DNA from: Aestuariibius sp. HNIBRBA575
GTDB taxonomy: Bacteria; Pseudomonadota; Alphaproteobacteria; Rhodobacterales; Rhodobacteraceae
Assembly (NCBI RefSeq): GCF_040932005.1
Contig: NZ_CP162414.1
Span: 523,501 to 587,500, forward strand
Direction of reading: 5' to 3'
Length of the DNA: 64,000 nucleotides
Part shown: positions 1 to 64,000 of the stretch, one piece after another
Layout of the letters: every line of letters begins with the position of its first letter
Numbering within the stretch: the stretch's first letter is position 1
Notes under the pieces: generated by a model
What the model was told of the DNA's origin: nothing
Database searches by the model: none
Seen by the model: the letters and a program-made list of their open reading frames with translations, nothing else
Translations under genes and position numbers: made by a program

Positions 1-1
1 G

Positions 2-859
2 GATCGGATCGAAGAGCTGATGCAAGAGGGTCGCATGGCCGAAGCCCAAGAGTTGATGGAACAGCTCAATGAGCTGATGCAAAACTTGGAAGTGGTGCAG
101 GACCCCAATGCCCAAGGCGGCCCAGGCCAGCAAAGCATGCAGGACCTAGCTGAAACCCTGCGTGATCAGCAGGGCCTGTCGGATGACGCATTCCGCGAGC
201 TGCAGGAACAGTTCAATCCCGGCAACCCGCAATCCCAGCCCCAACAGGGCGGCGATGGCGAGGGTGAGCAGGGCGAACAAGAAGGGCAGGGGCTTGGCCA
301 AGGGGACAATCCTGAGGGTGGCCAGCAAAATGACCAAGGTGCAGGCGGCGAAGGTGACCCGCAACAAAGTCTGGCTGACCGTCAACGGGCGCTACGAGGC
401 GAGTTGGACCGCCAGCGTGACGCATTGCCCAATTTAGGCGGTGAGGCCGCGGATGAGGCACGCGATGCGCTGGACCGCGCTGACGGGGCGATGGATCGCG
501 CCGAAGAAGCCCTGCGCCAAGGCGATTTGGCCGAAGCGATTGACCGTCAGGCCGAGGCACTCAACGCCTTGCGTGATGGGATGCGCAGTCTGGGCGACGC
601 GATCGCTGAAAATTCAGAGGATCAACCGGGCCAAGGCGGCGAAGATGGCGAACGCACCACACGCGCCCCCGGACAACGCGATCCGCTGGGACGTGAGCTG
701 GGCGAAAATGGGCAATTGGGCAGCGAAGACAATATGCTGCAACAAGACGTGCAACGCCGCGCCGAAGAACTGCTGGATGAAATTCGCCGCCGGTCATCGG
801 AACAAGACCGCCCCGAAGGCGAACGTAACTACCTGAAACGGCTGCTGGACCGGTTTTAG
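2..859 (+). CDS. DUF4175 (TIGR02302-like) family protein, C-terminal part
   Basis: The frame is open from the left edge, so the gene begins before the window and only the last 285 or so codons are here. The visible part is low-complexity and very rich in Gln, Gly, Glu and Asp, with helical stretches full of Ala, Arg and Glu (for example the EEALRQGDLAEAIDRQAEAL region). It ends in a basic tail, NYLKRLLDRF, typical of the C-terminus of the large alphaproteobacterial DUF4175 proteins. These have N-terminal membrane helices and a long soluble tail, and their function is not established. In related genomes this gene lies close to the zinc-ribbon/ftsEX cluster, as here. The family call rests on composition and context, not on the missing N-terminus. 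Confidence 0.75.
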   Translation, partial: DRIEELMQEGRMAEAQELMEQLNELMQNLEVVQDPNAQGGPGQQSMQDLAETLRDQQGLSDDAFRELQEQFNPGNPQSQPQQGGDGEGEQGEQEGQGLGQGDNPEGGQQNDQGAGGEGDPQQSLADRQRALRGELDRQRDALPNLGGEAADEARDALDRADGAMDRAEEALRQGDLAEAIDRQAEALNALRDGMRSLGDAIAENSEDQPGQGGEDGERTTRAPGQRDPLGRELGENGQLGSEDNMLQQDVQRRAEELLDEIRRRSSEQDRPEGERNYLKRLLDRF

Positions 860-875
860 GGATTGCTAGGAAAGG

Positions 876-1667
876 CTAAACCCCGCCGTTTCTTTTTTCC
901 TCGTTCTTAGATTGCAAAGTTTGGACCAGAAACAAGGCCATAGCCCCAGCTAGATTGACCGCCAGAGCGCTGTGACTCGGTTTGAAAGGAACGCGTGTGC
1001 GGCCCCCTGCATGTGCGTCGCCACCTTTATTCCGCCATACCCCGATATTTTGAACGACTTGATTACAGTTTCCTAAAATCTTTTTGATGACTTGTTCCTG
1101 ATGCTGCGATGGTGCGAGCTGCAATAAACTTGAAGCTTCCCCGTATAGTTTCGGTACATCCCAGTTAGTCCCCCACGTTTCACCGCAATCTTCGATAATG
1201 TGTTTGCAGACTTCTTCAAGAAGTGTGCTGGCGGCCGTCACAGCGCCTTCCGGGTCATTAGTCCGTCGCTCCAACGCTTTGGCCCAGGCGGCTTGGACGG
1301 CAGGAGCATCATAAGCATTTAAACCATCCGTAATCGTGGGGTCTGCTGCGCCTCCGCCCTCTTCTAAGAAAGTTAAAAGTGGAATGAAGGCTTCTTGAAC
1401 GTGACTTCGGCGTTTTGCCCATGAGCCCGGGCCACTTGCTACAGTGGACAATGCCGACCGAACTGAAGCTGCATCTTGTGAAGAACGCACAAAAGTCGGT
1501 AGAAGTTTCTTGCTTGCCGTATCTTCTATAAGTTTAAGTCTAACACTTTTATATTCAGCTTCGGAGCCACCTTCGGTCGTTAGACCAATGATATTGTTTT
1601 TAAGCAGCAACGCGCATTCCAAAAGGTCGTCAGGAATTTCTTGCGGGCTAAAACCATCGTAAGTCAT
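876..1667 (-). CDS. Abi_C-domain (abortive infection-like) protein
   Basis: The gene encodes 263 residues. The C-terminal half (about residues 138-250) matches the pattern of the abortive-infection C-terminal domain. It has a helical segment with DPEGAVTAASTLLEEVCKHI, then the hallmark RNKGGDAHAGG near residues 214-224, and a closing hydrophobic helix. The N-terminal half is not recognised. Abi_C proteins are associated with phage resistance in some bacteria, but the biochemical activity is unknown. The ATG at 1667 was chosen over the TTG two codons earlier; its Shine-Dalgarno site is weak. The gene looks AT-richer than its neighbours and sits alone between the DUF4175 gene and the zinc-ribbon gene, which are normally near each other. 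This suggests acquisition by transfer. A role in defence is inference. Confidence 0.7.
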   Translation of the reverse strand: MTYDGFSPQEIPDDLLECALLLKNNIIGLTTEGGSEAEYKSVRLKLIEDTASKKLLPTFVRSSQDAASVRSALSTVASGPGSWAKRRSHVQEAFIPLLTFLEEGGGAADPTITDGLNAYDAPAVQAAWAKALERRTNDPEGAVTAASTLLEEVCKHIIEDCGETWGTNWDVPKLYGEASSLLQLAPSQHQEQVIKKILGNCNQVVQNIGVWRNKGGDAHAGGRTRVPFKPSHSALAVNLAGAMALFLVQTLQSKNEEKRNGGV

Positions 1668-1839
1668 TTTCAATCCGATAAAAGCTTTTAGAAATTGGTC
1701 ATGGTATCAAAATAAGGGCAAGATCACCAATGCGTGACCTAGCTATATACCTGAAAACTTAAACAGAACAACATCGGTCGTTTTAGACTGCAAAGATGAA
1801 TTGGGCGACACTTTCTGCCAGTGGCGATGAGGTCACAAT

Positions 1840-1889
1840 GGAAAGCTGAGCATAAGGGCTTGGAGTTCCGCCTGAACCGTCAGCTTTCC
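1840..1889. repeat. 10-bp perfect inverted repeat with 30-nt loop
   Basis: GGAAAGCTGA at 1840-1849 is mirrored by TCAGCTTTCC at 1880-1889 in the gap upstream of the Abi_C gene. No coding frame is evident here. It could be part of a structured transcript, a degenerate repeat remnant or a regulatory site for the Abi_C gene. The rest of the 1668-1949 gap shows nothing else recognisable. Confidence 0.5.
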
Positions 1890-1921
1890 GTTCAATGCCT
1901 GACAAATAAATGCTGCAGGTT

Positions 1922-1951
1922 AAACTGCGTCCACTTTGGGCGCAGTTTTTT
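1922..1951. terminator. Rho-independent terminator, probably bidirectional
   Basis: The arm AAACTGCG plus T and CC pairs with GG, G and CGCAGTTT around an ACTTT loop. This makes an 11-bp stem with one G-T wobble, followed by T's on the plus strand. It abuts the stop codon of the leftward zinc-ribbon gene, whose transcript it would end, though the U-run on that strand is short. Confidence 0.55.
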
Positions 1952-2855
1952 ACTCTGTCACCTCAGCCGCAGGCTCCGCTTCTGATGGGGTGGCTTCTTC
2001 GACGCTGCTCATCAAGGATTGCATTTTCAGATCAAGCCATAGCCGGGCGGCGTCCACTTTTTCCACATAGGTGGTCAGGGCTGGGTCCAGCGCAGGGACC
2101 ATTTCGGCGATTTTCGGCTTTAACACATACAGCGCAAAGCCGATGATCGCGATCAGCACAATCAGGCTAAAGCCCCGGCGGAACCCGGATTTTTGCGCGA
2201 CGGCTTCGGCTTGGACCGCGTCCATAGCAGTGCCTTCGGATCGGTCAGCCGTGTTGCGTAGGGTCGAGTTGATTTCTTCGATATCGGGCAACAGATCGCG
2301 ACGCGATTCTGACAAATCCTCTGGGATGTCGGATTGTGCATCGACCATGTCCTGAACGCGGGATTTGTTGCGACTTGCGTCATCGCTGCGGGGGCGTTTG
2401 ACCGGGCTTGGCTCTTGGATGCCCAAATCGGGTTGGCTTTCTAGCCCACCGGATTTTTCAGCAGCGCGCACTTGTTCTTCATGGGCGGCTTCTTCGCGCA
2501 GAATATCTGTGACCTCGGGCGTCAGGTTGCGCCGCCGCGCCATGGCGGCCGCAGGAACAACCGGATCGGCGATGTCTTCTTGTTCGGGCTCTTCTGCTGG
2601 CGGGTCTGTTTCTGCTTTGGGTTCGGGGTCTGGTTCCGGTGCCGTGACAGGATCGTCACCCCCGTCTTGGGGCGTTTCGGCAGTGGTCGCATCAGGCGCG
2701 TCGACCTGTCCGATCTCTTCTGCCAGCACAGATGCGCCCGGCTGTTCAAACCAAGTGTGTCCGCAATTTGAACATTGAACGTCCCGCCCCGCTTCTGGGA
2801 CGACATCATCGGCGACTTCGTATTGAGCCCCGCAATTTGGACAAATTAGCCTCAT
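1950..2855 (-). CDS. Zinc-ribbon (MJ0042-type) single-pass membrane protein
   Basis: The gene encodes 301 residues. The N-terminus MRLICPNCGAQYEV continues to CSNCGHTW, giving a CxxC-x19-CxxC zinc ribbon of the MJ0042/zinc_ribbon_5 type. A long acidic, Pro/Glu/Asp-rich linker follows, then one hydrophobic segment (SLIVLIAIIGFALYVL) near residue 235 and a short C-terminal domain. The predicted topology is a cytoplasmic zinc ribbon on a membrane anchor. The start at 2855 puts the zinc ribbon at the very N-terminus and has AAAGGAC upstream; the open frame extends 21 codons further without support. It is divergent from ftsE, an arrangement common in this family of bacteria. The function is unknown. 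Confidence 0.85.
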   Translation of the reverse strand: MRLICPNCGAQYEVADDVVPEAGRDVQCSNCGHTWFEQPGASVLAEEIGQVDAPDATTAETPQDGGDDPVTAPEPDPEPKAETDPPAEEPEQEDIADPVVPAAAMARRRNLTPEVTDILREEAAHEEQVRAAEKSGGLESQPDLGIQEPSPVKRPRSDDASRNKSRVQDMVDAQSDIPEDLSESRRDLLPDIEEINSTLRNTADRSEGTAMDAVQAEAVAQKSGFRRGFSLIVLIAIIGFALYVLKPKIAEMVPALDPALTTYVEKVDAARLWLDLKMQSLMSSVEEATPSEAEPAAEVTE

Positions 2856-3032
2856 TACCCTGTCCTTTCTGCACGGTTCAGCGCAGAATACCCTGTGTTG
2901 TTTCCTATTGTGTAACAATCAAAATCGAAATCTCCAAGCGATTGCATGCAATTGGCCGCTTTACTGTGGCATGTGTGATTGAAACTACGCGCGCAAACGG
3001 GCAGAACAAAACAAAGCAGGAAGGGTATCCGC

Positions 3033-3707
3033 GTGATTGAGTTGGACAATGTCGCCTATTCTTATGGCGGAGGAGAGTTGTTTTCCAATCTCTCGTTGAC
3101 GTTAGCGCCGGGGTCATTTCATTTCCTGACCGGACCGTCTGGGGCGGGCAAAACCACGTTGCTGAAACTGTGTTACGGCGAATTGACCGCCACATCTGGC
3201 CAGGTGCGCCTGTTTGGCACCGACACCCGCGCCATGGATCGCGATCACGTGGCGCTGTTGAGGCGCAAGATTGGCGTGGTGCATCAGGATTGCCAATTTC
3301 TGGACCATTTGCCGATTTCTGAAAATATCGCATTGCCGCTGACCGTTGCCGGGCGCGGTGGTCAGGGGCTGGGCGATCTGCAGGATTTGATTGGCTGGGT
3401 CGGATTGTCTGCGCAGGCCAATCAATTGCCTCCGGAATTGTCGGGTGGGGAACGCCAGCGTGCCGCTTTGGCGCGCGCAGTGATCATGTCGCCGGACGTG
3501 ATTTTGGCGGATGAGCCCACGGGCAATGTCGATTGGGACATGTCACAACGGTTGCTGACATTGCTGGTGGAACTGAACCGGATGGGGAAAACCGTGCTGA
3601 TCGCGACCCATGACATGGCATTGATCCGCGCGGCCAAAGCGCAGGTTCAGTCGCGCGTATTGCGCCTGCAAAACCGGAAAATCACCATGGCGGGGGCGGA
3701 TCTATGA
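3033..3707 (+). CDS. ftsE: Cell division ATP-binding protein FtsE
   Basis: The gene encodes a 224-residue ABC ATPase. Walker A is GPSGAGKTT (about 34-42), the signature is LSGGERQ (about 136-142), and Walker B with the catalytic Glu is VILADEPTGNVD (about 156-167). The length is normal for FtsE. With FtsX it forms the membrane complex that couples septal cell-wall hydrolysis to division. The start is a GTG at 3033 preceded by AGGAAGGG; it gives the typical VIELDNV N-terminus, and the ATG 18 codons upstream is disfavoured. ftsX overlaps its end by 4 bp (ATGA). Confidence 0.95.
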   Translation: MIELDNVAYSYGGGELFSNLSLTLAPGSFHFLTGPSGAGKTTLLKLCYGELTATSGQVRLFGTDTRAMDRDHVALLRRKIGVVHQDCQFLDHLPISENIALPLTVAGRGGQGLGDLQDLIGWVGLSAQANQLPPELSGGERQRAALARAVIMSPDVILADEPTGNVDWDMSQRLLTLLVELNRMGKTVLIATHDMALIRAAKAQVQSRVLRLQNRKITMAGADL

Positions 3708-4609
3708 AACTGAACCCAGCGCGATTACTGGATGTGATGGCGGGTGATCCTCAGGCGGATCGCGCCGTGCCCCCCACCGGGTTCACCGCCCGATTGACGC
3801 TGTTTTCCGCAGGCGCAATGGCGTTTTTGGCGGTGTTTGCGCTGGCCTTGTCGATGGCAACGGGCCGGTTGGCGGATCGCTGGGCATCTGAACTGGCGCG
3901 GACATCGACGTTGCGCATTTCAGCCCCCGCAGATCAGGTCGACGCACAATTGCGCGCCGCAATTGCGGTGTTGGAAACCACCCCGGGGGTCGAAGTGGCC
4001 CGCCCGCTAAGCCCGGATGAACAAAAGGCATTGCTAGAGCCGTGGTTTGGCCCGGACCTGCCGCTGGACACGTTGCCGATCCCGCGATTGATCGAAATCA
4101 TCGAAACGGGGGACGGCTATGATGCAACCGGCCTGCGGGCGCGATTGCAGGCCGAAGTGCCCGGCGCCGTGTTGGACGATCACACCCGTTGGCGCGAACC
4201 TCTGGTTCATGCGGCTAACCGGCTGCGCAGTTTGGGGCTGATCGCGATTGTTCTGATCGCGGCGACCACAGCGGCGATGATCACATTGGCCGCACAGGCC
4301 GCATTGGCGGCAAATGCCCAAGTGATCCGTGTGATGCGACTGGTCGGCGCCCAAGATAGCTATATCGCCAAAGCGTTTATTCGGCGGTTCACATTGCGCG
4401 CAGCCCTTGGGGCGTTTGTGGGCATGATCTTAGGCTGCATCGCCATTCTGTTTCTTCCCAGCGCGGATGTGGCGGGTGGGTTTTTAACCGGCCTTGGCTT
4501 TCAGGGCGCACAATGGTTGTGGCCCCTTATCATTCCGATCCTCGCGGCGATCGTGGCGTTTTTTTCCACCCGTCATGCGGCGCTTAGAACCTTGAAAGAG
4601 CAATCATGA
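3704..4609 (+). CDS. ftsX: Cell division protein FtsX (permease-like)
   Basis: The gene encodes 301 residues. One N-terminal membrane helix (around 28-50) is followed by a periplasmic domain (about 55-170), then three more hydrophobic segments in the C-terminal half. This is the FtsX topology of four helices with an extracytoplasmic loop. It overlaps both ftsE upstream and the acyltransferase downstream by 4 bp, so the three are surely translated together. It partners with FtsE in regulating peptidoglycan hydrolases at the septum (family knowledge). Confidence 0.92.
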   Translation: MKLNPARLLDVMAGDPQADRAVPPTGFTARLTLFSAGAMAFLAVFALALSMATGRLADRWASELARTSTLRISAPADQVDAQLRAAIAVLETTPGVEVARPLSPDEQKALLEPWFGPDLPLDTLPIPRLIEIIETGDGYDATGLRARLQAEVPGAVLDDHTRWREPLVHAANRLRSLGLIAIVLIAATTAAMITLAAQAALAANAQVIRVMRLVGAQDSYIAKAFIRRFTLRAALGAFVGMILGCIAILFLPSADVAGGFLTGLGFQGAQWLWPLIIPILAAIVAFFSTRHAALRTLKEQS

Positions 4610-5343
4610 AATATGCAATTCAATGGCTTCGGTCCCTGATCTTTGTCGGGCAGATGTATTTTGTTCTGGCTGTGGTTGGCATTGTGTTTTTCCCTTGGGC
4701 GCTGGTGTCGCGCCATGGGGCGTTCGCGGCGGCGCATTTCTATTGTGCATGGGTCATGTGGACGGCGCGCTGGATGGTGGGCCTGAAAACCGAAGTGCGC
4801 GGCACCCCCCCGACAGATGAATGTATGATTGCCGCCAAACATCAAAGTTTTCTGGACATTATCATGATTTTCCACGCCGTGCCGCGCGGGAAATTCATCA
4901 TGAAGCGATCCCTGCTATGGACGCCGGTGATTGGGCAATATGGCCTACGGATGGGCTGTGTGCCGGTCAATCGCGGCAAACGCGCCCAGGCGATCAAAAA
5001 AATGGTTGCTGATGTGAATGCTGGCACTGCGCATCCGGGCCAGTTGATTATCTATTCCCAAGGCACCCGTGTCGCCCCCGGCGTCAAACGCCCCTACAAG
5101 GTGGGGACCGGTGTTTTGTACGAACAATTACAGCAGGATTGCGTGCCTGTGGCGTGTAATGTTGGCGTGTTTTGGCCCCGCACCGGGATTTACCGCAAAC
5201 CCGGAACGGCCGTTGTCGAATTCCTGCCGCGGGTGCCAGCGGGACAGGAACACCGTCAAATGCTTAAATCGCTGGAAAAGCTGGTTGAGGCCAAATCAAA
5301 TACGTTGATGCGCGAAGCTGGGTTTACCGATATCGAGGAGTAA
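4606..5343 (+). CDS. plsC: 1-acyl-sn-glycerol-3-phosphate acyltransferase
   Basis: The gene encodes 245 residues of the PlsC/lysophosphatidate acyltransferase family, which makes phosphatidate from lysophosphatidate at the inner membrane. There is an N-terminal hydrophobic segment, the HX4D motif as HQSFLD (79-84), and the acceptor-binding motif as YSQGTR. The usual Glu of the EGTR motif is Gln here, a variant worth noting. A later VACNVG-like block fits the family. It overlaps ftsX by 4 bp, linking lipid synthesis to the divisome operon as in related bacteria. Confidence 0.88.
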   Translation: MKYAIQWLRSLIFVGQMYFVLAVVGIVFFPWALVSRHGAFAAAHFYCAWVMWTARWMVGLKTEVRGTPPTDECMIAAKHQSFLDIIMIFHAVPRGKFIMKRSLLWTPVIGQYGLRMGCVPVNRGKRAQAIKKMVADVNAGTAHPGQLIIYSQGTRVAPGVKRPYKVGTGVLYEQLQQDCVPVACNVGVFWPRTGIYRKPGTAVVEFLPRVPAGQEHRQMLKSLEKLVEAKSNTLMREAGFTDIEE

Positions 5344-5346
5344 GTG

Positions 5347-5946
5347 GTGAAAAAGATTGAGACAATCGAAGCGCTAGAGGCGCTGTATGAACCTGCCGTC
5401 CCGGGATCCCTAAAGAAGGTCGCGCGACACATTACGCCGCTTTATCGCCAATGGATTGCTGCATCCAAGTTTTGCGTTCTGTCGACAATTGGCCCCGAAG
5501 GCACAGATGCAAGCCCGCGTGGCGACGATGGCCCTGTGGTGCTGGAACTGGACGAAAAAACCCTGGCCCTGCCGGATTGGCGGGGCAATAACCGCATGGA
5601 CAGCCTGCGCAATATCGTGCGCGATGGGCGCACCAGCCTGATGTTCATGGTGCCGGGGTGCAATAACGTGGTGCGCATCAATGGCACGGCGATTTTGACC
5701 GATGATCCTGCGATGACCAACCGGTTTGAACAGGCGGGCAAACATCCCAAAACGGTGATCCTGTTCAGCGTGGATGAAATCTATTTCCAATGCGCCAAGG
5801 CGATATTGCGATCACGACTTTGGACGGAAACGGACCGCCCAGTTGTGCCCACAGCAGGCCAATTCCTAAAAGAATTGGACGCGTTGTTTGATGGGGACAG
5901 CTACGATGCGGGATATGCCGAATATGCCAAGGGTCGGATGTGGTGA
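5347..5946 (+). CDS. Pyridoxamine 5'-phosphate oxidase-like FMN-binding protein
   Basis: The gene encodes about 199 residues with a split-barrel flavin-binding fold like the MSMEG_1061-type PPOX subfamily. Core stretches such as FCVLSTIGPEGTDASPRGD and LPDWRGNNRMDSLRNI are typical. Members bind FMN or F420 and reduce small molecules; the substrate is unknown. Two adjacent GTG codons (5344 and 5347) are possible starts. The GAGGAG at 5335-5340 is better spaced for 5347. The gene follows plsC after a 3-nt gap and is likely in the same operon. Confidence 0.82.
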   Translation: MKKIETIEALEALYEPAVPGSLKKVARHITPLYRQWIAASKFCVLSTIGPEGTDASPRGDDGPVVLELDEKTLALPDWRGNNRMDSLRNIVRDGRTSLMFMVPGCNNVVRINGTAILTDDPAMTNRFEQAGKHPKTVILFSVDEIYFQCAKAILRSRLWTETDRPVVPTAGQFLKELDALFDGDSYDAGYAEYAKGRMW

Positions 5947-6500
5947 AACGGATTGGTGCATTTTTGACCGGTGCGGCACTGTGTGGGGCGGTTCTGTTTG
6001 GGTATGACCGACTAACCACGCCTTCGGATTATGATGTCCTGCAGGCGGCGCTGTTTGGAAATTGCCTGCCTTATGTTGTTGAAAACAAACCCGCTTTTAC
6101 GCAGTTTGGGAATGACATTGACGCGGATCAATTGATTGTCATGTCCCCCGAAAACGCAGCACGGTTTCAGCATTATGCGGAATTTGCAGATCAACGATTT
6201 GAAGCAGTCTGGGGGCGTTCCCAAACCAATGAAACAACGCTTCGTGTGTGCCAGATAACAACGCGATATTTGCAGGGGCAGCCGGGCGGTTTTGACGTGC
6301 CTTCGGATATTTGGTTACCCCAAACCATCGAGCAACTAGCCGATTATGGTTTGGTTCCAGAAGAAACAGTTCTCACCGATGGCCGGCGCACTCTGGCGTT
6401 TACCAAATCGGGTGTCGCGGATTTAGCCGGGTTGCGCATGGTGTTTGTGGCGCAACCCGATTTGATTACCAATGTGGTGGTGGCTCAGGGCGTCGACTGA
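5943..6500 (+). CDS. Hypothetical secreted or membrane-anchored protein
   Basis: The gene encodes about 185 residues. The N-terminus VKRIGAFLTGAALCGAVLFGY is a signal peptide or membrane anchor; the rest is soluble and has no motif I recognise. The GTG at 5943 overlaps the stop of the preceding gene as GTGA, and a second GTG at 5940 is an alternative. It is the last gene of the ftsE-ftsX-plsC run and converges on accA with adjoining stops. Confidence 0.7.
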   Translation: MKRIGAFLTGAALCGAVLFGYDRLTTPSDYDVLQAALFGNCLPYVVENKPAFTQFGNDIDADQLIVMSPENAARFQHYAEFADQRFEAVWGRSQTNETTLRVCQITTRYLQGQPGGFDVPSDIWLPQTIEQLADYGLVPEETVLTDGRRTLAFTKSGVADLAGLRMVFVAQPDLITNVVVAQGVD

Positions 6501-7463
6501 TTACGCCGCCAGCCCTTTGGACCCGATATCCAGAAACTTCTTGCGGCGTTCGTCGCGGATTTTAGCGCCGGATTTTTCGGACATTTCCGCGATCAAAGCG
6601 CTGATTGTTTCACCCACAGATGCCATCGTCGCAGCCGGATCGCGATGTGCGCCACCTTTGGGTTCTGGGATGATCTGATCACACACACCCAGTTCCGTCA
6701 GATGCTGAGCGGTCAGGCGCAACGCTTCGGCGGCTTCGCGCATCTTTGCGGCGTCTTTCCACAGGATCGATGCGCAGCCTTCGGGGGAAATCACCGAATA
6801 AACCGAATGTTCCAGCATCGCGACTTTGTTGGCGGTGGCAAAGGCAACCGCGCCGCCGGATCCGCCTTCGCCGATCACAACACTGACCAATGGCACCTGA
6901 ATTTGCAGACATTTTTCGGTGCAGCGGGCAATCGCTTCGGATTGGCCGCGTTCTTCGGCACCTTTGCCGGGATAGGCACCCTGCGTGTCGATCAGGGTCA
7001 CAACCGGAATGCCAAACCGATCGGCGAGGTCCATCAAACGGATCGCTTTGCGATAGCCCTCGGGGCGGGCCATGCCGAAATTGCGCTGGATGCGGCTTTT
7101 GGTGTCGTGGCCCTTTTCGTGGCCGATTACCATCACCGGTGCGCCGTTCAAACGGGCCAGACCGCCCATGACGGCGTGATCATCCGCAAAGTTCCGATCC
7201 CCGGCCAGCGGCGTATATTCGGTGAACAACGCATCAATGTAATCTTTGCAATGGGGGCGGTCAGGGTGACGCGCCACCAGACATTTGCGCCACGCGGTCA
7301 GGTCACTATACATCGTGTCCAACATTTCAGCCGCTTTGGCATCCAGTGCCGCGGCCTCTTCTTCGATATCCATTTCTTCGTTAGATCTGGCCATGGCGCG
7401 CAGCTCGGCGGCTTTGCCTTCGATTTCGGCCAATGGTTTTTCAAAGTCGAGATAATTGGTCAT
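6501..7463 (-). CDS. accA: Acetyl-CoA carboxylase carboxyltransferase subunit alpha
   Basis: The gene encodes 320 residues, the normal length for AccA. It transfers the carboxyl group from biotin-BCCP to acetyl-CoA, the committed step of fatty-acid synthesis, in complex with AccD. Clear family stretches include [20 protein letters not shown] and [18 protein letters not shown], then [15 protein letters not shown]. The start at 7463 gives the canonical [11 protein letters not shown]; the open frame runs 15 codons further upstream without reason. It is a lone gene on this strand. Confidence 0.96.
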
Positions 7464-7630
7464 CAACGCGTTCCTTACGATATCGGGTGATATATGACGT
7501 TGTGGCAACCTGTTTGCAACTCAGCTTGTGTTCCCAACGGGTGCTGTGCCTCACAAAGTCTGGAATTCCGTCCTTGATCGCGGTCCAGCGACCGGTCACT
7601 TTGGCGTCATCAATCTTAGGGAGACCCAAA

Positions 7631-8077
7631 ATGAATTTCAAACCACTTGCTTTTAGTTTGTTATGTGCCGTCGCACCGATGGCCACACCTGCCTTTGCCC
7701 AAGATGTCAATTTCGGCAATGATGACGGCGAGTGGGCCCGGGATGGGGAATGTGATGACCGCCGTTTTGTCGGCCCCGGCATGGCCTCTGGTCTGAGCTG
7801 GGTTTATGTGGGCATGGATGCCACCGATTGTCGGGCGGCCTATGATGCGGGGGAGGTGCGGTTGTGGAACAGCGCCGATTCCCATGCGGCCACGACCTGT
7901 GCGGCGATTGATTTTGGCAATGATTTGGGCGCTTATCCCCAAGATGGCGAATGTGATGACATCCGGTTTGAGGGCCCGTCGACGGCTTCATCTCTGGATC
8001 CTGCGAACTTGGGGGGGGACGCCACGGATTGCACGCGGCTATGTGCGTTCGGGGTTATTTCCCTGCGCGATTACTGA
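7631..8077 (+). CDS. Secreted protein with two Cys-containing DGECDD repeats
   Basis: The gene encodes 148 residues. A clean signal peptide ends at AFA-QD near residue 23. Two tandem units follow, each with a FGND-x2-G start, DGECDD, RF-x-GP and ending in DATDC. The paired Cys in each unit suggest one disulfide per repeat in the periplasm. The same unit is common in Rhodobacteraceae secreted proteins, sometimes beside trypsin-like domains; no function is established. ATG 7631 has GGGAGACC upstream and gives the signal peptide directly. Confidence 0.8.
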   Translation: MNFKPLAFSLLCAVAPMATPAFAQDVNFGNDDGEWARDGECDDRRFVGPGMASGLSWVYVGMDATDCRAAYDAGEVRLWNSADSHAATTCAAIDFGNDLGAYPQDGECDDIRFEGPSTASSLDPANLGGDATDCTRLCAFGVISLRDY

Positions 8078-8146
8078 TCCGATCATTTCAGCAAGACATG
8101 TTAATTGGGCTTACGTCACAACGGCCTCATCAAACAGGAGAATGTG

Positions 8147-8986
8147 ATGAGCGCCAGTTATGAAAAACGTCTGTTGCGTGTGCTGGACTATATCCACGCC
8201 AACCCAACAGGCGACCTTTCGCTGGATAATCTGGCCGAAGTCGCGGCGATGTCGCGGTTTCATTGGCATCGTGTGTTTCATGCGATGACCGGCGAAACCT
8301 GCGCCGAGGTGGTGCGCCGCATGCGGTTGCACCGCGCGGCGTGTTGGTTGGTGCAGACCGATTGGCCCGTGGCCGATGTGGCCGCCAAGGTGGGCTATCC
8401 CAGCCCTCAAAGCTTTAGCCGGACGTTCAAGGCGGCGTTTGGGCTTTCTCCTGTTTCGTATCGCGCCCGTGGTGACCTGACTGCGGCGCAAATTATGAAA
8501 AGCAAAGGAGATTTTGCAATGTTTGACGTTAAAATCGAAAACCGCGCGGCCCTGACATTGGCGGGCATGGCGCACAAAGGTCCGTATCTGGAAATTGGGT
8601 CGAAATTTGAACAGGTCGCGGCCGTGGCCACATCGCGCAACCTGTGGCCCAGCACGCGCGGCATGGCCGGGGTCTATTATGACGATCCAAATGCCGTCGC
8701 GCAGGCGGATTTGCGCAGCCATGCCGGGCTGATTTTGGCCGAAGGTGTCGCAGTGCCGGATGGGTTGGAACAGATCACAACCCATGGCGGAAAAACCGCC
8801 ATCCTAACCTACAAAGGCCCGTATTCAGGGCTAAAGGCGGCCTATGATTATCTATACGGATCGTGGCTGCCGCAATCGGGGCAGGAACCGGCCGAAGCCG
8901 CCTGTTATGAGGTATACCTGAACGATCCAAGTCAGGTTCCCGAGGATGAGTTGCTGACTGAAATCAACCTGCCTTTGGTGGCCTGA
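8147..8986 (+). CDS. AraC-family regulator with GyrI-like domain
   Basis: The gene encodes 279 residues. The N-terminal two helix-turn-helix AraC domain spans about 1-110 (LSLDNLAEVAAMSRFHWHRVF and, later, VGYPSPQSFSRTFKAAFGLSP). The C-terminal GyrI-like/effector-binding domain starts near 126 (FDVKIENRAALTLAGMAHKGPY) and probably senses a small hydrophobic ligand. The order DNA-binding first, ligand-binding second matches the Rob/SoxS-like GyrI subgroup. ATG 8147 is well placed behind CAGGAG. Its targets are not evident from the context. Confidence 0.9.
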   Translation: MSASYEKRLLRVLDYIHANPTGDLSLDNLAEVAAMSRFHWHRVFHAMTGETCAEVVRRMRLHRAACWLVQTDWPVADVAAKVGYPSPQSFSRTFKAAFGLSPVSYRARGDLTAAQIMKSKGDFAMFDVKIENRAALTLAGMAHKGPYLEIGSKFEQVAAVATSRNLWPSTRGMAGVYYDDPNAVAQADLRSHAGLILAEGVAVPDGLEQITTHGGKTAILTYKGPYSGLKAAYDYLYGSWLPQSGQEPAEAACYEVYLNDPSQVPEDELLTEINLPLVA

Positions 8987-9006
8987 TCCAATTGCCCACC
9001 CATAAA

Positions 9007-9034
9007 AAAGCCCCGCAGAATGATGCGGGGCTTT
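9007..9034. terminator. Bidirectional Rho-independent terminator
   Basis: AAAGCCCCGCA pairs with TGCGGGGCTTT around a 6-nt loop, with A's before and T's after. It lies between the convergent AraC gene and the malyl-CoA lyase gene and serves both. Confidence 0.9.
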
Positions 9035-9057
9035 GATATTTTGGGCTGTTGGATGTG

Positions 9058-10017
9058 TCAGGAACTGGCGATCAGTTCGGATTGACGCACGATCACCTCG
9101 GCTTGTTTGATGCTGGCGATATCGACCAAACGGCCTTTGTAAACGGTGGCCCCTTCGCCGCGGGCTTTGGCATCTTCCATCGCTTGCAGGATGTCGCGGG
9201 CTTCGGCGACGGCTTCTTCTGAAGGGGTGAACACTTCGTTGGCCAGCGCGATCTGTTTGGGGTGGATCGCCCATTTGCCAACCATGCCCAATGTGGCGGA
9301 CCGGCGCGCTTGGGCGCGGTAACCTTCGTCGTCGCTGAAATCGCCAAACGGGCCATCCACAGGCAAAACCCCATGCGTCCGACACGCCGCCACAATCGCG
9401 GCCTGTGCCCAATGCCATGGATCGGACCAATGTTGCACGCCATCGCGCAACATATAATAGTTTTCCTGTGTGCCGCCGATCCCGGTGGTCTGCATGCCCA
9501 TCGAGGCCGCGAAATCTGCCGCGCCCAGGCTCATCGCTTCCAAACGGGGGGAGGCCGCAGCGATTTCTTCCACATGGGCGATGCCCGCAGCGCTTTCGAT
9601 GATCACTTCGAAACTGATGCGTTTCTTGCGGCCTTTGGCGGCCTCAATCGCGGTGACGAGGGCATCAACGGCATAAATATCCGCCGCACAGCCCACTTTG
9701 GGGATCATGATCTGATCCAAACGGTCGCCAGCCTGTTCCAACAGGTCGACCACATCACGATACCAATAAGGCGTGTCCAATCCGTTGATCCGCACGGCCA
9801 GCGTTTTGGTGCCCCAATCGATGTCGTTGATCGCCTGAATGATATTGGCGCGGGCCTCGTCTTTGTCCGAAGGCGCAACAGAATCTTCGAGATCCAGATT
9901 GATCACATCAGCCGCAGAAGCGGCCATTTTGGGGAACAATTTGATGTTGGAGCCCGGCCCAAACAGCTGACAGCGGTTCGGACGGGCGGGTGCAGCGGGT
10001 TGCAGACGAAATGACAT
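9058..10017 (-). CDS. mcl1: L-malyl-CoA/beta-methylmalyl-CoA lyase
   Basis: The gene encodes 319 residues of the HpcH/HpaI/CitE-like lyase family. The N-terminus MSFRLQPAAPARPNRCQLFG, the LDLEDSV metal-site stretch, VRINGLDTPYWYRD and SFEVIIESAAGI follow the Rhodobacter Mcl1 pattern. Mcl1 cleaves beta-methylmalyl-CoA to glyoxylate and propionyl-CoA, and malyl-CoA to glyoxylate and acetyl-CoA, in the ethylmalonyl-CoA pathway of acetate assimilation. ATG 10017 has GGAGCC upstream. Just upstream of the gene, TTGCG (10069-10073) and CGCAA (10082-10086) form a small dyad that could be a regulator site. Confidence 0.92.
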   Translation of the reverse strand: MSFRLQPAAPARPNRCQLFGPGSNIKLFPKMAASAADVINLDLEDSVAPSDKDEARANIIQAINDIDWGTKTLAVRINGLDTPYWYRDVVDLLEQAGDRLDQIMIPKVGCAADIYAVDALVTAIEAAKGRKKRISFEVIIESAAGIAHVEEIAAASPRLEAMSLGAADFAASMGMQTTGIGGTQENYYMLRDGVQHWSDPWHWAQAAIVAACRTHGVLPVDGPFGDFSDDEGYRAQARRSATLGMVGKWAIHPKQIALANEVFTPSEEAVAEARDILQAMEDAKARGEGATVYKGRLVDIASIKQAEVIVRQSELIASS

Positions 10018-10268
10018 GGCGGCTCCTGCTAAGGAAATTGCGTGGAATTTACGTAATGCGATATTAAATTGCGCAGTCATTCGCAAGGGATTTCTGCACG
10101 TGCGAACTCATGCCGCAATGCAGCGGTTTGTTTGAGCGCGCGCAAATATAAATGCAGGTGCTGCCAAATTTGACAACACATGGCTGTATTGCCACTGTTT
10201 TGGTCATCCGTGATGATGTCAGGCAGCTGGCCAGTTCTACGCAATATCTGACCATGAAAGGGGCCAGT

Positions 10269-11399
10269 ATGAATTCCGCCCCGATCAGCAGGCGCCCCAT
10301 TTTAATCGGCAGTGACATTTTTGAACGCACTGGAAAAACCGCTAACCATCCAATGGCTTGGCCTAAAACGGCCCCAACGCTGGCGTTGATCCGGCAATTG
10401 GCTTGGCATGATCCAGACACATATGTTGAGGGGGTAAAACCCCTGCCGCAGCGTCTGCGCATGTTTCACGATCCCGATTACGTGGATGCGGCTCTGGATG
10501 CGGAAACGCAGCAATCGGTTTCTGCGTCGGTTCGCCAGAAATATGGGTTGGGTCATCGGGATACGCCTTTGTTTAAGGGGGTGATCGATCGGGCCGCAAT
10601 GGCATGTGGGGTGGCGATCAAGGCGGCGCATTTGCTAACTGATCGTGAGGCAAGTGGGGGCATTGTGCATAGCCCATTGGGCGGCGCGCATCATGTGCAC
10701 CGGGCCTATGCCGCTGGATTTGGCTATTTTAATGATCTGGTGATTGGCATTTTGGCGCTGCGGGATCGGGGTATCGGCAAAATCGCCTATGTTGATCTGG
10801 ATGCGCATCACGGGGACGGGGTAGAAACGGCCTTTGCCTTTGATAAATCGGTGCTGACCCTATCGGTTCATCAGCAGCATTGTTGGCCCCATACCGGGCT
10901 TGAATGCGATCCGGCCTATGGGGTCTATAATTTTCCTGTCCCACCGGATTTTAATGACACGGAAATGGCAGCGTTGATGCACAAAGCCATTTGCCCGATT
11001 CTGAATGATTTCGCCCCAGAGGTCATCGTCGTCCAAGCCGGAGCTGATTCCCTGGCGCAGGACGCGATGATGGACCTGAGCCTGTCCAATCAGGCGTATT
11101 TCGACGCGATCCGGGCGTTGATACCAATCGCACCACGTTTATGGGTCACCGGGGGCGGAGGGTATAATCCATGGGCTGTCGCGCGCTGCTGGGCCGGAAT
11201 ATGGTGCGTTTTGAACGATCAAAACCCTGCGGACCAGCCGCCATTTCCTGATACTGCCCGCATTATCAACCAGATACGGCAATGGGGCGATTTACCTGAT
11301 GTCGAACCAGACTGGGGCGCGTATCTGGCCGACAAACCCAATCCGGGGCCGGTGCGCGATGCCATAACCCAGCTATTGCGGGGGGTAAGCAGCCCGTAA
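10269..11399 (+). CDS. Histone deacetylase family protein (AcuC/HDAC-like amidohydrolase)
   Basis: The gene encodes 376 residues. The HDAC fold signatures are visible: GGAHHVHRAYAAGFGYFND with the tandem His, VDLDAHHGDGVETAF with the zinc-binding Asp and His, and a C-terminal TGGGGYNPWAVAR. Bacterial members deacetylate polyamines, acetoin-pathway proteins or other acetylated substrates; the substrate here is unknown. The start at 10269 was chosen behind AAAGGGG; an in-frame ATG lies 39 codons upstream. It is divergent from mcl1 and separated by 251 bases. Confidence 0.88.
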   Translation: MNSAPISRRPILIGSDIFERTGKTANHPMAWPKTAPTLALIRQLAWHDPDTYVEGVKPLPQRLRMFHDPDYVDAALDAETQQSVSASVRQKYGLGHRDTPLFKGVIDRAAMACGVAIKAAHLLTDREASGGIVHSPLGGAHHVHRAYAAGFGYFNDLVIGILALRDRGIGKIAYVDLDAHHGDGVETAFAFDKSVLTLSVHQQHCWPHTGLECDPAYGVYNFPVPPDFNDTEMAALMHKAICPILNDFAPEVIVVQAGADSLAQDAMMDLSLSNQAYFDAIRALIPIAPRLWVTGGGGYNPWAVARCWAGIWCVLNDQNPADQPPFPDTARIINQIRQWGDLPDVEPDWGAYLADKPNPGPVRDAITQLLRGVSSP

Positions 11400-11428
11400 T
11401 TTCGGATTTTGCCAAGGGCGAACACACA

Positions 11429-11480
11429 TTTTTCCCGCAATGGTGGATTCGATGGTCTAACCGGACAGCGGCGGGAAAAA
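11429..11480. repeat. 10-bp inverted repeat between the HDAC gene and dgcN
   Basis: TTTTTCCCGC at 11429-11438 is mirrored by GCGGGAAAAA at 11471-11480, with a 32-nt spacer. It could end the upstream transcript, but the spacer is long for a terminator. A regulatory site for the downstream D-amino-acid operon is the other option. Confidence 0.45.
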
Positions 11481-11603
11481 ATTGCGTGAAATCCGGTGAT
11501 TTGACGATTTTCTTCGTTAAATTGTGAAATCTGACGACGCTTTTCGGCGCATTGCCCGGTGTTTGGGCTGCATTTTGTCCTTCGATATTGAATGGGGATA
11601 ATC

Positions 11604-12605
11604 ATGATCAAGACGCCGTATCTTTTGTTTCTGGGTGACGCACCTGATCAATTGGCTGCCAAAGTGGCCCAAGGGATCAAAGACTGGCGTCCTGACAACG
11701 CCGTGGGCCAATTCCGCATGGAAGGCTGCAATGCCGATGTGGGCCTGACCGATATGACCTTGGAAGAGGCCAAAGCCGCTGGCGCCAAAACGCTGGTGAT
11801 TGGCGTGGCCAACCGGGGCGGGATGATTTCGCAAGCGTGGAAAAAGGTGCTGGTGACAGCATTGGAAGAAGGTTTTGATCTGGCATCCGGTCTGCACAAC
11901 CTGCTGCGCGACGAAGAAGATCTGGTCGCCGTGGCCAAGGCCTGTGGCCGTGAATTGCACGACGTGCGCATCCCTGATGTGGATTACCCGATCGCAAATG
12001 GCGTGAAACGGACCGGCAAACGCTGTCTGGCTGTGGGCACCGATTGTTCCGTCGGCAAAATGTACACATCCCTCGCCATGGACAAAGAAATGAAGGCCCG
12101 TGGCCTGAATTCCAATTTCCGCGCGACAGGTCAGACCGGGATTTTGATCACCGGCAATGGCGTGCCTTTGGATGCGGTCATCGCAGATTTCATGGCTGGT
12201 GCCGTGGAATGGCTGACACCAGACAATGATGCCGATCACTGGGATCACATCGAAGGACAAGGCAGCCTGTTCCACGTGTCTTATTCCGGGGTGACCATGG
12301 CGTTGATCCATGGTGGTCAGCCAGACGCGCTGATCCTTGCCCATGAACCGACCCGCGAACATATGCGCGGCCTGCCGGGCTATGATTTGCCAACGTTGCA
12401 AGCGTTGCGTGACACGGCGCTGAACCTGGCGCGTGTGGCCAACCCGGATTGTCAGGTTGTGGGCATTTCCGTGAACACATCCGCCTGGGACGAGGCCACA
12501 GCTGAGGCGTATCTGGCCAAAGTCGAAGCAGAAATGGGCCTGCCAGCGGTCGATCCATTCCGCCAAGGTGCGGCACGTCTGGTCGACGCCTTATTGGCGC
12601 TGTAA
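11604..12605 (+). CDS. dgcN: D-glutamate N-acetyltransferase (DUF1611 family)
   Basis: The gene encodes 333 residues of the DUF1611 family. A Rossmann-like N-terminal half (about 1-135) leads into a P-loop-type half with GTDCSVGKMYTSLAMDKEM (about 145-165). In marine Proteobacteria this family member, DgcN, is reported to acetylate D-glutamate to N-acetyl-D-glutamate with acetyl-CoA. The neighbours fit: an enolase-superfamily racemase (dgcA type) and a D-amino-acid transaminase follow directly. ATG 11604 has GGGGA upstream. The assignment rests on family plus context. Confidence 0.85.
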   Translation: MIKTPYLLFLGDAPDQLAAKVAQGIKDWRPDNAVGQFRMEGCNADVGLTDMTLEEAKAAGAKTLVIGVANRGGMISQAWKKVLVTALEEGFDLASGLHNLLRDEEDLVAVAKACGRELHDVRIPDVDYPIANGVKRTGKRCLAVGTDCSVGKMYTSLAMDKEMKARGLNSNFRATGQTGILITGNGVPLDAVIADFMAGAVEWLTPDNDADHWDHIEGQGSLFHVSYSGVTMALIHGGQPDALILAHEPTREHMRGLPGYDLPTLQALRDTALNLARVANPDCQVVGISVNTSAWDEATAEAYLAKVEAEMGLPAVDPFRQGAARLVDALLAL

Positions 12606-12610
12606 GAACG

Positions 12611-12642
12611 ATGTGCCGTGGGCGTTGGCCTGCGGCACGTTT
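12611..12642 (+). terminator. Intercistronic stem-loop between dgcN and dgcA
   Basis: GTGCCG (12613-12618) pairs with CGGCAC (12633-12638), followed by GTTTTA. The stem is short. It could attenuate or stabilise the polycistronic message rather than end it. Confidence 0.4.
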
Positions 12643-12661
12643 TACGAATAAGGAATGCACA

Positions 12662-13624
12662 ATGATAAGCGTCCAGTCAGAAGCCTTTAAATTGGCCGAA
12701 GTTTTCACCATCGCCCGCGGATCGCGCACAGAAGCCAAAGTGCTGACCGTGCGGGTGACCCGCGACGGGATCACCGGCTGGGGCGAATGTGTGCCTTATG
12801 CGCGCTACGATGAAACGCTGGACAGTGTCACCGCTGAAATCAACGGATTGCCCGCCGATGTCACCCGTCAGGCATTGCAGGATCTGCTGCCAGCAGGTGC
12901 CGCGCGCAATGCAGTGGATTGCGCGTTGTGGGATTTAGAGGCCAAACAAACCGGACGCCGCGTGTGGGACTTGGCCGGGCTGGCCAAGCCGGGACCAGAA
13001 ATCACCGCGTTTACCCTGTCTTTGGCAGAGCCCGACGTGATGGAGATCAAAGCCCGCGAACATGCCCATCGTCCGCTGCTCAAAATCAAACTGGGCACGC
13101 CAGATGACATGGCCCGCCTAGAAGCCGTGCGTCGCGGCGCGCCCAATGCCCCGATTGTTGTGGATGCAAACGAAGGCTGGACAGCCGAAGTCTATTCCGA
13201 ACTGGCGCCGCATCTGCTGCGGTTGGGTGTGCAAATGGTGGAACAACCTTTGCCCGCCGGACAGGATGACCTATTGGCCGAAATCGAACGCCCGCTGCCG
13301 GTCTGCGCGGATGAAAGCTGTCATGACCGCGCCAGCCTGCCCGGATTGGCTGGCAAATATGACATGATCAACATCAAATTGGACAAAACCGGTGGCCTGA
13401 CCGAAGCCTTGGCCCTGCGCATTGAAGCCGAAAAACAAGGCTATGACGTGATGGTCGGCTGCATGGTTGGCACATCTTTGGCAATGGCCCCAGCGACGTT
13501 GATTGCACAGGGTGTGGCTGTAACGGACCTTGACGGGCCGCTTTTGTTAGCCGAAGACCGCGACAACGCATTAAATTTTGACGCTGAGGGCGTTCACCCG
13601 CCCAAAGCCGCATTATGGGGATAA
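12662..13624 (+). CDS. dgcA: N-acetyl-D-glutamate racemase (enolase superfamily)
   Basis: The gene encodes 320 residues of the dipeptide-epimerase/muconate-lactonizing branch of the enolase superfamily. The catalytic lysine pair is in LLKIKLGTP. The metal ligands lie in VVDANEGW, MVEQPLP and CADES, and the second-face lysine is in INIKLDKTGG. In the DgcN-DgcA pathway it converts N-acetyl-D-glutamate to N-acetyl-L-glutamate. An L-Ala-D/L-Glu epimerase is the alternative reading on sequence alone, but the dgcN partner supports the racemase role. ATG 12662 follows AAGGA. Confidence 0.85.
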   Translation: MISVQSEAFKLAEVFTIARGSRTEAKVLTVRVTRDGITGWGECVPYARYDETLDSVTAEINGLPADVTRQALQDLLPAGAARNAVDCALWDLEAKQTGRRVWDLAGLAKPGPEITAFTLSLAEPDVMEIKAREHAHRPLLKIKLGTPDDMARLEAVRRGAPNAPIVVDANEGWTAEVYSELAPHLLRLGVQMVEQPLPAGQDDLLAEIERPLPVCADESCHDRASLPGLAGKYDMINIKLDKTGGLTEALALRIEAEKQGYDVMVGCMVGTSLAMAPATLIAQGVAVTDLDGPLLLAEDRDNALNFDAEGVHPPKAALWG

Positions 13625-13628
13625 CGAC

Positions 13629-14492
13629 ATGAGCCGCACAGTTTACGTAAACGGAGAATACCTGCCCGAGGGGGAAGCCAAGGTTTCGATCTTTGATCGC
13701 GGGTTCCTGATGGCGGATGGCGTTTACGAAGTGACGTCTGTTCTGGACGGCAAATTGGTGGATTTTGATGGCCACGCAATCCGGTTGGAACGGTCGCTGA
13801 ACGAATTGGATATGCGCGCGCCTGTAACCAAGGATGAGCTGCTGAACATTCACCGTGAATTGGTTGCCAAAAACGACGTCGTCGACGGCGGTGTCTATTT
13901 GCAAATCACCCGCGGCGCGCCTGCGGATCGTGATTTTGTGTACCCGGACCCGGATGAAACACCCTGCACCGTGGTGTTGTTCACCCAGTCCAAACCCGGC
14001 ATTACAGAAAGCCCGGCTGCGAAAAACGGCATCAAAGTGATTTCCATCGAAGACCAACGCTGGGGCCGCCGCGACATCAAAACCGTGCAATTGCTGTACC
14101 CATCCATGGGCAAAATGATGGCCAAGGCTGCAGGCTGTGATGATGCGTGGTTGGTCGAAGACGGCTACGTGACCGAAGGCACATCCAACAACGCCTATAT
14201 CGTCAAGGACGGTAAAATCATCACGCGCCAGCTGTCCAAAGACATCCTGCACGGCATCACACGGGCCGCCGTTCTGCGGTTCGCCGCCGAGGCCCAAATG
14301 GAGGTCGAAGAGCGCCTGTTCACAATTGAAGAAGCCCAGCAAGCAGACGAAGCGTTTATCACGTCGGCCACCATGTTTGTCTGTCCGGTTGTTGAAATTG
14401 ACGGCGCACAAATCGGCGGTGGCGCACCGGGGTCTATCGCCCCGCGTTTGCGCGAAATCTACCTGGACGAAGCCCGCAAAGCCGCGATCTAG
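13629..14492 (+). CDS. dat: D-amino-acid transaminase (PLP fold type IV)
   Basis: The gene encodes 287 residues. The N-terminus carries the fold-IV hallmark VSIFDRGFLMADGVYEVTSV. The PLP lysine is in RRDIKTVQLL, and the phosphate-binding block is EGTSNNAYIV. This is close to D-alanine aminotransferases, which move amino groups between D-amino acids and 2-oxoacids. It begins 4 nt after dgcA ends, so it is in the same operon. D-glutamate formed by transamination of other D-amino acids could feed DgcN and DgcA. A branched-chain aminotransferase is a less likely reading. Confidence 0.85.
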   Translation: MSRTVYVNGEYLPEGEAKVSIFDRGFLMADGVYEVTSVLDGKLVDFDGHAIRLERSLNELDMRAPVTKDELLNIHRELVAKNDVVDGGVYLQITRGAPADRDFVYPDPDETPCTVVLFTQSKPGITESPAAKNGIKVISIEDQRWGRRDIKTVQLLYPSMGKMMAKAAGCDDAWLVEDGYVTEGTSNNAYIVKDGKIITRQLSKDILHGITRAAVLRFAAEAQMEVEERLFTIEEAQQADEAFITSATMFVCPVVEIDGAQIGGGAPGSIAPRLREIYLDEARKAAI

Positions 14493-14520
14493 GCATTTCT
14501 GCCATATAATCCTTGCGTTA

Positions 14521-14572
14521 CGGCCCCAAACGTCATTCGATTGTTGCATTGAATGACGAAGGGGCCGTTTTT
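14521..14572 (+). terminator. Long terminator hairpin running into the next start codon
   Basis: CGGCCCC..CGTCATTC (14521-14538) pairs with GAATGACG..GGGGCCG (14551-14567), and TTTTT follows. It is a two-part stem of 15 pairs with a small AAA/AA internal bulge. It ends the dgcN-dgcA-dat transcript. The T-run is followed at once by the ATG of the OmpA-family gene, so the AAGGGG that would serve as its ribosome site lies inside the right arm of the hairpin. Confidence 0.85.
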
Positions 14573-16756
14573 ATGCGACGCTTGGTTGGGGGCGCGGGTT
14601 TTGCAATTGGACTTGGGGTGTTGGGGTGGTTTTCGGCCACCTTTACGGCCCCTGATATTCAGCAAAACCTGACCAGATCCGCCGCGTTTGTCGCCGATCA
14701 AAGCCAGCACGGCGTCCAGATAGACGTGCACGGCCGCGACATCATCGTGCGCGGATTGGTGAACGATCCTACCGAGGCACAGGCGCTGTTGCAACGGTTT
14801 GACCGCATTGCAGGACGCCGGGTTGTTGTGATGCAGACCACTCCGATCCCCGTCGCCGCCCCGTTTGAAATCACAATCACCGATCAGGACGCGCTGGGCG
14901 CTGTGCCATCCGAACAGGCCCGCGCTCAATTGAGATCCCGAATAGGTGATCTGGCGGATGGGTTGATCCTGTCATCTGGCGTGCCCAATGATTGGAACAG
15001 CGCCGTAAAGGTGGGCATGGATGCGCGCGATCTGTTGAATGAGGGGGAAATGATCCTGCGGGACCAAAACCTGATCCTGACCGGATTGGCGAGCGATCCC
15101 GACGCCAAAGAATTCGTTCTGGCGATGTTGCAACAATTGCCGGACGGGTATCATTCAGACGCACGGATTGAGTTGCTGGATGACGGCACGCCGATGCGGA
15201 TTGATCTACAATGGGACGGTACAGATGCGCAGGCAGATGGCAAAATCCCGGTCGATTTTCTATCCGAACCGCTGGCTCTGGATACGTTTTCTGCACAAAC
15301 ATTTGGGGATGCCGGGGCACTGAATGGCACGTTGGAACAGGCCCATATCCTAGGCCCGGTTGACTGGAACCTTGCTGCGCAACACAGCCTGCAGGCGCTG
15401 GGGCATTTGTCCTCGGGGCGGCTGCAAATCGAAGGGATGCAGATCAGGATCACAGGTCAGGCCCGCCCGGCTCAGAGAGAGGAGGCGCTGGCTTTGTTGA
15501 CCAATTTGCCCGACACATTTGGGCTGTACCATGACATCGCGCTGTGGGATGACGGCGCACCATTTGAACTGCACGTGGACATCACCGGGATGAGCGCGAC
15601 AGCCGCGGGGAAAATCCCGGCCGATGTGACATCGCAATGGGTGGCGGACACATTGGGGGCCGATCAGATCGGCGGAGACGTCCAGGTTGCGTTTATCAAT
15701 GATGAAACCGGATTGTTTGTCCCAATGGCCGATATTGGGCTGCGGGCCTTGGGGCTTTTGGTTGAGGGCGCGTTGGATGTGTCCGGGCAGGGCATCGATC
15801 TGACAGGTCTGGCAGAGGTTCCGGCAGATCGTGAACAGGTTCTCGCAATGCTGGAAACCGTCGCAGAGGGGCAATTGCGGGCCGATATTGCGGTGTTGGA
15901 TGACGGTGCGCCGGCGGATTTTGTGGTGACTTATGCGGCTCAGAATGGGGCAATCGTGTCTGGGAAATTGCCGCGGGGCCTGACACCGGCGGATATTGCG
16001 CAAGCATGGGGCGTGCATCAGATCGCTGGGGAACCGCTCTTGGGTTTGGTGGGGCAGGAAAGCGACGCGATTGGCCTGTTTGCCTTGGGGGATATGCTGC
16101 CTGAAATCGAAACGTTGCGCTATCATTCAACCGCCGATGGCCTGCGCGCTGAAATTGCATTGACCCCGGGCATTGATGCCGAACTGGTTCAATCTGCGAT
16201 CAGATCGCTGTTTGAAACCGACAGTGACAGGCCGGTTTCCGTGGTGTTTCAGGACGGCGATGTTTCGATCCCCACAGGGACCCGCCGTGTGAATGCGGCC
16301 ACCGGCATCGAAGAAGCGTTTATCGCGGGTGTGTGGTTGCCCGTTTTGACGTTTTCCCCAAGTTTGCAGGCCTGTCAGGCATGGACCGATGGCGCATTGG
16401 CCGATGGTGTGAATTTCGTCACGGCCTCAACGCGGCTGGATGCAAAATCCATGCGCAGTCTCAACCTGGTTGCGTCCATTGCCCAAAACTGCGTGTTTGA
16501 GGGCGGATTGTTGCTAGAGGTCGGGGGCCATACGGATGACACTGGGAATGATCAGGTGAACAATGCCCTGTCGCTGGAACGAGCTGGAATTGTCCGTCAG
16601 GTTCTGGTGACCCGTGGCGTGGCTGGCTCGGTGATAACGGCACATGGCTATGGATCGCAGGTGCCGATAGTCAGCAACGAAACCAGTGAGGGTCGCGCGC
16701 AAAATCGCCGAACGACAATGACATGGATCGATCCGGCCGCAGGCGGATCCGAATAG
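14573..16756 (+). CDS. OmpA-family protein with tandem BON-like repeats
   Basis: The gene encodes 727 residues. There is a membrane anchor near residues 5-25, then at least three tandem units of about 120 residues. Each unit carries a DDG[AT]P motif (about 203, 326 and 443) followed by a GK[IL]P motif some 20 residues later; the spacing resembles BON-type periplasmic repeats. The C-terminal OmpA/peptidoglycan-binding domain (about 610-727) contains LLLEVGGHTDDTGNDQ and NRRTTMTWI. It probably spans from the inner membrane to peptidoglycan as a structural link. The ATG at 14573 immediately follows a terminator T-run. An in-frame ATG at 14513 exists but lies in the hairpin and adds 20 atypical residues. 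Confidence 0.85.
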   Translation: MRRLVGGAGFAIGLGVLGWFSATFTAPDIQQNLTRSAAFVADQSQHGVQIDVHGRDIIVRGLVNDPTEAQALLQRFDRIAGRRVVVMQTTPIPVAAPFEITITDQDALGAVPSEQARAQLRSRIGDLADGLILSSGVPNDWNSAVKVGMDARDLLNEGEMILRDQNLILTGLASDPDAKEFVLAMLQQLPDGYHSDARIELLDDGTPMRIDLQWDGTDAQADGKIPVDFLSEPLALDTFSAQTFGDAGALNGTLEQAHILGPVDWNLAAQHSLQALGHLSSGRLQIEGMQIRITGQARPAQREEALALLTNLPDTFGLYHDIALWDDGAPFELHVDITGMSATAAGKIPADVTSQWVADTLGADQIGGDVQVAFINDETGLFVPMADIGLRALGLLVEGALDVSGQGIDLTGLAEVPADREQVLAMLETVAEGQLRADIAVLDDGAPADFVVTYAAQNGAIVSGKLPRGLTPADIAQAWGVHQIAGEPLLGLVGQESDAIGLFALGDMLPEIETLRYHSTADGLRAEIALTPGIDAELVQSAIRSLFETDSDRPVSVVFQDGDVSIPTGTRRVNAATGIEEAFIAGVWLPVLTFSPSLQACQAWTDGALADGVNFVTASTRLDAKSMRSLNLVASIAQNCVFEGGLLLEVGGHTDDTGNDQVNNALSLERAGIVRQVLVTRGVAGSVITAHGYGSQVPIVSNETSEGRAQNRRTTMTWIDPAAGGSE

Positions 16757-16765
16757 GGGACCAAT

Positions 16766-17353
16766 ATGTTCAAGGAATGGGGATTTTTGCTGGGCGAAAT
16801 CTGGGTGCTGCTGTTGATCGCGGGGGGGCTGGGTCTGCTTGCTGGATGGATCATCTGGGGGCGCCAGATCGATCCCGAACCCCAAGGCGGCATCGAAGAG
16901 GACCGCCTGAAAGCTGAGTTGCAGAAAGTCCGGGCCGAACAAGCGGTGGATCACGCAAAAATGGCGCAGCTACAGCATCAGCTGGACCTGAGCCATGTCG
17001 CCCTTGCGGATGCGATCCACGCTGCGCCCCCCACGCCCAACGCTCCGGGGGATTTGGATGGGGACGGGATCGTCGAGGGTCCAGACGAAGGCCGACGCCC
17101 AGCCGCTTTGCCCGCGCCAGAGGACGGGCAGGGGGATGATCTGAGACTGATCAAAGGGATTGGACCGAAACTGGCGGCATTGTGCAATGAAATGGGGTTT
17201 TGGCATTTCTATCAGATCGCCAATTGGACCGACCAAGAGGTGGCTTGGGTGGATTCCAATTTGACCGGGTTCAAGGGCCGGGTGAGCCGGGACAATTGGG
17301 TGGACCAGGCCCGCACATTAACCGCAACTGGATTTGCAAAACGGCCTGACTGA
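16766..17353 (+). CDS. Membrane-anchored helix-hairpin-helix protein
   Basis: The gene encodes 195 residues. One N-terminal membrane helix (about 8-32) is followed by a charged coiled-coil-like linker (about 40-80) and a Pro/Asp-rich stretch. The C-terminal domain starts at DDLRLIKGIGPKLAALCNEMG, the helix-hairpin-helix pattern with GIGPK seen also at the C-terminus of some alphaproteobacterial NuoE-like proteins. It could bind nucleic acid or a protein partner; the role is unknown. It lies 9 nt after the OmpA-family gene and is probably co-transcribed with it. Confidence 0.75.
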   Translation: MFKEWGFLLGEIWVLLLIAGGLGLLAGWIIWGRQIDPEPQGGIEEDRLKAELQKVRAEQAVDHAKMAQLQHQLDLSHVALADAIHAAPPTPNAPGDLDGDGIVEGPDEGRRPAALPAPEDGQGDDLRLIKGIGPKLAALCNEMGFWHFYQIANWTDQEVAWVDSNLTGFKGRVSRDNWVDQARTLTATGFAKRPD

Positions 17354-17369
17354 ATGGGCTAAAACGCTG

Positions 17370-17400
17370 AAAGGCCGCACCCCCTACCGGTGCGGCCTTT
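17370..17400. terminator. Bidirectional Rho-independent terminator
   Basis: AAAGGCCGCACC pairs with GGTGCGGCCTTT (12 bp, 7-nt loop). It sits between the convergent helix-hairpin-helix gene and the small gene at 17450-17707. Confidence 0.9.
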
Positions 17401-17449
17401 CCGTCAATGCTGTAGCTGCACAGACGTCATTGGGGTCTGAAAAACAGAC

Positions 17450-17707
17450 CTATTCGAATTCAAATTGCAGACAACCCGGTTCCAGATCATCCGCGCGCAC
17501 CCCAAACAAAACCGCAATCAACCGGTCCCCGATGCTGAGCCGAACGCCGGTCTGATCCGCCAAATCCTCTAGCCGAAGCGTCGCGTCCATGTCGTCCTCA
17601 GACAGCGTGAACGACAGCGTTTCAACGTCCGGATCAAAGCCTTGGATCATCGGCACGGCGGGCATGGCAGTGCCCTCAAAAAACTCGGCACTCGTTTGCG
17701 CACCCAT
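17450..17707 (-). CDS. Small acidic hypothetical protein
   Basis: The gene encodes 85 residues rich in Asp and Glu (LSEDDMDATLRLEDLADQTG), with no signal peptide, membrane segment or known motif. AAAGGA lies 6-7 nt before the ATG, and a strong terminator lies past its end, which argues that it is a real gene. Nothing nearby suggests a function. Confidence 0.6.
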   Translation of the reverse strand: MGAQTSAEFFEGTAMPAVPMIQGFDPDVETLSFTLSEDDMDATLRLEDLADQTGVRLSIGDRLIAVLFGVRADDLEPGCLQFEFE

Positions 17708-17910
17708 TGTCTATCCTTTGACATTGCCGGTGTCGTGTCTTTGACAACGTTCCGGCATCGCCCCCACATACGTCATGCCATTGCGGGTTAGATTTCGTCA
17801 AATTTACGGCAGGGTTAACGGCTTATTGTGTCCGCTGCTGGGCCAGTGATGCAAATCGCGGGGGAACTGTTCCAGTTCGTCCCGCAATTAACCCAACGCT
17901 AAGGGTAGAA

Positions 17911-18591
17911 TCACTTTTCGCTTTTGGTTTTGTTGGTCACGTTTTCTTTGAATGCGACCTCAAAGGCGGCCTGTTTGTCCGGGCTGGCCTCTGTTTGATG
18001 CTGCGCCTTCCATTCAGAATAGGGCATGCCGTAAAACGCCTCACGGCCCTCTTCTTTGGTCAATTCGATGCCGCGTTCATTTGCGGCCTCTTGATACCAG
18101 CGGCCCAGACAATTGCGACAAAACCCAGCCAGGTTCATCATGTCGATGTTTTGCACATCCTGACGATCCTGCATCAGATGCTGTTGCAACCGGCGAAACG
18201 CGGCGGCTTCGATTTCGAGGCGGGTCTGATCATCCATGATGCGGCTCCTTAAGGGGGTGGGTTTGGCGTAAACGTCTGGGTCGATTTCTTTGATATCGAC
18301 AGACAGGTTCTGCACACCGGGCAGGGCGTCGATCAAACCAGACAGCACCGCATGGGTGATTTTGGATTTCAGCGCCACATCGCGACCGGGCAGCAGCCGG
18401 ATCATCCCATTGGCAAACATCTGATCGCCCACCACGTGGAAATGCTGTATGGGGATGGCGCGCACGCGAATGGCAGACCCATCCCCAAAGGCACCGGTTT
18501 CCTGCATTTTCGACCACAGAATTTTGCACAATGCAGACATGTCGATCTGGGTGTCGAGTGCGGCGTTATATTCAAGGACGAGATGGGGCAT
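17911..18591 (-). CDS. CHMI-like isomerase fused in frame to DUF1244 protein
   Basis: One open frame of 226 residues joins two families usually encoded separately. Residues 1-118 match 5-carboxymethyl-2-hydroxymuconate delta-isomerase-like tautomerases (MPHLVLEYNAAL start, catalytic N-terminal Pro). Residues 119-226 match DUF1244, with FCRNCLGRWY. At the junction there is a perfect gene boundary: AGGAG 8 nt before an ATG at 18237. With one base fewer in the G5 tract at 18253-18257 (plus strand), the first frame would stop at TAA just before it. The fusion is thus either a recent single-base insertion or a sequence error. DUF1244 translation from 18237 is expected either way. N-formylglutamate amidohydrolase lies 9 nt upstream in the same operon. 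Confidence 0.8.
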   Translation of the reverse strand: MPHLVLEYNAALDTQIDMSALCKILWSKMQETGAFGDGSAIRVRAIPIQHFHVVGDQMFANGMIRLLPGRDVALKSKITHAVLSGLIDALPGVQNLSVDIKEIDPDVYAKPTPLRSRIMDDQTRLEIEAAAFRRLQQHLMQDRQDVQNIDMMNLAGFCRNCLGRWYQEAANERGIELTKEEGREAFYGMPYSEWKAQHQTEASPDKQAAFEVAFKENVTNKTKSEK

Positions 18592-18600
18592 TGGGTCGCC

Positions 18601-19365
18601 TTATGCTAGGGATTTTTGCGCATGTTGCGCGCGATAGGTTGCCAGTGCATTGGTCAGCAACGGCGCAAGCCGCTGGGCCCAATGGCGTTGACCGGCTTCA
18701 TCCGCGATCAGATCATGACGCAATTCGATCAGCGCATTGGCCCGCCCGCATTGCAAGGCATGTTGATCCACCGCATCCCCCGGCAAATGACCTGCATAGG
18801 GTTCGTTTTCACCAATACAGAGATCGGATTGCGCGTGCAGTTCGTCCAGAAACGGCCGAGAAAAGCGTTCGTCACCGGCAAACAGGATCCCGACATGCCA
18901 AGGGCGCGGTTTGCGACCGTTCAGCCGGGGGGTAAAGGAATGCACCGCCACAACAATCGTATCGTCATGCGCGCTGGCCAGCTGTTCGTATGCCCGGTGG
19001 TAGGGGTCGTATAGATTGGCTTTACGACGGGCGATTTCTGCGGCATCGACATGGCGATTGGCGGGAATGATCGTTCCATCATATAGCTTCATCACCAATG
19101 TCGGATCATTTGCGCCCCGGTTCGGATCAATCACCAAGCGGGAAAAATTCGACAGAACTGCAGGGGCGCGCAACAGCGCTGACAAATGCCGGGTCACACC
19201 CGCCGCACCGATATCATAGGCGATATGGCGGTCCATATCGGCCGCGGGCAAACCCAGATCGCCACTGGCGACATCATCGGGCACAAAATTGCTGGCATGA
19301 TCACAGGTCAGCAGCAGCTGCGACGTGCAATCGGAATTCAGGATTTCATATGGTGAATAGGTCAT
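18601..19365 (-). CDS. N-formylglutamate amidohydrolase family protein
   Basis: The gene encodes 254 residues of the FGase family. Signature stretches are LLTCDHASNFVPDD near the N-terminus, IDPNRGANDPTLVMKLYDGT, and AVHSFTPRLNGRKPRPWHVG. The usual reaction is hydrolysis of N-formyl-L-glutamate to formate and glutamate, but members outside hut operons may act on other N-acyl substrates. It is distinct from the hutG at 53028-53828. It is followed by the CHMI-DUF1244 gene after 9 nt, likely one operon. Confidence 0.85.
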   Translation of the reverse strand: MTYSPYEILNSDCTSQLLLTCDHASNFVPDDVASGDLGLPAADMDRHIAYDIGAAGVTRHLSALLRAPAVLSNFSRLVIDPNRGANDPTLVMKLYDGTIIPANRHVDAAEIARRKANLYDPYHRAYEQLASAHDDTIVVAVHSFTPRLNGRKPRPWHVGILFAGDERFSRPFLDELHAQSDLCIGENEPYAGHLPGDAVDQHALQCGRANALIELRHDLIADEAGQRHWAQRLAPLLTNALATYRAQHAQKSLA

Positions 19366-19502
19366 GCAGCCTGTCTTATAATGTTATTTTTATATAGGCT
19401 AGTTGAGCCGCAAAGGAAAATGGGTATAAGGGCGCAACGCTAATGTTAGCGATAACGTTCGTCGCTCTACCAATTTTGCCGCCAAAAAGGACATTCTGTC
19501 AT

Positions 19503-20945
19503 ATGAGACGCTTCCGTAACGTCAAGATCGTCGCCACGCTTGGACCTGCTTCAAACGATTATGAAACCATCCGCGCATTACACGAAGCGGGGGCGGATGT
19601 GTTCCGGCTGAACATGAGCCACGGCGATCATTCTGAAATTCGCGTACGCCATGAAATTATCCGCCAGATCGAAAAAGACATGGACAGCCCGATTGCGATC
19701 CTTGCTGATCTGCAAGGGCCAAAATTGCGTTTGGGTGTCTTTGCCAATGACGCCGAAGAAATGGTTGTCGGTGCCAAATTCCGTCTGGATCTGGATGACA
19801 CACCCGGCGACGTGAACCGTGTTTGCTTGCCCCACAAAGAAATCTTTGACGCGCTGGAACCGGGCGCCAGCCTGTTGGTCAATGACGGCAAAATCCGCCT
19901 GAAGGTTTTGGATTGCGGTGGAGACTTTGCCAATTGCGAAGTTGTCGTTGGAGGCACAATTTCCAACCGCAAAGGCGTGAACGTGCCAGACGTGGATCTG
20001 CCCTTGGCTGCGTTGTCGGAAAAAGACCGCAAAGACCTTGAATTTGTTTGTGAATTGGGTGTCGATTGGCTGGCATTGTCGTTTGTTCAGCGCGCCGCAG
20101 ACGTCGAAGAGGCCCGTAAATTGGCCAAAGGACGCGCCGCGATTCTGTCCAAGATCGAAAAGCCATCTGCCGTGAAGCGGTTCGACAGCATTTTGGACGT
20201 GTCCGACGGTATCATGGTGGCCCGTGGCGATCTGGGGGTAGAGCTGCCCGTGCATGCCGTCCCACCGATCCAGAAACAGCTGATCCGCAAATCCCGCAAG
20301 GCCGCAAAACCGGTGATCGTGGCGACACAAATGTTGGAAAGCATGATCGAAAGCCCGATGCCAACCCGCGCCGAAGTGTCCGATGTGGCAACCGCAATCT
20401 ACGAAGGCACCGATGCGATCATGCTGTCGGCTGAATCCGCCGCCGGTGATTTCCCAATCGAGGCAGTGCGCACAATGGACAACGTTGCGCGCGAAGTCGA
20501 AGCCGACCCAACCTACCGCGAAATCATCGAGGCCGCCCGGTCCACCGACGGCACTACAGTGGCCGAAGGCGTCGTTGCCGCCGCCCGCGAGATTGCGGAG
20601 ACCACCCAGGTTAAATCGATCTGCTGTTTCACAGAATCAGGCACAACCGGCCTGTTGGTGGCGCGTGAACGTCCCGGATTGCCGATCATCGCATTGACCA
20701 CGCAAACCGGCACCGCGCGTCGGCTTTGTCTGACATGGGGGGCCACCTGTGTGATCACCGGCGAAGTGGACCGGTTCAAAACCGCCGTTGTTGCTGCCGT
20801 GCGCGCTGCGCGCGATCATCTGGACGCGACATTGGACGACAAAATTGTCGTCACAGCAGGCGTTCCGTTTAACACGCCGGGGTCGACAAACATTCTGCGG
20901 ATTGCGCCTTGTGATGAACGGCAGATTTTTTCAGCCGAGGTTTGA
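19503..20945 (+). CDS. pyk: Pyruvate kinase
   Basis: The gene encodes 480 residues. The N-terminus MRRFRNVKIVATLGPASNDY is canonical, followed by VFRLNMSHG, the active-site stretch AILADLQGPKLRLG, and the Mg/K site SKIEKPSAVKRFD. VARGDLGVELP and ATQMLESMIESPMPTRAEVSDVA are also present. It makes ATP and pyruvate from phosphoenolpyruvate. The start at 19503 fits the family; the ATG 20 codons upstream does not. Confidence 0.96.
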   Translation: MRRFRNVKIVATLGPASNDYETIRALHEAGADVFRLNMSHGDHSEIRVRHEIIRQIEKDMDSPIAILADLQGPKLRLGVFANDAEEMVVGAKFRLDLDDTPGDVNRVCLPHKEIFDALEPGASLLVNDGKIRLKVLDCGGDFANCEVVVGGTISNRKGVNVPDVDLPLAALSEKDRKDLEFVCELGVDWLALSFVQRAADVEEARKLAKGRAAILSKIEKPSAVKRFDSILDVSDGIMVARGDLGVELPVHAVPPIQKQLIRKSRKAAKPVIVATQMLESMIESPMPTRAEVSDVATAIYEGTDAIMLSAESAAGDFPIEAVRTMDNVAREVEADPTYREIIEAARSTDGTTVAEGVVAAAREIAETTQVKSICCFTESGTTGLLVARERPGLPIIALTTQTGTARRLCLTWGATCVITGEVDRFKTAVVAAVRAARDHLDATLDDKIVVTAGVPFNTPGSTNILRIAPCDERQIFSAEV

Positions 20946-20966
20946 TCTTGGGGCGCAACCTAAGAT

Positions 20967-20988
20967 AATACCTAATTAAGGTATTTTT
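20967..20988 (+). terminator. Weak AT-rich terminator-like hairpin after pyk
   Basis: AATACCT (20967-20973) pairs with AGGTATT (20979-20985) around AATTA, and TTT follows. The T's run into the TAGGAG ribosome site of the next small gene, so read-through could be used to express it. Confidence 0.4.
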
Positions 20989-21000
20989 AGGAGATGCGTT

Positions 21001-21225
21001 ATGGATTCGGATTTAATGTTGGTGATCGGGTTGATTGTGTCGGTCTTTTCACTGCCACCGATTTTGGGCGCATTTATGGAAGGCCGCGCCCCACGCGCGG
21101 CCGCCATTACCATCCTGATTGGGGGCGGTTTGATTGCATTGGCGATCAACCAGCAGCCCAACGGATACACGATCGAACAAATCCCCGGTGTCTTTGTCGA
21201 AGTTGTGGGCCGTTTCATCAATTGA
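21001..21225 (+). CDS. Small membrane protein
   Basis: The gene encodes 74 residues. Two hydrophobic segments are visible (LMLVIGLIVSVFSLPPILGA and AAAITILIGGGLIALAI) on either side of a short basic loop, EGRAPRAAA. It is a small inner-membrane protein seen in other Roseobacter genomes, with no known function. TAGGAG lies 8 nt before the ATG. It lies between pyk and rpmI, probably as its own cistron. Confidence 0.75.
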   Translation: MDSDLMLVIGLIVSVFSLPPILGAFMEGRAPRAAAITILIGGGLIALAINQQPNGYTIEQIPGVFVEVVGRFIN

Positions 21226-21333
21226 GGCTTGCCAATTCGGCGTTCCAGACGTAAGAGCACCATTCTATCCCGTGTGACCGGCCAATGTGGCATGCCGAGT
21301 CGCGCGTTAACCGCACCTAACAAGGAGACGGAA

Positions 21334-21534
21334 ATGCCTAAGATGAAGACAAAATCGAGCTGCAAGAAGCGGTTCAAAGTGACGGCCAAAGGTCGCGTTG
21401 TTGCCGCTCAGGCTGGCAAACGCCATGGCATGATCAAACGGTCCAACAAGTTCCTGCGCAATGCGCGTGGCACCACAACTTTGTGCAAGGCTGATGAAGG
21501 TATCATCAAGCCAATGATGCCCTACGCTCGCTAA
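21334..21534 (+). CDS. rpmI: 50S ribosomal protein L35
   Basis: The gene encodes 66 residues. [20 protein letters not shown] and the basic [19 protein letters not shown] are the L35 pattern. AAGGAG precedes the ATG at 21334. It is followed after 12 nt by rplT, the usual ribosomal pair; infC is not beside them here. Confidence 0.97.
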
Positions 21535-21546
21535 GGAGACTGAATA

Positions 21547-21909
21547 ATGCGTATTAAAAGCGGAACCGTTACCCACCGTCGTCACAAAAAGGTCACCGAT
21601 GCAGCCAAAGGTTACTATGGCCGTCGTAAAAATACCTTCAAAGTCGCGCGTCAGGCCGTTGATAAGGCCAACCAATATGCGACACGTGACCGTCACAATC
21701 GCAAGCGTAATTTCCGCGCTCTGTGGATTCAGCGGATCAATGCGGCTGTTCGTGCCCATGACGAAGCCCTGACATATTCCCGCTTCATCAACGGCCTGAA
21801 CCTGGCCGGGATCGAAGTTGACCGTAAAGTTCTGGCCGATCTGGCCGTTCACGAGCCCGAAGCATTCGGTGTGATCGTGTCCAAAGCTCAGGCCGCGCTG
21901 GCTGCCTAA
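21547..21909 (+). CDS. rplT: 50S ribosomal protein L20
   Basis: The gene encodes 120 residues, the normal length. The N-terminal [20 protein letters not shown] and [20 protein letters not shown] are typical of L20, which binds 23S rRNA early in 50S assembly. TAAGGAG precedes the ATG. It is in an operon with rpmI, ended by the hairpin at 21929. Confidence 0.97.
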
Positions 21910-21928
21910 ATCTTTGGGATTAGATTAG

Positions 21929-21956
21929 AAAGGCCGTCCTTTGGGGCGGCCTTTTT
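21929..21956. terminator. Rho-independent terminator after rplT
   Basis: AAAGGCCG-T-CC pairs with GG-G-CGGCCTTT (one G-T wobble), followed by a T-run. It lies between rplT and the convergent diguanylate cyclase gene. Confidence 0.88.
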
Positions 21957-21966
21957 GCATTTGGAC

Positions 21967-23073
21967 CTATTTGTAAACGATCTGATTGCGGCCGTTTGCC
22001 TTGGCCTCATAGAGCGCCTTGTCGGCGCGCAGCATGATGTCGTCCCGTTCTGCATCCCCCTCGTCACTATAGGCCACGCCGATGCTTGCCGTTAGGCTGA
22101 GATGGGTGTCCGAATAGGTGATCGGATGATCGCTGATCTCAGATTTGATGCTCTGGGCGACGTCCTGTGCGAGGCGGGCCATTGCGCCGGACAATAAAAC
22201 ACAGAACTCTTCTCCTCCCAGCCGGGCGACAATTGCGTTTTCAACATGTAACGCTGTCCCGTCAGAGATGCGTTTTGAAATCGCCTGAAGCACAACATCC
22301 CCCGCGTCATGACCCATCGTGTCATTCACGGATTTGAAGTGATCAACATCAATGGAAACCACAGAAAATGGTGTTTTTTCCGCCTGCCACGCCTGCCAGC
22401 ACGCAGTTAGGTTTTCCCGGAATGAGTGGCGGTTCGACAATTTCGTTAGGGAATCTGTATGGGCGATCCGGGTCAGGTTTTCCATTTGCTCGATGATCAG
22501 CAATTGTGTGGCGATGCAGCGCGCTAGGGCTTTGAGGAGTTCAAAGTCAGATTCGGCGGTTCGGGGTAGGGTTTGAAACCCCGTCGCCAAAACCCCAAAA
22601 CAGCGCCCCGCAACCTCAATTGGGGCATTCATCAAAGCCGAAATTCCGGCTTGTGACAATTTCTGACAGTCAATTTCGGGATCATTGGCAATGTTTGGCC
22701 TGATTTCCCCGCGCTGGGTTGCGAAGACCTGACCGATAAAACTGCCGTTGATGGGCATTTTACCTCCAACGGGGATTGCCTGATTCCCTTCGATGGCAAT
22801 CAATTCCAGATAGGGGCTGTCCATTGGGTTCAACGCGATTGTGCACCGATCGGCACACAGAATCGATCCTGACCATTGTGAATAGCATTGCATGATGTCC
22901 AAAACGGATCGCGCGCTGGTCAAATCGTTCAGCAATCCGATTGGAATTTTCAGCTCACTGCTATGATTTGCAGTGATTTTTCGGCCTTCAAGCAATTTGA
23001 ACCCTCTCAATTCTCCCAACGGGGACTCATTTCGAACGTCTCTGAAATCTATTAAACTCGTGTAAATTCCCAA
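21967..23073 (-). CDS. GAF-GGDEF diguanylate cyclase
   Basis: The gene encodes 368 residues. A sensory GAF-like domain occupies about 45-195 (DRCTIALNPMDSPYLELIAI and PIEVAGRCFGVLATGFQTLP). The GGDEF domain occupies about 205-368, with the active-site motif GGEEF at 286-290 and HTDSLTKLSNRHSF at its start. An intact motif suggests c-di-GMP synthesis. The RxxD inhibitory site expected about five residues before the motif reads HVEN, so product inhibition is probably absent. It is a cytoplasmic enzyme without membrane segments. It is a single gene, convergent with rplT. Confidence 0.9.
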   Translation of the reverse strand: MGIYTSLIDFRDVRNESPLGELRGFKLLEGRKITANHSSELKIPIGLLNDLTSARSVLDIMQCYSQWSGSILCADRCTIALNPMDSPYLELIAIEGNQAIPVGGKMPINGSFIGQVFATQRGEIRPNIANDPEIDCQKLSQAGISALMNAPIEVAGRCFGVLATGFQTLPRTAESDFELLKALARCIATQLLIIEQMENLTRIAHTDSLTKLSNRHSFRENLTACWQAWQAEKTPFSVVSIDVDHFKSVNDTMGHDAGDVVLQAISKRISDGTALHVENAIVARLGGEEFCVLLSGAMARLAQDVAQSIKSEISDHPITYSDTHLSLTASIGVAYSDEGDAERDDIMLRADKALYEAKANGRNQIVYK

Positions 23074-23221
23074 AAAGCAAGTTTTTGAAGCTAATTAAAA
23101 TTTGCTCGAATAGGCGCATGGTCAACTTTAGCACGTCAATTGACCGATTGTCGGCCACGTCGCTTGCATCATATCCACCCACCCTGTAGCACCTTTGCGA
23201 CCACCTCAGAAGGCGCGCATC

Positions 23222-24292
23222 ATGGATGATCTCAAAGCGAAATACCTCGATCTCATCAACTCTGCACAGGATGAGGCCACCCTCGAAGAGCTGCGCCTGC
23301 AGGCCGTTGGGAAAAAGGGCGAAGTGTCCTTGCAGATGCGCAGCTTGGGCAAGATGACAGCCGAGGAACGCCAGGTGGCGGGCCCGGCGTTGAATGCGCT
23401 GAAAAACGACATCAATGATGCGCTGGCCATGAAGAAAGCTGCGCTGGCCGATGCCGCATTAAACGAACGTTTGAAAACCGAATGGCTGGACGTCACATTG
23501 CCCGCGCGCGACCGCCGGGTTGGGTCGATCCATCCGATTTCCCAAGTCTGGGAAGAAGTGACCGCCATTTTCGCCGATCTGGGTTTTGCTGTGTCAGAAG
23601 GCCCGCAAATCGAAACCGATTGGTATAATTTTGACGCGCTGAATATCCCCGGCCACCATCCCGCGCGCGCCGAAATGGACACGTTTTACACCCACCGCGC
23701 CGAGGGCGACAATCGCCCGCCGCATGTGCTGCGCACGCATACATCGCCTGTGCAAATCCGCAGCATGGAGGCAAACGGCGCCCCCATCCGCATCATCTGT
23801 CCGGGCCGTGTGTATCGCGCCGATTATGACCAGACCCACACGCCCATGTTCCACCAAGTCGAAGGCCTGTGCATCGACAAAGACATCAGTATGGCGAACC
23901 TAAAATGGGTGTTGGAACAATTCTTTACCGCGTTCTTTGGCACATCGGTCAAAACCCGGTTCCGCGCGTCGCATTTCCCGTTCACCGAACCGTCCGCCGA
24001 AGTCGACATTCAGTGCCGCTGGGAAGATGGCAGCGTCAAGGTCGGCGAAGGCGATGATTGGCTCGAAGTGCTGGGATCGGGCATGGTCCACCCCAAAGTG
24101 TTGCAAGCGGGCAAAATCGATCCAAATGAATACCAAGGCTTTGCCTTTGGCATCGGCATCGACCGGTTGGCGATGCTGAAATACGGCATTCCCGACCTGC
24201 GCGCGTTCTTTGACAGCGACCTGCGCTGGCTGCGCCACTATGGATTTGCTTCGCTCGAAGTGCCAACCCTGCATGGGGGGCTGAGCGGGTGA
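23222..24292 (+). CDS. pheS: Phenylalanine--tRNA ligase subunit alpha
   Basis: The gene encodes 357 residues. The N-terminal coiled coil (about 1-90) is followed by the class II catalytic core: [36 protein letters not shown] (motif 2 area) and [20 protein letters not shown] (motif 3). It charges tRNA-Phe together with PheT. ATG 23222 gives the standard MDDLKAKY N-terminus. Its TGA overlaps the next gene's GTG as GTGA. Confidence 0.96.
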
Positions 24293-24747
24293 TTTGGATA
24301 AGTGGTGTAGTGGTTGCCGCAATTGGATTTGTATTTGGACGGATTTTTAGTCAAGCTGAAGCAGTGCTGGCAGAGAAACGGCGAATTTACGAAGAGTTTT
24401 TGATGGATGCTCCTGCGCCAAATGATGCTTACTATGAGATTGATGCCGACGAATTACACCGCAAAACGCTAGCTCTGAACAAGGTGCACTCAAAGCTGAT
24501 GCTTTATGCATCTCACAGAGTGCTATTTGCGGCGAGCCAATATTTGTCGAAATATCAAGAAGCGCAAGATGAACTCACTATAGATTCTGGCTCCTTGCAT
24601 CCAAGGTTCAAAGCCGCTGCAAAGGCGCAGAATGATTTGATCCTCGAAATGCGCAGGGATGCCCTTGGTTGGTCCACTTTTGGGTACTATGGAAAATCAC
24701 GATTGCCAGAAGACGCGTTGGAGCAGGCAAAAAGGAACTCACTATGA
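24289..24747 (+). CDS. Membrane-anchored protein inserted between pheS and pheT
   Basis: The gene encodes 152 residues starting with GTG. The first 20 residues ([20 protein letters not shown]) form a membrane helix. The rest is a soluble helical domain with no known motif. It overlaps pheS by 4 bp (GTGA) and pheT by 4 bp (ATGA), so it is fully embedded in the synthetase operon. By eye its codons are clearly AT-richer than those of pheS and pheT (for example GAT, TAT and TTT are common). Insertion by transfer is likely; a function tied to the synthetase is not indicated. Confidence 0.7.
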
Positions 24748-27137
24748 AATTCACCCTCTCCTGGCTGAAACACCACCTCGACACCTCAGCCTCTGTCGAT
24801 GACATCTGTGACGCGCTGACCGATCTGGGTCTTGAAGTTGAAGGCGTGGAAAAACCGGCTGAAAAGCTGTCTGATTTCACCATCGCCAAAGTGTTGCACG
24901 CGGAAAAGCACCCTGATGCGGATAAGCTGAAAGTCTGCAAAGTTTTGTCTGACGAAGGCGAAACCCAGATCGTCTGTGGCGCGCCCAATGCGCGGGAAGG
25001 CATCACCGTGGTTCTGGCCAAGCCGGGCACCTATATTCCGGGGCTGGATATCACCATCAAGGTCGGCAATATCCGCGGTGTCGAAAGCTTTGGCATGATG
25101 GCGTCCGAACGCGAAATGGAATTATCGGACGAACATAACGGCATTATCGAATTGCCGTCAGGTGAGGTTGGTCAGAAATTCAGCGATTGGCTGGCCGAAA
25201 ATGATCCATCCAAGGTGGATCCGGTGATCGAAATCGCCATTACGCCGAACCGTCCCGATGCGCTGGGCGTGCGGGGCATTGCCCGCGATCTGGCCGCGCG
25301 TGGGCTGGGCGTGATGAAAGATTGCACCGTCGATCCGGTGCCTGCGACGATCCCGGCCGGGATCAATGTGACCATTGACGATGACACGCTGGATGGCTGT
25401 CCAGTGTTCACCGGTCGCGTCATTCGCGGCGTGAAAAACGGGCCCAGCCCGGCATGGCTGCAACAATTGCTAAAGGCGATTGGTCTGCGTCCGATCAATT
25501 TCCTCGTCGATGTGACGAATTACTTTACCTATGATCAGAACCGTCCTTTGCACGTGTTTGATCTGGCCAAAGTGTCGGGTGATCTGCGCGTTCATCGCGC
25601 CGCTGGTGGCGAAACTCTGACAGCGCTGGACGACAAAGAATACACATTCCAACCCGGTCAGATGGTGATTTCTGACGCCAATGGCCCGGAATCCGTGGCG
25701 GGTATCATGGGCGGTCTGGAAACGGGCTGTTCTGACGATACCACCGATGTATTTGTCGAAAGCGCCTATTGGGACCCGGTTCAGATCGCTTATGCGGGCC
25801 GCGCGCTGAAAATCAATTCGGATGCGCGGTATCGGTTTGAACGTGGGGTTGACCCTGCATTTACCCCTGTGGGGCTGGACCATGCGGTGCGGATGATCGT
25901 GGATCACGCTGGCGGCGAAGCGTCTGATATGATTGTGGCAGGCACCGTGCCTGACGTGGCGCGGGCCTATAAACTGGATACGGATCGCGTTCAAAGCCTC
26001 GTTGGTATGGTCATCCCTGCGGATGTTCAGGTGCAATCCCTGACTGCGCTTGGCTTTGTCATGGATGGGGATATGGCGCAGGTACCCAGCTGGCGCCCCG
26101 ATGTACAAGGCGAAGCCGATCTGGTCGAAGAAGTGGCGCGGATTGCGTCCCTGACCAAGCTGGAAGGCGTGCCACTGCCAGTGCCAGCCGGTCTGACCCA
26201 GATCACCACAACGCCGATGCAAAAACGCGTCGCAACCGCGCGGCGGACGACGGCGGCGCTGGGTTATAATGAATGCGTGACCTATTCGTTCATCGACCGC
26301 GCCAGCGCCACGTTGTTTGGCGGCGGCGATGATGCAACGATGCTGGAAAATCCGATTTCCAGTGAAATGTCGCATATGCGTCCTGCGCTGTTGCCCGGTC
26401 TGTTGCAGGCCGCATCGCGCAATCAGGCGCGTGGGTTTGCCGATATGGCCCTGTTTGAGGCAGGTGATGCGTTCCAAGGCGGCGAGCCGGGCGAACAACA
26501 TACCCAAATCACCGGCATTTTGGTTGGGCGCACCGCCCCCAAGGACGTGCATGGCGCAGCCCGGGCGGTCGATATCTATGACGCCAAGGCTGACGCCGAA
26601 GCGATCCTGTCCTCTATGGGCGCCCCGGCCAAGGTGCAAATCCTGCGCGGCGCAGAGGATTGGTGGCACCCCGGACGGCACGGCAAAATCTGTCTTGGCC
26701 CGAAAAAGGTGCTGGGCATTTTCGGTGAAATCCACCCGAAAATCCTGTCTGAAATGAACGTCAAAGGTCCGGTTGTCGGGTTCACCCTGTTCCCACAAGA
26801 CATCCCAATGCCGCGCAAAAACAGCGCCACACGGGCCGCGTTTATTGCGTCTGATTTGCAGGCCGTGGAACGCGACTTTGCCTTTGTGGTGGACGCGGAT
26901 GTAGAGGCCATGACGCTGGTCAATGCCGCCACGGGCGCGGACAAAACGCTGATTTCTGACGTGCGTGTGTTTGACGAATTTATCGGCGGTTCATTGGGTG
27001 AGGGCAAAAAATCCCTCGCTGTGACGGTGCGTTTGCAGCCCAAAGATGCCACACTGAAAGAGGCAGACATCGAGGCGGTCAGCGCCAAGATCGTCGAAAA
27101 AGTCACCAAAGCCACCGGTGGCGCATTAAGGGGATAA
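24744..27137 (+). CDS. pheT: Phenylalanine--tRNA ligase subunit beta
   Basis: The gene encodes 797 residues. The order is tRNA-binding EMAP-like domain (about 40-150, with HPDADKLKVCKV), B3/B4 editing domain, B5 and catalytic-like core, and the C-terminal anticodon-binding FDX-ACB domain (about 700-797, SDLQAVERDFAFVVD). The length is normal. ATG 24744 gives [12 protein letters not shown]. It partners with PheS in the alpha2-beta2 enzyme and proofreads mischarged tyrosine. Confidence 0.96.
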   Translation: MKFTLSWLKHHLDTSASVDDICDALTDLGLEVEGVEKPAEKLSDFTIAKVLHAEKHPDADKLKVCKVLSDEGETQIVCGAPNAREGITVVLAKPGTYIPGLDITIKVGNIRGVESFGMMASEREMELSDEHNGIIELPSGEVGQKFSDWLAENDPSKVDPVIEIAITPNRPDALGVRGIARDLAARGLGVMKDCTVDPVPATIPAGINVTIDDDTLDGCPVFTGRVIRGVKNGPSPAWLQQLLKAIGLRPINFLVDVTNYFTYDQNRPLHVFDLAKVSGDLRVHRAAGGETLTALDDKEYTFQPGQMVISDANGPESVAGIMGGLETGCSDDTTDVFVESAYWDPVQIAYAGRALKINSDARYRFERGVDPAFTPVGLDHAVRMIVDHAGGEASDMIVAGTVPDVARAYKLDTDRVQSLVGMVIPADVQVQSLTALGFVMDGDMAQVPSWRPDVQGEADLVEEVARIASLTKLEGVPLPVPAGLTQITTTPMQKRVATARRTTAALGYNECVTYSFIDRASATLFGGGDDATMLENPISSEMSHMRPALLPGLLQAASRNQARGFADMALFEAGDAFQGGEPGEQHTQITGILVGRTAPKDVHGAARAVDIYDAKADAEAILSSMGAPAKVQILRGAEDWWHPGRHGKICLGPKKVLGIFGEIHPKILSEMNVKGPVVGFTLFPQDIPMPRKNSATRAAFIASDLQAVERDFAFVVDADVEAMTLVNAATGADKTLISDVRVFDEFIGGSLGEGKKSLAVTVRLQPKDATLKEADIEAVSAKIVEKVTKATGGALRG

Positions 27138-27140
27138 ATC

Positions 27141-27584
27141 ATGCAGATCTGGATCCGAAAGGCTGAAATTTCGGATGTAGATCTGATAATCGCCCTGATC
27201 GACGCCGCCTATGCGCCTTATGTGGCGCGCGGCGTTGACCTGCCTGCGGTCAGTGATGGCGTGGCCGATGCGATTGCCGATGACACCGTGGTTGTTGCCA
27301 CCACACAGGATGATGTGGTGGGGGTGATGATGCTGAAACTGACGGATGAGCGCGCCCAATTGATGAATATCGCTGTGTCGCCGGATGCGGGCGGGCAAGG
27401 TGTTGGCAAACGTTTGATCACGCGCGCCGAAACATTGGCGCAGTTTCATGGCTTGGACCAGCTGCATCTGGCAACACATCGCGACATCCCTGAAAATATC
27501 GCGCTTTACCAACATCTTGGATATGAAATCACCGCACAATCCGGGGCCAAGGTTGAAATGGTTAAATCAGGATTGCAGCCCTAG
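27141..27584 (+). CDS. GNAT-family N-acetyltransferase
   Basis: The gene encodes 147 residues. The acetyl-CoA-binding motif A is visible as NIAVSPDAGGQGVGKRLITRAE (about 75-95), followed by ENIALYQHLGYEI. The substrate is unknown. It follows pheT by 3 nt and is probably in the same operon. Confidence 0.88.
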   Translation: MQIWIRKAEISDVDLIIALIDAAYAPYVARGVDLPAVSDGVADAIADDTVVVATTQDDVVGVMMLKLTDERAQLMNIAVSPDAGGQGVGKRLITRAETLAQFHGLDQLHLATHRDIPENIALYQHLGYEITAQSGAKVEMVKSGLQP

Positions 27585-27612
27585 GCCGATCCACAAACAG
27601 CAGGAGAAAACG

Positions 27613-28059
27613 ATGCTGAATGTTTATTTATCCGGTGAAATCCACACGGATTGGCGTGACCAAATTGTCCATGCTGCCTCTGATCTGGACGTGGCATTTT
27701 CGGCCCCTGTGACCGATCACGCCGCGTCAGATGATTGCGGCGTGGCCATTTTAGGCGTTGAGGATCAGAAGTTTTGGCACGACCACAAAGGCGCCAAGCT
27801 AAACGCGATCCGTACCCGTCAGGCGATTGCAGCCGCGGATGTGGTCGTTGTGCGGTTTGGCGACAAATACAAACAATGGAACGCCGCCTTTGATGCGGGA
27901 TATGCTGCGGCATTGGGCAAATCCCTGATCGTTATGCACGGCGCAGATCACCAACACGCCCTAAAAGAAGTGGACGCTGCCGCGCTGGCCGTGGTGGAAA
28001 CACCGGCGCAGGTCGTTGAAATTTTGACCTATGTTTTGCACGGCACGCTGCCGTCGTAA
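27613..28059 (+). CDS. YtoQ family protein
   Basis: The gene encodes 148 residues. MLNVYLSGEIHTDWRDQI and the stretch ILGVEDQKFWHDHKGAKLNA match the YtoQ family, which has a nucleoside 2-deoxyribosyltransferase-like fold. The biochemical role is unproven. AGGAG lies 8 nt before the ATG at 27613; the longer frame overlaps the GNAT gene and is rejected. It is in the same orientation as pheT and the GNAT gene. Confidence 0.85.
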   Translation: MLNVYLSGEIHTDWRDQIVHAASDLDVAFSAPVTDHAASDDCGVAILGVEDQKFWHDHKGAKLNAIRTRQAIAAADVVVVRFGDKYKQWNAAFDAGYAAALGKSLIVMHGADHQHALKEVDAAALAVVETPAQVVEILTYVLHGTLPS

Positions 28060-28071
28060 CGGGGGCGACCG

Positions 28072-29181
28072 TCAGAGCGGCCCGGTGCGATACAATTTGA
28101 CCTTTAGGCTGCCAAAGGCCACAGGCGGGCCGGGCGGCACAAAGGGCAGTTTGGTGGCTTTGGCCAATCCCGCATCGCTGGTGACAATGCCAACGCGCCA
28201 ACCGCGAAACCGGTCCTTTAGGGTGGTCCCCAACGTGCCATAAAGCCCAAATAGCAGCTTTTTGGTGCCGATCCGTGCGCCATATGGCGGGTTGATCATG
28301 ATCAGGCCGGGCGGCCCATCGGGGCGTTGCAGATCACTGATCGGGCCCAGCGTGAATTGGGTCAGATGATCGGTCCCGGCGCGTTGCGAATTGGCTTTGC
28401 TGGATTTGATCGCCCCGGCATCCCGGTCCGACCCATAAAATGACAGATCAACATCGTTGGATTGTGTTTCAGATTTCATCTGCGCCCAAGCCGCGGCATC
28501 AAATGTCGCTAGCTTTTCAAAGGCAAAGCTGCGGGTGCGGCCGGGGTTTAACCCCATCGCGATCTCTGCCGCCTCAATCGGAAAGGTGCCAGATCCGCAC
28601 ATCGGATCCAACACCGGTTCGGTCCCGGTGTAGCCACATTCACGCAGGAATAATGCGGCGAGGTTTTCGCGCATCGGCGCTTTGCCTACTGCCTCTTTGT
28701 GGCCGCGTTTATGCAGGGCGTTGCCGGATGTGTCGACGCTGATGGTCACCAGATTGTCGTCAATACGGACCTTGATTTGCAGGTTTGCCTCTTTGGAAAT
28801 CTCGACGCCCAGTTCTTCGGTCAGGGCCTTTTCAATGCGTTGGCTGGCAGCGCCCGCGTGATAAATCTTGGACTTTTTACAGGTCACTTCGACGCGCACC
28901 GGCACATCCGCGCGCAGCACATCGCCCCACGGGAATTTTCGGGATCGTTTGTCCAGCTGCGCCAGATGGAACGCCCGAAACGATCCGATCCGCGCTAAAA
29001 TACGCCCGGCCCCGCGCATTTGCAGATTGGCGCGCCAAACATCGGGCCATGTGCCCATGATCGTGACGCCACCGGGGGTTGCGGCTGCGTCAGAAAACCC
29101 TTTTTCCTGCGCCTCGGCCAATAGGACATGTTCAAGCCCGGGCTGGGCGGCGAAGAAGATTTCAAAGGGCGTGTTTTCCAT
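28072..29181 (-). CDS. THUMP-domain RNA guanine methyltransferase (RlmL/RlmK-N type)
   Basis: The gene encodes 369 residues. The N-terminal ferredoxin-like plus THUMP region (about 1-160) is followed by a class I methyltransferase domain with DPMCGSGTF (192-200) and the base-flipping motif NPPY at 297-300. It is predicted to make N2-methylguanosine in 23S rRNA (RlmL-like), possibly on tRNA instead. It is divergent from the GMC oxidoreductase gene over a 93-nt gap. Confidence 0.88.
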   Translation of the reverse strand: MENTPFEIFFAAQPGLEHVLLAEAQEKGFSDAAATPGGVTIMGTWPDVWRANLQMRGAGRILARIGSFRAFHLAQLDKRSRKFPWGDVLRADVPVRVEVTCKKSKIYHAGAASQRIEKALTEELGVEISKEANLQIKVRIDDNLVTISVDTSGNALHKRGHKEAVGKAPMRENLAALFLRECGYTGTEPVLDPMCGSGTFPIEAAEIAMGLNPGRTRSFAFEKLATFDAAAWAQMKSETQSNDVDLSFYGSDRDAGAIKSSKANSQRAGTDHLTQFTLGPISDLQRPDGPPGLIMINPPYGARIGTKKLLFGLYGTLGTTLKDRFRGWRVGIVTSDAGLAKATKLPFVPPGPPVAFGSLKVKLYRTGPL

Positions 29182-29274
29182 CTGCTTGTCTTATCTGGGC
29201 GTACATCCTGCCGCAACATGCGTCGTGACGTGGCGAAAGGATTGTGGTCGCCGCCAGAAAGGCAATGGTGGGGC

Positions 29275-30879
29275 ATGACATATGATTTCGTAATTGTAGG
29301 CGGCGGATCGGCGGGCAGTGTTCTGGCCAATCGCCTGTCGGAAAATCCAGACATATCCGTCTGTTTGATTGAGGCAGGGGGCGGCGGCAAAGACATCTTT
29401 GTGCGCGCGCCGGCCTTGGTTGCGGCGATGGTGTCTGGACGGCCCAAGATCAACAATTGGGCGTTTAAGACCGTCCCTCAGGCCGAGCTAAATGGCCGCG
29501 TTGGGTTTCAGCCGCGTGGCAAAACATTGGGTGGATCCAGCGCGATCAACGCCATGTTATATGTGCGCGGCCATCAGACCGATTACGATGAATGGGCCGC
29601 AATGGGATGTGACGGTTGGGGCTGGAAGGACGTCAAACCGCATTTTCTACGCTATGAACGCAACCAAAACGGGCCGTCGGATTTGCATGGCGGCGCTGGC
29701 CCCCTGAATGTGGCGACCCAAGCCGAGCCGCGCCCGATTTCTAAGGCCTTTGTCAGGGCCGCACAGGGGCAGCAAATCGCTGAAAACAGCGACTTTAATG
29801 GAGCTAAGCAAGAGGGCGTTGGGCTCTATCAGGTGACGCAGTTTTTTGAGGGCAAACACAAAGGTCAGCGGTGTTCCGCGGCGGCGGCGTTTTTGCATCC
29901 GGTGATGGATCGCCCGAATTTGAAGGTGATCACCCGCGCACGTGCGACCCGTATCTTGATGCGCGGGAAAACCGCCATCGGGATTGAATATATCCGGCGC
30001 AAAAAACGGCATCAGATCACCGTAAATCGCGAAGTGATCCTATCCGGCGGCGCGTTTCAATCCCCGCAATTGTTGATGCTGTCGGGGATTGGTCCACGGG
30101 ATGCCATCACGGCGCATGGTATTGAAATGGTGCATGAATTGCCGGGGGTTGGGCAAAATCTGCAGGACCATCTGGATTATGTGATTTCCTATAAATCCAA
30201 ACGCCGGGATGTTGTTGGGTTAAACCCACGGGGCCTGTGGCGGATGGGCAAAGCGATCCGACGTTGGCGGCGCAAAGGCGTGGGGCTGTTTGCCTCGCCA
30301 ATGGCAGAGTCGGGCGCGTTTGTGCGCAGCCACCCTGATCTTGATCGCCCGGATTTGCAGCTGCATATGGTGGTCGGTATCGTTGATCAACACATGCGCA
30401 AAATCCATCTGTCGGACGGGTATTCGTGTCATGTCTGTGTGCTGCGGCCCTATTCCCGTGGCTCTGTCGGGCTGAACAGCGCAAACCCGCTGGACGCCCC
30501 CAAAATCGATCCCAATTTTCTAGCGGATTCACGGGATTTGGACTGTTTGAAACAGGGCGCGCGGATCATGCAGGACATTCTGGATCACCCCGAACTGGCC
30601 GCTTGGAGGGGCGCACGTCTATATCCCCATGACGGCAGCGATGGCGCGTTGGAACGCGATATTCGTGCGCGGGCCGACACGATTTATCACCCGGTCGGGA
30701 CCTGCAAAATGGGCGTGGATGACATGGCGGTGGTTGACCCTCAGGCCAGGGTTCACGGCGTCAACGGACTGCGTGTGGTGGATGCGTCGATCATGCCGCG
30801 GCTGATTGGGGGTAACACCAATGCGCCCACCATGGTGATTGCGGATCGCGTGGCGGATATGATTTTGCAGGCGCAATGA
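29275..30879 (+). CDS. GMC-family (choline dehydrogenase-like) FAD oxidoreductase
   Basis: The gene encodes 534 residues. The FAD-binding N-terminus is TYDFVIVGGGSAGSVLANRL, then GRGK-type and GGSSAINAMLYVRG motifs. The C-terminal catalytic His/Asn region is VYHPVGTCKMG-like (YHPVGTCKMGVDD) and NTNAPTMVIADRVADMI. It oxidises an alcohol with FAD; the substrate (choline, glucose or aliphatic alcohol) cannot be told. ATG 29275 was chosen over one 49 codons upstream that would overlap the divergent gene. Confidence 0.9.
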   Translation: MTYDFVIVGGGSAGSVLANRLSENPDISVCLIEAGGGGKDIFVRAPALVAAMVSGRPKINNWAFKTVPQAELNGRVGFQPRGKTLGGSSAINAMLYVRGHQTDYDEWAAMGCDGWGWKDVKPHFLRYERNQNGPSDLHGGAGPLNVATQAEPRPISKAFVRAAQGQQIAENSDFNGAKQEGVGLYQVTQFFEGKHKGQRCSAAAAFLHPVMDRPNLKVITRARATRILMRGKTAIGIEYIRRKKRHQITVNREVILSGGAFQSPQLLMLSGIGPRDAITAHGIEMVHELPGVGQNLQDHLDYVISYKSKRRDVVGLNPRGLWRMGKAIRRWRRKGVGLFASPMAESGAFVRSHPDLDRPDLQLHMVVGIVDQHMRKIHLSDGYSCHVCVLRPYSRGSVGLNSANPLDAPKIDPNFLADSRDLDCLKQGARIMQDILDHPELAAWRGARLYPHDGSDGALERDIRARADTIYHPVGTCKMGVDDMAVVDPQARVHGVNGLRVVDASIMPRLIGGNTNAPTMVIADRVADMILQAQ

Positions 30880-31019
30880 CCCGGTTTCGGCCGACCACCG
30901 TGACGGGGAAGGCGCGGTGAAAAAAAACCTAGCTTGGATCGCAATTGGCGCTATCAAAAGGGGGTTAACGCAGCAGAGATCAACTTTGCGCGTTTGAAAA
31001 AGTAACGGAGTGGGAAGAA

Positions 31020-31448
31020 ATGCTAAAAGAATTCAAGGACTTCATCGCCAAGGGTAATGTCATGGACATGGCTGTTGGTATCATCATCGGTGCCGCGTTC
31101 ACGGCGATTGTTAAGTCTATGGTCGACGATTTGATCAATCCGATCATCGGTTTGTTCACAGGTGGCGTCGATTTCACCAACAAATATGCCATTCTGGCAG
31201 GCGAAGCCCCAGAGGGCGCCAGCCTAGAAGCCGCCCGCGAAGCGGGCGCATCGGTATTTGCCTATGGGTCGTTCATCATGGCGGTCATCAACTTCCTGAT
31301 CATCGCCTATGTGGTGTTCATGTTGGTGCGTTCTGTGAACAAAGCCAAAGCAGCCATGGAAGAAGAAAAAGTTGCCGAGCCAGAAGCGCCAGCGGGTCCA
31401 AGCGAATTGGATATTCTGGTCGAAATCCGCGACTCGTTGAAGAAATAA
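31020..31448 (+). CDS. mscL: Large-conductance mechanosensitive channel
   Basis: The gene encodes 142 residues. The N-terminal amphipathic helix [19 protein letters not shown], the first membrane helix ([20 protein letters not shown]) and the second helix ([20 protein letters not shown]) are clear, with an acidic C-terminal helix. It opens under membrane tension to release solutes on osmotic downshock. It is a single gene between strong boundaries. Confidence 0.95.
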
Positions 31449-31467
31449 GCATCCCTAAATGGATGGA

Positions 31468-31495
31468 AAGGGGCCCCAATGCGGGGCCCTTTTGT
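31468..31495. terminator. Rho-independent terminator after mscL
   Basis: GGCCCC pairs with GGGGCC around AATGC, extended by A-T and wobble pairs on both sides and followed by TTTT. The convergent peroxiredoxin gene ends at 31497, so it may act in both directions. Confidence 0.85.
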
Positions 31496-31496
31496 G

Positions 31497-32033
31497 TTAA
31501 ACAGCGCCGGTATATTCGCCACGCGCCGGATAATCGTTGGCAATGGCAAAATCCAACGCACCAACCAATTCTGAAAAATGTGGGCGCACAAACGGCATGG
31601 TCTGAACGGATCCATAATAAAGCGTCTGTTCCGGCGTCACCATGAACAGGCCGGGTTCGGAAAACAGCGCTGGCTCTTCGATGCCGATGGATGTTTTGCC
31701 GCGTGATGTCGAAATATAAAGCCCCCATTCGCGGGCTTTTTCCAGCGACAAATCGTAGCCAAACCGCAGCTTTGTTGCGCTGATTTTGTCGGCCATGGCG
31801 CGGGTGCGCTCTTCTCCGTCTGAGCTGACGGCGATGACGGAAACACCGCGTTCGGCGAATGCGTCTACCTTTTTTTCCAGCTCGGTCAGGTAATTGGCGC
31901 AGATCGGGCAATGCAGACCGCGATAAAAACAGATGATTGTGCCGCGTTCTGTTGCCTCTGAGGACAAATCAAATGATCCATGATCCAAAGTGGGCAGGGC
32001 CAGATCGGGTGTTTTTTGACGGGGTAACAGCAT
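31497..32033 (-). CDS. AhpC/TSA-type peroxiredoxin-like protein
   Basis: The gene encodes 178 residues with a thioredoxin fold. The active site is FYRGLHCPICANYL, a CxxC (Cys42 and Cys45) typical of the peroxiredoxin-like AhpC/TSA subfamily that reduces peroxides or thiols. ATG 32033 starts MLLPRQKTPDLALP; the longer frame runs into the divergent AraC gene. It lies 88 nt from that AraC regulator, which may control it. Confidence 0.85.
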   Translation of the reverse strand: MLLPRQKTPDLALPTLDHGSFDLSSEATERGTIICFYRGLHCPICANYLTELEKKVDAFAERGVSVIAVSSDGEERTRAMADKISATKLRFGYDLSLEKAREWGLYISTSRGKTSIGIEEPALFSEPGLFMVTPEQTLYYGSVQTMPFVRPHFSELVGALDFAIANDYPARGEYTGAV

Positions 32034-32121
32034 TTCGAAATCCTTGGTTGGTTGACTTTGATCCGGAACATGCCACAGGTTAGGATCAGTATTATCCGAT
32101 TTACATGACTGGAACGCCGGA

Positions 32122-32865
32122 ATGTCAAAGATTGATCGCCTGACCACCCTCATGGATCGGTTTCAGATGAACATCCGTGTGACATCCGTTGGGGATGCAA
32201 ATCTGATTGTTGTGGGGCAGAATGCACAGCCGGATCGGATCATTTTACATCCGCAGAAAAACGGTCAATTGCAGATCGAAAGCCAGGTGTTTTTTGCGGC
32301 GGATGTCGCTTGGGGTGGGGCGGATAATCCGTTGCTGACGGCTTTGCCCGATCAGGTTGAATCGCCGATTTCAGATGCGCCGGATTTGCAGGCATTGGTG
32401 ACGGTTTTGATCGCCGAGGCAGACCTGCCGCGCTGTGGCGGGGCGTCTGTGCTAAGTCGGTTGATCGAGGTGTTGATGGTGCGATTGTTGCGCCATCAGA
32501 TCGAACGAGGCGGGACCCAAGTTGGCCTGTTGGCCGGATTGGCCGATACGCGGCTGAGCCGTGCCATTGTGGCGATGCATGATCGCCCCGGACATCACTG
32601 GACCATTGACGATCTGGCGGGGCAGGCGGGCCTGTCAGTCAGCCGCTTTGCAGAGCTTTTTTCACAAAAAGTCGGGCAATCACCGATGTCGTATTTGCGG
32701 CAATGGCGATTGACCGTCGCCCGGCAGGATTTGCAAAAAGGCGACCGGGTTGAACGTGTGGCGCGCCGGTTTGGCTACACGTCGCCCGAAGCCTTTAGTC
32801 GCGCCTATCGCAAAGCCTATGACGCGTCGCCCATTTCGGAACGCAAACAGGGCGACGCGGCCTGA
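32122..32865 (+). CDS. AraC-family regulator with cupin N-terminus
   Basis: The gene encodes 247 residues. The N-terminal ligand-binding part resembles the cupin_6 type, and the C-terminal two-helix AraC DNA-binding domain spans about 150-247 (WTIDDLAGQAGLSVSRFAELF and ARRFGYTSPEAFSRAYRKAY). It is divergent from the peroxiredoxin-like gene with an 88-nt shared regulatory gap. A role as its activator is inference. Its stop abuts the stop of the next, convergent gene. Confidence 0.9.
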   Translation: MSKIDRLTTLMDRFQMNIRVTSVGDANLIVVGQNAQPDRIILHPQKNGQLQIESQVFFAADVAWGGADNPLLTALPDQVESPISDAPDLQALVTVLIAEADLPRCGGASVLSRLIEVLMVRLLRHQIERGGTQVGLLAGLADTRLSRAIVAMHDRPGHHWTIDDLAGQAGLSVSRFAELFSQKVGQSPMSYLRQWRLTVARQDLQKGDRVERVARRFGYTSPEAFSRAYRKAYDASPISERKQGDAA

Positions 32866-33147
32866 TCACATCAGGATAATGTTGGATGTCCCCGACCCAC
32901 GACGCAATGCATGCACATTGGCCAGTTCAGGATCATTGATCCAACCCAACGCTTTGTCGCGGTCAGGAAAAGTGAGAATGACAGTGACGTCGGGCGCAGT
33001 GATGTCGCCTTCGATCACGGTTGCGTCTGGCGAGACATGCAACGGTTTTGCGTCGTATTTCGCCAATGCGGCACCGGCCTTTTCGCGGTACTGAGCGAGG
33101 GTTTCGGCGTCATTCACGGTGAGGGTGACTATGGCATAGGCGGTCAT
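32866..33147 (-). CDS. DUF1330 domain-containing protein
   Basis: The gene encodes 93 residues with a dimeric alpha-beta barrel fold (TAYAIVTLTVNDAETLAQYR, PDVTVILTFPDRDKALGWIN). DUF1330 proteins are small cytoplasmic proteins without a proven function, related to EthD/monooxygenase-like barrels. ATG 33147 is preceded by GAAAGGATC; the longer frame overlaps the LysR region. It is convergent with the AraC gene, and the stops touch (TGA then TCA). Confidence 0.82.
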   Translation of the reverse strand: MTAYAIVTLTVNDAETLAQYREKAGAALAKYDAKPLHVSPDATVIEGDITAPDVTVILTFPDRDKALGWINDPELANVHALRRGSGTSNIILM

Positions 33148-33252
33148 GTTTGATCCTTTCGGGTTGATTTGGAATTGCTGCATTTGTGACAGCACATGAC
33201 CTGCGCAAAAACGATCATTGCCACGCAATCGCTGTGCGGTAATGATCGGGGC

Positions 33253-34131
33253 ATGTTGGATTGGAACGACCTTAGATATGTTTTGGAAACCGCGCGTCAG
33301 GGCGGGATCAGCGGGGCTGCGCGGGTGCTGGGTGTGAACCACGCCACGGTGGCGCGGCGGATCACGGCTGCGGAAACTGCGCTGGGTGCGCGTCTGTTTG
33401 AACGATTGGCCAGCGGCTATATCGCAACAGAGGCCGGGCTGGATGCGGTGCGTGCCGCCGAAGCGATGGAAATCACCGGGGCCCAGCTGGATCGGCAGGT
33501 AGGAGCGCGCGATACCACGATCAGCGGGTCATTGACGGTGACGGCACCGCAATTGCTGATCTCGGCCGGGCTGGGCGCGATGTTTCGGGAATTTATCACC
33601 GCCCATCCTGATATCGATCTGAAAGTGTTGGCCAGCAATGATGTGTTGAACCTGTCCCAACGCGAAGCAGATGTGGCGATCCGCATTTCCGACAATCCTT
33701 CGCCGACCTTGGTTGGGCGGCGGGTGACACAACAACGTGGGGCGGTTTATGCCAGCCCTGATTTGATCGCGCGGGATCAGGGGGGCGATGCGCCGCTGGA
33801 TTGGGTGCGTTTTATCCATTGGCCGGGGCCGCCCAAATGGCTGACCGATCTGCGGCCCAATCTGAATGTGCGCCTGTCAGTGGATGACATGATCGTCGCC
33901 ATCGAAGCGGCGCGATCCGGCATTGGCGCGACCCGAATGGCGTGTTTTTTGGGGGATGGGGAACCAGGCCTTGCTCGGGTGCCGGGATTGCCGGATTTTC
34001 CCTACATGCCGATCTGGATTTTGACCCATCCGGATTTGCGCCGGGTGCCCCGTATTCAGGCCTTTGTCGATTTTGCCGCAACCCACATGCGGGGGATGCG
34101 ACCGCTATTTGAGGGGCAATCGCCGGGTTAG
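33253..34131 (+). CDS. LysR-family transcriptional regulator
   Basis: The gene encodes 292 residues. The N-terminal winged helix (about 1-65) includes LDWNDLRYVLETARQGGISG and VNHATVARRITAAE. The LysR substrate-binding domain follows. Its targets are unknown. The ATG at 33253 was chosen because the helix-turn-helix starts there. The 3' end overlaps the convergent msrQ by 4 nt (TTAG shared). Confidence 0.9.
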   Translation: MLDWNDLRYVLETARQGGISGAARVLGVNHATVARRITAAETALGARLFERLASGYIATEAGLDAVRAAEAMEITGAQLDRQVGARDTTISGSLTVTAPQLLISAGLGAMFREFITAHPDIDLKVLASNDVLNLSQREADVAIRISDNPSPTLVGRRVTQQRGAVYASPDLIARDQGGDAPLDWVRFIHWPGPPKWLTDLRPNLNVRLSVDDMIVAIEAARSGIGATRMACFLGDGEPGLARVPGLPDFPYMPIWILTHPDLRRVPRIQAFVDFAATHMRGMRPLFEGQSPG

Positions 34132-34739
34132 GCGGCCTTTAATGCGCGGGCCCGACGGCGGGAATAGGTCGACCAGATCCGATAAAGTGTCAGCAATGCC
34201 AATGGGGTAAAGTGAACGATCGCCGCGGTTGGACTGCGCCAATCATGCAGGCTGGCCCAGTGCAGCAACGTCAGCACAGCCGCGCCATAGGTCCAACGTT
34301 GAAGAGATTTCCACGCGGGCCCCATTTTACGCACCGCCCAATCATGGGACGTTGCCGCCAGCGGGATAAAGATCGCAAAGGCAACCCATCCGGTCCAGAT
34401 TTCAAAATCGGTCGCCTCGGCCAGAATGCGCTGTAGGGGTTCCGACATCAGATAAAACAGGGTGTGCAACGCGGCATAGGCAAAGGCGGCAACACCAAAA
34501 TAACGGCGATTTTTTCTGAGCCATTGAGGGCCGCGCCAGCCTTTGAACAGCATCATCAACGGGGTGGCCATCATCGAAATGATCATGAAACGGGCGGCAA
34601 ATTCACCGGTCGGATGCAGCAATTGGTGATAAACGCGGTTGGTTTCCGCGCCCAATGCCTGGCTGACAATGGCAAAAGACGGCAGCGCGAGGATTGCCCA
34701 CAAAAGATAGGGTGAGGTGCGTTTGAAGAAATGCGACAT
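34128..34739 (-). CDS. msrQ: Heme-binding membrane subunit MsrQ (YedZ)
   Basis: The gene encodes 203 residues with about six membrane helices and heme-ligand histidines (HPTGEFAARF, ALHTLFYLM, LLHWASLHDW). MsrQ passes electrons from the respiratory chain to the periplasmic methionine-sulfoxide reductase MsrP. MsrP would usually sit next to it, but neither neighbour here is MsrP (alanine dehydrogenase and LysR), so it must be elsewhere or lost. ATG 34739 gives the family-typical MSHFFKRTSPY start. Confidence 0.9.
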   Translation of the reverse strand: MSHFFKRTSPYLLWAILALPSFAIVSQALGAETNRVYHQLLHPTGEFAARFMIISMMATPLMMLFKGWRGPQWLRKNRRYFGVAAFAYAALHTLFYLMSEPLQRILAEATDFEIWTGWVAFAIFIPLAATSHDWAVRKMGPAWKSLQRWTYGAAVLTLLHWASLHDWRSPTAAIVHFTPLALLTLYRIWSTYSRRRARALKAA

Positions 34740-34811
34740 TGGGGGCCTCTGAAATGAAGTGTCGGGACTGATACGGATCAGCCCCGACATTCCGTCGCAT
34801 TTTGCGCTGGT

Positions 34812-35927
34812 TTATTCCGCTGCGATGGCCGCCGGAATAAAGTCCATGCCCAGGGCTTCGCCAACGGCGGCATAGGTCAGTTGACCCGCATGCACATTCA
34901 GACCGTTCATCAGATGCGGATCGTCCTGACAGGCTTGTTTCCAGCCTTTGTCTGCCAGCGCCAGCATGAACGGCAACGTCGCATTGCCAAGCGCGATTGT
35001 GGACGTGCGCGCAACGGCGCCGGGCATGTTGGCAACGCAATAATGCATGATGCCATCCACGTCATAGATTGGATCCGCATGGGTTGTGGCGCGCGACGTT
35101 TCAAAACACCCGCCCTGGTCAATGGCCACGTCCACCAGCACGGCGCCCGGTTTCATGGTCGACAATTGCGCGCGGCTGATCAGTTTCGGCGCGGCGGCGC
35201 CGGGGATCAAAACCGCACCGATGACCATGTCGGCCTCTTTGATGAGGTCGGCGGTGGCGCCTGCGGTTGAATATTGGTTTTTGAAATCACGGCCAAACAC
35301 ATCATCAAGGTATTTGAGACGTGGCAAGGACCGATCCAGAATGGTCACATCTGCGCCCATTCCCGCGGCGATTTTAGCGGCATGTGTCCCGACAACACCG
35401 CCCCCGATTACGACCACTTTGGCGGGGCCAACACCGGGTACGCCACCCATCAGAACGCCGCGACCGCCATTGGCCTTTTGCAGGGTATATGCCCCAACCT
35501 GAGCCGCCAGACGGCCTGCAACTTCGGACATTGGGGCCAGCAAAGGCAGGCCACCACGATCATCGGTCACGGTTTCATAGGCGATGGCCGTGCAACCGGA
35601 TGCCAGCAGATCCTTGGTCTGTTCCGGATCTGGTGCCAGATGCAGATAGGTGAACAAAAGCTGATCTTTGCGCAGCATTTTACGCTCGATCGCTTGGGGT
35701 TCTTTGACCTTTACGATCATATCGGCGCTGGCGAAAATTTCAGCCGCCGTTTCGATGATCTGCGCGCCCGCCGCGACATAGTCATCATCCGTAAAGCCAG
35801 CGCCCAGTCCGGCGCCTTGCTGGATGCTGACCTTGTGGCCATGGGACACCGCTTCGCCAGCGGCATTGGGCGTCATACCGACGCGGAATTCCTGGGGTTT
35901 GATCTCTGTTGGGCAACCGATATGCAT
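34812..35927 (-). CDS. ald: Alanine dehydrogenase
   Basis: The gene encodes 371 residues, the normal length. Signatures are MHIGCPTEIKPQEFRVGMTP, the substrate-site stretch MIVKVKEPQAIERKMLRKDQ, and the Rossmann NAD site VVIGGGVVGTHAAKIAAGMG. It interconverts L-alanine and pyruvate plus ammonia. It is divergent from an Lrp-type gene, the usual arrangement for ald with its activator. Confidence 0.95.
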   Translation of the reverse strand: MHIGCPTEIKPQEFRVGMTPNAAGEAVSHGHKVSIQQGAGLGAGFTDDDYVAAGAQIIETAAEIFASADMIVKVKEPQAIERKMLRKDQLLFTYLHLAPDPEQTKDLLASGCTAIAYETVTDDRGGLPLLAPMSEVAGRLAAQVGAYTLQKANGGRGVLMGGVPGVGPAKVVVIGGGVVGTHAAKIAAGMGADVTILDRSLPRLKYLDDVFGRDFKNQYSTAGATADLIKEADMVIGAVLIPGAAAPKLISRAQLSTMKPGAVLVDVAIDQGGCFETSRATTHADPIYDVDGIMHYCVANMPGAVARTSTIALGNATLPFMLALADKGWKQACQDDPHLMNGLNVHAGQLTYAAVGEALGMDFIPAAIAAE

Positions 35928-36063
35928 TGGGTGTTTCCTCCTACGTTAGACAAACGGTCGCACCCATCGGGTAGAATGTCTTGGGTCATTTGCCCCGCGT
36001 TAGCGTGTGACATTCGTGGATTTCTGCGTTAAAGTCAGAAAACTTCGAAGGAATCTGCGCCAA

Positions 36064-36522
36064 ATGGAAATTGACAGCACTGACCGCCGAATCCTCGTGA
36101 CGTTGCAACGTACGGGGCGGATTTCAAATGCGGACCTGTCAGAGGCGGTGAATTTATCCGCATCGGCCTGCCATCGCCGTGTTCAACGTATGGAACAAGA
36201 GGGCATCATCAGCGGCTATGTGGCCCTGCTGAGCCCGCGAAAGCTAAAGTATCAGACAACTGTGTTTGTCGAAATCGCCCTCAGCGGGCAGGCGGACGAA
36301 TTGCTGGATGCCTTTGAAACGGCCGTCGCGCGGGTGCCCGAAGTATTGGAATGTCATTTGATGGCCGGCAAGGCGGACTACCTGCTAAAAGTGGTGGCAT
36401 CTGATGCAGAGGAATTTGCGCGCATTCACCGCAGATCCTTGGCGAAATTGCCCGGCGTGCAGACCATTCATTCGTCGTTCAGTTTGCGCACGGTTCGTCA
36501 GACAACGGCGCTGCCTGTGTAA
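36064..36522 (+). CDS. Lrp/AsnC-family transcriptional regulator (ald-linked)
   Basis: The gene encodes 152 residues. The N-terminal helix-turn-helix (DSTDRRILVTLQRTGRISNA; LSASACHRRVQRMEQEGII) and the C-terminal RAM ligand-sensing domain (about 70-145) are clear. The divergent position suggests it activates ald in response to alanine (AldR/Lrp-type, inference). In the shared gap, TTTCTG at 36021-36026 and CAGAAA at 36036-36041 form a short dyad that could be its operator. ATG 36064 was chosen over one 19 codons upstream. Confidence 0.9.
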   Translation: MEIDSTDRRILVTLQRTGRISNADLSEAVNLSASACHRRVQRMEQEGIISGYVALLSPRKLKYQTTVFVEIALSGQADELLDAFETAVARVPEVLECHLMAGKADYLLKVVASDAEEFARIHRRSLAKLPGVQTIHSSFSLRTVRQTTALPV

Positions 36523-36654
36523 ATTTGCGCCGCGGCGCGTTCGGAATAGGTCGAAACCTGGGGGAAAGGGACAAAAGGGCGCATCAGAGAGCCTTGCTCT
36601 GAGAGGGTGGCATCTCCATATATCTCAAATCTGCAATGTATTAGAGGCCCCTTG

Positions 36655-38388
36655 ATGAAATCACGTGCAACCCTGCCGCCATTGGTGACCCGTGTCTTTC
36701 CCATCGTGACCTTGGTGCGCGACTATAATCGCGTCAGTTTTGGCAATGATGTGATGGCGGCGCTGATTGTGACGATCATGTTGATCCCGCAATCATTAGC
36801 CTATGCCCTGCTGGCGGGATTGCCCCCCGAGGCAGGCCTATATGCGTCCATCGTGCCGATCATGTTATATGCGGTTTTTGGCACCAGCCGCGCCTTGGCG
36901 GTGGGGCCGGTGGCGGTGGTGTCGTTAATGACGGCCGCGGCATTGGCTGACATCACCGACCAAGGCAGCATGGGATATGCCGTGGCGGCCCTGACCTTGG
37001 CCGGGCTGTCGGGGGGTATTTTGCTGATGATGGGGGTGTTGCGATTAGGGTTTATCGCCAATTTCCTGTCCCATCCGGTGATTGCCGGGTTCATCACCGC
37101 ATCGGGGATCATCATTGCAGCCAGCCAATTGAAACACATTCTGGGCATTGACGCGCATGGACACACACTGTTGGAAATTGTCGTGTCGCTGTTGGCACAT
37201 CTGAGAGAAACGAACTTGTTCACAGCCGCAATCGGCATCTTGGGGACTGCGTTTTTGTTTTGGGTCCGCAAAGGGTTAAAACCATTGCTGACCCGACTAG
37301 GCATCGGTGGGGGTCTGACCGGGATCGCGGTGAAAACCGGGCCGGTGGTGGTGGTTGTGGTGTCAACCTTGGTGGTTTGGGGGTTTGGACTGGCGGGGCA
37401 GGGTGTCAAAATCGTCGGCGACGTTCCTCAAAGCTTGCCACCGCTGACATTCCCGTCGCTGTCCCCCAGCTTGATCGGTCAATTGCTGCTACCGGCGTTT
37501 CTGATTTCGATCATCGGCTTTGTTGAATCGATATCCGTGGCCCAAACATTGGCCGCTAAAAAACGCCAACGTATTGATCCGGATCAGGAATTGATCGGAT
37601 TGGGGGCCGCCAATATCGGCGCATCCTTGACCGGTGGTTTTCCAGTGACGGGCGGGTTTTCCCGGTCGGTGGTTAATTTTGACGCCGGGGCAGAAACCCC
37701 CGCCGCCGGGGCGTTTACGGCCCTCGGATTGGCGTTTGCGGCGTTGTTTTTAACACCATTGATCTATTTCCTGCCCAAGGCAACGCTGGCCGCGACCATC
37801 ATCGTCGCTGTCCTCAGTTTGGTGGATTTCAGCATCCTCAAACGCAGCTGGGGCTATTCAAAGGCTGATTTTGCCGCCGTGTTGATCACCATCCTGCTGA
37901 CGTTGGGGATGGGCGTGGAAATCGGCGTATCGGCAGGGGTCGGCCTGTCGATTTTGCTGCATCTCTATAAAACGTCGCGACCGCATATTGCCGAAGTGGG
38001 GTTGGTGCCGGGCACCGAACATTTTCGCAATATCCTGCGCCATAAAGTCCAGACCGATCCCAGCATCGTTTCGCTGCGCGTGGACGAAAGCTTATACTTC
38101 GCCAATGCCCGGTTTTTAGAGGATAAAATTCACAATCGTGTGGCCAATGACCCCGGTATTCGCCATGTGATCCTGCAATGTTCTGCGATCAACGACATTG
38201 ATCTAAGCGCGCTGGAATCCTTGGAAATGATCAACACACGCCTGCGCGAAATGGAGGTGCAATTGCATCTGTCCGAAGTCAAAGGCCCGGTGATGGATCG
38301 CCTGCAAAAGGAACATTTTTTGGGTGATTTGACCGGGCAGGTATTTCTGTCGCAATTTGACGCGATGCATACCCTGTCCAGCCGCTGA
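36655..38388 (+). CDS. SulP-family inorganic anion transporter with STAS domain
   Basis: The gene encodes 577 residues. The SulP signature LIPQSLAYALLAGLPPEAGLY lies near residue 40, about 10-12 membrane helices follow, and a cytoplasmic STAS domain occupies about 455-560 (VDESLYFANARFLEDKI, CSAINDIDLSALESLEMI). Members move sulfate, bicarbonate or dicarboxylates; the substrate cannot be chosen here. ATG 36655 starts before the first amphipathic stretch. There is no carbonic anhydrase or sulfate-assimilation gene beside it. Confidence 0.9.
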   Translation: MKSRATLPPLVTRVFPIVTLVRDYNRVSFGNDVMAALIVTIMLIPQSLAYALLAGLPPEAGLYASIVPIMLYAVFGTSRALAVGPVAVVSLMTAAALADITDQGSMGYAVAALTLAGLSGGILLMMGVLRLGFIANFLSHPVIAGFITASGIIIAASQLKHILGIDAHGHTLLEIVVSLLAHLRETNLFTAAIGILGTAFLFWVRKGLKPLLTRLGIGGGLTGIAVKTGPVVVVVVSTLVVWGFGLAGQGVKIVGDVPQSLPPLTFPSLSPSLIGQLLLPAFLISIIGFVESISVAQTLAAKKRQRIDPDQELIGLGAANIGASLTGGFPVTGGFSRSVVNFDAGAETPAAGAFTALGLAFAALFLTPLIYFLPKATLAATIIVAVLSLVDFSILKRSWGYSKADFAAVLITILLTLGMGVEIGVSAGVGLSILLHLYKTSRPHIAEVGLVPGTEHFRNILRHKVQTDPSIVSLRVDESLYFANARFLEDKIHNRVANDPGIRHVILQCSAINDIDLSALESLEMINTRLREMEVQLHLSEVKGPVMDRLQKEHFLGDLTGQVFLSQFDAMHTLSSR

Positions 38389-38403
38389 CATCCGCACAAA
38401 AAC

Positions 38404-38432
38404 AAACCCCCGCGGCTGGGCCTCGGGGGTTT
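38404..38432. terminator. Bidirectional terminator between SulP gene and rpsU
   Basis: AAACCCCCG pairs with CGGGGGTTT around an 11-nt loop. It is flanked by A's and T's between convergent genes. Confidence 0.85.
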
Positions 38433-38461
38433 AGAATTCTTACATAGCGTTCAAGGGCTGC

Positions 38462-38668
38462 TTAGAGCATACCTTCGCGCTGTGCCTTTTTACGAGCGAG
38501 CTTGCGCTGACGGCGGATGGCCTCGGCCTTCTCGCGTGCTTTTTTCTCGGACGGCTTCTCGAAATGTTGCTTCAGCTTCATTTCACGGAAAACGCCTTCG
38601 CGCTGTAGCTTTTTCTTCAGGGCACGGAGCGCCTGATCGACGTTGTTATCGCGAACACTTACCTGCAT
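38462..38668 (-). CDS. rpsU: 30S ribosomal protein S21
   Basis: The gene encodes 68 residues. [20 protein letters not shown] and the highly basic tail ([17 protein letters not shown]) are the S21 pattern. A Shine-Dalgarno AGGTGG lies before the ATG. It is divergent from the COQ9 gene, a layout often seen in this family. It is a small-subunit protein involved in initiation. Confidence 0.97.
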
Positions 38669-38776
38669 GTGGTTGTCACCACCTTTCTAGGTTGAAATTG
38701 CAAGGATTTGCAGGAACCGCGCGTATAGCAAAGGGGTCGGAACTTGTCTAGAGTAGAGACAGACCAAGGAGCCCCC

Positions 38777-39493
38777 ATGTCGTATTCATCCGCTGAAACA
38801 GCCCATGACCCCATCAAAACCGCATTATTAGAGGCAATCCTGCCGCATGTGGCCTTTGATGGATGGGGGGATGTGGCGTTTGACGCGGCGGTGGGCGATT
38901 CGGACATTGACCCCGATGCGGCGCGCCAAACCTGCCCGCGCGGGGCGGTGGATCTAGCCATGGAATTCCACAAACAGGGCGACATCGACATGCGCGCCGC
39001 CATGGCGGATCACGACCTGACCGACATGCGCATTCGCGACAAAATCAGCCTCGCGATCCGGCTGCGATTGCAGGTTTGCGCCGACAAAGAGGCCGTGCGG
39101 CGTGGCACAATCCTGTTTGCCATGCCCCATCTGGCCGCCGAAGGGGCGCGTCTGATCTGGGGCACATCCGATGCGATCTGGACCCTGCTGGGCGACACGT
39201 CAGAGGACGTGAATTACTATTCCAAACGCGCGACATTATCGGCGGTGTATTCGTCGGTTGTACTGTATTGGTTGGGCGATGACAGTCTGGACGGGCAGGC
39301 CACGGATGCCTTTATTGACCGGCGTATCGACAACGTCATGCAATTCGAAAAGCTAAAGGGTCACATGCGTGGCAATCCTTTGGTGAAACCGTTTTTGGGG
39401 CCATTGGATGCCTTATTTGGCCAAGTCAAAGCCCCCAATGCCCGCACTGGCGTACGCGACGATGTGCCCGGCCGTTGGACAGATAACAAATAG
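38777..39493 (+). CDS. COQ9 family protein
   Basis: The gene encodes 238 residues. TALLEAILPHVAFDGWGDVA near the N-terminus and the C-terminal EDVNYYSKRATLSAVYSSVV block, followed by an amphipathic terminal helix, are COQ9 features. COQ9 is a lipid-binding partner in ubiquinone biosynthesis, helping COQ7-type hydroxylation. ATG 38777 has AAGGAG upstream. It is followed 9 nt later by a quinone oxidoreductase-type gene, probably one operon. Confidence 0.9.
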   Translation: MSYSSAETAHDPIKTALLEAILPHVAFDGWGDVAFDAAVGDSDIDPDAARQTCPRGAVDLAMEFHKQGDIDMRAAMADHDLTDMRIRDKISLAIRLRLQVCADKEAVRRGTILFAMPHLAAEGARLIWGTSDAIWTLLGDTSEDVNYYSKRATLSAVYSSVVLYWLGDDSLDGQATDAFIDRRIDNVMQFEKLKGHMRGNPLVKPFLGPLDALFGQVKAPNARTGVRDDVPGRWTDNK

Positions 39494-39502
39494 GATCCCG
39501 AG

Positions 39503-40486
39503 ATGAGCGAACAAATGCGTGTGGTGGAAATTTCCACCCCCGGCGGCCCGGATGTGTTGAAACCAGCCTTGCGGGATATCCCCGAACCGGGCCATGGCGA
39601 AGTGCGCATTCAGGTGGCTTATGCGGGGGTCAACCGGCCGGATGCGTTGCAACGGGCGGGACTGTATAATCCGCCCAAAGGGGCCAGTGATCTGCCGGGG
39701 CTAGAAGCATCCGGAACCATTGCTGCAATCGGGGATGGGGTCACGGATTGGGCCGTGGGGGACCCGGTCTGCGCATTGCTGCCCGGTGGCGGCTATGCTG
39801 AGCAGGTGGTCACGCCCGCCGCCCATTGTTTGCCTGTTCCGGATGGGATGGATTTGAAACAGGCCGCGTGTTTGCCGGAAACATTTTTCACCGTCTGGTC
39901 CAACGTGTTTCAACGCGGCGGATTGAAGGCCGGTGAACGGTTTTTGGTCCATGGCGGATCATCAGGGATTGGCACAACGGCGATCCAACTGGCCAATGTG
40001 CTGGGCGCGCGGGTGTTCACCACGGCCGGGTCTGACGAAAAATGCGCCGCCTGTCTGGCGCTGGGCGCAGAACAGGCGATCAATTATCGTGACGCGGATT
40101 TTGTCGATGTTCTGCGCGAACAGGGCGGGGCGGATGTGATTTTGGACATGGTTGGCGGGTCTTATATTGCCCGCAATATCAAGGCGCTGGCCGATGATGG
40201 CCGCTTGGTGCAGATCGCGTTTTTGCAAGGCCCCAAAGCCGAAATAAACTTTGCTCATCTGATGATGCGCCGGTTGACCATGACCGGATCGACCCTGCGC
40301 CCCCAGAGCGATCTGGCCAAGGCCCGGATCGCGGCTGACCTATATGAAAAAGTCTGGCCATTGCTGGCCACGGGGCGGATTGCGCCGGTGATGGATCAGG
40401 AATTCACGCTGGACCACGCAGCCGACGCACATACCCGCATGGAAAGCAGCCAACATATCGGCAAAATCGTCCTCAAAGTGGGGTAA
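39503..40486 (+). CDS. NAD(P)H-quinone oxidoreductase, zinc-type MDR (PIG3-like)
   Basis: The gene encodes 327 residues. It has a GroES-like N-terminal domain and a Rossmann domain with the LVHGGSSGIGTTAIQLANVLGA nucleotide site near residue 150. There are no obvious zinc-ligand cysteines, as in the quinone oxidoreductase/PIG3 branch. It reduces quinones or similar enones with NADPH. It follows COQ9 closely. Confidence 0.9.
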   Translation: MSEQMRVVEISTPGGPDVLKPALRDIPEPGHGEVRIQVAYAGVNRPDALQRAGLYNPPKGASDLPGLEASGTIAAIGDGVTDWAVGDPVCALLPGGGYAEQVVTPAAHCLPVPDGMDLKQAACLPETFFTVWSNVFQRGGLKAGERFLVHGGSSGIGTTAIQLANVLGARVFTTAGSDEKCAACLALGAEQAINYRDADFVDVLREQGGADVILDMVGGSYIARNIKALADDGRLVQIAFLQGPKAEINFAHLMMRRLTMTGSTLRPQSDLAKARIAADLYEKVWPLLATGRIAPVMDQEFTLDHAADAHTRMESSQHIGKIVLKVG

Positions 40487-40572
40487 TCTGGCGATCCTGC
40501 CATTGGGCGGGGCATCCTTGCGGCGGTGGCGAAATCGTTTTAGGTTTCCGCTAACATTTGGGAGGATGTCAC

Positions 40573-41388
40573 ATGTCAGCATTGGAAAAAATGCCTCAGA
40601 TGGGCTTTGGGACGTGGAACCGCCCCGACCAAGAGGCCTATCAAAGCACATTGACCGCATTGGAAACCGGCTATCGTCACATTGACGGGGCCGAAGGTTA
40701 TGAGAACGAAGAATTCGTGGGCCGTGCGATTGCGGATTCTGGCATTGCGCGCGCTGATCTGTGGGTGACCACCAAAGTCGCCCCAGAAAGCTTTGGCCCC
40801 GGTCAAGTGCGCCCGCATGTCGAGGCGTCGTTAGAAAAACTGGGCGTTGGTCCGGTGGATTTGCTGCTGTTGCATTACCCATCCATTGGCGACGAATATG
40901 ACATTCAGGATTACATGGCCCAATTGGCGGACGTGTATGATGCCGGGCTAACACGGCATATTGGCGTGTCGAATTTCACCATTCACTACATTGATAAGGC
41001 GTTGGAATTGCTGGGGGATCGTGTGATTTTAACCAATCAGGTTGAAATGCACCCCTTTATGCAGAACCACCCGATTGTGGATCATTGCGCCCATAAAAAC
41101 ATCCCCATTACCGCCTTTTCGCCTTTGGCGCGTGGTGCCATTCTGGACGACGCCCCCTTTGTGGCGATGGCGTCTGATTTGGGTATTACGCCTGCGCAAT
41201 TGGCGCTAGCGTTTTTGATGGCCGAGGGGCATGTGGTGATCCCGTCCTCGTCTAATCCGGGCCGGATCGCGGAAAATTTTGCCGCACAGGATGTGTCATT
41301 GACCACGGATCAGATCGAAACCTTGCGGTCCATGGATCGCGGTCTGCGATTGGTCAACGGGCCGTGGTGCCCGAAATGGGATGTGTGA
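40573..41388 (+). CDS. Aldo/keto reductase
   Basis: The gene encodes 271 residues with a TIM-barrel AKR fold. The catalytic tetrad is visible: Asp in GYRHIDGAEGY, Tyr in GYENE, Lys in WVTTKVAPE and His in LLLLHYP. The NADPH site IPSSSNPGRIAENF is near the C-terminus. It resembles 2,5-diketo-gluconate reductase types. A strong GGGAGG precedes the ATG. Its stop shares one base with the next gene's ATG (TGATG). Confidence 0.9.
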   Translation: MSALEKMPQMGFGTWNRPDQEAYQSTLTALETGYRHIDGAEGYENEEFVGRAIADSGIARADLWVTTKVAPESFGPGQVRPHVEASLEKLGVGPVDLLLLHYPSIGDEYDIQDYMAQLADVYDAGLTRHIGVSNFTIHYIDKALELLGDRVILTNQVEMHPFMQNHPIVDHCAHKNIPITAFSPLARGAILDDAPFVAMASDLGITPAQLALAFLMAEGHVVIPSSSNPGRIAENFAAQDVSLTTDQIETLRSMDRGLRLVNGPWCPKWDV

Positions 41389-41828
41389 TGCCCCATCGCG
41401 ACATCCCGTTTAGCCTGACAGGCATCGATCACGTTGTGTTTCTGGTCGACGACCTGCGGCGCGCTGTGGATTGGTATCGCGACGTTTTGGGCTGCCCGAT
41501 TGGGTATTCTTATCCCGATCTCGGGATGGAGCAAGTCTGGGCCGGGGCGTCGTTGATCGTGCTGTGGGACACAACCCATCCCGGCGGCGCCAGCGCGGTG
41601 CCACCCGTGCCCGGTGGGCGCAATGTGGATCATGTTTGCATCGCCACATCGGCATTTGACCACGACGCGTTGCGCGCCCATTTGGCCCATCACAACGTCC
41701 CAATCGAACGCGAAGCCATGCATGGCGGCGCGCGCGGCATGGGCCATTCGTTTTACATCCGCGACCCGTTTGGCAACCTGTTGGAAATCAAAGGTCCGGG
41801 GGAATACCCTGACGGACGTGCGCGTTAG
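41388..41828 (+). CDS. VOC-family (glyoxalase-like) protein
   Basis: The gene encodes 146 residues. Two beta-alpha-beta-beta-beta units are visible, with GIDHVVFLVDDLRRAVDWYRDVLG and RNVDHVCIATSAFDHDALRA. The metal-site His and Glu fit the vicinal oxygen chelate fold (ending in YIRDPFGNLLEIKG). The substrate is unknown. It is translationally coupled to the aldo/keto reductase. It overlaps RNase T2 tail to tail by 4 nt (TTAG). Confidence 0.87.
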   Translation: MPHRDIPFSLTGIDHVVFLVDDLRRAVDWYRDVLGCPIGYSYPDLGMEQVWAGASLIVLWDTTHPGGASAVPPVPGGRNVDHVCIATSAFDHDALRAHLAHHNVPIEREAMHGGARGMGHSFYIRDPFGNLLEIKGPGEYPDGRAR

Positions 41829-42454
41829 CGCATGGGTTCAAACAACGCATCATCCAGCGTGCAATCCCGGATCACATCCGCGCCGCATTGGCGAAATTCC
41901 AGATCGCGGGTCAGGCAGATCCGCGCCTCTTGGATGTAGCCAGACCGGCAGGTGATGGTGATTTCATCTGCGTCCAGCCCTTCGTTTTCGGTGGTAAACG
42001 CCTGTTCCACAACGGATGCAGGCAGTGTGACCGCGCTGGACAGGCGGCGGAATACGCTGGGCCGGGTGACGCGATCATAGGCTTCGCCCGCGAGCGCATA
42101 ATAATCGTCAGACGACAATCCTGTGCATTGTCCGTGTTTGTTCCACTGATGCCACGCAGACCCTGATGACCCATATAAATCGGCCTGTTCGCCCGTGTCT
42201 GCGCGGGACGGATTGCGGTGGTTTGTGTTGCAATAGGATGGCCAGCCACGTTCATATTGCGGCCATAACCCGTGCAAAACCCAGCCAAATTCGGCGTCCG
42301 GTTCACATTGCGGCGAATTGCGATCATCCCCTTCCAGGGTGCACCAATTTGCGGACCAAGACAGGGCCAAAACGTAATAATCAAATTCACCCGCCGTCCC
42401 ATCGGCAGCAACAGGCGAAGCAGAGATCAGCAAAGCTGCAAGAAGGTGACGCAT
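41825..42454 (-). CDS. Ribonuclease T2 family protein, secreted
   Basis: The gene encodes 209 residues. The signal peptide ends near SPVAADG. The two catalytic segments are present: FGWVLHGLWPQYERGWPSYC (CAS I) and HQWNKHGQCTGL (CAS II), with both catalytic His and several cysteines for disulfides. It cleaves RNA in the periplasm or medium, leaving 3'-phosphates. ATG 42454 gives a clean signal peptide. It is convergent with the VOC gene. Confidence 0.92.
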   Translation of the reverse strand: MRHLLAALLISASPVAADGTAGEFDYYVLALSWSANWCTLEGDDRNSPQCEPDAEFGWVLHGLWPQYERGWPSYCNTNHRNPSRADTGEQADLYGSSGSAWHQWNKHGQCTGLSSDDYYALAGEAYDRVTRPSVFRRLSSAVTLPASVVEQAFTTENEGLDADEITITCRSGYIQEARICLTRDLEFRQCGADVIRDCTLDDALFEPMR

Positions 42455-42579
42455 TTTGACCTTTCCTAAATGGGTTGCGGGCACTATATACAGGATAAGT
42501 TCCCCGACAATACGAACTGGTCCCTATGGGCCGCCCCTTTCAGGGCACGGGGAAAATGTATCTAATTCAGGAGGCTTAC

Positions 42580-43326
42580 ATGGCTGACAAACCAATCATG
42601 GCCAAGGCAACTGCCGTTTGGCTGGTGGACAATACCACAATCAGCTTTCGCCAGATCGCCGAATTTGTAGGCATGCACGAGCTAGAAGTTCAGGGCATCG
42701 CTGATGGCGACGTGGCACAAGGCGTCAAAGGGTTTGACCCGATCACCAACAACCAGCTGGTCCAAGAAGAAATCGACAAGGCGCAGGAAAACAAACTGTA
42801 CCGGATGAAGCTGAAGTTTAACGCCGCAGCTGTTGGCGAAGAAAAACGCCGTGGCCCGCGTTACACACCGCTGTCCAAACGTCAGGATCGCCCGAATTCG
42901 ATCCTATGGCTGGTGAAGTTTCATCCCGAATTGTCCGATGGCCAGATTGCGAAACTGGTGGGCACCACCAAGCCGACAATTCAGTCGATCCGTGAACGCA
43001 CCCATTGGAACATTTCCAACATGGAGCCGATCGACCCAGTTGCGCTGGGCCTGTGTAAACAGACCGAATTGGATCTGGCTGTTCAAAAAGCTGCTGCCAA
43101 AAAGGCTGAAGGCAGCGTGATGTCGGATGATGAGCGCCGTAAACTGGTGTCGACTGAGCAGAGCCTTGGCATGGACGCTGAGCCAAAAATGCCATCTGCG
43201 ATTTCCGGTCTGGAAACGTTCACGCTGAACACAGATGTCGATCCAAGTGACAAAGAAGAGGCAATCCCTGATGCGGACAGCTTCTTTAACTTGCCCGATA
43301 GCAAAGATGACGAAGACGAAGAGTAA
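42580..43326 (+). CDS. trcR: DUF1013 cell-cycle regulator TrcR
   Basis: The gene encodes 248 residues. MADKPIMAKATAVWLVDNTT, then FRQIAEFVGMHELEVQGIAD and the central RRGPRYTPLSKRQDRPNSIL mark the alphaproteobacterial DUF1013/TrcR family. The ELSDGQIAKLVGTTKPTIQS stretch is helix-turn-helix-like. TrcR is reported to act with RNA polymerase in cell-cycle transcription. The C-terminus is acidic. TCAGGAGG lies 6 nt before ATG 42580. It is divergent from RNase T2. Confidence 0.88.
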   Translation: MADKPIMAKATAVWLVDNTTISFRQIAEFVGMHELEVQGIADGDVAQGVKGFDPITNNQLVQEEIDKAQENKLYRMKLKFNAAAVGEEKRRGPRYTPLSKRQDRPNSILWLVKFHPELSDGQIAKLVGTTKPTIQSIRERTHWNISNMEPIDPVALGLCKQTELDLAVQKAAAKKAEGSVMSDDERRKLVSTEQSLGMDAEPKMPSAISGLETFTLNTDVDPSDKEEAIPDADSFFNLPDSKDDEDEE

Positions 43327-43345
43327 TCTTTGATTCACGTATCTT

Positions 43346-43376
43346 AAAAGGCCCTGCCAATTGGTGGGGCCTTTTT
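43346..43376 (+). terminator. Rho-independent terminator after trcR
   Basis: AAAAGGCCC pairs with GGGCCTTTT around a 12-nt partly self-complementary loop, followed by TTTTT. Confidence 0.9.
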
Positions 43377-43494
43377 GACTCAGGCGTTAACTAAAATTAA
43401 CAAGAGGTTAACTACGGCCACATTTCTGCCCCAGTTTTTGCTATTCTTTAACCCGAGGCAAATAGACACCCATAAGGGTGCAAGGAGTAGTCTG

Positions 43495-44319
43495 ATGTTA
43501 ATGGATGTTCGGGATTTCAAAGATCCCAAAGTGCGCAAGCTTGTCCGGCAAGAACGGATCAAGGCAGATACGCTTGATCTTTTTGGGGAAAACGCCCCCG
43601 CAGAATTGTTAACCCCGTATCCGCTGGATGATGATGGGTTGGCGCGGAACGAAAAAATCCAACAGAAATACGCCAACCGGGCCAAAAATATTCAACGGTG
43701 CTGGAACCGGGTTCAGCTCTATTTCCCTGAATTGATCGGTGCAGAACCACAGGACGTGCTGGAAATGTCGACCGCGCATGGCGGTATGCTAGAGGTGCTG
43801 CGCCATTTCGGTCATAACGTGATGGGCACTGATTATGCCAATATGGTTTGGTCCAAAGACGGCGGCGCCATGGCGCAATTCCGTGCGCTAAACGATGAAA
43901 ATTTCCAGCGCGACGTAGATGATTTTGGCAACGAAATCACCGGCGAAAAACCTGACTGGCCCTATCGCCACATCGTCGAAAGCGTTGATTTGCCAATGAC
44001 GGTTTTTGATGCGGGCATCGCGCCTTATCCGTTTGCGGACAAAAGCATGGATGTCACCATGTGTTTTCAGGCGATCGAACATTACTGCCATCCCGACGAT
44101 TGGATGAGCATTGTCGATGAGTTCTGCCGCATCAGCCGCAAAACCGTGTTTGTGATGCTGAACCGGTTGATCCCGGAATTCCGCGCCAAGGAGGATTACA
44201 AAGCCTCCTTTGATGATTTCCGTTTGCAAATGCGGTCTTATCGCAAAAACGGATTTGTCTGCACGGGCAGCTTTATCCATTGGGATCAGGCGCTTGGGTT
44301 TAAACTAACCGCGCAGTAA
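43495..44319 (+). CDS. Class I SAM-dependent methyltransferase
   Basis: The gene encodes 274 residues. After a charged N-terminus comes DVLEMSTAHGGMLEVLRHFG (SAM motif I, with the usual Gly-rich loop altered to STAHGG). Then come VMGTDYANMVW and the post-motif stretch PYPFADKSMDVTMCFQAIEH. The substrate is unknown. ATG 43495 follows AAGGAG by 6 nt; a second ATG two codons later is the alternative. Confidence 0.82.
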   Translation: MLMDVRDFKDPKVRKLVRQERIKADTLDLFGENAPAELLTPYPLDDDGLARNEKIQQKYANRAKNIQRCWNRVQLYFPELIGAEPQDVLEMSTAHGGMLEVLRHFGHNVMGTDYANMVWSKDGGAMAQFRALNDENFQRDVDDFGNEITGEKPDWPYRHIVESVDLPMTVFDAGIAPYPFADKSMDVTMCFQAIEHYCHPDDWMSIVDEFCRISRKTVFVMLNRLIPEFRAKEDYKASFDDFRLQMRSYRKNGFVCTGSFIHWDQALGFKLTAQ

Positions 44320-44330
44320 TTCACTTAGCC

Positions 44331-44358
44331 AAACGTGCCCGGCTGTCTGGGCACGTTT
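44331..44358. terminator. Bidirectional stem-loop terminator
   Basis: AAACGTGCCC pairs perfectly with GGGCACGTTT around an 8-nt loop, between two convergent methyltransferase genes. Confidence 0.85.
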
Positions 44359-44370
44359 CAATCTGTCAGC

Positions 44371-44988
44371 CTACAGAGGTCGGGCCACGATAAACCGGCT
44401 GCGCCCAGCTTTGCCGTAGGTTTCGCTTTCGATCAGCTCAAACCCCGCGTCGCGTAGCTTTGCTTCTAGCTGTGTAATTGTGAAATTTGACACAAATGGC
44501 GCCTTGCCGACCCGCTGCATCAGCCAGATCACGACCGGCATGAACCGGCTCATTTCCCCAAGACAAGGCGTTTTACTGATAAACAAACCACCGGGTTTGA
44601 TTTGTGATTTGATATGCTGCATTCCAGCGTCAAAATCCGGCAACAAATGCACCAAATTAAAGGCGCAAACCACATCGTAGGTGTGCCCATCAGAGGGCGA
44701 TTGCGCATCGACCACCTGAAAATCAACATTGGTGAATTGTGTGTCGCTTTGTTTGGATTTGGCTATGCGGATCATTTCGGAGGAAAAATCAGTAGCGGTG
44801 ATTTTGGCCGCATATTCGGATAAACGCAACGCCGTGCTGCCAGTGCCACAGCCCAGTTCCAGAACGTGATCATTTGGCGAAAGACGCGCAAAAACCCGCT
44901 TTAACGATGCCTCATATGCCGGAACATCCTCAATCGGGCTCGCGGCGTATTTCTGCGCTATTTTGTTCCAAAATGCGGTGTCACTCAT
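44371..44988 (-). CDS. Class I SAM-dependent methyltransferase (UbiE/small-molecule type)
   Basis: The gene encodes 205 residues. VLELGCGTGSTALRLSEYA is SAM motif I, ITATDFSSEMIRIAKSK is motif II, and YDVVCAFNLVHLLPDFDAGM is the post-I region. It is closer to small-molecule than to DNA methyltransferases. It is divergent from a LysR gene over 102 nt and may be its target. Confidence 0.87.
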   Translation of the reverse strand: MSDTAFWNKIAQKYAASPIEDVPAYEASLKRVFARLSPNDHVLELGCGTGSTALRLSEYAAKITATDFSSEMIRIAKSKQSDTQFTNVDFQVVDAQSPSDGHTYDVVCAFNLVHLLPDFDAGMQHIKSQIKPGGLFISKTPCLGEMSRFMPVVIWLMQRVGKAPFVSNFTITQLEAKLRDAGFELIESETYGKAGRSRFIVARPL

Positions 44989-45090
44989 CTATTGGATCCT
45001 AGTTGTCATCTGGGTGGCTTGCCAAGACGGTACCTATGCACATAGCATATGGAAATTGTGGTAATTTGCACATCAGGTATACATATTTGC

Positions 45091-45984
45091 ATGAATTGGC
45101 AGGCGATTTCTTTTGACTGGAACCAGATCCGGGCGTTTCTGGCCACGGCCGAGGAAGGGTCATTCAGTGCCGCCGCGCGGGCGCTGAATTCAACCCAACC
45201 CACGTTGGGGCGGCAGGTTGCCGGCCTAGAAGAGGCGTTAGGAGTGACGTTGTTTGAACGGGGCGCGCGCGGCCCAATCCTGACCCAGCCGGGCCATGAA
45301 TTGTTGGACCATGTCCGCGCCATGGGCGAAGCGGCCAATCGCGTGTCTCTTGTGGCGTCCGGGCAATCCCAAGACGTCACAGGCGAGGTGTCTATCACCG
45401 CGGTCGACCTGTTTGCGGTGCATTTATTGACGCCGGTTCTGCATGAATTGCAACGAACCGCACCGGGGGTGAGCATCCGGATCATTGCATCAAACGAGGT
45501 CCAGAACCTATCACGTCGCGAAGCCGACATTGCCCTGCGGCATGTGCGCCCCAACCAGCCAGAGCTTTATGCCAAGCTGGTTGCGACGCTTCGGGCGAAT
45601 TTCTATGCCACGCCGCACTATCTGGATCGCGTCGGGCGGGCACGTTCATTTCGGGATCTGGAACGCTATACCATTATTGGCGGCGTCGACATGCAAGAAT
45701 TCATCGACATGGTCGCTGCCAAAGGGGTGACGCTGCATGCGGATCAGTTCAAATATGCCTGCAACAGTGGATTGGTGACCGAAAATTTGGCTCGGTCCGG
45801 GTTGGGGGTGACGGTTTTGCCAGAACAAATCGGCGATCAGGACCCCGAATTTGAACGGGCAGCGCCGGATTTCCCCCCGATCGAATTTCCGGTCTGGCTG
45901 ATCACCCACCGCGAATTACATACCAGCAAACGCATTCGCGTTGTGTTTGATGCAATTGCCCAAGAACTGTCGAACCCGGATTAA
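45091..45984 (+). CDS. LysR-family transcriptional regulator
   Basis: The gene encodes 297 residues. The N-terminal winged helix is FDWNQIRAFLATAEEGSFSA and LNSTQPTLGRQVAGLEEALG; the substrate-binding domain follows. It is divergent from the methyltransferase gene, the typical layout for a LysR regulator and its target (inference). ATG 45091 is preferred; one 14 codons upstream is possible. It converges on recR with 1 nt between the stops. Confidence 0.9.
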   Translation: MNWQAISFDWNQIRAFLATAEEGSFSAAARALNSTQPTLGRQVAGLEEALGVTLFERGARGPILTQPGHELLDHVRAMGEAANRVSLVASGQSQDVTGEVSITAVDLFAVHLLTPVLHELQRTAPGVSIRIIASNEVQNLSRREADIALRHVRPNQPELYAKLVATLRANFYATPHYLDRVGRARSFRDLERYTIIGGVDMQEFIDMVAAKGVTLHADQFKYACNSGLVTENLARSGLGVTVLPEQIGDQDPEFERAAPDFPPIEFPVWLITHRELHTSKRIRVVFDAIAQELSNPD

Positions 45985-45985
45985 C

Positions 45986-46576
45986 CTAGAGCTGACGCCG
46001 CGCATTCAGCGCAGCGGTGATGGTGCCATCATCCAGATAGTCCAGTTCGCCGCCAACAGGCACGCCTTGGGCCAGCGTGGTGACGGTGACGTTGGGCAAT
46101 TGATCTGCGATGTAATGCGCCGTGGTTTGCCCGTCGATGGTGGCAGACAGGGCCAAAATCACTTCGGTGACGCTTTCCGACGTGATCCGGTCCAACAATT
46201 TCGGAATACGAAGCTCATCAGGGCCGATTGCATCGAGCGCGGACAATGTGCCACCCAAAACGTGATAGCGGCCTTTGAAAATATTGGCGCGTTCCATCGC
46301 CCAAAGGTCAGACACGTCTTCGACCACACAAATCTGCGACCCGATGCGTTTTTCGCTGCTGCAAATGTCACAAATATCGGTGGTGCCAACATTGCCGCAG
46401 TTCAAACATTCCCGCGCAGTTGTGGCCACCCGACCCATCGCATCGGCCAGTGGGGTCATCAAAACCCCGCGTTTTTTGATCAGATGCAGCACCGCACGGC
46501 GTGCGGATCGCGGCCCAAGCCCGGGCAGCTTGGCCATCAGATCTATCAGGTCTTGGATGTCACTTGTGCTGCTCAT
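45986..46576 (-). CDS. recR: Recombination protein RecR
   Basis: The gene encodes 196 residues. The N-terminal helix-hairpin-helix [20 protein letters not shown], a C4 zinc finger ([16 protein letters not shown]) and the Toprim domain ([28 protein letters not shown]) are all present. It works with RecF and RecO to load RecA on gapped DNA. It is in the conserved dnaX-ybaB-recR order. Confidence 0.96.
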
Positions 46577-46629
46577 GGGGGCCTCTTTGGGCCGGAAACG
46601 TGATGCGTCGCCCGGCCCGAATTGTTAGA

Positions 46630-46974
46630 TCAAAACGGCAGTTTGAAATCCGCAGGCAGGCCCAAACCTTCGGTCAGGCGGGCCATTTCGGATTGGGCCC
46701 GGTCCTGCGCTTTGGCTTGGGCGTCTTTGATCGCGGCCAAAATCAGGTCCTCGACCACTTCTTTTTCGTTGGGATCAAAGATGGACGGATCGATATCAAG
46801 GCTGGTCAACACGCCTTTGGCGGTGGCTGTCGCTTTGACCAAACCTGCGCCGGATTCACCGACAATCGTCATCGTTTCCAGACTGTCCTGAAGTTCGGTC
46901 ATTTTGGACTGCATGTCCTGCGCCTGCTTCATCATCTTGGCCATATCGCCAAGCTGGCCTAGTCCTTTGAGCAT
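46630..46974 (-). CDS. ybaB: YbaB/EbfC family nucleoid-associated protein
   Basis: The gene encodes 114 residues. MLKGLGQLGDMAKMMKQAQ and the later DLILAAIKDAQAKAQD match the family, which forms dimers that bind DNA. The ATG at 46974 was chosen: AAAGGA is 7-8 nt before it, while the ATG two codons upstream would be only 1 nt from the same site. It lies between dnaX and recR. Confidence 0.93.
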   Translation of the reverse strand: MLKGLGQLGDMAKMMKQAQDMQSKMTELQDSLETMTIVGESGAGLVKATATAKGVLTSLDIDPSIFDPNEKEVVEDLILAAIKDAQAKAQDRAQSEMARLTEGLGLPADFKLPF

Positions 46975-47081
46975 GTTCATATCCTTTGTTCGCGTTGCCG
47001 CTAAGATAAGCGTTTCACAGTGAGGCACAAGCCACACTAACGTTGGATTATGGCCTCAGGCGTCGGTTGAAATTGTCGGGT

Positions 47082-48884
47082 TTAGTCGTCGTCAAATGGA
47101 TCCCATTCGCCTTCGACTTCGGGCAGGGCATCCGCATAGGCGTCTTGCTCGATGTCTTTGGCGGTGCGGATTTCGGTGATCTTGGCCTTGGGAAACTGGG
47201 CCATCACGGCCAAAACCATCGGGTGGCTTTCGGCCTGTGCGCGCAGTTCCAGTTCGGCCGCATCGCGGACCTGCGCAATGGTGGGCGCGCCGCCTTCGTT
47301 GACGACGGTGATCGCCCAGCGGTTGCCGGTCCAGGCCTGCAGGCGGCTGCCCAACCGACCGACCAGATCGGCAGGGGCTTTTTCGGTGGGGTTCACTTCG
47401 ATCCGGCCCGGCGCATAGTTCACCAGATGCAGCCCGGTTTCCACGTCGATCAGCAATTTGACGTCGCGGTGATGGCGGATCAGTTCAACCACATCTTCGA
47501 ACCGGGCAAACCGCGCCAACGCAGTTTCGGTTTGAACGGCCAGCGATCCATGTGTCGTGGGTCCGGTTTGCGCAGATGACACCGCATCGGCGGGGGTGTG
47601 ATGCGCAGTGGGTGCGCCACTGCCGCCCCCAGATGGACCAGCGGGTCCGCCAGCCATCGTGCCATTTGACCCATTTGGCGCACGCGGGGCTGTGCCGCCA
47701 CCGCCATTGGGGCCGGGGGGATCGGATTGTAATTTCTTGATCAGATCCTCGGGCGTGGGCAGGTCGGACACATGGGTCAACCGGATCACAGCCATTTCGG
47801 CGGCCATCATCGCATTGGGGGCGGTGGCCACTTCTTCTAAGGATTTCAACAGCATCTGCCACATCCGCGACAGAACCCGCATCGGCAGATTTTCCGCCAT
47901 CGCCAATCCGCGCACCCGTTCATCCGGGTTGATGGTCGGGTCTTCGGCGGCTTCGGGTGTGATTTTGATCACGCTGATCCAGTGGGAAATTTCCGCGAGA
48001 TCACGCAGAACGGCCATCGGATCAGCGCCATCCGCATATTGGGATGACAGCTCGGTCAGGGCCTCGGCGGCTTGGCCTTTTAGGATCATGTCAAACAGAT
48101 CCAGAACCCGCCCCCGATCGGCCAGACCCAGCATGGCACGCACCTGATCGGCGGATGTTTCCCCGGCGCCATGGCTGATCGCCTGATCCAGCAGCGATTG
48201 CGCATCCCGTGCGGACCCTTCGGCGGCGCGGGTGATCAGCGCCAATGCGTCGTCGGTGATTTCCGCGCCTTCTGCGTCCGAAATGCGCCGCAACATCGCG
48301 ATCATCACTTCGGGTTCGATCCGGCGCAAATCATAGCGCTGACAGCGGGACAGGACCGTCACCGGCACCTTGCGGATTTCGGTGGTCGCAAAGATGAATT
48401 TCACATGCGCGGGCGGCTCTTCGAGCGTTTTGAGCAACGCGTTAAACGCGCTGGTCGACAGCATGTGCACTTCGTCGATGATATAGATTTTATAGCGCGC
48501 CGAGGCGGCCCGATAATGTACGCTGTCGATGATTTCACGGATGTCGCCCACACCGGTGCGTGACGCCGCATCCATTTCCATCACATCGACATGGCGACCT
48601 TCCATGATGGCGGTGCAATGTTCGCATTGCCCACAGGGATCGGTGGTCGGCCCACCCGTACCATCCACCCCGATACAGTTCATGCCCTTGGCGATGATCC
48701 GCGCGGTTGTGGTTTTGCCGGTGCCACGAATCCCTGTCATAATAAAGGCTTGGGCGATGCGATCGGCGGCAAAGGCATTGCGCAATGTGCGCACCATCGC
48801 GTCCTGTCCAACAAGATCGACAAACGTTTCTGGCCGGTATTTCCGGGCCAGCACCTGATAAGCGGGTTGGGTTTCGTCGGTCAT
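47082..48884 (-). CDS. dnaX: DNA polymerase III subunits gamma and tau
   Basis: The gene encodes 600 residues. The AAA+ clamp-loader domain has Walker A GIRGTGKTTTA (51-61), a zinc site (Cys70, Cys84, Cys87, Cys90) and IYIIDEVHMLSTSAFNALLK with the sensor region. A Gly/Pro/Ala-rich linker (about 385-440) precedes the tau-specific C-terminus. It is the first gene of dnaX-ybaB-recR. I see no strong slippery heptamer for the gamma frameshift; an AAAAAG-like run near the end is weak. Confidence 0.96.
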   Translation of the reverse strand: MTDETQPAYQVLARKYRPETFVDLVGQDAMVRTLRNAFAADRIAQAFIMTGIRGTGKTTTARIIAKGMNCIGVDGTGGPTTDPCGQCEHCTAIMEGRHVDVMEMDAASRTGVGDIREIIDSVHYRAASARYKIYIIDEVHMLSTSAFNALLKTLEEPPAHVKFIFATTEIRKVPVTVLSRCQRYDLRRIEPEVMIAMLRRISDAEGAEITDDALALITRAAEGSARDAQSLLDQAISHGAGETSADQVRAMLGLADRGRVLDLFDMILKGQAAEALTELSSQYADGADPMAVLRDLAEISHWISVIKITPEAAEDPTINPDERVRGLAMAENLPMRVLSRMWQMLLKSLEEVATAPNAMMAAEMAVIRLTHVSDLPTPEDLIKKLQSDPPGPNGGGGTAPRAPNGSNGTMAGGPAGPSGGGSGAPTAHHTPADAVSSAQTGPTTHGSLAVQTETALARFARFEDVVELIRHHRDVKLLIDVETGLHLVNYAPGRIEVNPTEKAPADLVGRLGSRLQAWTGNRWAITVVNEGGAPTIAQVRDAAELELRAQAESHPMVLAVMAQFPKAKITEIRTAKDIEQDAYADALPEVEGEWDPFDDD

Positions 48885-49185
48885 AATGGCCTTTGTTTGG
48901 TCAGGGTCACGGAATCGCGTCTGGATCCATTGGTCTGCGCTAACCTATTCCGCGCAGACCGTCGCGTCCACCAATTGCCGCCCGATTGAATGCCCCTGAT
49001 TGATTGTCCTGATTGAATACCGCGGTTGCATGCGCAAATGTCAGCCGCTAGGGTTGAATGGCCCATTGGGGGGCATCCAGATCCGCGGAAAGCTGTATCA
49101 GCACCCTTTGACGTTGAAATGACCATTGCGGTCTTTCTCATTTTTCCCGGCTAGCGGATCCGCGGGAACATACATGAGGAAGCCG
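48885..49185. other. Non-coding gap between dnaX and the ankyrin gene
   Basis: This divergent promoter gap of about 300 bases holds no gene I can support. I looked for the SRP RNA conserved core, which lies upstream of dnaX in some bacteria, and did not see it. The one structured element is the tandem 13-mer array at 48981-49020. Confidence 0.6.
48981..49020. repeat. Three near-identical 13-bp tandem units
   Basis: The unit is CC[CT]GATTGA[AT]T[GA][CT]. Copies start at 48981, 48995 and 49008, with one extra base between the first two. Such short direct repeats can be binding sites for a repressor or activator. They lie about 100-135 bases upstream of the dnaX start. Confidence 0.55.
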
Positions 49186-50715
49186 ATGACAGATCATCTG
49201 GACCCGTTTCGACGTGCGGCAAAAGCCCTGCGAAAATCCCATTTAATGGGCGACCATCAGGCGGTTGCACGTCTGCGCGCCCATCCCCCCAGATCAGAGC
49301 TAAGCGAGTTAAAACATGCGGATTATCTGCATGTTATTGCGCTGGAAAACAGTTTTGCCTCTTGGCCGCAATTGAAATTGGCGGTGGAAACCCAAGGCAT
49401 GGATCGTGCCCAAAAACAGCAACGATTGAAAATCGCATTGTTCCATGGCCAAGGCTGGGTGGTGGATACATTGATGCAGGAAACCCCGGATTTGGCCGAA
49501 GGTTTGTTTGGTCTGCAAGTGGCCATGTATGACGTCGACGCGGTGCGTTCAGCGTTGTGGGATGATCCTACTTTGGCAACCAAAATGGCCGGGCCGCGTA
49601 CGCCAATGCTGCATCTGGCATTTTCTAAAATGATCCACCAATGGCCCGACAGGCGCGATGCCATGATCGACATCGCCGACATGCTGCTAAAGGCGGGGGC
49701 GGATGTGAATGACGCCACCCCCGCGACGCCGGAACAGGGCAGGGCATTGTCGGCGCTATATGGGGCGATCGGACATGCCAATAACATGGTTTTAGGGCAA
49801 TGGTTATTGGATCACGGCGCGAACCCAAACGACAAAGAGAGCCTCTATCATGCGACCGAATTGGGCCACCACGACGGGTTGGCGATGTTGCTGGCGCATG
49901 GGGCGGATCCGGCGGGGACAAATGCGCTTTATCGGGCGATGGATTTTAACGATCATGTGGCCGTCGACATGTTGCTAAAGGCCGGGGCGCGGGCGGATGA
50001 CTTTAACGGTGAACCGCAAGGCGGAGAGGCCCCGCACGTGTTCCCGGCCCTGCATCAGGCGGCGCGGCGCATGAACGATGGCGCGATGATCGACCTGTTA
50101 TTGGCGGCTGGGGCGGACCCCCGCGCGATGTTCAAAGGCGTGACCGTGTATTCCGCCGCCTGTGTCTATGGCAATACGGATTTGGTGGATCGGTTGACCG
50201 CCCTGGGTATCACGCCAGCCTTGACGGATCAGGAACAGATCCTCAGCGCAGCGGCGCAGCAAAAACCCCCCGGCGGATTTCTGGACCCCGCAAAAATGCC
50301 GACAGTTTACCGCGATATCATTCGTGAAATTCTGCACCTTCCGGGCAAAGATGCGCATCTAAGGGCGCTGGTCGCAGCGGGTGCAGAATGGGACAAACCG
50401 GATGATCAGGGGCTGACGCCAATTCAGATCGCAGGCTGGGAAGGGCGACCAGAATTGGTGCAATATTTCCTCTCATTGGGGCCGGATTTAACCCATGTGA
50501 ACGGCTATGGCGGCACATTGTTGTCAACCATCGTGCATGGGTCGGAAAACTGTCCCGAACGGGCAAATCGCGACCATATTGAATGCGCGCGCATTGTGTT
50601 GGATCACGGCGTTGCCTTGCCCAAACGCATGGGTGATTTGGCGGGCATGCCGGAAATGGCGGCCTTTTTGATCGACTGGGCGGCGGCGCATCCCGGTCAG
50701 GTGGTCGCAGGATAA
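49186..50715 (+). CDS. Ankyrin-repeat protein
   Basis: The gene encodes 509 residues. Several ankyrin-type units of about 33 residues are visible, for example ADMLLKAGADVNDATPATPE, GQWLLDHGANPNDKESLYHA, LAMLLAHGADPAGTNALYRA and VDMLLKAGARADDF. No signal peptide or enzyme domain is seen, and an ankyrin-free start includes LRKSHLMGDHQAVARLRAHP. It probably serves in protein-protein binding. GAGGAAG precedes ATG 49186. It is an isolated gene between dnaX and the hut locus. Confidence 0.85.
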   Translation: MTDHLDPFRRAAKALRKSHLMGDHQAVARLRAHPPRSELSELKHADYLHVIALENSFASWPQLKLAVETQGMDRAQKQQRLKIALFHGQGWVVDTLMQETPDLAEGLFGLQVAMYDVDAVRSALWDDPTLATKMAGPRTPMLHLAFSKMIHQWPDRRDAMIDIADMLLKAGADVNDATPATPEQGRALSALYGAIGHANNMVLGQWLLDHGANPNDKESLYHATELGHHDGLAMLLAHGADPAGTNALYRAMDFNDHVAVDMLLKAGARADDFNGEPQGGEAPHVFPALHQAARRMNDGAMIDLLLAAGADPRAMFKGVTVYSAACVYGNTDLVDRLTALGITPALTDQEQILSAAAQQKPPGGFLDPAKMPTVYRDIIREILHLPGKDAHLRALVAAGAEWDKPDDQGLTPIQIAGWEGRPELVQYFLSLGPDLTHVNGYGGTLLSTIVHGSENCPERANRDHIECARIVLDHGVALPKRMGDLAGMPEMAAFLIDWAAAHPGQVVAG

Positions 50716-50734
50716 CCACGCAACGTTTGGCGGG

Positions 50735-51295
50735 CTACAATGGGATGCCCGCCAATTGTGCCACCAGTTCCATGGAATTGCGGGCGTTGAATTTTTCCAA
50801 CAATTTTGCGCGATGCACCTCAACCGTGCGGGGGGAAATGTCCAACTCTCGGGCGATTTCCTTGCTGGTGCGCCCTTCGGCCAATCCTTGGGCCACTTGG
50901 CGTTCGCGGGGGGTCATTTCGGTCACCGGGCGGGCGTTAGAAATGTCGGCAAAGCTCCAGACTGCGCGGGCAAAAGGCGCGTCACGATCCAGCGATTTCC
51001 CCCGCACACGACACCAGAATAACGCGCCATCACCGCGTTTCATAATGCGTTCGTCTGCGTAAATTCCCTTTTGTGCCAGCACCTTGGGTCCGACAATACC
51101 GATGCGGTTAAATTCATCTGACGACGGATATAACACCGACAACGACATCCCTTCGAGCTGTTGTTTGGGCAGCGCAAACATATCGCAAAACTGCGGATTG
51201 CATCGCACGATCATCCGGTTTTCTGAATAGATCAGCCCAACCGGCGAAAACTCAAACGCGAGCGTAGCAATGTCATCCATAGGTCCAACTGTCAT
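50735..51295 (-). CDS. PAS-LuxR transcriptional regulator
   Basis: The gene encodes 186 residues. A PAS-type sensing domain (about 10-120, FEFSPVGLIYSENRMIVRCN) is followed by a GerE/LuxR helix-turn-helix (about 125-186, MTPRERQVAQGLAEGRTSKE and ISPRTVEVHRAKLLEKF). The start is uncertain: ATG 51295 or 51280. It begins 62 nt after hutU on the same strand, so it may be transcribed with hut, although a stem-loop sits between. Confidence 0.88.
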   Translation of the reverse strand: MTVGPMDDIATLAFEFSPVGLIYSENRMIVRCNPQFCDMFALPKQQLEGMSLSVLYPSSDEFNRIGIVGPKVLAQKGIYADERIMKRGDGALFWCRVRGKSLDRDAPFARAVWSFADISNARPVTEMTPRERQVAQGLAEGRTSKEIARELDISPRTVEVHRAKLLEKFNARNSMELVAQLAGIPL

Positions 51296-51317
51296 GGGCC
51301 TATTTTTTCGCGTGACG

Positions 51318-51345
51318 GCCCCGGATGCAAGCCTTGATCCGGGGC
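51318..51345. terminator. 9-bp stem-loop between hutU and the LuxR gene
   Basis: GCCCCGGAT pairs with ATCCGGGGC around 10 nt. On the hut strand no U-run follows, so it may reduce rather than end transcription. Confidence 0.5.
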
Positions 51346-51357
51346 AATTTTCTGCCG

Positions 51358-53031
51358 TTAGGGCGCGCGCAGGATACCGGGCAGGTTCAGCCCGTTTTCG
51401 CGCGCGCAATCCAGCGCAATGTCATAGCCAGCATCCGCGTGACGCATCACGCCGGTTGCCGGATCGTTCCACAAAACATTGGCCAGACGGCGATCTGCAT
51501 CCTCCGTGCCATCACAGCAAATGACCATACCGGAATGCTGGGAAAACCCCATGCCAACCCCGCCGCCATGATGCAACGACACCCACGTCGCCCCACCAGC
51601 CACGTTCAGCATTGCGTTCAGCAAAGGCCAGTCCGAAACTGCGTCTGATCCATCCTTCATCGCTTCGGTTTCGCGGTTGGGGGACGCCACCGATCCACTG
51701 TCCAGATGATCGCGGCCAATCACAACCGGGGCGGACAATTCGCCATTGCGCACCATTTCGTTGAACGCCAATCCCAGTTTGTGCCGCAATCCCAACCCGA
51801 CCCAACAGATGCGCGCGGGCAGGCCCTGAAATTCGATCCGTTCGCGGGCCATATCCAGCCAATTGTGCAAATGCGGGTCGTCGATCAATTCTTTGACCTT
51901 GGCGTCGGTTTTATAGATGTCTTCGGGATCACCCGACAATGCGGCCCATCGAAACGGGCCAATGCCCCGGCAGAATAACGGGCGAATATAAGCCGGAACA
52001 AACCCCGGAAACGCAAAGGCATTTTCCAGCCCTTCTTCTAATGCGACCTGCCGGATATTGTTGCCGTAATCCAGCGTCGGCACGCCTGAATCCCAGAAAT
52101 CGACCATGGCGGCGACTTGTATCTTCATGGATGCACGCGCGGCTTTTTCGACGGCTTTGGGATCCGTTTCCTGCATTTGACGCCACTTTGAAACGCTCCA
52201 TCCTTGGGGCAGATATCCATGCACAGGATCATGCGCCGAGGTTTGATCTGTGACCAAATCGGGTTTGATCCCGCGTTTGATCAATTCAGGAAACACGTCC
52301 GCAGCATTGCCAATCAGGGCCACAGATTTTGCCTGACCGGATTTGGTCCACTGATCGATCATCGCCAATGCATCATCCAGATTGTCCGTCTTTTCATCGA
52401 CATAGCGGGTGCGCAGCCGAAAATCAGCACGGGTTTCATCGCATTCCACCGCCAGACAACAGGCCCCGGCCATCACAGCGGCCAACGGTTGGGCACCGCC
52501 CATGCCACCCAATCCACCGGTCAAAATCCAGCGGCCTTTCAGGTTTCCATCATAATGCTGGCGCCCTGCCTCCATAAAGGTTTCATAGGTGCCCTGAACG
52601 ATGCCTTGGGTCCCGATATAGATCCACGATCCGGCCGTCATTTGGCCGTACATGGCCAACCCTTTTTTATCCAGTTCGTTGAAATGGTCCCAATTGGCCC
52701 AATGCGGCACAATGTTGGAATTGGCGATCAGCACGCGGGGCGCGTCTTTGTGGGTGTTGAACACGCCGACCGGTTTGCCCGATTGCACCAGCAGGGTTTG
52801 CGTGTCTTCTAGTTCTGTCAACGCGGCGACGATGGCATCGAAATCCTCCCATGTGCGGGCGGCGCGGCCAATGCCGCCATAAACCACCAATTCATGCGGG
52901 TTTTCAGCGACGTCCGGATGTAGGTTATTCATCAACATGCGCATCGGCGCTTCGGTGAGCCAGCTTTTGGCGGTGATGTCCGATCCGGTGGCGGGGAATA
53001 CATCACGGATGTTGTGGCGGGACTGCGTCAT
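51358..53031 (-). CDS. hutU: Urocanate hydratase
   Basis: The gene encodes 557 residues, the normal length. The NAD site [20 protein letters not shown] and the active-site region ([20 protein letters not shown]) are present. It converts urocanate to 4-imidazolone-5-propionate, the second step of histidine breakdown. It overlaps hutG by 4 bp (ATGA). Last of the leftward hut run hutI-hutH-hutG-hutU. Confidence 0.96.
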
Positions 53032-53828
53032 GATTTACCTCTTAGGGTCGGGGCCAGTTGGGCCAATGTGGACAGAATGGATGCCAGATAGGGGCGCAGC
53101 TTGGCTGCCTTGGTCACATCAAAGTTCCATGGTGCGGCCTCTTGGGTCAGATAGGTTGATTGCGCCAGCTCCATCTGAATTGCATGTATGTTTTCAGATG
53201 GTTGTCCATAGTGTCGCGTGGTCCAGCCCCCTTTGAACCGGCCATTGACGATTGTGGAATACCCAGCGGCCATCGTGCAAATCTCAGTGGTTTGGGCTTC
53301 GATTTGGGGGGCGCATGTCGATCCCAGATTGGTGCCGATGTTAAAGTCAGGCAAGGGGCCTGAGAACAGAAAGGGAATGCCAGATCGGATCGAATGGCAA
53401 TCAAACAGGATCGCCACGCCGTGCAGATCACGCACGCGGTTCAGTTCGCCCCTAAGGGCGGCGTGATAGGGCGCGTGATAGCGGCGCAGCCGGGTTTTGA
53501 TGTCGGATTGGGATGGGGGGGCGTTCCAGATACTGAGCCCATCAAAATCGGTCAGGGGCACCAATGTGGTGGTGTTTTGACCGGGATAAAGGCTTGCACC
53601 CAATGGGTCGCGATTTGCGTCAATCACGTATCGATGAAAATTGGCACGCACAAAGGTCAGATCAGGGATCAGATCGGCATAAAGCTGGTCCACATGCCAA
53701 TCCGTATCAGCCAGCTTTTGCCCGTTTTCATTCAGGTTCTGAGCGATATCAGGCGGCACAAACGTGCCCGCATGTGGCAGGCCCAAAACAATCGGGCCAG
53801 TCCCGGATTGGACGTGAACCGGCGTCAT
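53028..53828 (-). CDS. hutG: N-formylglutamate deformylase
   Basis: The gene encodes 266 residues. [20 protein letters not shown], the [16 protein letters not shown] metal region and [17 protein letters not shown] are hallmarks of HutG. It releases formate and L-glutamate at the end of the five-step route. Its presence with HutF fits the formylglutamate branch. It overlaps hutH and hutU by 4 bp each. Confidence 0.93.
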
Positions 53829-55366
53829 GTGACCTGTCCGCGGATGTATCCAGACAACCCAACCGCATCTGCCAAGGCGCCCGTGGAAACCAACGCCGCG
53901 GCCGCTTTGATCGACGGCGCCATAAAGCGGTCATCGGCGAGTGCCGGGACCTGCGCGCGCAACGTTTTGATCGCCGTTTGCAACGCGTCACTGGTCATCA
54001 GGGGCGCGCGAAATTCGACGCCCTGCGCGCCGCACATTGCCTCTACGCCCAAGATCACGTTCAGGTTGGCATTCATCCGGATCAAACGCACCGCTGCATG
54101 GGCCGCCATGCTGACATGGTCCTCTTGGTTGGCGGATGTCGGGGTGCTGTCTGTGGTGCAGGGGTTCGCTAGGTGTTTGTTTTCACTCATCAATGCGGCC
54201 GTTGTGACTTCGGCAATCATAAGCCCGGAATTCAAACCGGGATTTGGGGTCAAAAACGGTGGCAGATCAAAGGACAGGGTCGGATCCACCATCAAGGCCA
54301 CGCGGCGCTGGGCAATTGCGCCGATTTCAGACAGGGCCACCGCGATCTGATCCGCAGCAAATCCCACCGGTTCAGCGTGGAAATTCCCGCCTGATACGAT
54401 CAGACCTTGGTCCACCAAAACCAGCGGGTTGTCCGTGACGGCGTTGGCTTCGATTTCCAAGGTGCGGCCGGCAAAATGCAGCAGGTCCATGGCCGCGCCG
54501 GTGACCTGAGGCTGGCACCGGATGCAATAGGGGTCTTGGACCCGGGCGTCGCCGTCCCGATGGCTTTCGCGGATTAGTGACCCAGCCATCAATGCGCGTT
54601 GGGCCCGCGCCAGCGCAATTTGGCCGGGGTGACCGCGCAACGTGTGAATGGCACCCTGCAGCGGGGCGGTGGACCCCATAATGGCATCCGTAGAAAGCGC
54701 GCCGGTCAAAACCGATGTCGCCGCATTGTCCCACGCCGCCCATAGCCCAACCAAGGCGCAAGCGGTTGAAAACTGGGTACCGTTAATCAGGGCCAGCCCT
54801 TCTTTGGGGCCCAAAGTGATCGGAGTTAGTCCAACCTTGCGCAGGGCCTTGGCCGCCTGCATCTGGTGGCCGTTCAGGATTGCGTCGCCTTCGCCGATCA
54901 TCGCGGCCGCCATATGAGCAAGCGGGGCCAGATCGCCAGATGCGCCCACGGACCCTTGCTGTGGGACCACAGGTGTCACGCCTTTGGCCAGCATATCCTC
55001 GATCAGGCGAATGGTGGACATGGACACGCCGGACGCGCCACGCCCAAGGGATAACAGTTTGAGAACCATCATCAAACGGGTGGTGGCAACATCAAGAGGC
55101 AGGCCCACGCCGCAGCAATGGGACAGGATCAAGTTGCGCTGCAACGTCGCGACATCCTGCGGTGCGATCTTAACATTTGCCAGTTTTCCAAATCCGGTAT
55201 TGATCCCGTAAACGGCGGCGTCGTCATTGGCCGCAGCAGCGACCAGCGCGGCGGCGGCATTGATCCCGTCCTGTGCTGTTGGATGCAGGATAACGGCTTT
55301 GGCATTGGTCCAGATGTCGCGCAATTGCGCCAATGTGGCCGCGCCGGGGGTGAGGGTGACAATCAT
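53825..55366 (-). CDS. hutH: Histidine ammonia-lyase
   Basis: The gene encodes 513 residues. YGINTGFG lies at 53-60 and the MIO-forming Ala-Ser-Gly at 142-144 inside [19 protein letters not shown]. It deaminates L-histidine to urocanate with no cofactor but the self-made MIO group. It overlaps both hutI and hutG by 4 bp. Confidence 0.96.
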
Positions 55367-56559
55367 CGTGATCCCCTAAAAATACGTGTGTGAATTGGGT
55401 TGAACCCAATGCGATACGCCAGCTCTGACGGGTGGTGGACATCCCACACACACAGATTGGCCAACATGCCGGGCTTGATCCGGCCTTGGTCCTGAACACC
55501 GAGCGCACGCGCGCCGTGGGCGGTTATGCCCAGCAATGCCTCATGCGGCGTGAGCCGAAAAAGTGTGCAGGCCATGTTCATCGCCAATAAAATTGACGCA
55601 AGCGGGGACGAGCCGGGATTGCAATCTGTGGCCACGGCGATGGGGACATTGTGATCGCGAAAGGATTGGATGGGCGGCAATTGCGTTTCGGATAATGTGT
55701 AAAACGCGCCGGGCAAAACCACGGCGACGGACCCGGATTGCGCCAATGCCTGTGCATCTGCATCGGTGGCATATTCCACGTGATCCGCGCTGAGCGCACC
55801 GTATTTTGCCGCCAATTGCGACCCGCCGATATTGGACAATTGTTCCGTATGCAGTTTCACAGGCAGGCCGAGGTCAACCGCGACGTCAAACACACGGGCG
55901 ATCTGATCCACGTTAAATGCGATCCCTTCGCAGAACCCGTCCACCGCATCGACCAGGTTTTCGGCATGGGCTTGGCGCAATGTCGGGATGCAGACATCGT
56001 CGATATAGGCATCCGCGCGTCCGGCATATTCTGCAGGCACCGCATGGGCGCCCAGAAACGTTGTTTTGACATCGATGGGCCGCTCTGCCGCGATCTGTTT
56101 GGCGATGCGCAGCATTTTTAATTCGGTTTCCTGATCAAGCCCGTAACCTGATTTCACTTCGATCAGGCAGACGCCTTGGGCGATCAATGCATCCACCCGC
56201 GTCAATGCTTGGGCCAATAATGTTTCGTGGCTGGCCTGCCGGGTGGCTGTGACGGTTGACATGATGCCGCCACCGGCTTTGGCCAAATCTTCGTAACTTG
56301 CGCCATTCAACCGCATTTCAAATTCGCGGGCGCGATTGCCGCCAAAAACGATATGGGTATGACAATCGATCAACCCCGGTGTGATCAGTCGACCTTCAAC
56401 GTCAAATTTTGTCAATTTTTCATAGGCTTGCGGGATATCCTGCATGGTTCCGACCCAGACGATCCGGTCGTGACCCAACGCGATGGCCCCCGCGTGGATA
56501 AGGCCAAAATCGTCATTGTCCTCTAGGCTCGCAATTGTGGCATTGGTCAAAAGCATCAT
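55363..56559 (-). CDS. hutI: Imidazolonepropionase
   Basis: The gene encodes 398 residues of the amidohydrolase superfamily. The metal motif is [20 protein letters not shown], with further ligands in VKLHTEQLS and [10 protein letters not shown]. It opens the imidazolone ring to N-formimino-L-glutamate. Two adjacent ATGs (56559 and 56556) are possible starts. The longer frame crosses the operator and hutF start and is rejected. First gene of the leftward hut operon. Confidence 0.94.
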
Positions 56560-56582
56560 GCGACTCACTTTCATTAATCGGG

Positions 56583-56612
56583 TTATAATGTCTTTATGTG
56601 CAGACATAATAA
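56583..56612. promoter_or_regulatory. Candidate HutC operator, 11-bp dyad
   Basis: TTATAATGTCT (56583-56593) and AGACATAATAA (56602-56612) form an inverted repeat with one mismatch and an 8-nt spacer. It lies in the 73-nt gap between the divergent hutI and hutF starts, the expected place for the GntR-type repressor encoded by hutC. Confidence 0.65.
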
Positions 56613-56632
56613 TCCTGTCAAGCGAGTCACTT

Positions 56633-57997
56633 ATGCAAAGATTATGGGCTGAAACGGCGCTGTTGCCGTCTGGATGGGCGTCAAACGTTCGGGTTGATAT
56701 TGCCGTATCGGGGCGGATCGAGGACGTGCAGGTCGGTGCTGATCCATGCGGAATGCAGGTGCCCATGCTGCTGCCCGCGCCCGTGAATGTGCATAGTCAC
56801 GGTTTTCAGCGTGCCATGGCCGGACTGACAGAACATCGCGGCCCAGATGCCAAGGACAGTTTTTGGACGTGGCGCCACCTGATGTTTCGGTTCATGGATC
56901 GCCTCACGCCTGACCATATTCAGGCCATCACCGCGATGGTTCAGATGGAAATGCTTGAGGCAGGCTATGCCACGAATGTTGAATTTCATTACGTGCATCA
57001 CCAACCGGGCGGCGTGCCTTATGACAACATTGCGGAACTGTCAGAGCGGGTTGCGGCGGCGGCGGATCAGACAGGGATCGGGCTGTGTTTGTTGCCGGTG
57101 CATTATGAATTTGGCGGTTGCGATCAAAGGGATTTAACGGCCGGGCAAATTCGGTTTGGCAACTCCATGACGCAGTTCATGGATTTACACCAAGCCACAA
57201 CAAAGGCGATCGCCGAATTGCCTGCGGATACGGGCATCGGCGTCGCCCCCCATTCCCTAAGAGCCGTGGGACCCAGCGATCTAGCCCAATATGCATCCCT
57301 GTTTCCCACGGGCCCGATCCACATGCATTTGGCCGAACAACAGGCCGAAGTTGACGAGGTCAAACATCATTGGGGCCAACGGCCGGTCGCTTGGGCGCTG
57401 GACAATTTGGACATCGACGCGCGGTGGTGCTTGATCCATTGCACGCAGATGACCCCGGATGAAACCCGTGCCTTGGCATCCTCGGGTGCAGTTGCCGGGC
57501 TGTGTCCCATCACCGAAAGCAGTCTGGGCGATGGGATTTTTGACGGCGTGTCATGGTTGGGTCATGGCGGTGCGATGGCCATTGGGTCAGACAGCAACAT
57601 TCGCATTTCCCTGTGCGAAGAACTGCGGCAGTTGGACTATTCCCAACGGTTGCGTGACGGCACCCGCGCGGCTTTGGCCACGTCCCAGCATTCGACTGCG
57701 CGGCGGCTGTTTTCGGCGATGTTACAGGGCGGGGCACAGGCTGCGGCCCGGCAAACAGGGCGCATTGAAACCGGGTATTGGGCGGATTTGATGACGCTTA
57801 ACACCCAGTCCCATCACCTGTGGACCCTTACAGGGGACAAAGCGCTGGACGCTTGGGTTTTTGCCGGGGATGATCGGCTGGTCAAAGACGTTTGGTCCGC
57901 CGGGCGCCATATGGTAAGCGATGGGCGGCATGTTGCGCGGTCAGCCATTATCACCGCATATAAACACACGCTTGAGGCCCTGAAAGACGCTTTATGA
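56633..57997 (+). CDS. hutF: Formimidoylglutamate deiminase
   Basis: The gene encodes 454 residues of the amidohydrolase superfamily. The metal motif is NVHSHGFQRAMAGLTEHRGP, with LIHCTQMTPDETRAL and AIGSDSNIRISLCEELRQLD further on. It turns N-formimino-glutamate into N-formylglutamate, which HutG then cleaves. It overlaps hutC by 4 bp. ATG 56633 has only a weak GCGAG before it. Confidence 0.93.
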   Translation: MQRLWAETALLPSGWASNVRVDIAVSGRIEDVQVGADPCGMQVPMLLPAPVNVHSHGFQRAMAGLTEHRGPDAKDSFWTWRHLMFRFMDRLTPDHIQAITAMVQMEMLEAGYATNVEFHYVHHQPGGVPYDNIAELSERVAAAADQTGIGLCLLPVHYEFGGCDQRDLTAGQIRFGNSMTQFMDLHQATTKAIAELPADTGIGVAPHSLRAVGPSDLAQYASLFPTGPIHMHLAEQQAEVDEVKHHWGQRPVAWALDNLDIDARWCLIHCTQMTPDETRALASSGAVAGLCPITESSLGDGIFDGVSWLGHGGAMAIGSDSNIRISLCEELRQLDYSQRLRDGTRAALATSQHSTARRLFSAMLQGGAQAAARQTGRIETGYWADLMTLNTQSHHLWTLTGDKALDAWVFAGDDRLVKDVWSAGRHMVSDGRHVARSAIITAYKHTLEALKDAL

Positions 57998-58695
57998 CCG
58001 CATCCACATTTCGAAATTGGCAAAGCATCCAAGATGAAGTGCTGCGGCGCATTCATGCGCGTGAATGGAAACCCGGTGATCTGATCCCGAACGAAGCCGA
58101 TCTGGCTGCGGAATTCGGCTGTGCGCGCACAACCGTCAACCGTGCATTGCGTTCATTGGCCGAAGCAGGGCTGCTGGATCGCCGCCGCAAAGCAGGAACC
58201 CGCGTCGCGATGCAACCCATCGCCAAGGCCACGCTGGATATTGCCGTCATTCGCAGTGAAATCGAAGATCGCGGTCAAAAATACGGCTATCACCTGATTG
58301 AGCGCGCGCAGGTGGTGCCGCCTGTTTTAGTCAGCGCCGCCATGCAGACCGACGCATCCCAACATTTGTTGCACATTCGCGCCCTGCATTTGGCGGATGA
58401 CATGCCCTATGCGCTAGAGGATCGCTGGATCAACATTGCCGCGGTGCCCGCTGCATCCGATGAACCCTTTGCCGATATCAGCGCCAATGAATGGCTGCTG
58501 ATCAACGCGCCTTATACCCATGGGGATATTGCGTTTTCAGCAATTTCAGCATCCCAACAACAGAGCGATATCCTGAATTGCCCGGCAAATGCTGCATTGT
58601 TTGCCATCGATCGGCTGACCTGGGACAGCACAGTTTCGGTCACAAAGGTGCGGTTGATTTACGGGCCGGGCCATCAATTGCGTACCGTGCTTTAG
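57994..58695 (+). CDS. hutC: Histidine utilization repressor (GntR/HutC)
   Basis: The gene encodes 233 residues. The winged helix (about 5-72) has IPNEADLAAEFGCARTTVNR, and the UTRA ligand domain follows (about 90-233). HutC proteins bind urocanate and leave their operator. It overlaps hutF and probably controls both arms of the locus through the dyad at 56583-56612. Confidence 0.92.
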   Translation: MTASTFRNWQSIQDEVLRRIHAREWKPGDLIPNEADLAAEFGCARTTVNRALRSLAEAGLLDRRRKAGTRVAMQPIAKATLDIAVIRSEIEDRGQKYGYHLIERAQVVPPVLVSAAMQTDASQHLLHIRALHLADDMPYALEDRWINIAAVPAASDEPFADISANEWLLINAPYTHGDIAFSAISASQQQSDILNCPANAALFAIDRLTWDSTVSVTKVRLIYGPGHQLRTVL

Positions 58696-58805
58696 CGGGC
58701 AGATGCCTGCGGTTTGCGTCTGATTTGACCACCAGTTCGAAATGCACTGGCGGATTTAGGCCCGCTCTGCAAAGGTGCTGCAAACTGGAAAAGTGTATTT
58801 ATTCA

Positions 58806-59975
58806 ATGTTTCGTCGTCTTTCGGTTCAAGCGATTTCCATGGGTTTGCTCGCGGCCTTTGTGGGGTATTCGGCATCTTTTGCGATTGTGCTGGCGGGGCT
58901 AACGGCCATGGGGGCCAGCGACGCACAGGCGGCGACGGGTTTGTTTTTTGCATCCATCGGCATGGGGATTTGCAGCATTTGGCTGCCCGCTGTGACGCGC
59001 ATCCCGGCGGCTGTGGCATGGTCCACGCCGGGGGCCGCATTTTTGGCGGCGACGGCCGTTTTACCTGGCGGGTTTGGCGAAGCCGTCGGCGCGTTGATCC
59101 TCTGTGCGGGGCTGATTGTCATAACCGGGTTTGTGCCCGCACTTGGGCGGGTCGTGGCGGCCATTCCAAAGCCAATCGCAAACGGTTTGCTGGCCGGTGT
59201 TTTGTTGAAACTCTGTTTGGCGCCCGCATTGGCGCTGGGGACAATTCCAGTGCTGGTTTTACCGGTTCTGGTCGCGTGGTTGATTGGGTTGGTCTGGAAC
59301 CGATTGGCCGCCATGCCCTTTGCGGTCTGTGCGTTTGTTGTGGTGCTGTTTTTTGTCGTCGACATGTCCGGCAGTGATGCGCAATCTGTCACGCTGCGGC
59401 TTCCGGCCTTTGATCCCGTGCCGCCTAGCTTCACATTATCGTCCTTCTTTTCCATCGCTCTGCCGCTTTATCTGGTGACAATGGCAGGGCAAAACATCCC
59501 CGGATTTGCGGTGCTGGAATTGAACGGCTACCCGGTTGATCGCCAGCCGTTGATCCGCAAAACGGGCATTGTTAGCATCGCCTTTGCACCATTTGGATCG
59601 ATCCCGGTCAACATGTCCGCTATCACCGCAGCCATGATGGCAGGCCAAGATGCAGGGCGCGATCCCGCAAGCCGATATTGGGCCGCAATCACTGCGGGGA
59701 TCGTGTATGTGCTGTTGGCCTTTGCCGCCGCTTTGGTGACGTCGCTGGTTGGTCTTGCGCCATTGGCGCTGATCACCGCCGTTGCCGGGCTCGCGCTCAT
59801 TCCGGCTTTGGTTGGTGCGATCTCAGCGGCATTCGCTGACCCCACCCAGTCAGAGGCCCCAGCGCTGACATTTCTGATCGCCGCCAGCGGCATGACACTT
59901 TGGGGAATTAGCGGCGCGTTTTGGGGTGTCGTTGTCGGCACGCTGATCTGGGTGCTGAAATCAAAGACCACCTAA
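58806..59975 (+). CDS. BenE-family benzoate/H+ symporter-like transporter
   Basis: The gene encodes 389 residues with about 12 hydrophobic segments. The BenE signature region (AVAWSTPGAAFLAATAVLPG and GFAVLELNGYPVDRQPLIRK) is clear. Known members import benzoate. There are no aromatic-catabolism genes here; it follows hutC by 110 bases, so a hut-related substrate is possible but unproven. ATG 58806 gives the conserved start; an upstream open frame of 105 codons overlaps hutC and is not coding. Confidence 0.88.
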   Translation: MFRRLSVQAISMGLLAAFVGYSASFAIVLAGLTAMGASDAQAATGLFFASIGMGICSIWLPAVTRIPAAVAWSTPGAAFLAATAVLPGGFGEAVGALILCAGLIVITGFVPALGRVVAAIPKPIANGLLAGVLLKLCLAPALALGTIPVLVLPVLVAWLIGLVWNRLAAMPFAVCAFVVVLFFVVDMSGSDAQSVTLRLPAFDPVPPSFTLSSFFSIALPLYLVTMAGQNIPGFAVLELNGYPVDRQPLIRKTGIVSIAFAPFGSIPVNMSAITAAMMAGQDAGRDPASRYWAAITAGIVYVLLAFAAALVTSLVGLAPLALITAVAGLALIPALVGAISAAFADPTQSEAPALTFLIAASGMTLWGISGAFWGVVVGTLIWVLKSKTT

Positions 59976-60509
59976 CGCCAGACACCCTGTTGAGCAGCAT
60001 ATATATGCATTGTAGCAAAAGCGCCGCGCTCATGTTGTATGGCCACGCCCGAGAATTGGGTTAAAGGTCAATCTTCGCTGTCCATGGTGGAGGAGAATTG
60101 CAGAAGGACATCGGAAATGTCTTTCTTATCTGGTGCCCCCACGAAAAAGGTCGTCGAGGCGATAGCCCTGATTGAGATCGCGGGTTTGGACTGCGTCGCA
60201 GCTACCTTGATGGCAGGTTACATCCAGAATGGGCCGTTTTTTCCAAGCGATTTGAAAACGAAAGTTCGGCGATTCAACGTTTGAATTCCGTTAGAAATGT
60301 CCAAAGATACCCTCTTATTGAGAATATGGTGGGCGACATGCGATGACTCTATCGTGCTAGAAACTGGTATGCGAAACGTGGTGTTGCAGGATACTTTCCC
60401 AAGCCAACAGCATATTTCTGGGTCTTGCGCTTGTGCCGCGATATGGCAAAAAGTCGTGCTCGGTAGCGCTTACCGCAGAATGGACTTCATGTAACCCGAG
60501 TTAGATCAC
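59976..60509. other. Gene-poor stretch between BenE and the SWIM/VWA cluster
   Basis: About 530 bases hold no well-supported gene. By eye it is less GC-rich than the flanks. Several short open frames are present, the best being at 60117-60284. It may be a boundary of an acquired region or decayed DNA. No repeat or integrase remnant was recognised. Confidence 0.5.
60117..60284 (+). CDS. Possible small protein, unrecognised
   Basis: The frame encodes 55 residues and starts MSFLSGAPTKKVVEAIALIE. AAGGAC lies 8 nt before the ATG, and the frame is open to 60284. The central part is hydrophobic (LDCVAATLMAGYI). No family is recognised; it may be a gene remnant. Confidence 0.3.
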   Translation: MSFLSGAPTKKVVEAIALIEIAGLDCVAATLMAGYIQNGPFFPSDLKTKVRRFNV

Positions 60510-62477
60510 TCATCTTCTCAACGCGGTCAGAACGATTATCTCGTGGCACAGATAGGCAGCAGCAAGAACGTCGACCGGACGCAGGCCCTGACGCACCCGC
60601 TCCAGCGCATCCGCCAGAAGCAGAAGCTGCCGCGCTTCGGCCCCCGCGGCCAGATGGGCCAGGTGATCTGGCTGCATATGCCGACATTGTTCGGCAAGGT
60701 GGCACAGTACCTGAGCGGCAAACCCGTTGTCTTGAGGCGCGATTTCTGTTCCCCGTAGCCGCTTCCATCCGCGCAGAAGTTCACCTTTGGCCCGTGTTAG
60801 GATCCTGCCTTGGGGGGCTGGCTGGAACTTGAGATTAATGGCCGTCAATCCTGTTCCTTCTGGATGTAAAAGGGTCACCGGCTCATGCTGTAGCTCATCT
60901 CCGACCAACGAGGTCACGATCAACAAAGCAGTTGCGCCGGGGAATTGCAGATGCATGTAGGTCAGATGGTCAATCTCTTGCGGGCTGGCCGAAAGTTCAA
61001 AAATGTCGCCCGTCGCATCCAGCACCCGCCAGCGATAGCGCTGACTGATGTCGTCGAAATACGGCTCTTCTATGCGGGTGGGTGCGATCAGTGCGGGCAG
61101 TGGCGCCGCACTCCGTTTCAATCCCTGCCCAATCTCGCAGCGCAGCATCTCGCGCAATTGATCCCAGCGTTGAAAACAACACGCGTGATCCTGCAATTGG
61201 GCACTGGGAATGGCGCCGTTAACATTTGCCGTCACCTTGCCCGCCGTCGAAAGCTGCCCCTCCGGCGACAAAAGCGGTTGATCAAGTGTCACCATGTTCC
61301 CCGTCAAACCCGGCACCGAAGGGATGCCCCAGAACGGGCTAGCATAGGCACGAGCCGGGGTGAAATTGGCATCCATCCCGGCGCCCCGCGCTACGGTTGC
61401 GGCGTGAAACACTCCGGTTTCGTGGTTCAGCAGATAAAGCGTTAGGCCGCGTGCGCCATTGGGGCTGTTCCAGCCTTTTGCGCCCAAAGCCCACAGATCC
61501 ATCGTCGGGGCCTGGGCAAAACTGCGCCGCACCACACCCAGAATCGCGGGATCGTTCGGGGTTTGTGTTAATGCTTTGACCAGCGCATAGGCCTGCGCCA
61601 AAGCCGCCAGAAATCGCCCGTGTTCAAAGCGAATATCACCTGTTTCCGCCCAACCGCATTGGGTGGACAGGGTCAGAAGCTGCCCGGTCAGGCGCGGGGC
61701 GGATTGCACCCTGGCGGAGATCGCCAGGTCGAGGAAACGTTCCTGTGCCAGTTGGGCAGAGCCATGAAAAACCTGCGAAATGGCGGCTTCGATCGCGTTG
61801 GAAATCTCGGCGAGCATGGTCGCATCCGGTCCGGTCGTGTTGACGCTGTTGGCTGGGGGGTCAACCACGTTCCGTGCCACTCCCGCTTGGTCTCGAACAG
61901 CAATGGCCCCAGCGGTCACCACCAACCGTTTCCGAGTAGACGGCCCCTTATAAAGCGCTGATGTCAGGGGTTGCCCTGCCACAAATGTTACAGAGGCATC
62001 GGGCGTCACAAACGAGACCTGCGCATTTTGCCCGAGCGCCTCGATCTGGGCTGATCCGGCCAAAACCTGCGCCCCGTCATAATCGGCACCCGCAAATTTG
62101 CGCAAATCCTCTGCCGCCAACCCTGTCAGTCCGTCACTGGCCGACGGGGCATGGGTCAGTTCCGGCGGGGCGTCGTTTTCAGGTGCATCATTCGCGGAAG
62201 GCGCGCGCGTGTCCGCCGAAGCCTCTCGCAGCACAAGCATTGCGGTCAGAATATGGCTGCATATGCCCGGCGCGGGGCAATCACATCTGGCAGATTGCGG
62301 TCCGGCAGGCGGGATTGAAACGGCCTGCCCGCATACGGTGAGGTCGGCGTCATCCTCGTCAAAGCGCAGAATGTTCGCCTCTCCCGTCGTCTTCATCGCG
62401 CGGCGCAACAAACCTTTGTTGGCCAGCGCCACCAGCGCGTCATCGTCAAAAGAGGCAATCAAATCGCGCAGGCTCAT
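60510..62477 (-). CDS. SWIM zinc-finger protein of a VWA-linked cluster
   Basis: The gene encodes 655 residues. The N-terminal SWIM motif CxCx5CxH is at 65-75 (CDCPAPGICSH), preceded by a short helical domain (SLRDLIASFDDDALVALANK). The remaining 550 residues are not recognised by motif and carry no signal peptide. SWIM fingers bind DNA or protein. The ATG overlaps the VWA gene's stop by 4 bp (ATGA), so it is the third gene of the operon. It probably works with the VWA and DUF5682 proteins (context inference). Confidence 0.85.
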   Translation of the reverse strand: MSLRDLIASFDDDALVALANKGLLRRAMKTTGEANILRFDEDDADLTVCGQAVSIPPAGPQSARCDCPAPGICSHILTAMLVLREASADTRAPSANDAPENDAPPELTHAPSASDGLTGLAAEDLRKFAGADYDGAQVLAGSAQIEALGQNAQVSFVTPDASVTFVAGQPLTSALYKGPSTRKRLVVTAGAIAVRDQAGVARNVVDPPANSVNTTGPDATMLAEISNAIEAAISQVFHGSAQLAQERFLDLAISARVQSAPRLTGQLLTLSTQCGWAETGDIRFEHGRFLAALAQAYALVKALTQTPNDPAILGVVRRSFAQAPTMDLWALGAKGWNSPNGARGLTLYLLNHETGVFHAATVARGAGMDANFTPARAYASPFWGIPSVPGLTGNMVTLDQPLLSPEGQLSTAGKVTANVNGAIPSAQLQDHACCFQRWDQLREMLRCEIGQGLKRSAAPLPALIAPTRIEEPYFDDISQRYRWRVLDATGDIFELSASPQEIDHLTYMHLQFPGATALLIVTSLVGDELQHEPVTLLHPEGTGLTAINLKFQPAPQGRILTRAKGELLRGWKRLRGTEIAPQDNGFAAQVLCHLAEQCRHMQPDHLAHLAAGAEARQLLLLADALERVRQGLRPVDVLAAAYLCHEIIVLTALRR

Positions 62478-63601
62478 CGCATTACCTCGGCCAGCCAAAG
62501 CGCCAGGCGATCCGGTGTCATCGCACCGATTTTCATGCCCAGCCCCGCCAGTCGCTCGGCAATCTGCTTGTCCATATACGAATCCCCCAGATCATCTAGC
62601 GCCGACAGGCCAATCATTCGTACTTTGGCTTCGTTCATCTTCGCCACCGCGCGATAGAGCCTGCTCGGGCTGGCCCCTTCGGCAAAATCCGAGATCAGCA
62701 CAAAGACGGTGCGCTCGGGTGTGTCTACAAAGCCTTCACAATATTCCACCGCGCGGCCAATGTCGGTGCCACCGCCTAATTGTACCGACAAAAGCGTCTC
62801 TAGCGGGTCGGTCAGTCGGTCGGTCACATCAAGGATTGAGGTGTCAAACAGGACCATCGACACGTTCACGCCGGGCAGGCCTGACAGGATCGCCGCCATG
62901 ACGGCCGAGTGGATGATGCTGTCGGTCATCGATCCTGACTGGTCTACGCAGAGCACCACCGACCATGGCAATCGCCGCCGTTCCCGCGCTATGAAGCGCA
63001 GGTCATCGGCGATGATCCGGCCACTTTCGGGGTCGTAATTCTTCAGGTTGCGCCGTAAGGTCCCGCGCCAGTCGAAGTTCGCTGCCGACGCGACATGGGA
63101 CCGTTTGAACGGGTTGCGCCGCCCGGAAAACGCCCGCTGCATATCGGATTTCAGTCGCCGCATAATGTCTTGAATAACGGCATCCGCCACCTGCTGCAGC
63201 TTGTCTTTGATCTCCGGTTTGGCGCGTCCGTGGAAACTGAGCAGAGTTTTCAGCAGGTCCTGATTGGGTTCCAGATTGTCCAGTGTTTTGGGATCATCCA
63301 GAAGGTCAGATAGCCCATAACGATCCAGTGCATGGTCCTGCATTACCTCAAACACCGATTGTGGGAACAGCTTGCGCGCCTCACCCAGCCAGTCCAGCGC
63401 CTTCATCTGGGTTGGGTCGAGCGATCCCGGCCCGGAAGGGCGATGCAGCCCTCGCTGTTCGTATTCGCGTCCGTACAGATAATCCAACGCCCGATCGACA
63501 CGGGCATCTGTTCCGGAAAGTTCGCCCATCTGTCGATCGGCATAGCGCCCAAGTGTAAGGCGCCAGCGGCGTTTGGCTTGGTCAGAATCGCGCGGGCTCA
63601 T
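62474..63601 (-). CDS. VWA-domain protein with complete MIDAS motif
   Basis: The gene encodes 375 residues. The N-terminal half is helical and charged. The von Willebrand A domain (about 212-375) has the metal-ion adhesion site DQSGS at 220-224, Thr in GGGTD near 279 and Asp in ISDFAEG. All three MIDAS elements are intact, so metal binding is likely. It overlaps the SWIM gene and the upstream DUF5682 gene by 4 bp each. VWA proteins of this type usually pair with a MoxR AAA+ ATPase, expected beyond the edge. Confidence 0.88.
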   Translation of the reverse strand: MSPRDSDQAKRRWRLTLGRYADRQMGELSGTDARVDRALDYLYGREYEQRGLHRPSGPGSLDPTQMKALDWLGEARKLFPQSVFEVMQDHALDRYGLSDLLDDPKTLDNLEPNQDLLKTLLSFHGRAKPEIKDKLQQVADAVIQDIMRRLKSDMQRAFSGRRNPFKRSHVASAANFDWRGTLRRNLKNYDPESGRIIADDLRFIARERRRLPWSVVLCVDQSGSMTDSIIHSAVMAAILSGLPGVNVSMVLFDTSILDVTDRLTDPLETLLSVQLGGGTDIGRAVEYCEGFVDTPERTVFVLISDFAEGASPSRLYRAVAKMNEAKVRMIGLSALDDLGDSYMDKQIAERLAGLGMKIGAMTPDRLALWLAEVMR

Positions 63602-64000
63602 GCGATGCCCCCGGTGATCCAATCGGTCAAACCATCCGCATGCAAGGTCTCGCGTAGGGTGACATCCATCTGAGCGCCTTGCGTGGCATCGGTGGCATCA
63701 ACGTCGTGATGATGTGCGGTGAATTCGCCCACCGTTCCCCCATGTCGTCGAGTCAGCGCTACAGCCACCTGATCAGCTTCGCGCGGCGAGAGGGCCGACA
63801 GGGCCAAACGCAGATGTGGCAGAACTTCTAGAAACCCGTCATCCTCCAACCCGGTCAGAAATGCGTCTAATGGATCAAGCATCCCCTCAACCGTCCAGAG
63901 TAGCGAAGGCGCAACCGCCAGAACCCCCCGCAACCCGGCAAGGCGGGTGGGCAGGTCGGGGGCGCTGCCGGTCAGCTGCGCGGTGATTAGGTCGGGCAGG
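63598..64000 (-). CDS. DUF5682-type protein, C-terminal part
   Basis: The frame runs to the right edge, so only the last 133 or so residues are seen. They are helical and rich in Leu and Asp, with a SALSPREADQVAVALTRRHGG block and a GGIA terminus. The call as DUF5682 rests on its place directly upstream of VWA and SWIM genes in known clusters rather than on a motif in the visible part. Its stop overlaps the VWA start (ATGA). Confidence 0.55.
   Translation of the reverse strand, partial: LPDLITAQLTGSAPDLPTRLAGLRGVLAVAPSLLWTVEGMLDPLDAFLTGLEDDGFLEVLPHLRLALSALSPREADQVAVALTRRHGGTVGEFTAHHHDVDATDATQGAQMDVTLRETLHADGLTDWITGGIA

Follow-up and report, generated by a model that had tools for sequence, protein, structure and literature searches.

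The operon that reaches across the right end of the window, a stretch of 64,000 nucleotides from Aestuariibius sp. HNIBRBA575, is a relative of the named but uncharacterised yehILMPQ system of Escherichia coli, with a MoxR ATPase of the YehL subfamily, and not a new kind of system. On the extended contig, the complete operon reads DUF4132/HEAT, MoxR-type AAA+, DUF5682, VWA (VWA_CoxE) and SWIM. The yehI-yehL-yehM-yehP-yehQ genes of E. coli K-12 encode the identical five families in the identical order, in both cases on one strand; only E. coli has an additional gene, yehK, between yehI and yehL. Identity to the window proteins is 47% for YehL, 40% for YehP, 27% for YehM and 27% for YehI (349 aa), while YehQ aligns at 29% in BLAST, across 95 aa, and over almost its full length by profile. 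The original prediction had not recognised the E. coli set. The co-occurrence survey which it suggested found all five families together in 72 of 82 loci.

This kinship is relevant not only for the window copy. Of 5426 complete E. coli genomes, 5162 (95%) have 80% or more of yehLMPQ, and the partly accessible literature searched for the yeh gene names contained no study of the operon's function. For a near-universal E. coli operon of undescribed function, the predicted TIKI-like hydrolase, the tandem OB protein and the rtc genes that recur nearby open the way to concrete tests.

The leftward DUF5682-VWA-SWIM gene run was borne out, with three open reading frames on the minus strand. The SWIM protein gene (yehQ-like, 60510..62498) encodes 662 aa from a TTG, with an alternative ATG at 62477, and the VWA_CoxE protein gene (yehP-like, 62474..63622) encodes 382 aa from a TTG, with an alternative ATG at 63601. 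The open frame at 63598..64000 holds the last 133 codons of a yehM-like gene for a DUF5682 protein. This gene has a GTG start, continues to L002:6510 and encodes 803 aa; the family identity is supported across the entire protein (E 4.4e-103). Overlaps of 4 bp had been proposed between the three genes, and this holds for VWA/SWIM (62474..62477) and DUF5682/VWA (63598..63601), each an ATGA on the minus strand with the ATG start at 62477 and 63601, respectively. It does not hold for any third junction, as DUF5682 and the MoxR gene are separated by a 15-bp gap. Upstream of the window lie the predicted AAA+ gene (L002:6526-7638), encoding a 370-aa AAA_5/MoxR protein, and the DUF4132/HEAT gene (L002:7611-11324), encoding 1237 aa (both by Pfam). 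With a MoxR gene upstream and the DUF5682 N-terminus in place, the outcome named beforehand as speaking against the prediction, no MoxR gene upstream and an unrelated family for the 63598-64000 frame, does not apply. The flank is less gene-poor than was thought, with only about 535 bp from the SWIM stop to the next long ORF (ending at 59975).

By sequence, the motor and metal sites of the AAA+ and VWA partners are intact. The VWA_CoxE domain (62492..63130, minus strand, residues 165-377; PF05762, E 6.1e-47) has an intact MIDAS, as had been proposed, with its five residues kept in 76, 76, 76, 75 and 75 of 76 aligned proteins (frames below 360 aa excluded, missing residues being gaps). The Walker A/B and sensor sites of the MoxR protein are intact in 82 of 82 aligned proteins. 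We take these positions, and the SWIM ligands below, to have the functional roles usually assigned to them. A PDB sequence search with YehL retrieved Midasin (E 3.7e-17), and the bpMoxR Pfam score was 23.1 bits against a cut-off of 27. The operon encodes a MoxR-type AAA+ protein alongside a MIDAS-bearing VWA protein, as do NorQ-NorD, RavA-ViaA and CbbQ-CbbO, each pair dedicated to a named enzyme. In contrast to these, three further partners recur in operons of the window's type, and no client gene is apparent.

Excerpts of published work describe such pairs as acting on their named enzyme (in part PMC3893208, PMC13036017). By analogy, the yeh-type AAA+/VWA pair could be a cofactor- or metal-insertion chaperone that matures a dedicated enzyme, with DUF5682 handling the cofactor and the SWIM/OB protein as scaffold. 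The presence of the MoxR/VWA_CoxE pair speaks for this, as do the metal insertion driven by NorQD (PMC13036017, in part), the haem binding that Pfam ascribes to ChaN, to which DUF5682 has its best profile match, and the link of DUF4132 to molybdopterin or molybdate via MolR, drawn in the accessible part of PMC8533742. We nevertheless consider it rather unlikely, since a tandem OB fold together with SWIM points to nucleic acid, and since a constant client-enzyme neighbour was not found. No sixth conserved gene emerged, neighbour clusters being common to at most six of 82 loci, and the flanking families vary. At E 1e-6 the flanking genes yielded 94 Pfam families; most of the 25 listed belong to metabolism, transport or tRNA genes, and one is RTC. 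Several of the neighbour clusters were shadow ORFs or close relatives.

The SWIM protein carries intact zinc ligands, in agreement with the original prediction. C72, C74, C80 and H82 (CxC..CxH; 62253..62285, minus strand) occur unchanged in 71 of 74 aligned proteins, short frames excluded; two gaps and one substitution account for the others. The Pfam SWIM match itself is under the family cut-off (E 0.039), and the window protein scores 617 bits against a yehQ-family profile that was made from these loci, the window protein among them. The approximately 550 residues in which no domain had been recognised are not empty. Structure prediction places a tandem OB fold, two adjacent OB folds resembling those of HIN-200, RPA and SSB, at residues about 325-564 (60807..61526, minus strand). 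A PDB sequence search with the SWIM profile gave no match. The predicted fold, which is new in this analysis, suggests that the SWIM protein would probably bind single-stranded or structured nucleic acid.

Which nucleic acid this might be is relevant to another reading, a DNA-break response machine, in which HEAT/DUF4132, in some copies with WGR, and SWIM/OB would work at DNA ends and not at RNA. The structures matching the OB region are, judged by their titles, mostly DNA binders; an Agrobacterium plasmid copy has a WGR-DUF4132, and a Verrucomicrobia copy adjoins a DNA ligase with WGR. Furthermore, in Deinococcus a DUF4132 and a WGR gene rise when the DNA-damage repressor DdrO is depleted, according to the accessible part of PMC8533742. 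Those data, however, cover DUF4132 and WGR genes and not the five-gene set, and in our sample rtc genes were found at five loci, compared with a WGR ligase noticed in passing at one. We regard this reading as improbable.

The N-terminal domain of DUF5682 is predicted to resemble the TIKI/TraB/ChaN hydrolase fold, a likeness that is also new in this analysis. The fold call rests on a VIA second look, on profiles and on invariant residues. Across 82 distinct proteins, H30, E54, R211 and H240 never vary (76/76 and 7/7 rows in two alignments, the window protein being in both). ChaN was the best profile match (hhalign E 5.7e-4, probability 29%; TraB E 0.13; control 0.2), and hmmscan found ChaN in 4 of 49 (best 0.0093) and TraB in two of 49. 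An active site of the TIKI/TraB/ChaN/Ere superfamily would comprise two His, a pair of Glu and a basic residue; the first Glu of GExH is absent from the ChaN alignment. Foldseek with the whole chain was dominated by helical-repeat matches, none at E 0.001 or below. In the PDB, sequence searches retrieved a single chance-level match with the DUF5682 profile (E 0.32), Cullin-3 only with the TraB profile (E 0.036 or worse), and 2g5g plus one chance-level match with the ChaN profile. DUF5682 was not mentioned in the literature searched. Taken with the invariant His, Glu, Arg and His, the predicted TIKI/TraB-like fold suggests that the N-terminal domain is probably a hydrolase, either a peptidase or an esterase, followed by a helical repeat.

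We tentatively favour a model in which the operon encodes a nucleic-acid-docked AAA+/VWA remodeller serving the TIKI-like hydrolase, a plausible reading though a far from settled one. The SWIM/OB protein and the HEAT scaffold would position the complex on nucleic acid, and the AAA+ ring, coupled via the VWA protein as in NorQ-NorD, would pull on or remodel a bound protein. DUF5682 could then cleave that protein, or could itself be the client that is remodelled and switched. In physiological terms, the complex would act under nucleic-acid damage or during translation stress; RNA damage is the leading candidate, given the rtcR, rtcB, rtcA or Ro60-like genes found with some copies. A more specific reading, which we consider unlikely, is that yehILMPQ-type operons encode an ATP-driven TIKI protease, in which OB/SWIM would sense damaged or stray nucleic acid, in rtc-linked copies RNA ends, and MoxR/VWA would unfold proteins into the DUF5682 site. 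If true, it would assign a function to an operon present in nearly all E. coli. We know of no earlier AAA+-fuelled TIKI machine, and yehILMPQ would then be the first.

RNA-repair genes adjoin five of 94 yeh-type loci, an association that is new in this analysis and needs five separate changes on the YehL tree. The count excludes L058, which has a lone rtcA at 3.3 kb. At one rtc-linked locus, a sigma-54 site is followed by rtcB-rtcA-yehI. Among 11 stretches tested for sigma-54 sites, two stood out, before rtcB (L060) and before Ro60-rtc genes (L051). The remaining ones, including E. coli, L044, L035, L045, L046 and the window copy, gave no outstanding site, and the best one upstream of the window copy (8/13) was equalled in 200 of 200 shuffles. 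An RtcR match in L035 was dismissed, being a piece of 96 aa at the end of its contig that lacks the domain specific to RtcR. Nor is there support for RtcR as the operon's usual regulator: RtcR occurs in 12 of 387 class genomes, and the operon is at none of those 12 loci. The window copy has no rtcR, rtcB, rtcA or Ro60 neighbours and its genome lacks RtcR; its island holds an RNA ligase and an HD/AAA_33 gene. Similar to some yeh loci, RtcR homologues adjoin multi-gene operons in CoCoNuT and Rtc/RtcR loci, as far as the accessible part of PMC11090510 goes; CoCoNuTs are, however, McrBC GTPase systems, and rtc genes accompany only a minority of yeh-type loci. A link between rtc and MoxR/VWA was not reported in the partly accessible literature searched, and an earlier report may exist elsewhere.

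The window copy lies on a variable island (G000:C1:583818-606078), a location described here for the first time. A same-species genome is 99% identical up to the left edge at 60317..60318, inside the approximately 535-bp stretch past the SWIM stop, and then diverges, with other genes at this spot (NACHT, Tn7-like). E. coli copies, in contrast, are chromosomal (5320 of 5322 places), and the YehL tree places them, within the yeh type, in a different clade from the window copy. Operons of this type are scattered across many phyla. DUF5682 is patchy: counting the window's own genome and the second subtype, it occurs in 14 of 295 genomes of the family and in 16 of 397 of the phylum.

Such a setting could indicate an anti-phage or conflict system, with DUF5682 as the effector let loose by an AAA+/VWA switch. 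The patchiness, the UG9-type DRT reverse transcriptase on the window island, the NACHT and Tn7-like genes of the sister genome, and the type I restriction-modification genes beside one plasmid copy are consistent with it. Furthermore, vWA-MoxR ternary conflict systems share a MoxR and VWA core and several components with the window operon (PMC7159879, accessible in part). Such conflict systems would also be expected to have swapping effector domains on their VWA component. None of the five proteins, however, contains their VMAP, iSTAND, FtsH or beta-propeller third component (Pfam, E 0.1), the best PADLOC match of the five was E 0.032, and the five families recur together in 72 of 82 loci (counted by family, whatever extra domains the longer frames may carry). 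Together with the presence in most E. coli genomes, this makes the conflict reading quite unlikely; of the conflict- or chaperone-like nature first proposed, the chaperone-like part fits. A general defence-island reading is likewise not supported: 104 flanking genes gave five PADLOC models, one gene each, without a control set. These were the nearest gene on each side, proteins above 900 aa excluded, from 80 fetched loci reduced to 67 by removal of 13 near-duplicates, 60 of which yielded a protein. Longest-ORF gene calling left some antisense shadow ORFs in this set and missed the rtcR of L044. Short patterns of the window DUF5682, which reach close relatives only, had no match in viral contigs; the single phage-collection match was an unannotated faecal contig, a candidate only.

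Variation on the five-gene theme was also found. Gene order deviates in some loci (e.g. L061, L062, L070, L075 and L082), and in L109, L115 and L121 DUF5682 and VWA both seem to be matched by a single frame. A second subtype, SWIM-DUF5691-MoxR-DUF5682-VWA (L043 and L026), shares MoxR, DUF5682, VWA and SWIM with the window operon, but DUF5691 replaces DUF4132 and the SWIM gene leads in both. Its YehL proteins group with 11 others, set apart by a branch that has full support; a long-branch warning applies there. L043 is the Methylosinus plasmid pOB3b3, where the VWA frame is in pieces.

The right end of the window falls within an operon, three genes of which are visible there. Open reading frames place a SWIM protein gene at 60510-62498, a VWA protein gene at 62474-63622, and, in a frame that runs past the window end, the final 133 codons of a DUF5682 gene at 63598-64000. 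If translation of the SWIM and VWA proteins begins at ATG 62477 and ATG 63601, neighbouring genes overlap by 4 bp (ATGA) at each of the two junctions. The original prediction took these genes as the probable tail of a MoxR-linked system, with the DUF5682 assignment marked as doubtful. The contig extends beyond the window (G000:C1:523501-587500), and the remaining genes, read in the extension L002 (C1:583000-602000), bear out both points on which the prediction could have been refuted: the truncated frame is the end of an 803-aa DUF5682 protein, and upstream lie two more genes, one for an AAA_5/MoxR protein of 370 aa and one for a HEAT-repeat protein of 1237 aa with a C-terminal DUF4132 domain. 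All operon genes share a single strand and span 10.3 kb. The observation was sound.

The window system belongs to the yehILMPQ kind. Escherichia coli K-12 carries the five matching families in identical order (yehI, (yehK), yehL, yehM, yehP, yehQ), with BLAST identities of 47% for YehL, 40% for YehP, 27% for YehM, 27% over 349 aa for YehI, and 29% over 95 aa for YehQ. The SWIM-family profile covers nearly equal ranges on E. coli YehQ and the window protein. YehL figures among the seven MoxR subfamilies named in a passage of PMC3893208. Our literature search returned no mention of DUF5682 and three papers with DUF4132. Six papers named at least two yeh genes; judged by their titles, one reports a reduced genome, one presents a Shigella strain resource, and four deal with unrelated matters. 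The family thus has a name but, as far as could be seen, no described function, and laboratory E. coli now offers a way to test for one.

A genome collection was searched with a YehL alignment and the best 80 loci were taken; adding the window copy and that of E. coli makes 82. All five families were present in 72 of these 82, and of the remaining ten, several sit on short contigs. Together the loci represent Pseudomonadota, Actinomycetota, Verrucomicrobiota, Planctomycetota, Myxococcota, Cyanobacteriota, Melainabacteria, and Spirochaetota. The distribution is patchy: DUF5682 occurred in 14 of 295 sampled genomes of the family and 16 of 397 of the phylum, counts that take in the window genome itself as well as a second subtype, one that has SWIM and DUF5691 genes. 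In E. coli the system is near-universal, with at least 80% of yehLMPQ in 5162 of 5426 genomes. The second subtype (loci L043 and L026) has the gene order SWIM-DUF5691-MoxR-DUF5682-VWA, and its YehL proteins are set apart on the tree. At L109, L115, and L121, a single frame apparently matches both DUF5682 and VWA profiles, judging by the equal frame length listed, so that a fusion of the two proteins is possible there. One conjugative plasmid of E. coli (L040, NZ_CP103756.1:102645-132747) carries a chromosomal yehI-to-mlrA block with IS26 copies on either side and adjoining beta-lactamase genes.

The window copy is accessory. DUF5682 had no match in G001, the one other genome of the species searched. 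Left and right of G000:C1:583818-606078 (window position 60318 onward) the two genomes agree at 99% identity; between these flanks, 22.3 kb in the window genome G000 is replaced by 21.5 kb of unlike DNA in G001 (C3:290327-311845). With near-identical flanks and differing contents, this site is a hotspot; about 115 bp past its right edge there is a tRNA-Gln gene. The two islands have only one stretch in common, within the gene for a TnsB-like integrase (65% over 605 bp) that is shorter in G000 (547 vs 726 aa). The G001 island carries NACHT, TnsA-like, TnsB, and TniQ genes (Tn7-like), and that of G000 an RNA ligase (PF09414), an HD/AAA_33 protein, a resolvase, and a UG9-type DRT reverse transcriptase (706.9 bits). 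The RNA ligase gene overlaps that of the HD/AAA_33 protein (L002:14207-16196); perhaps they form a separate RNA-repair pair, and none of the other searched loci had it. The DRT gene and the RT-associated PolA-like gene that follows it, the latter broken by an in-frame stop, occupy L002:17200-18897 and G000:C1:601893-603449.

Nothing among the flanking genes indicates defence islands as the general setting of the operon. For the 104 nearest of them, drawn from 60 loci, the 25 Pfam families listed of 94 have to do mainly with metabolism, transport, and tRNA; in a raw count with no matched control, five PADLOC models had a match, each to a single gene.

One neighbour link recurred, to RNA-repair (rtc) genes, at five loci. 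L044, whose operon is the nearest relative of the window operon, has RNA-repair modules on both flanks: one (2-5662) consists of an RtcB-family gene, rtcR, and a Ro60-like gene with TROVE and vWA_Ro60, the other (17033-20086) of BCS1, a PrfH-like gene with an RF-1 domain, and a second rtcB. L051 carries rtcA, rtcB, a Ro60-like gene (vWA_Ro60), and rtcR. At L060, rtcR is transcribed divergently from rtcB-rtcA-yehI, and both yehI and yehM are broken into two frames. In L162 a same-strand rtcB lies 1.6 kb upstream, and L035 has an RtcR-like fragment at the contig end. Sigma-54 sites precede rtcB in L060 (12/13; 0 of 200 mononucleotide shuffles) and the Ro60-rtc genes in L051 (11/13; 2 of 200 shuffles); none was found before the Ro60-like gene of L044, or before yehI in L044, L051, or the window copy. 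On the YehL tree (107 rows after duplicate removal, 94 of yeh type), the five linked loci require five separate changes, each forced by well-supported branches, about as many as for scattered labels (shuffled mean 4.9), with gains and losses not distinguished. Three RtcR genes occurred among the 80 loci, against 0.005 expected in 666 kb of flank if RtcR is as dense as in the class sample and genomes are taken to be 4.2 Mb long; at one RtcR per genome, 0.16 would be expected (P about 6e-4). Conversely, the operon was at none of the 12 RtcR loci of the class, and RtcR is absent from G000. The rtc link therefore exceeds chance yet is optional.

Gene content, gene order, and intact sites are read directly from the sequence; a tandem OB fold and a TIKI-like fold are predicted by modelling. 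By analogy with NorQ-NorD (PMC13036017), the AAA+ ring and its VWA partner would exert force, at a site that the SWIM/OB and HEAT proteins would set, and DUF5682 would either cut or itself be switched. RNA damage or translation stress is the leading candidate for the physiological setting. Breaks in DNA come close behind: WGR is present on one DUF4132 protein, a DNA ligase with WGR adjoins one operon, and, according to PMC8533742, depletion of DdrO, the DNA-damage repressor of Deinococcus, raises the expression of DUF4132 and WGR genes. A chaperone for cofactor insertion is also possible. The neighbouring WGR ligase just mentioned, encoded at L085:16771-18144 directly behind a Verrucomicrobia yeh-type operon, combines SWIM-like cysteines, seen by eye, with an ATP-dependent DNA ligase domain and WGR.
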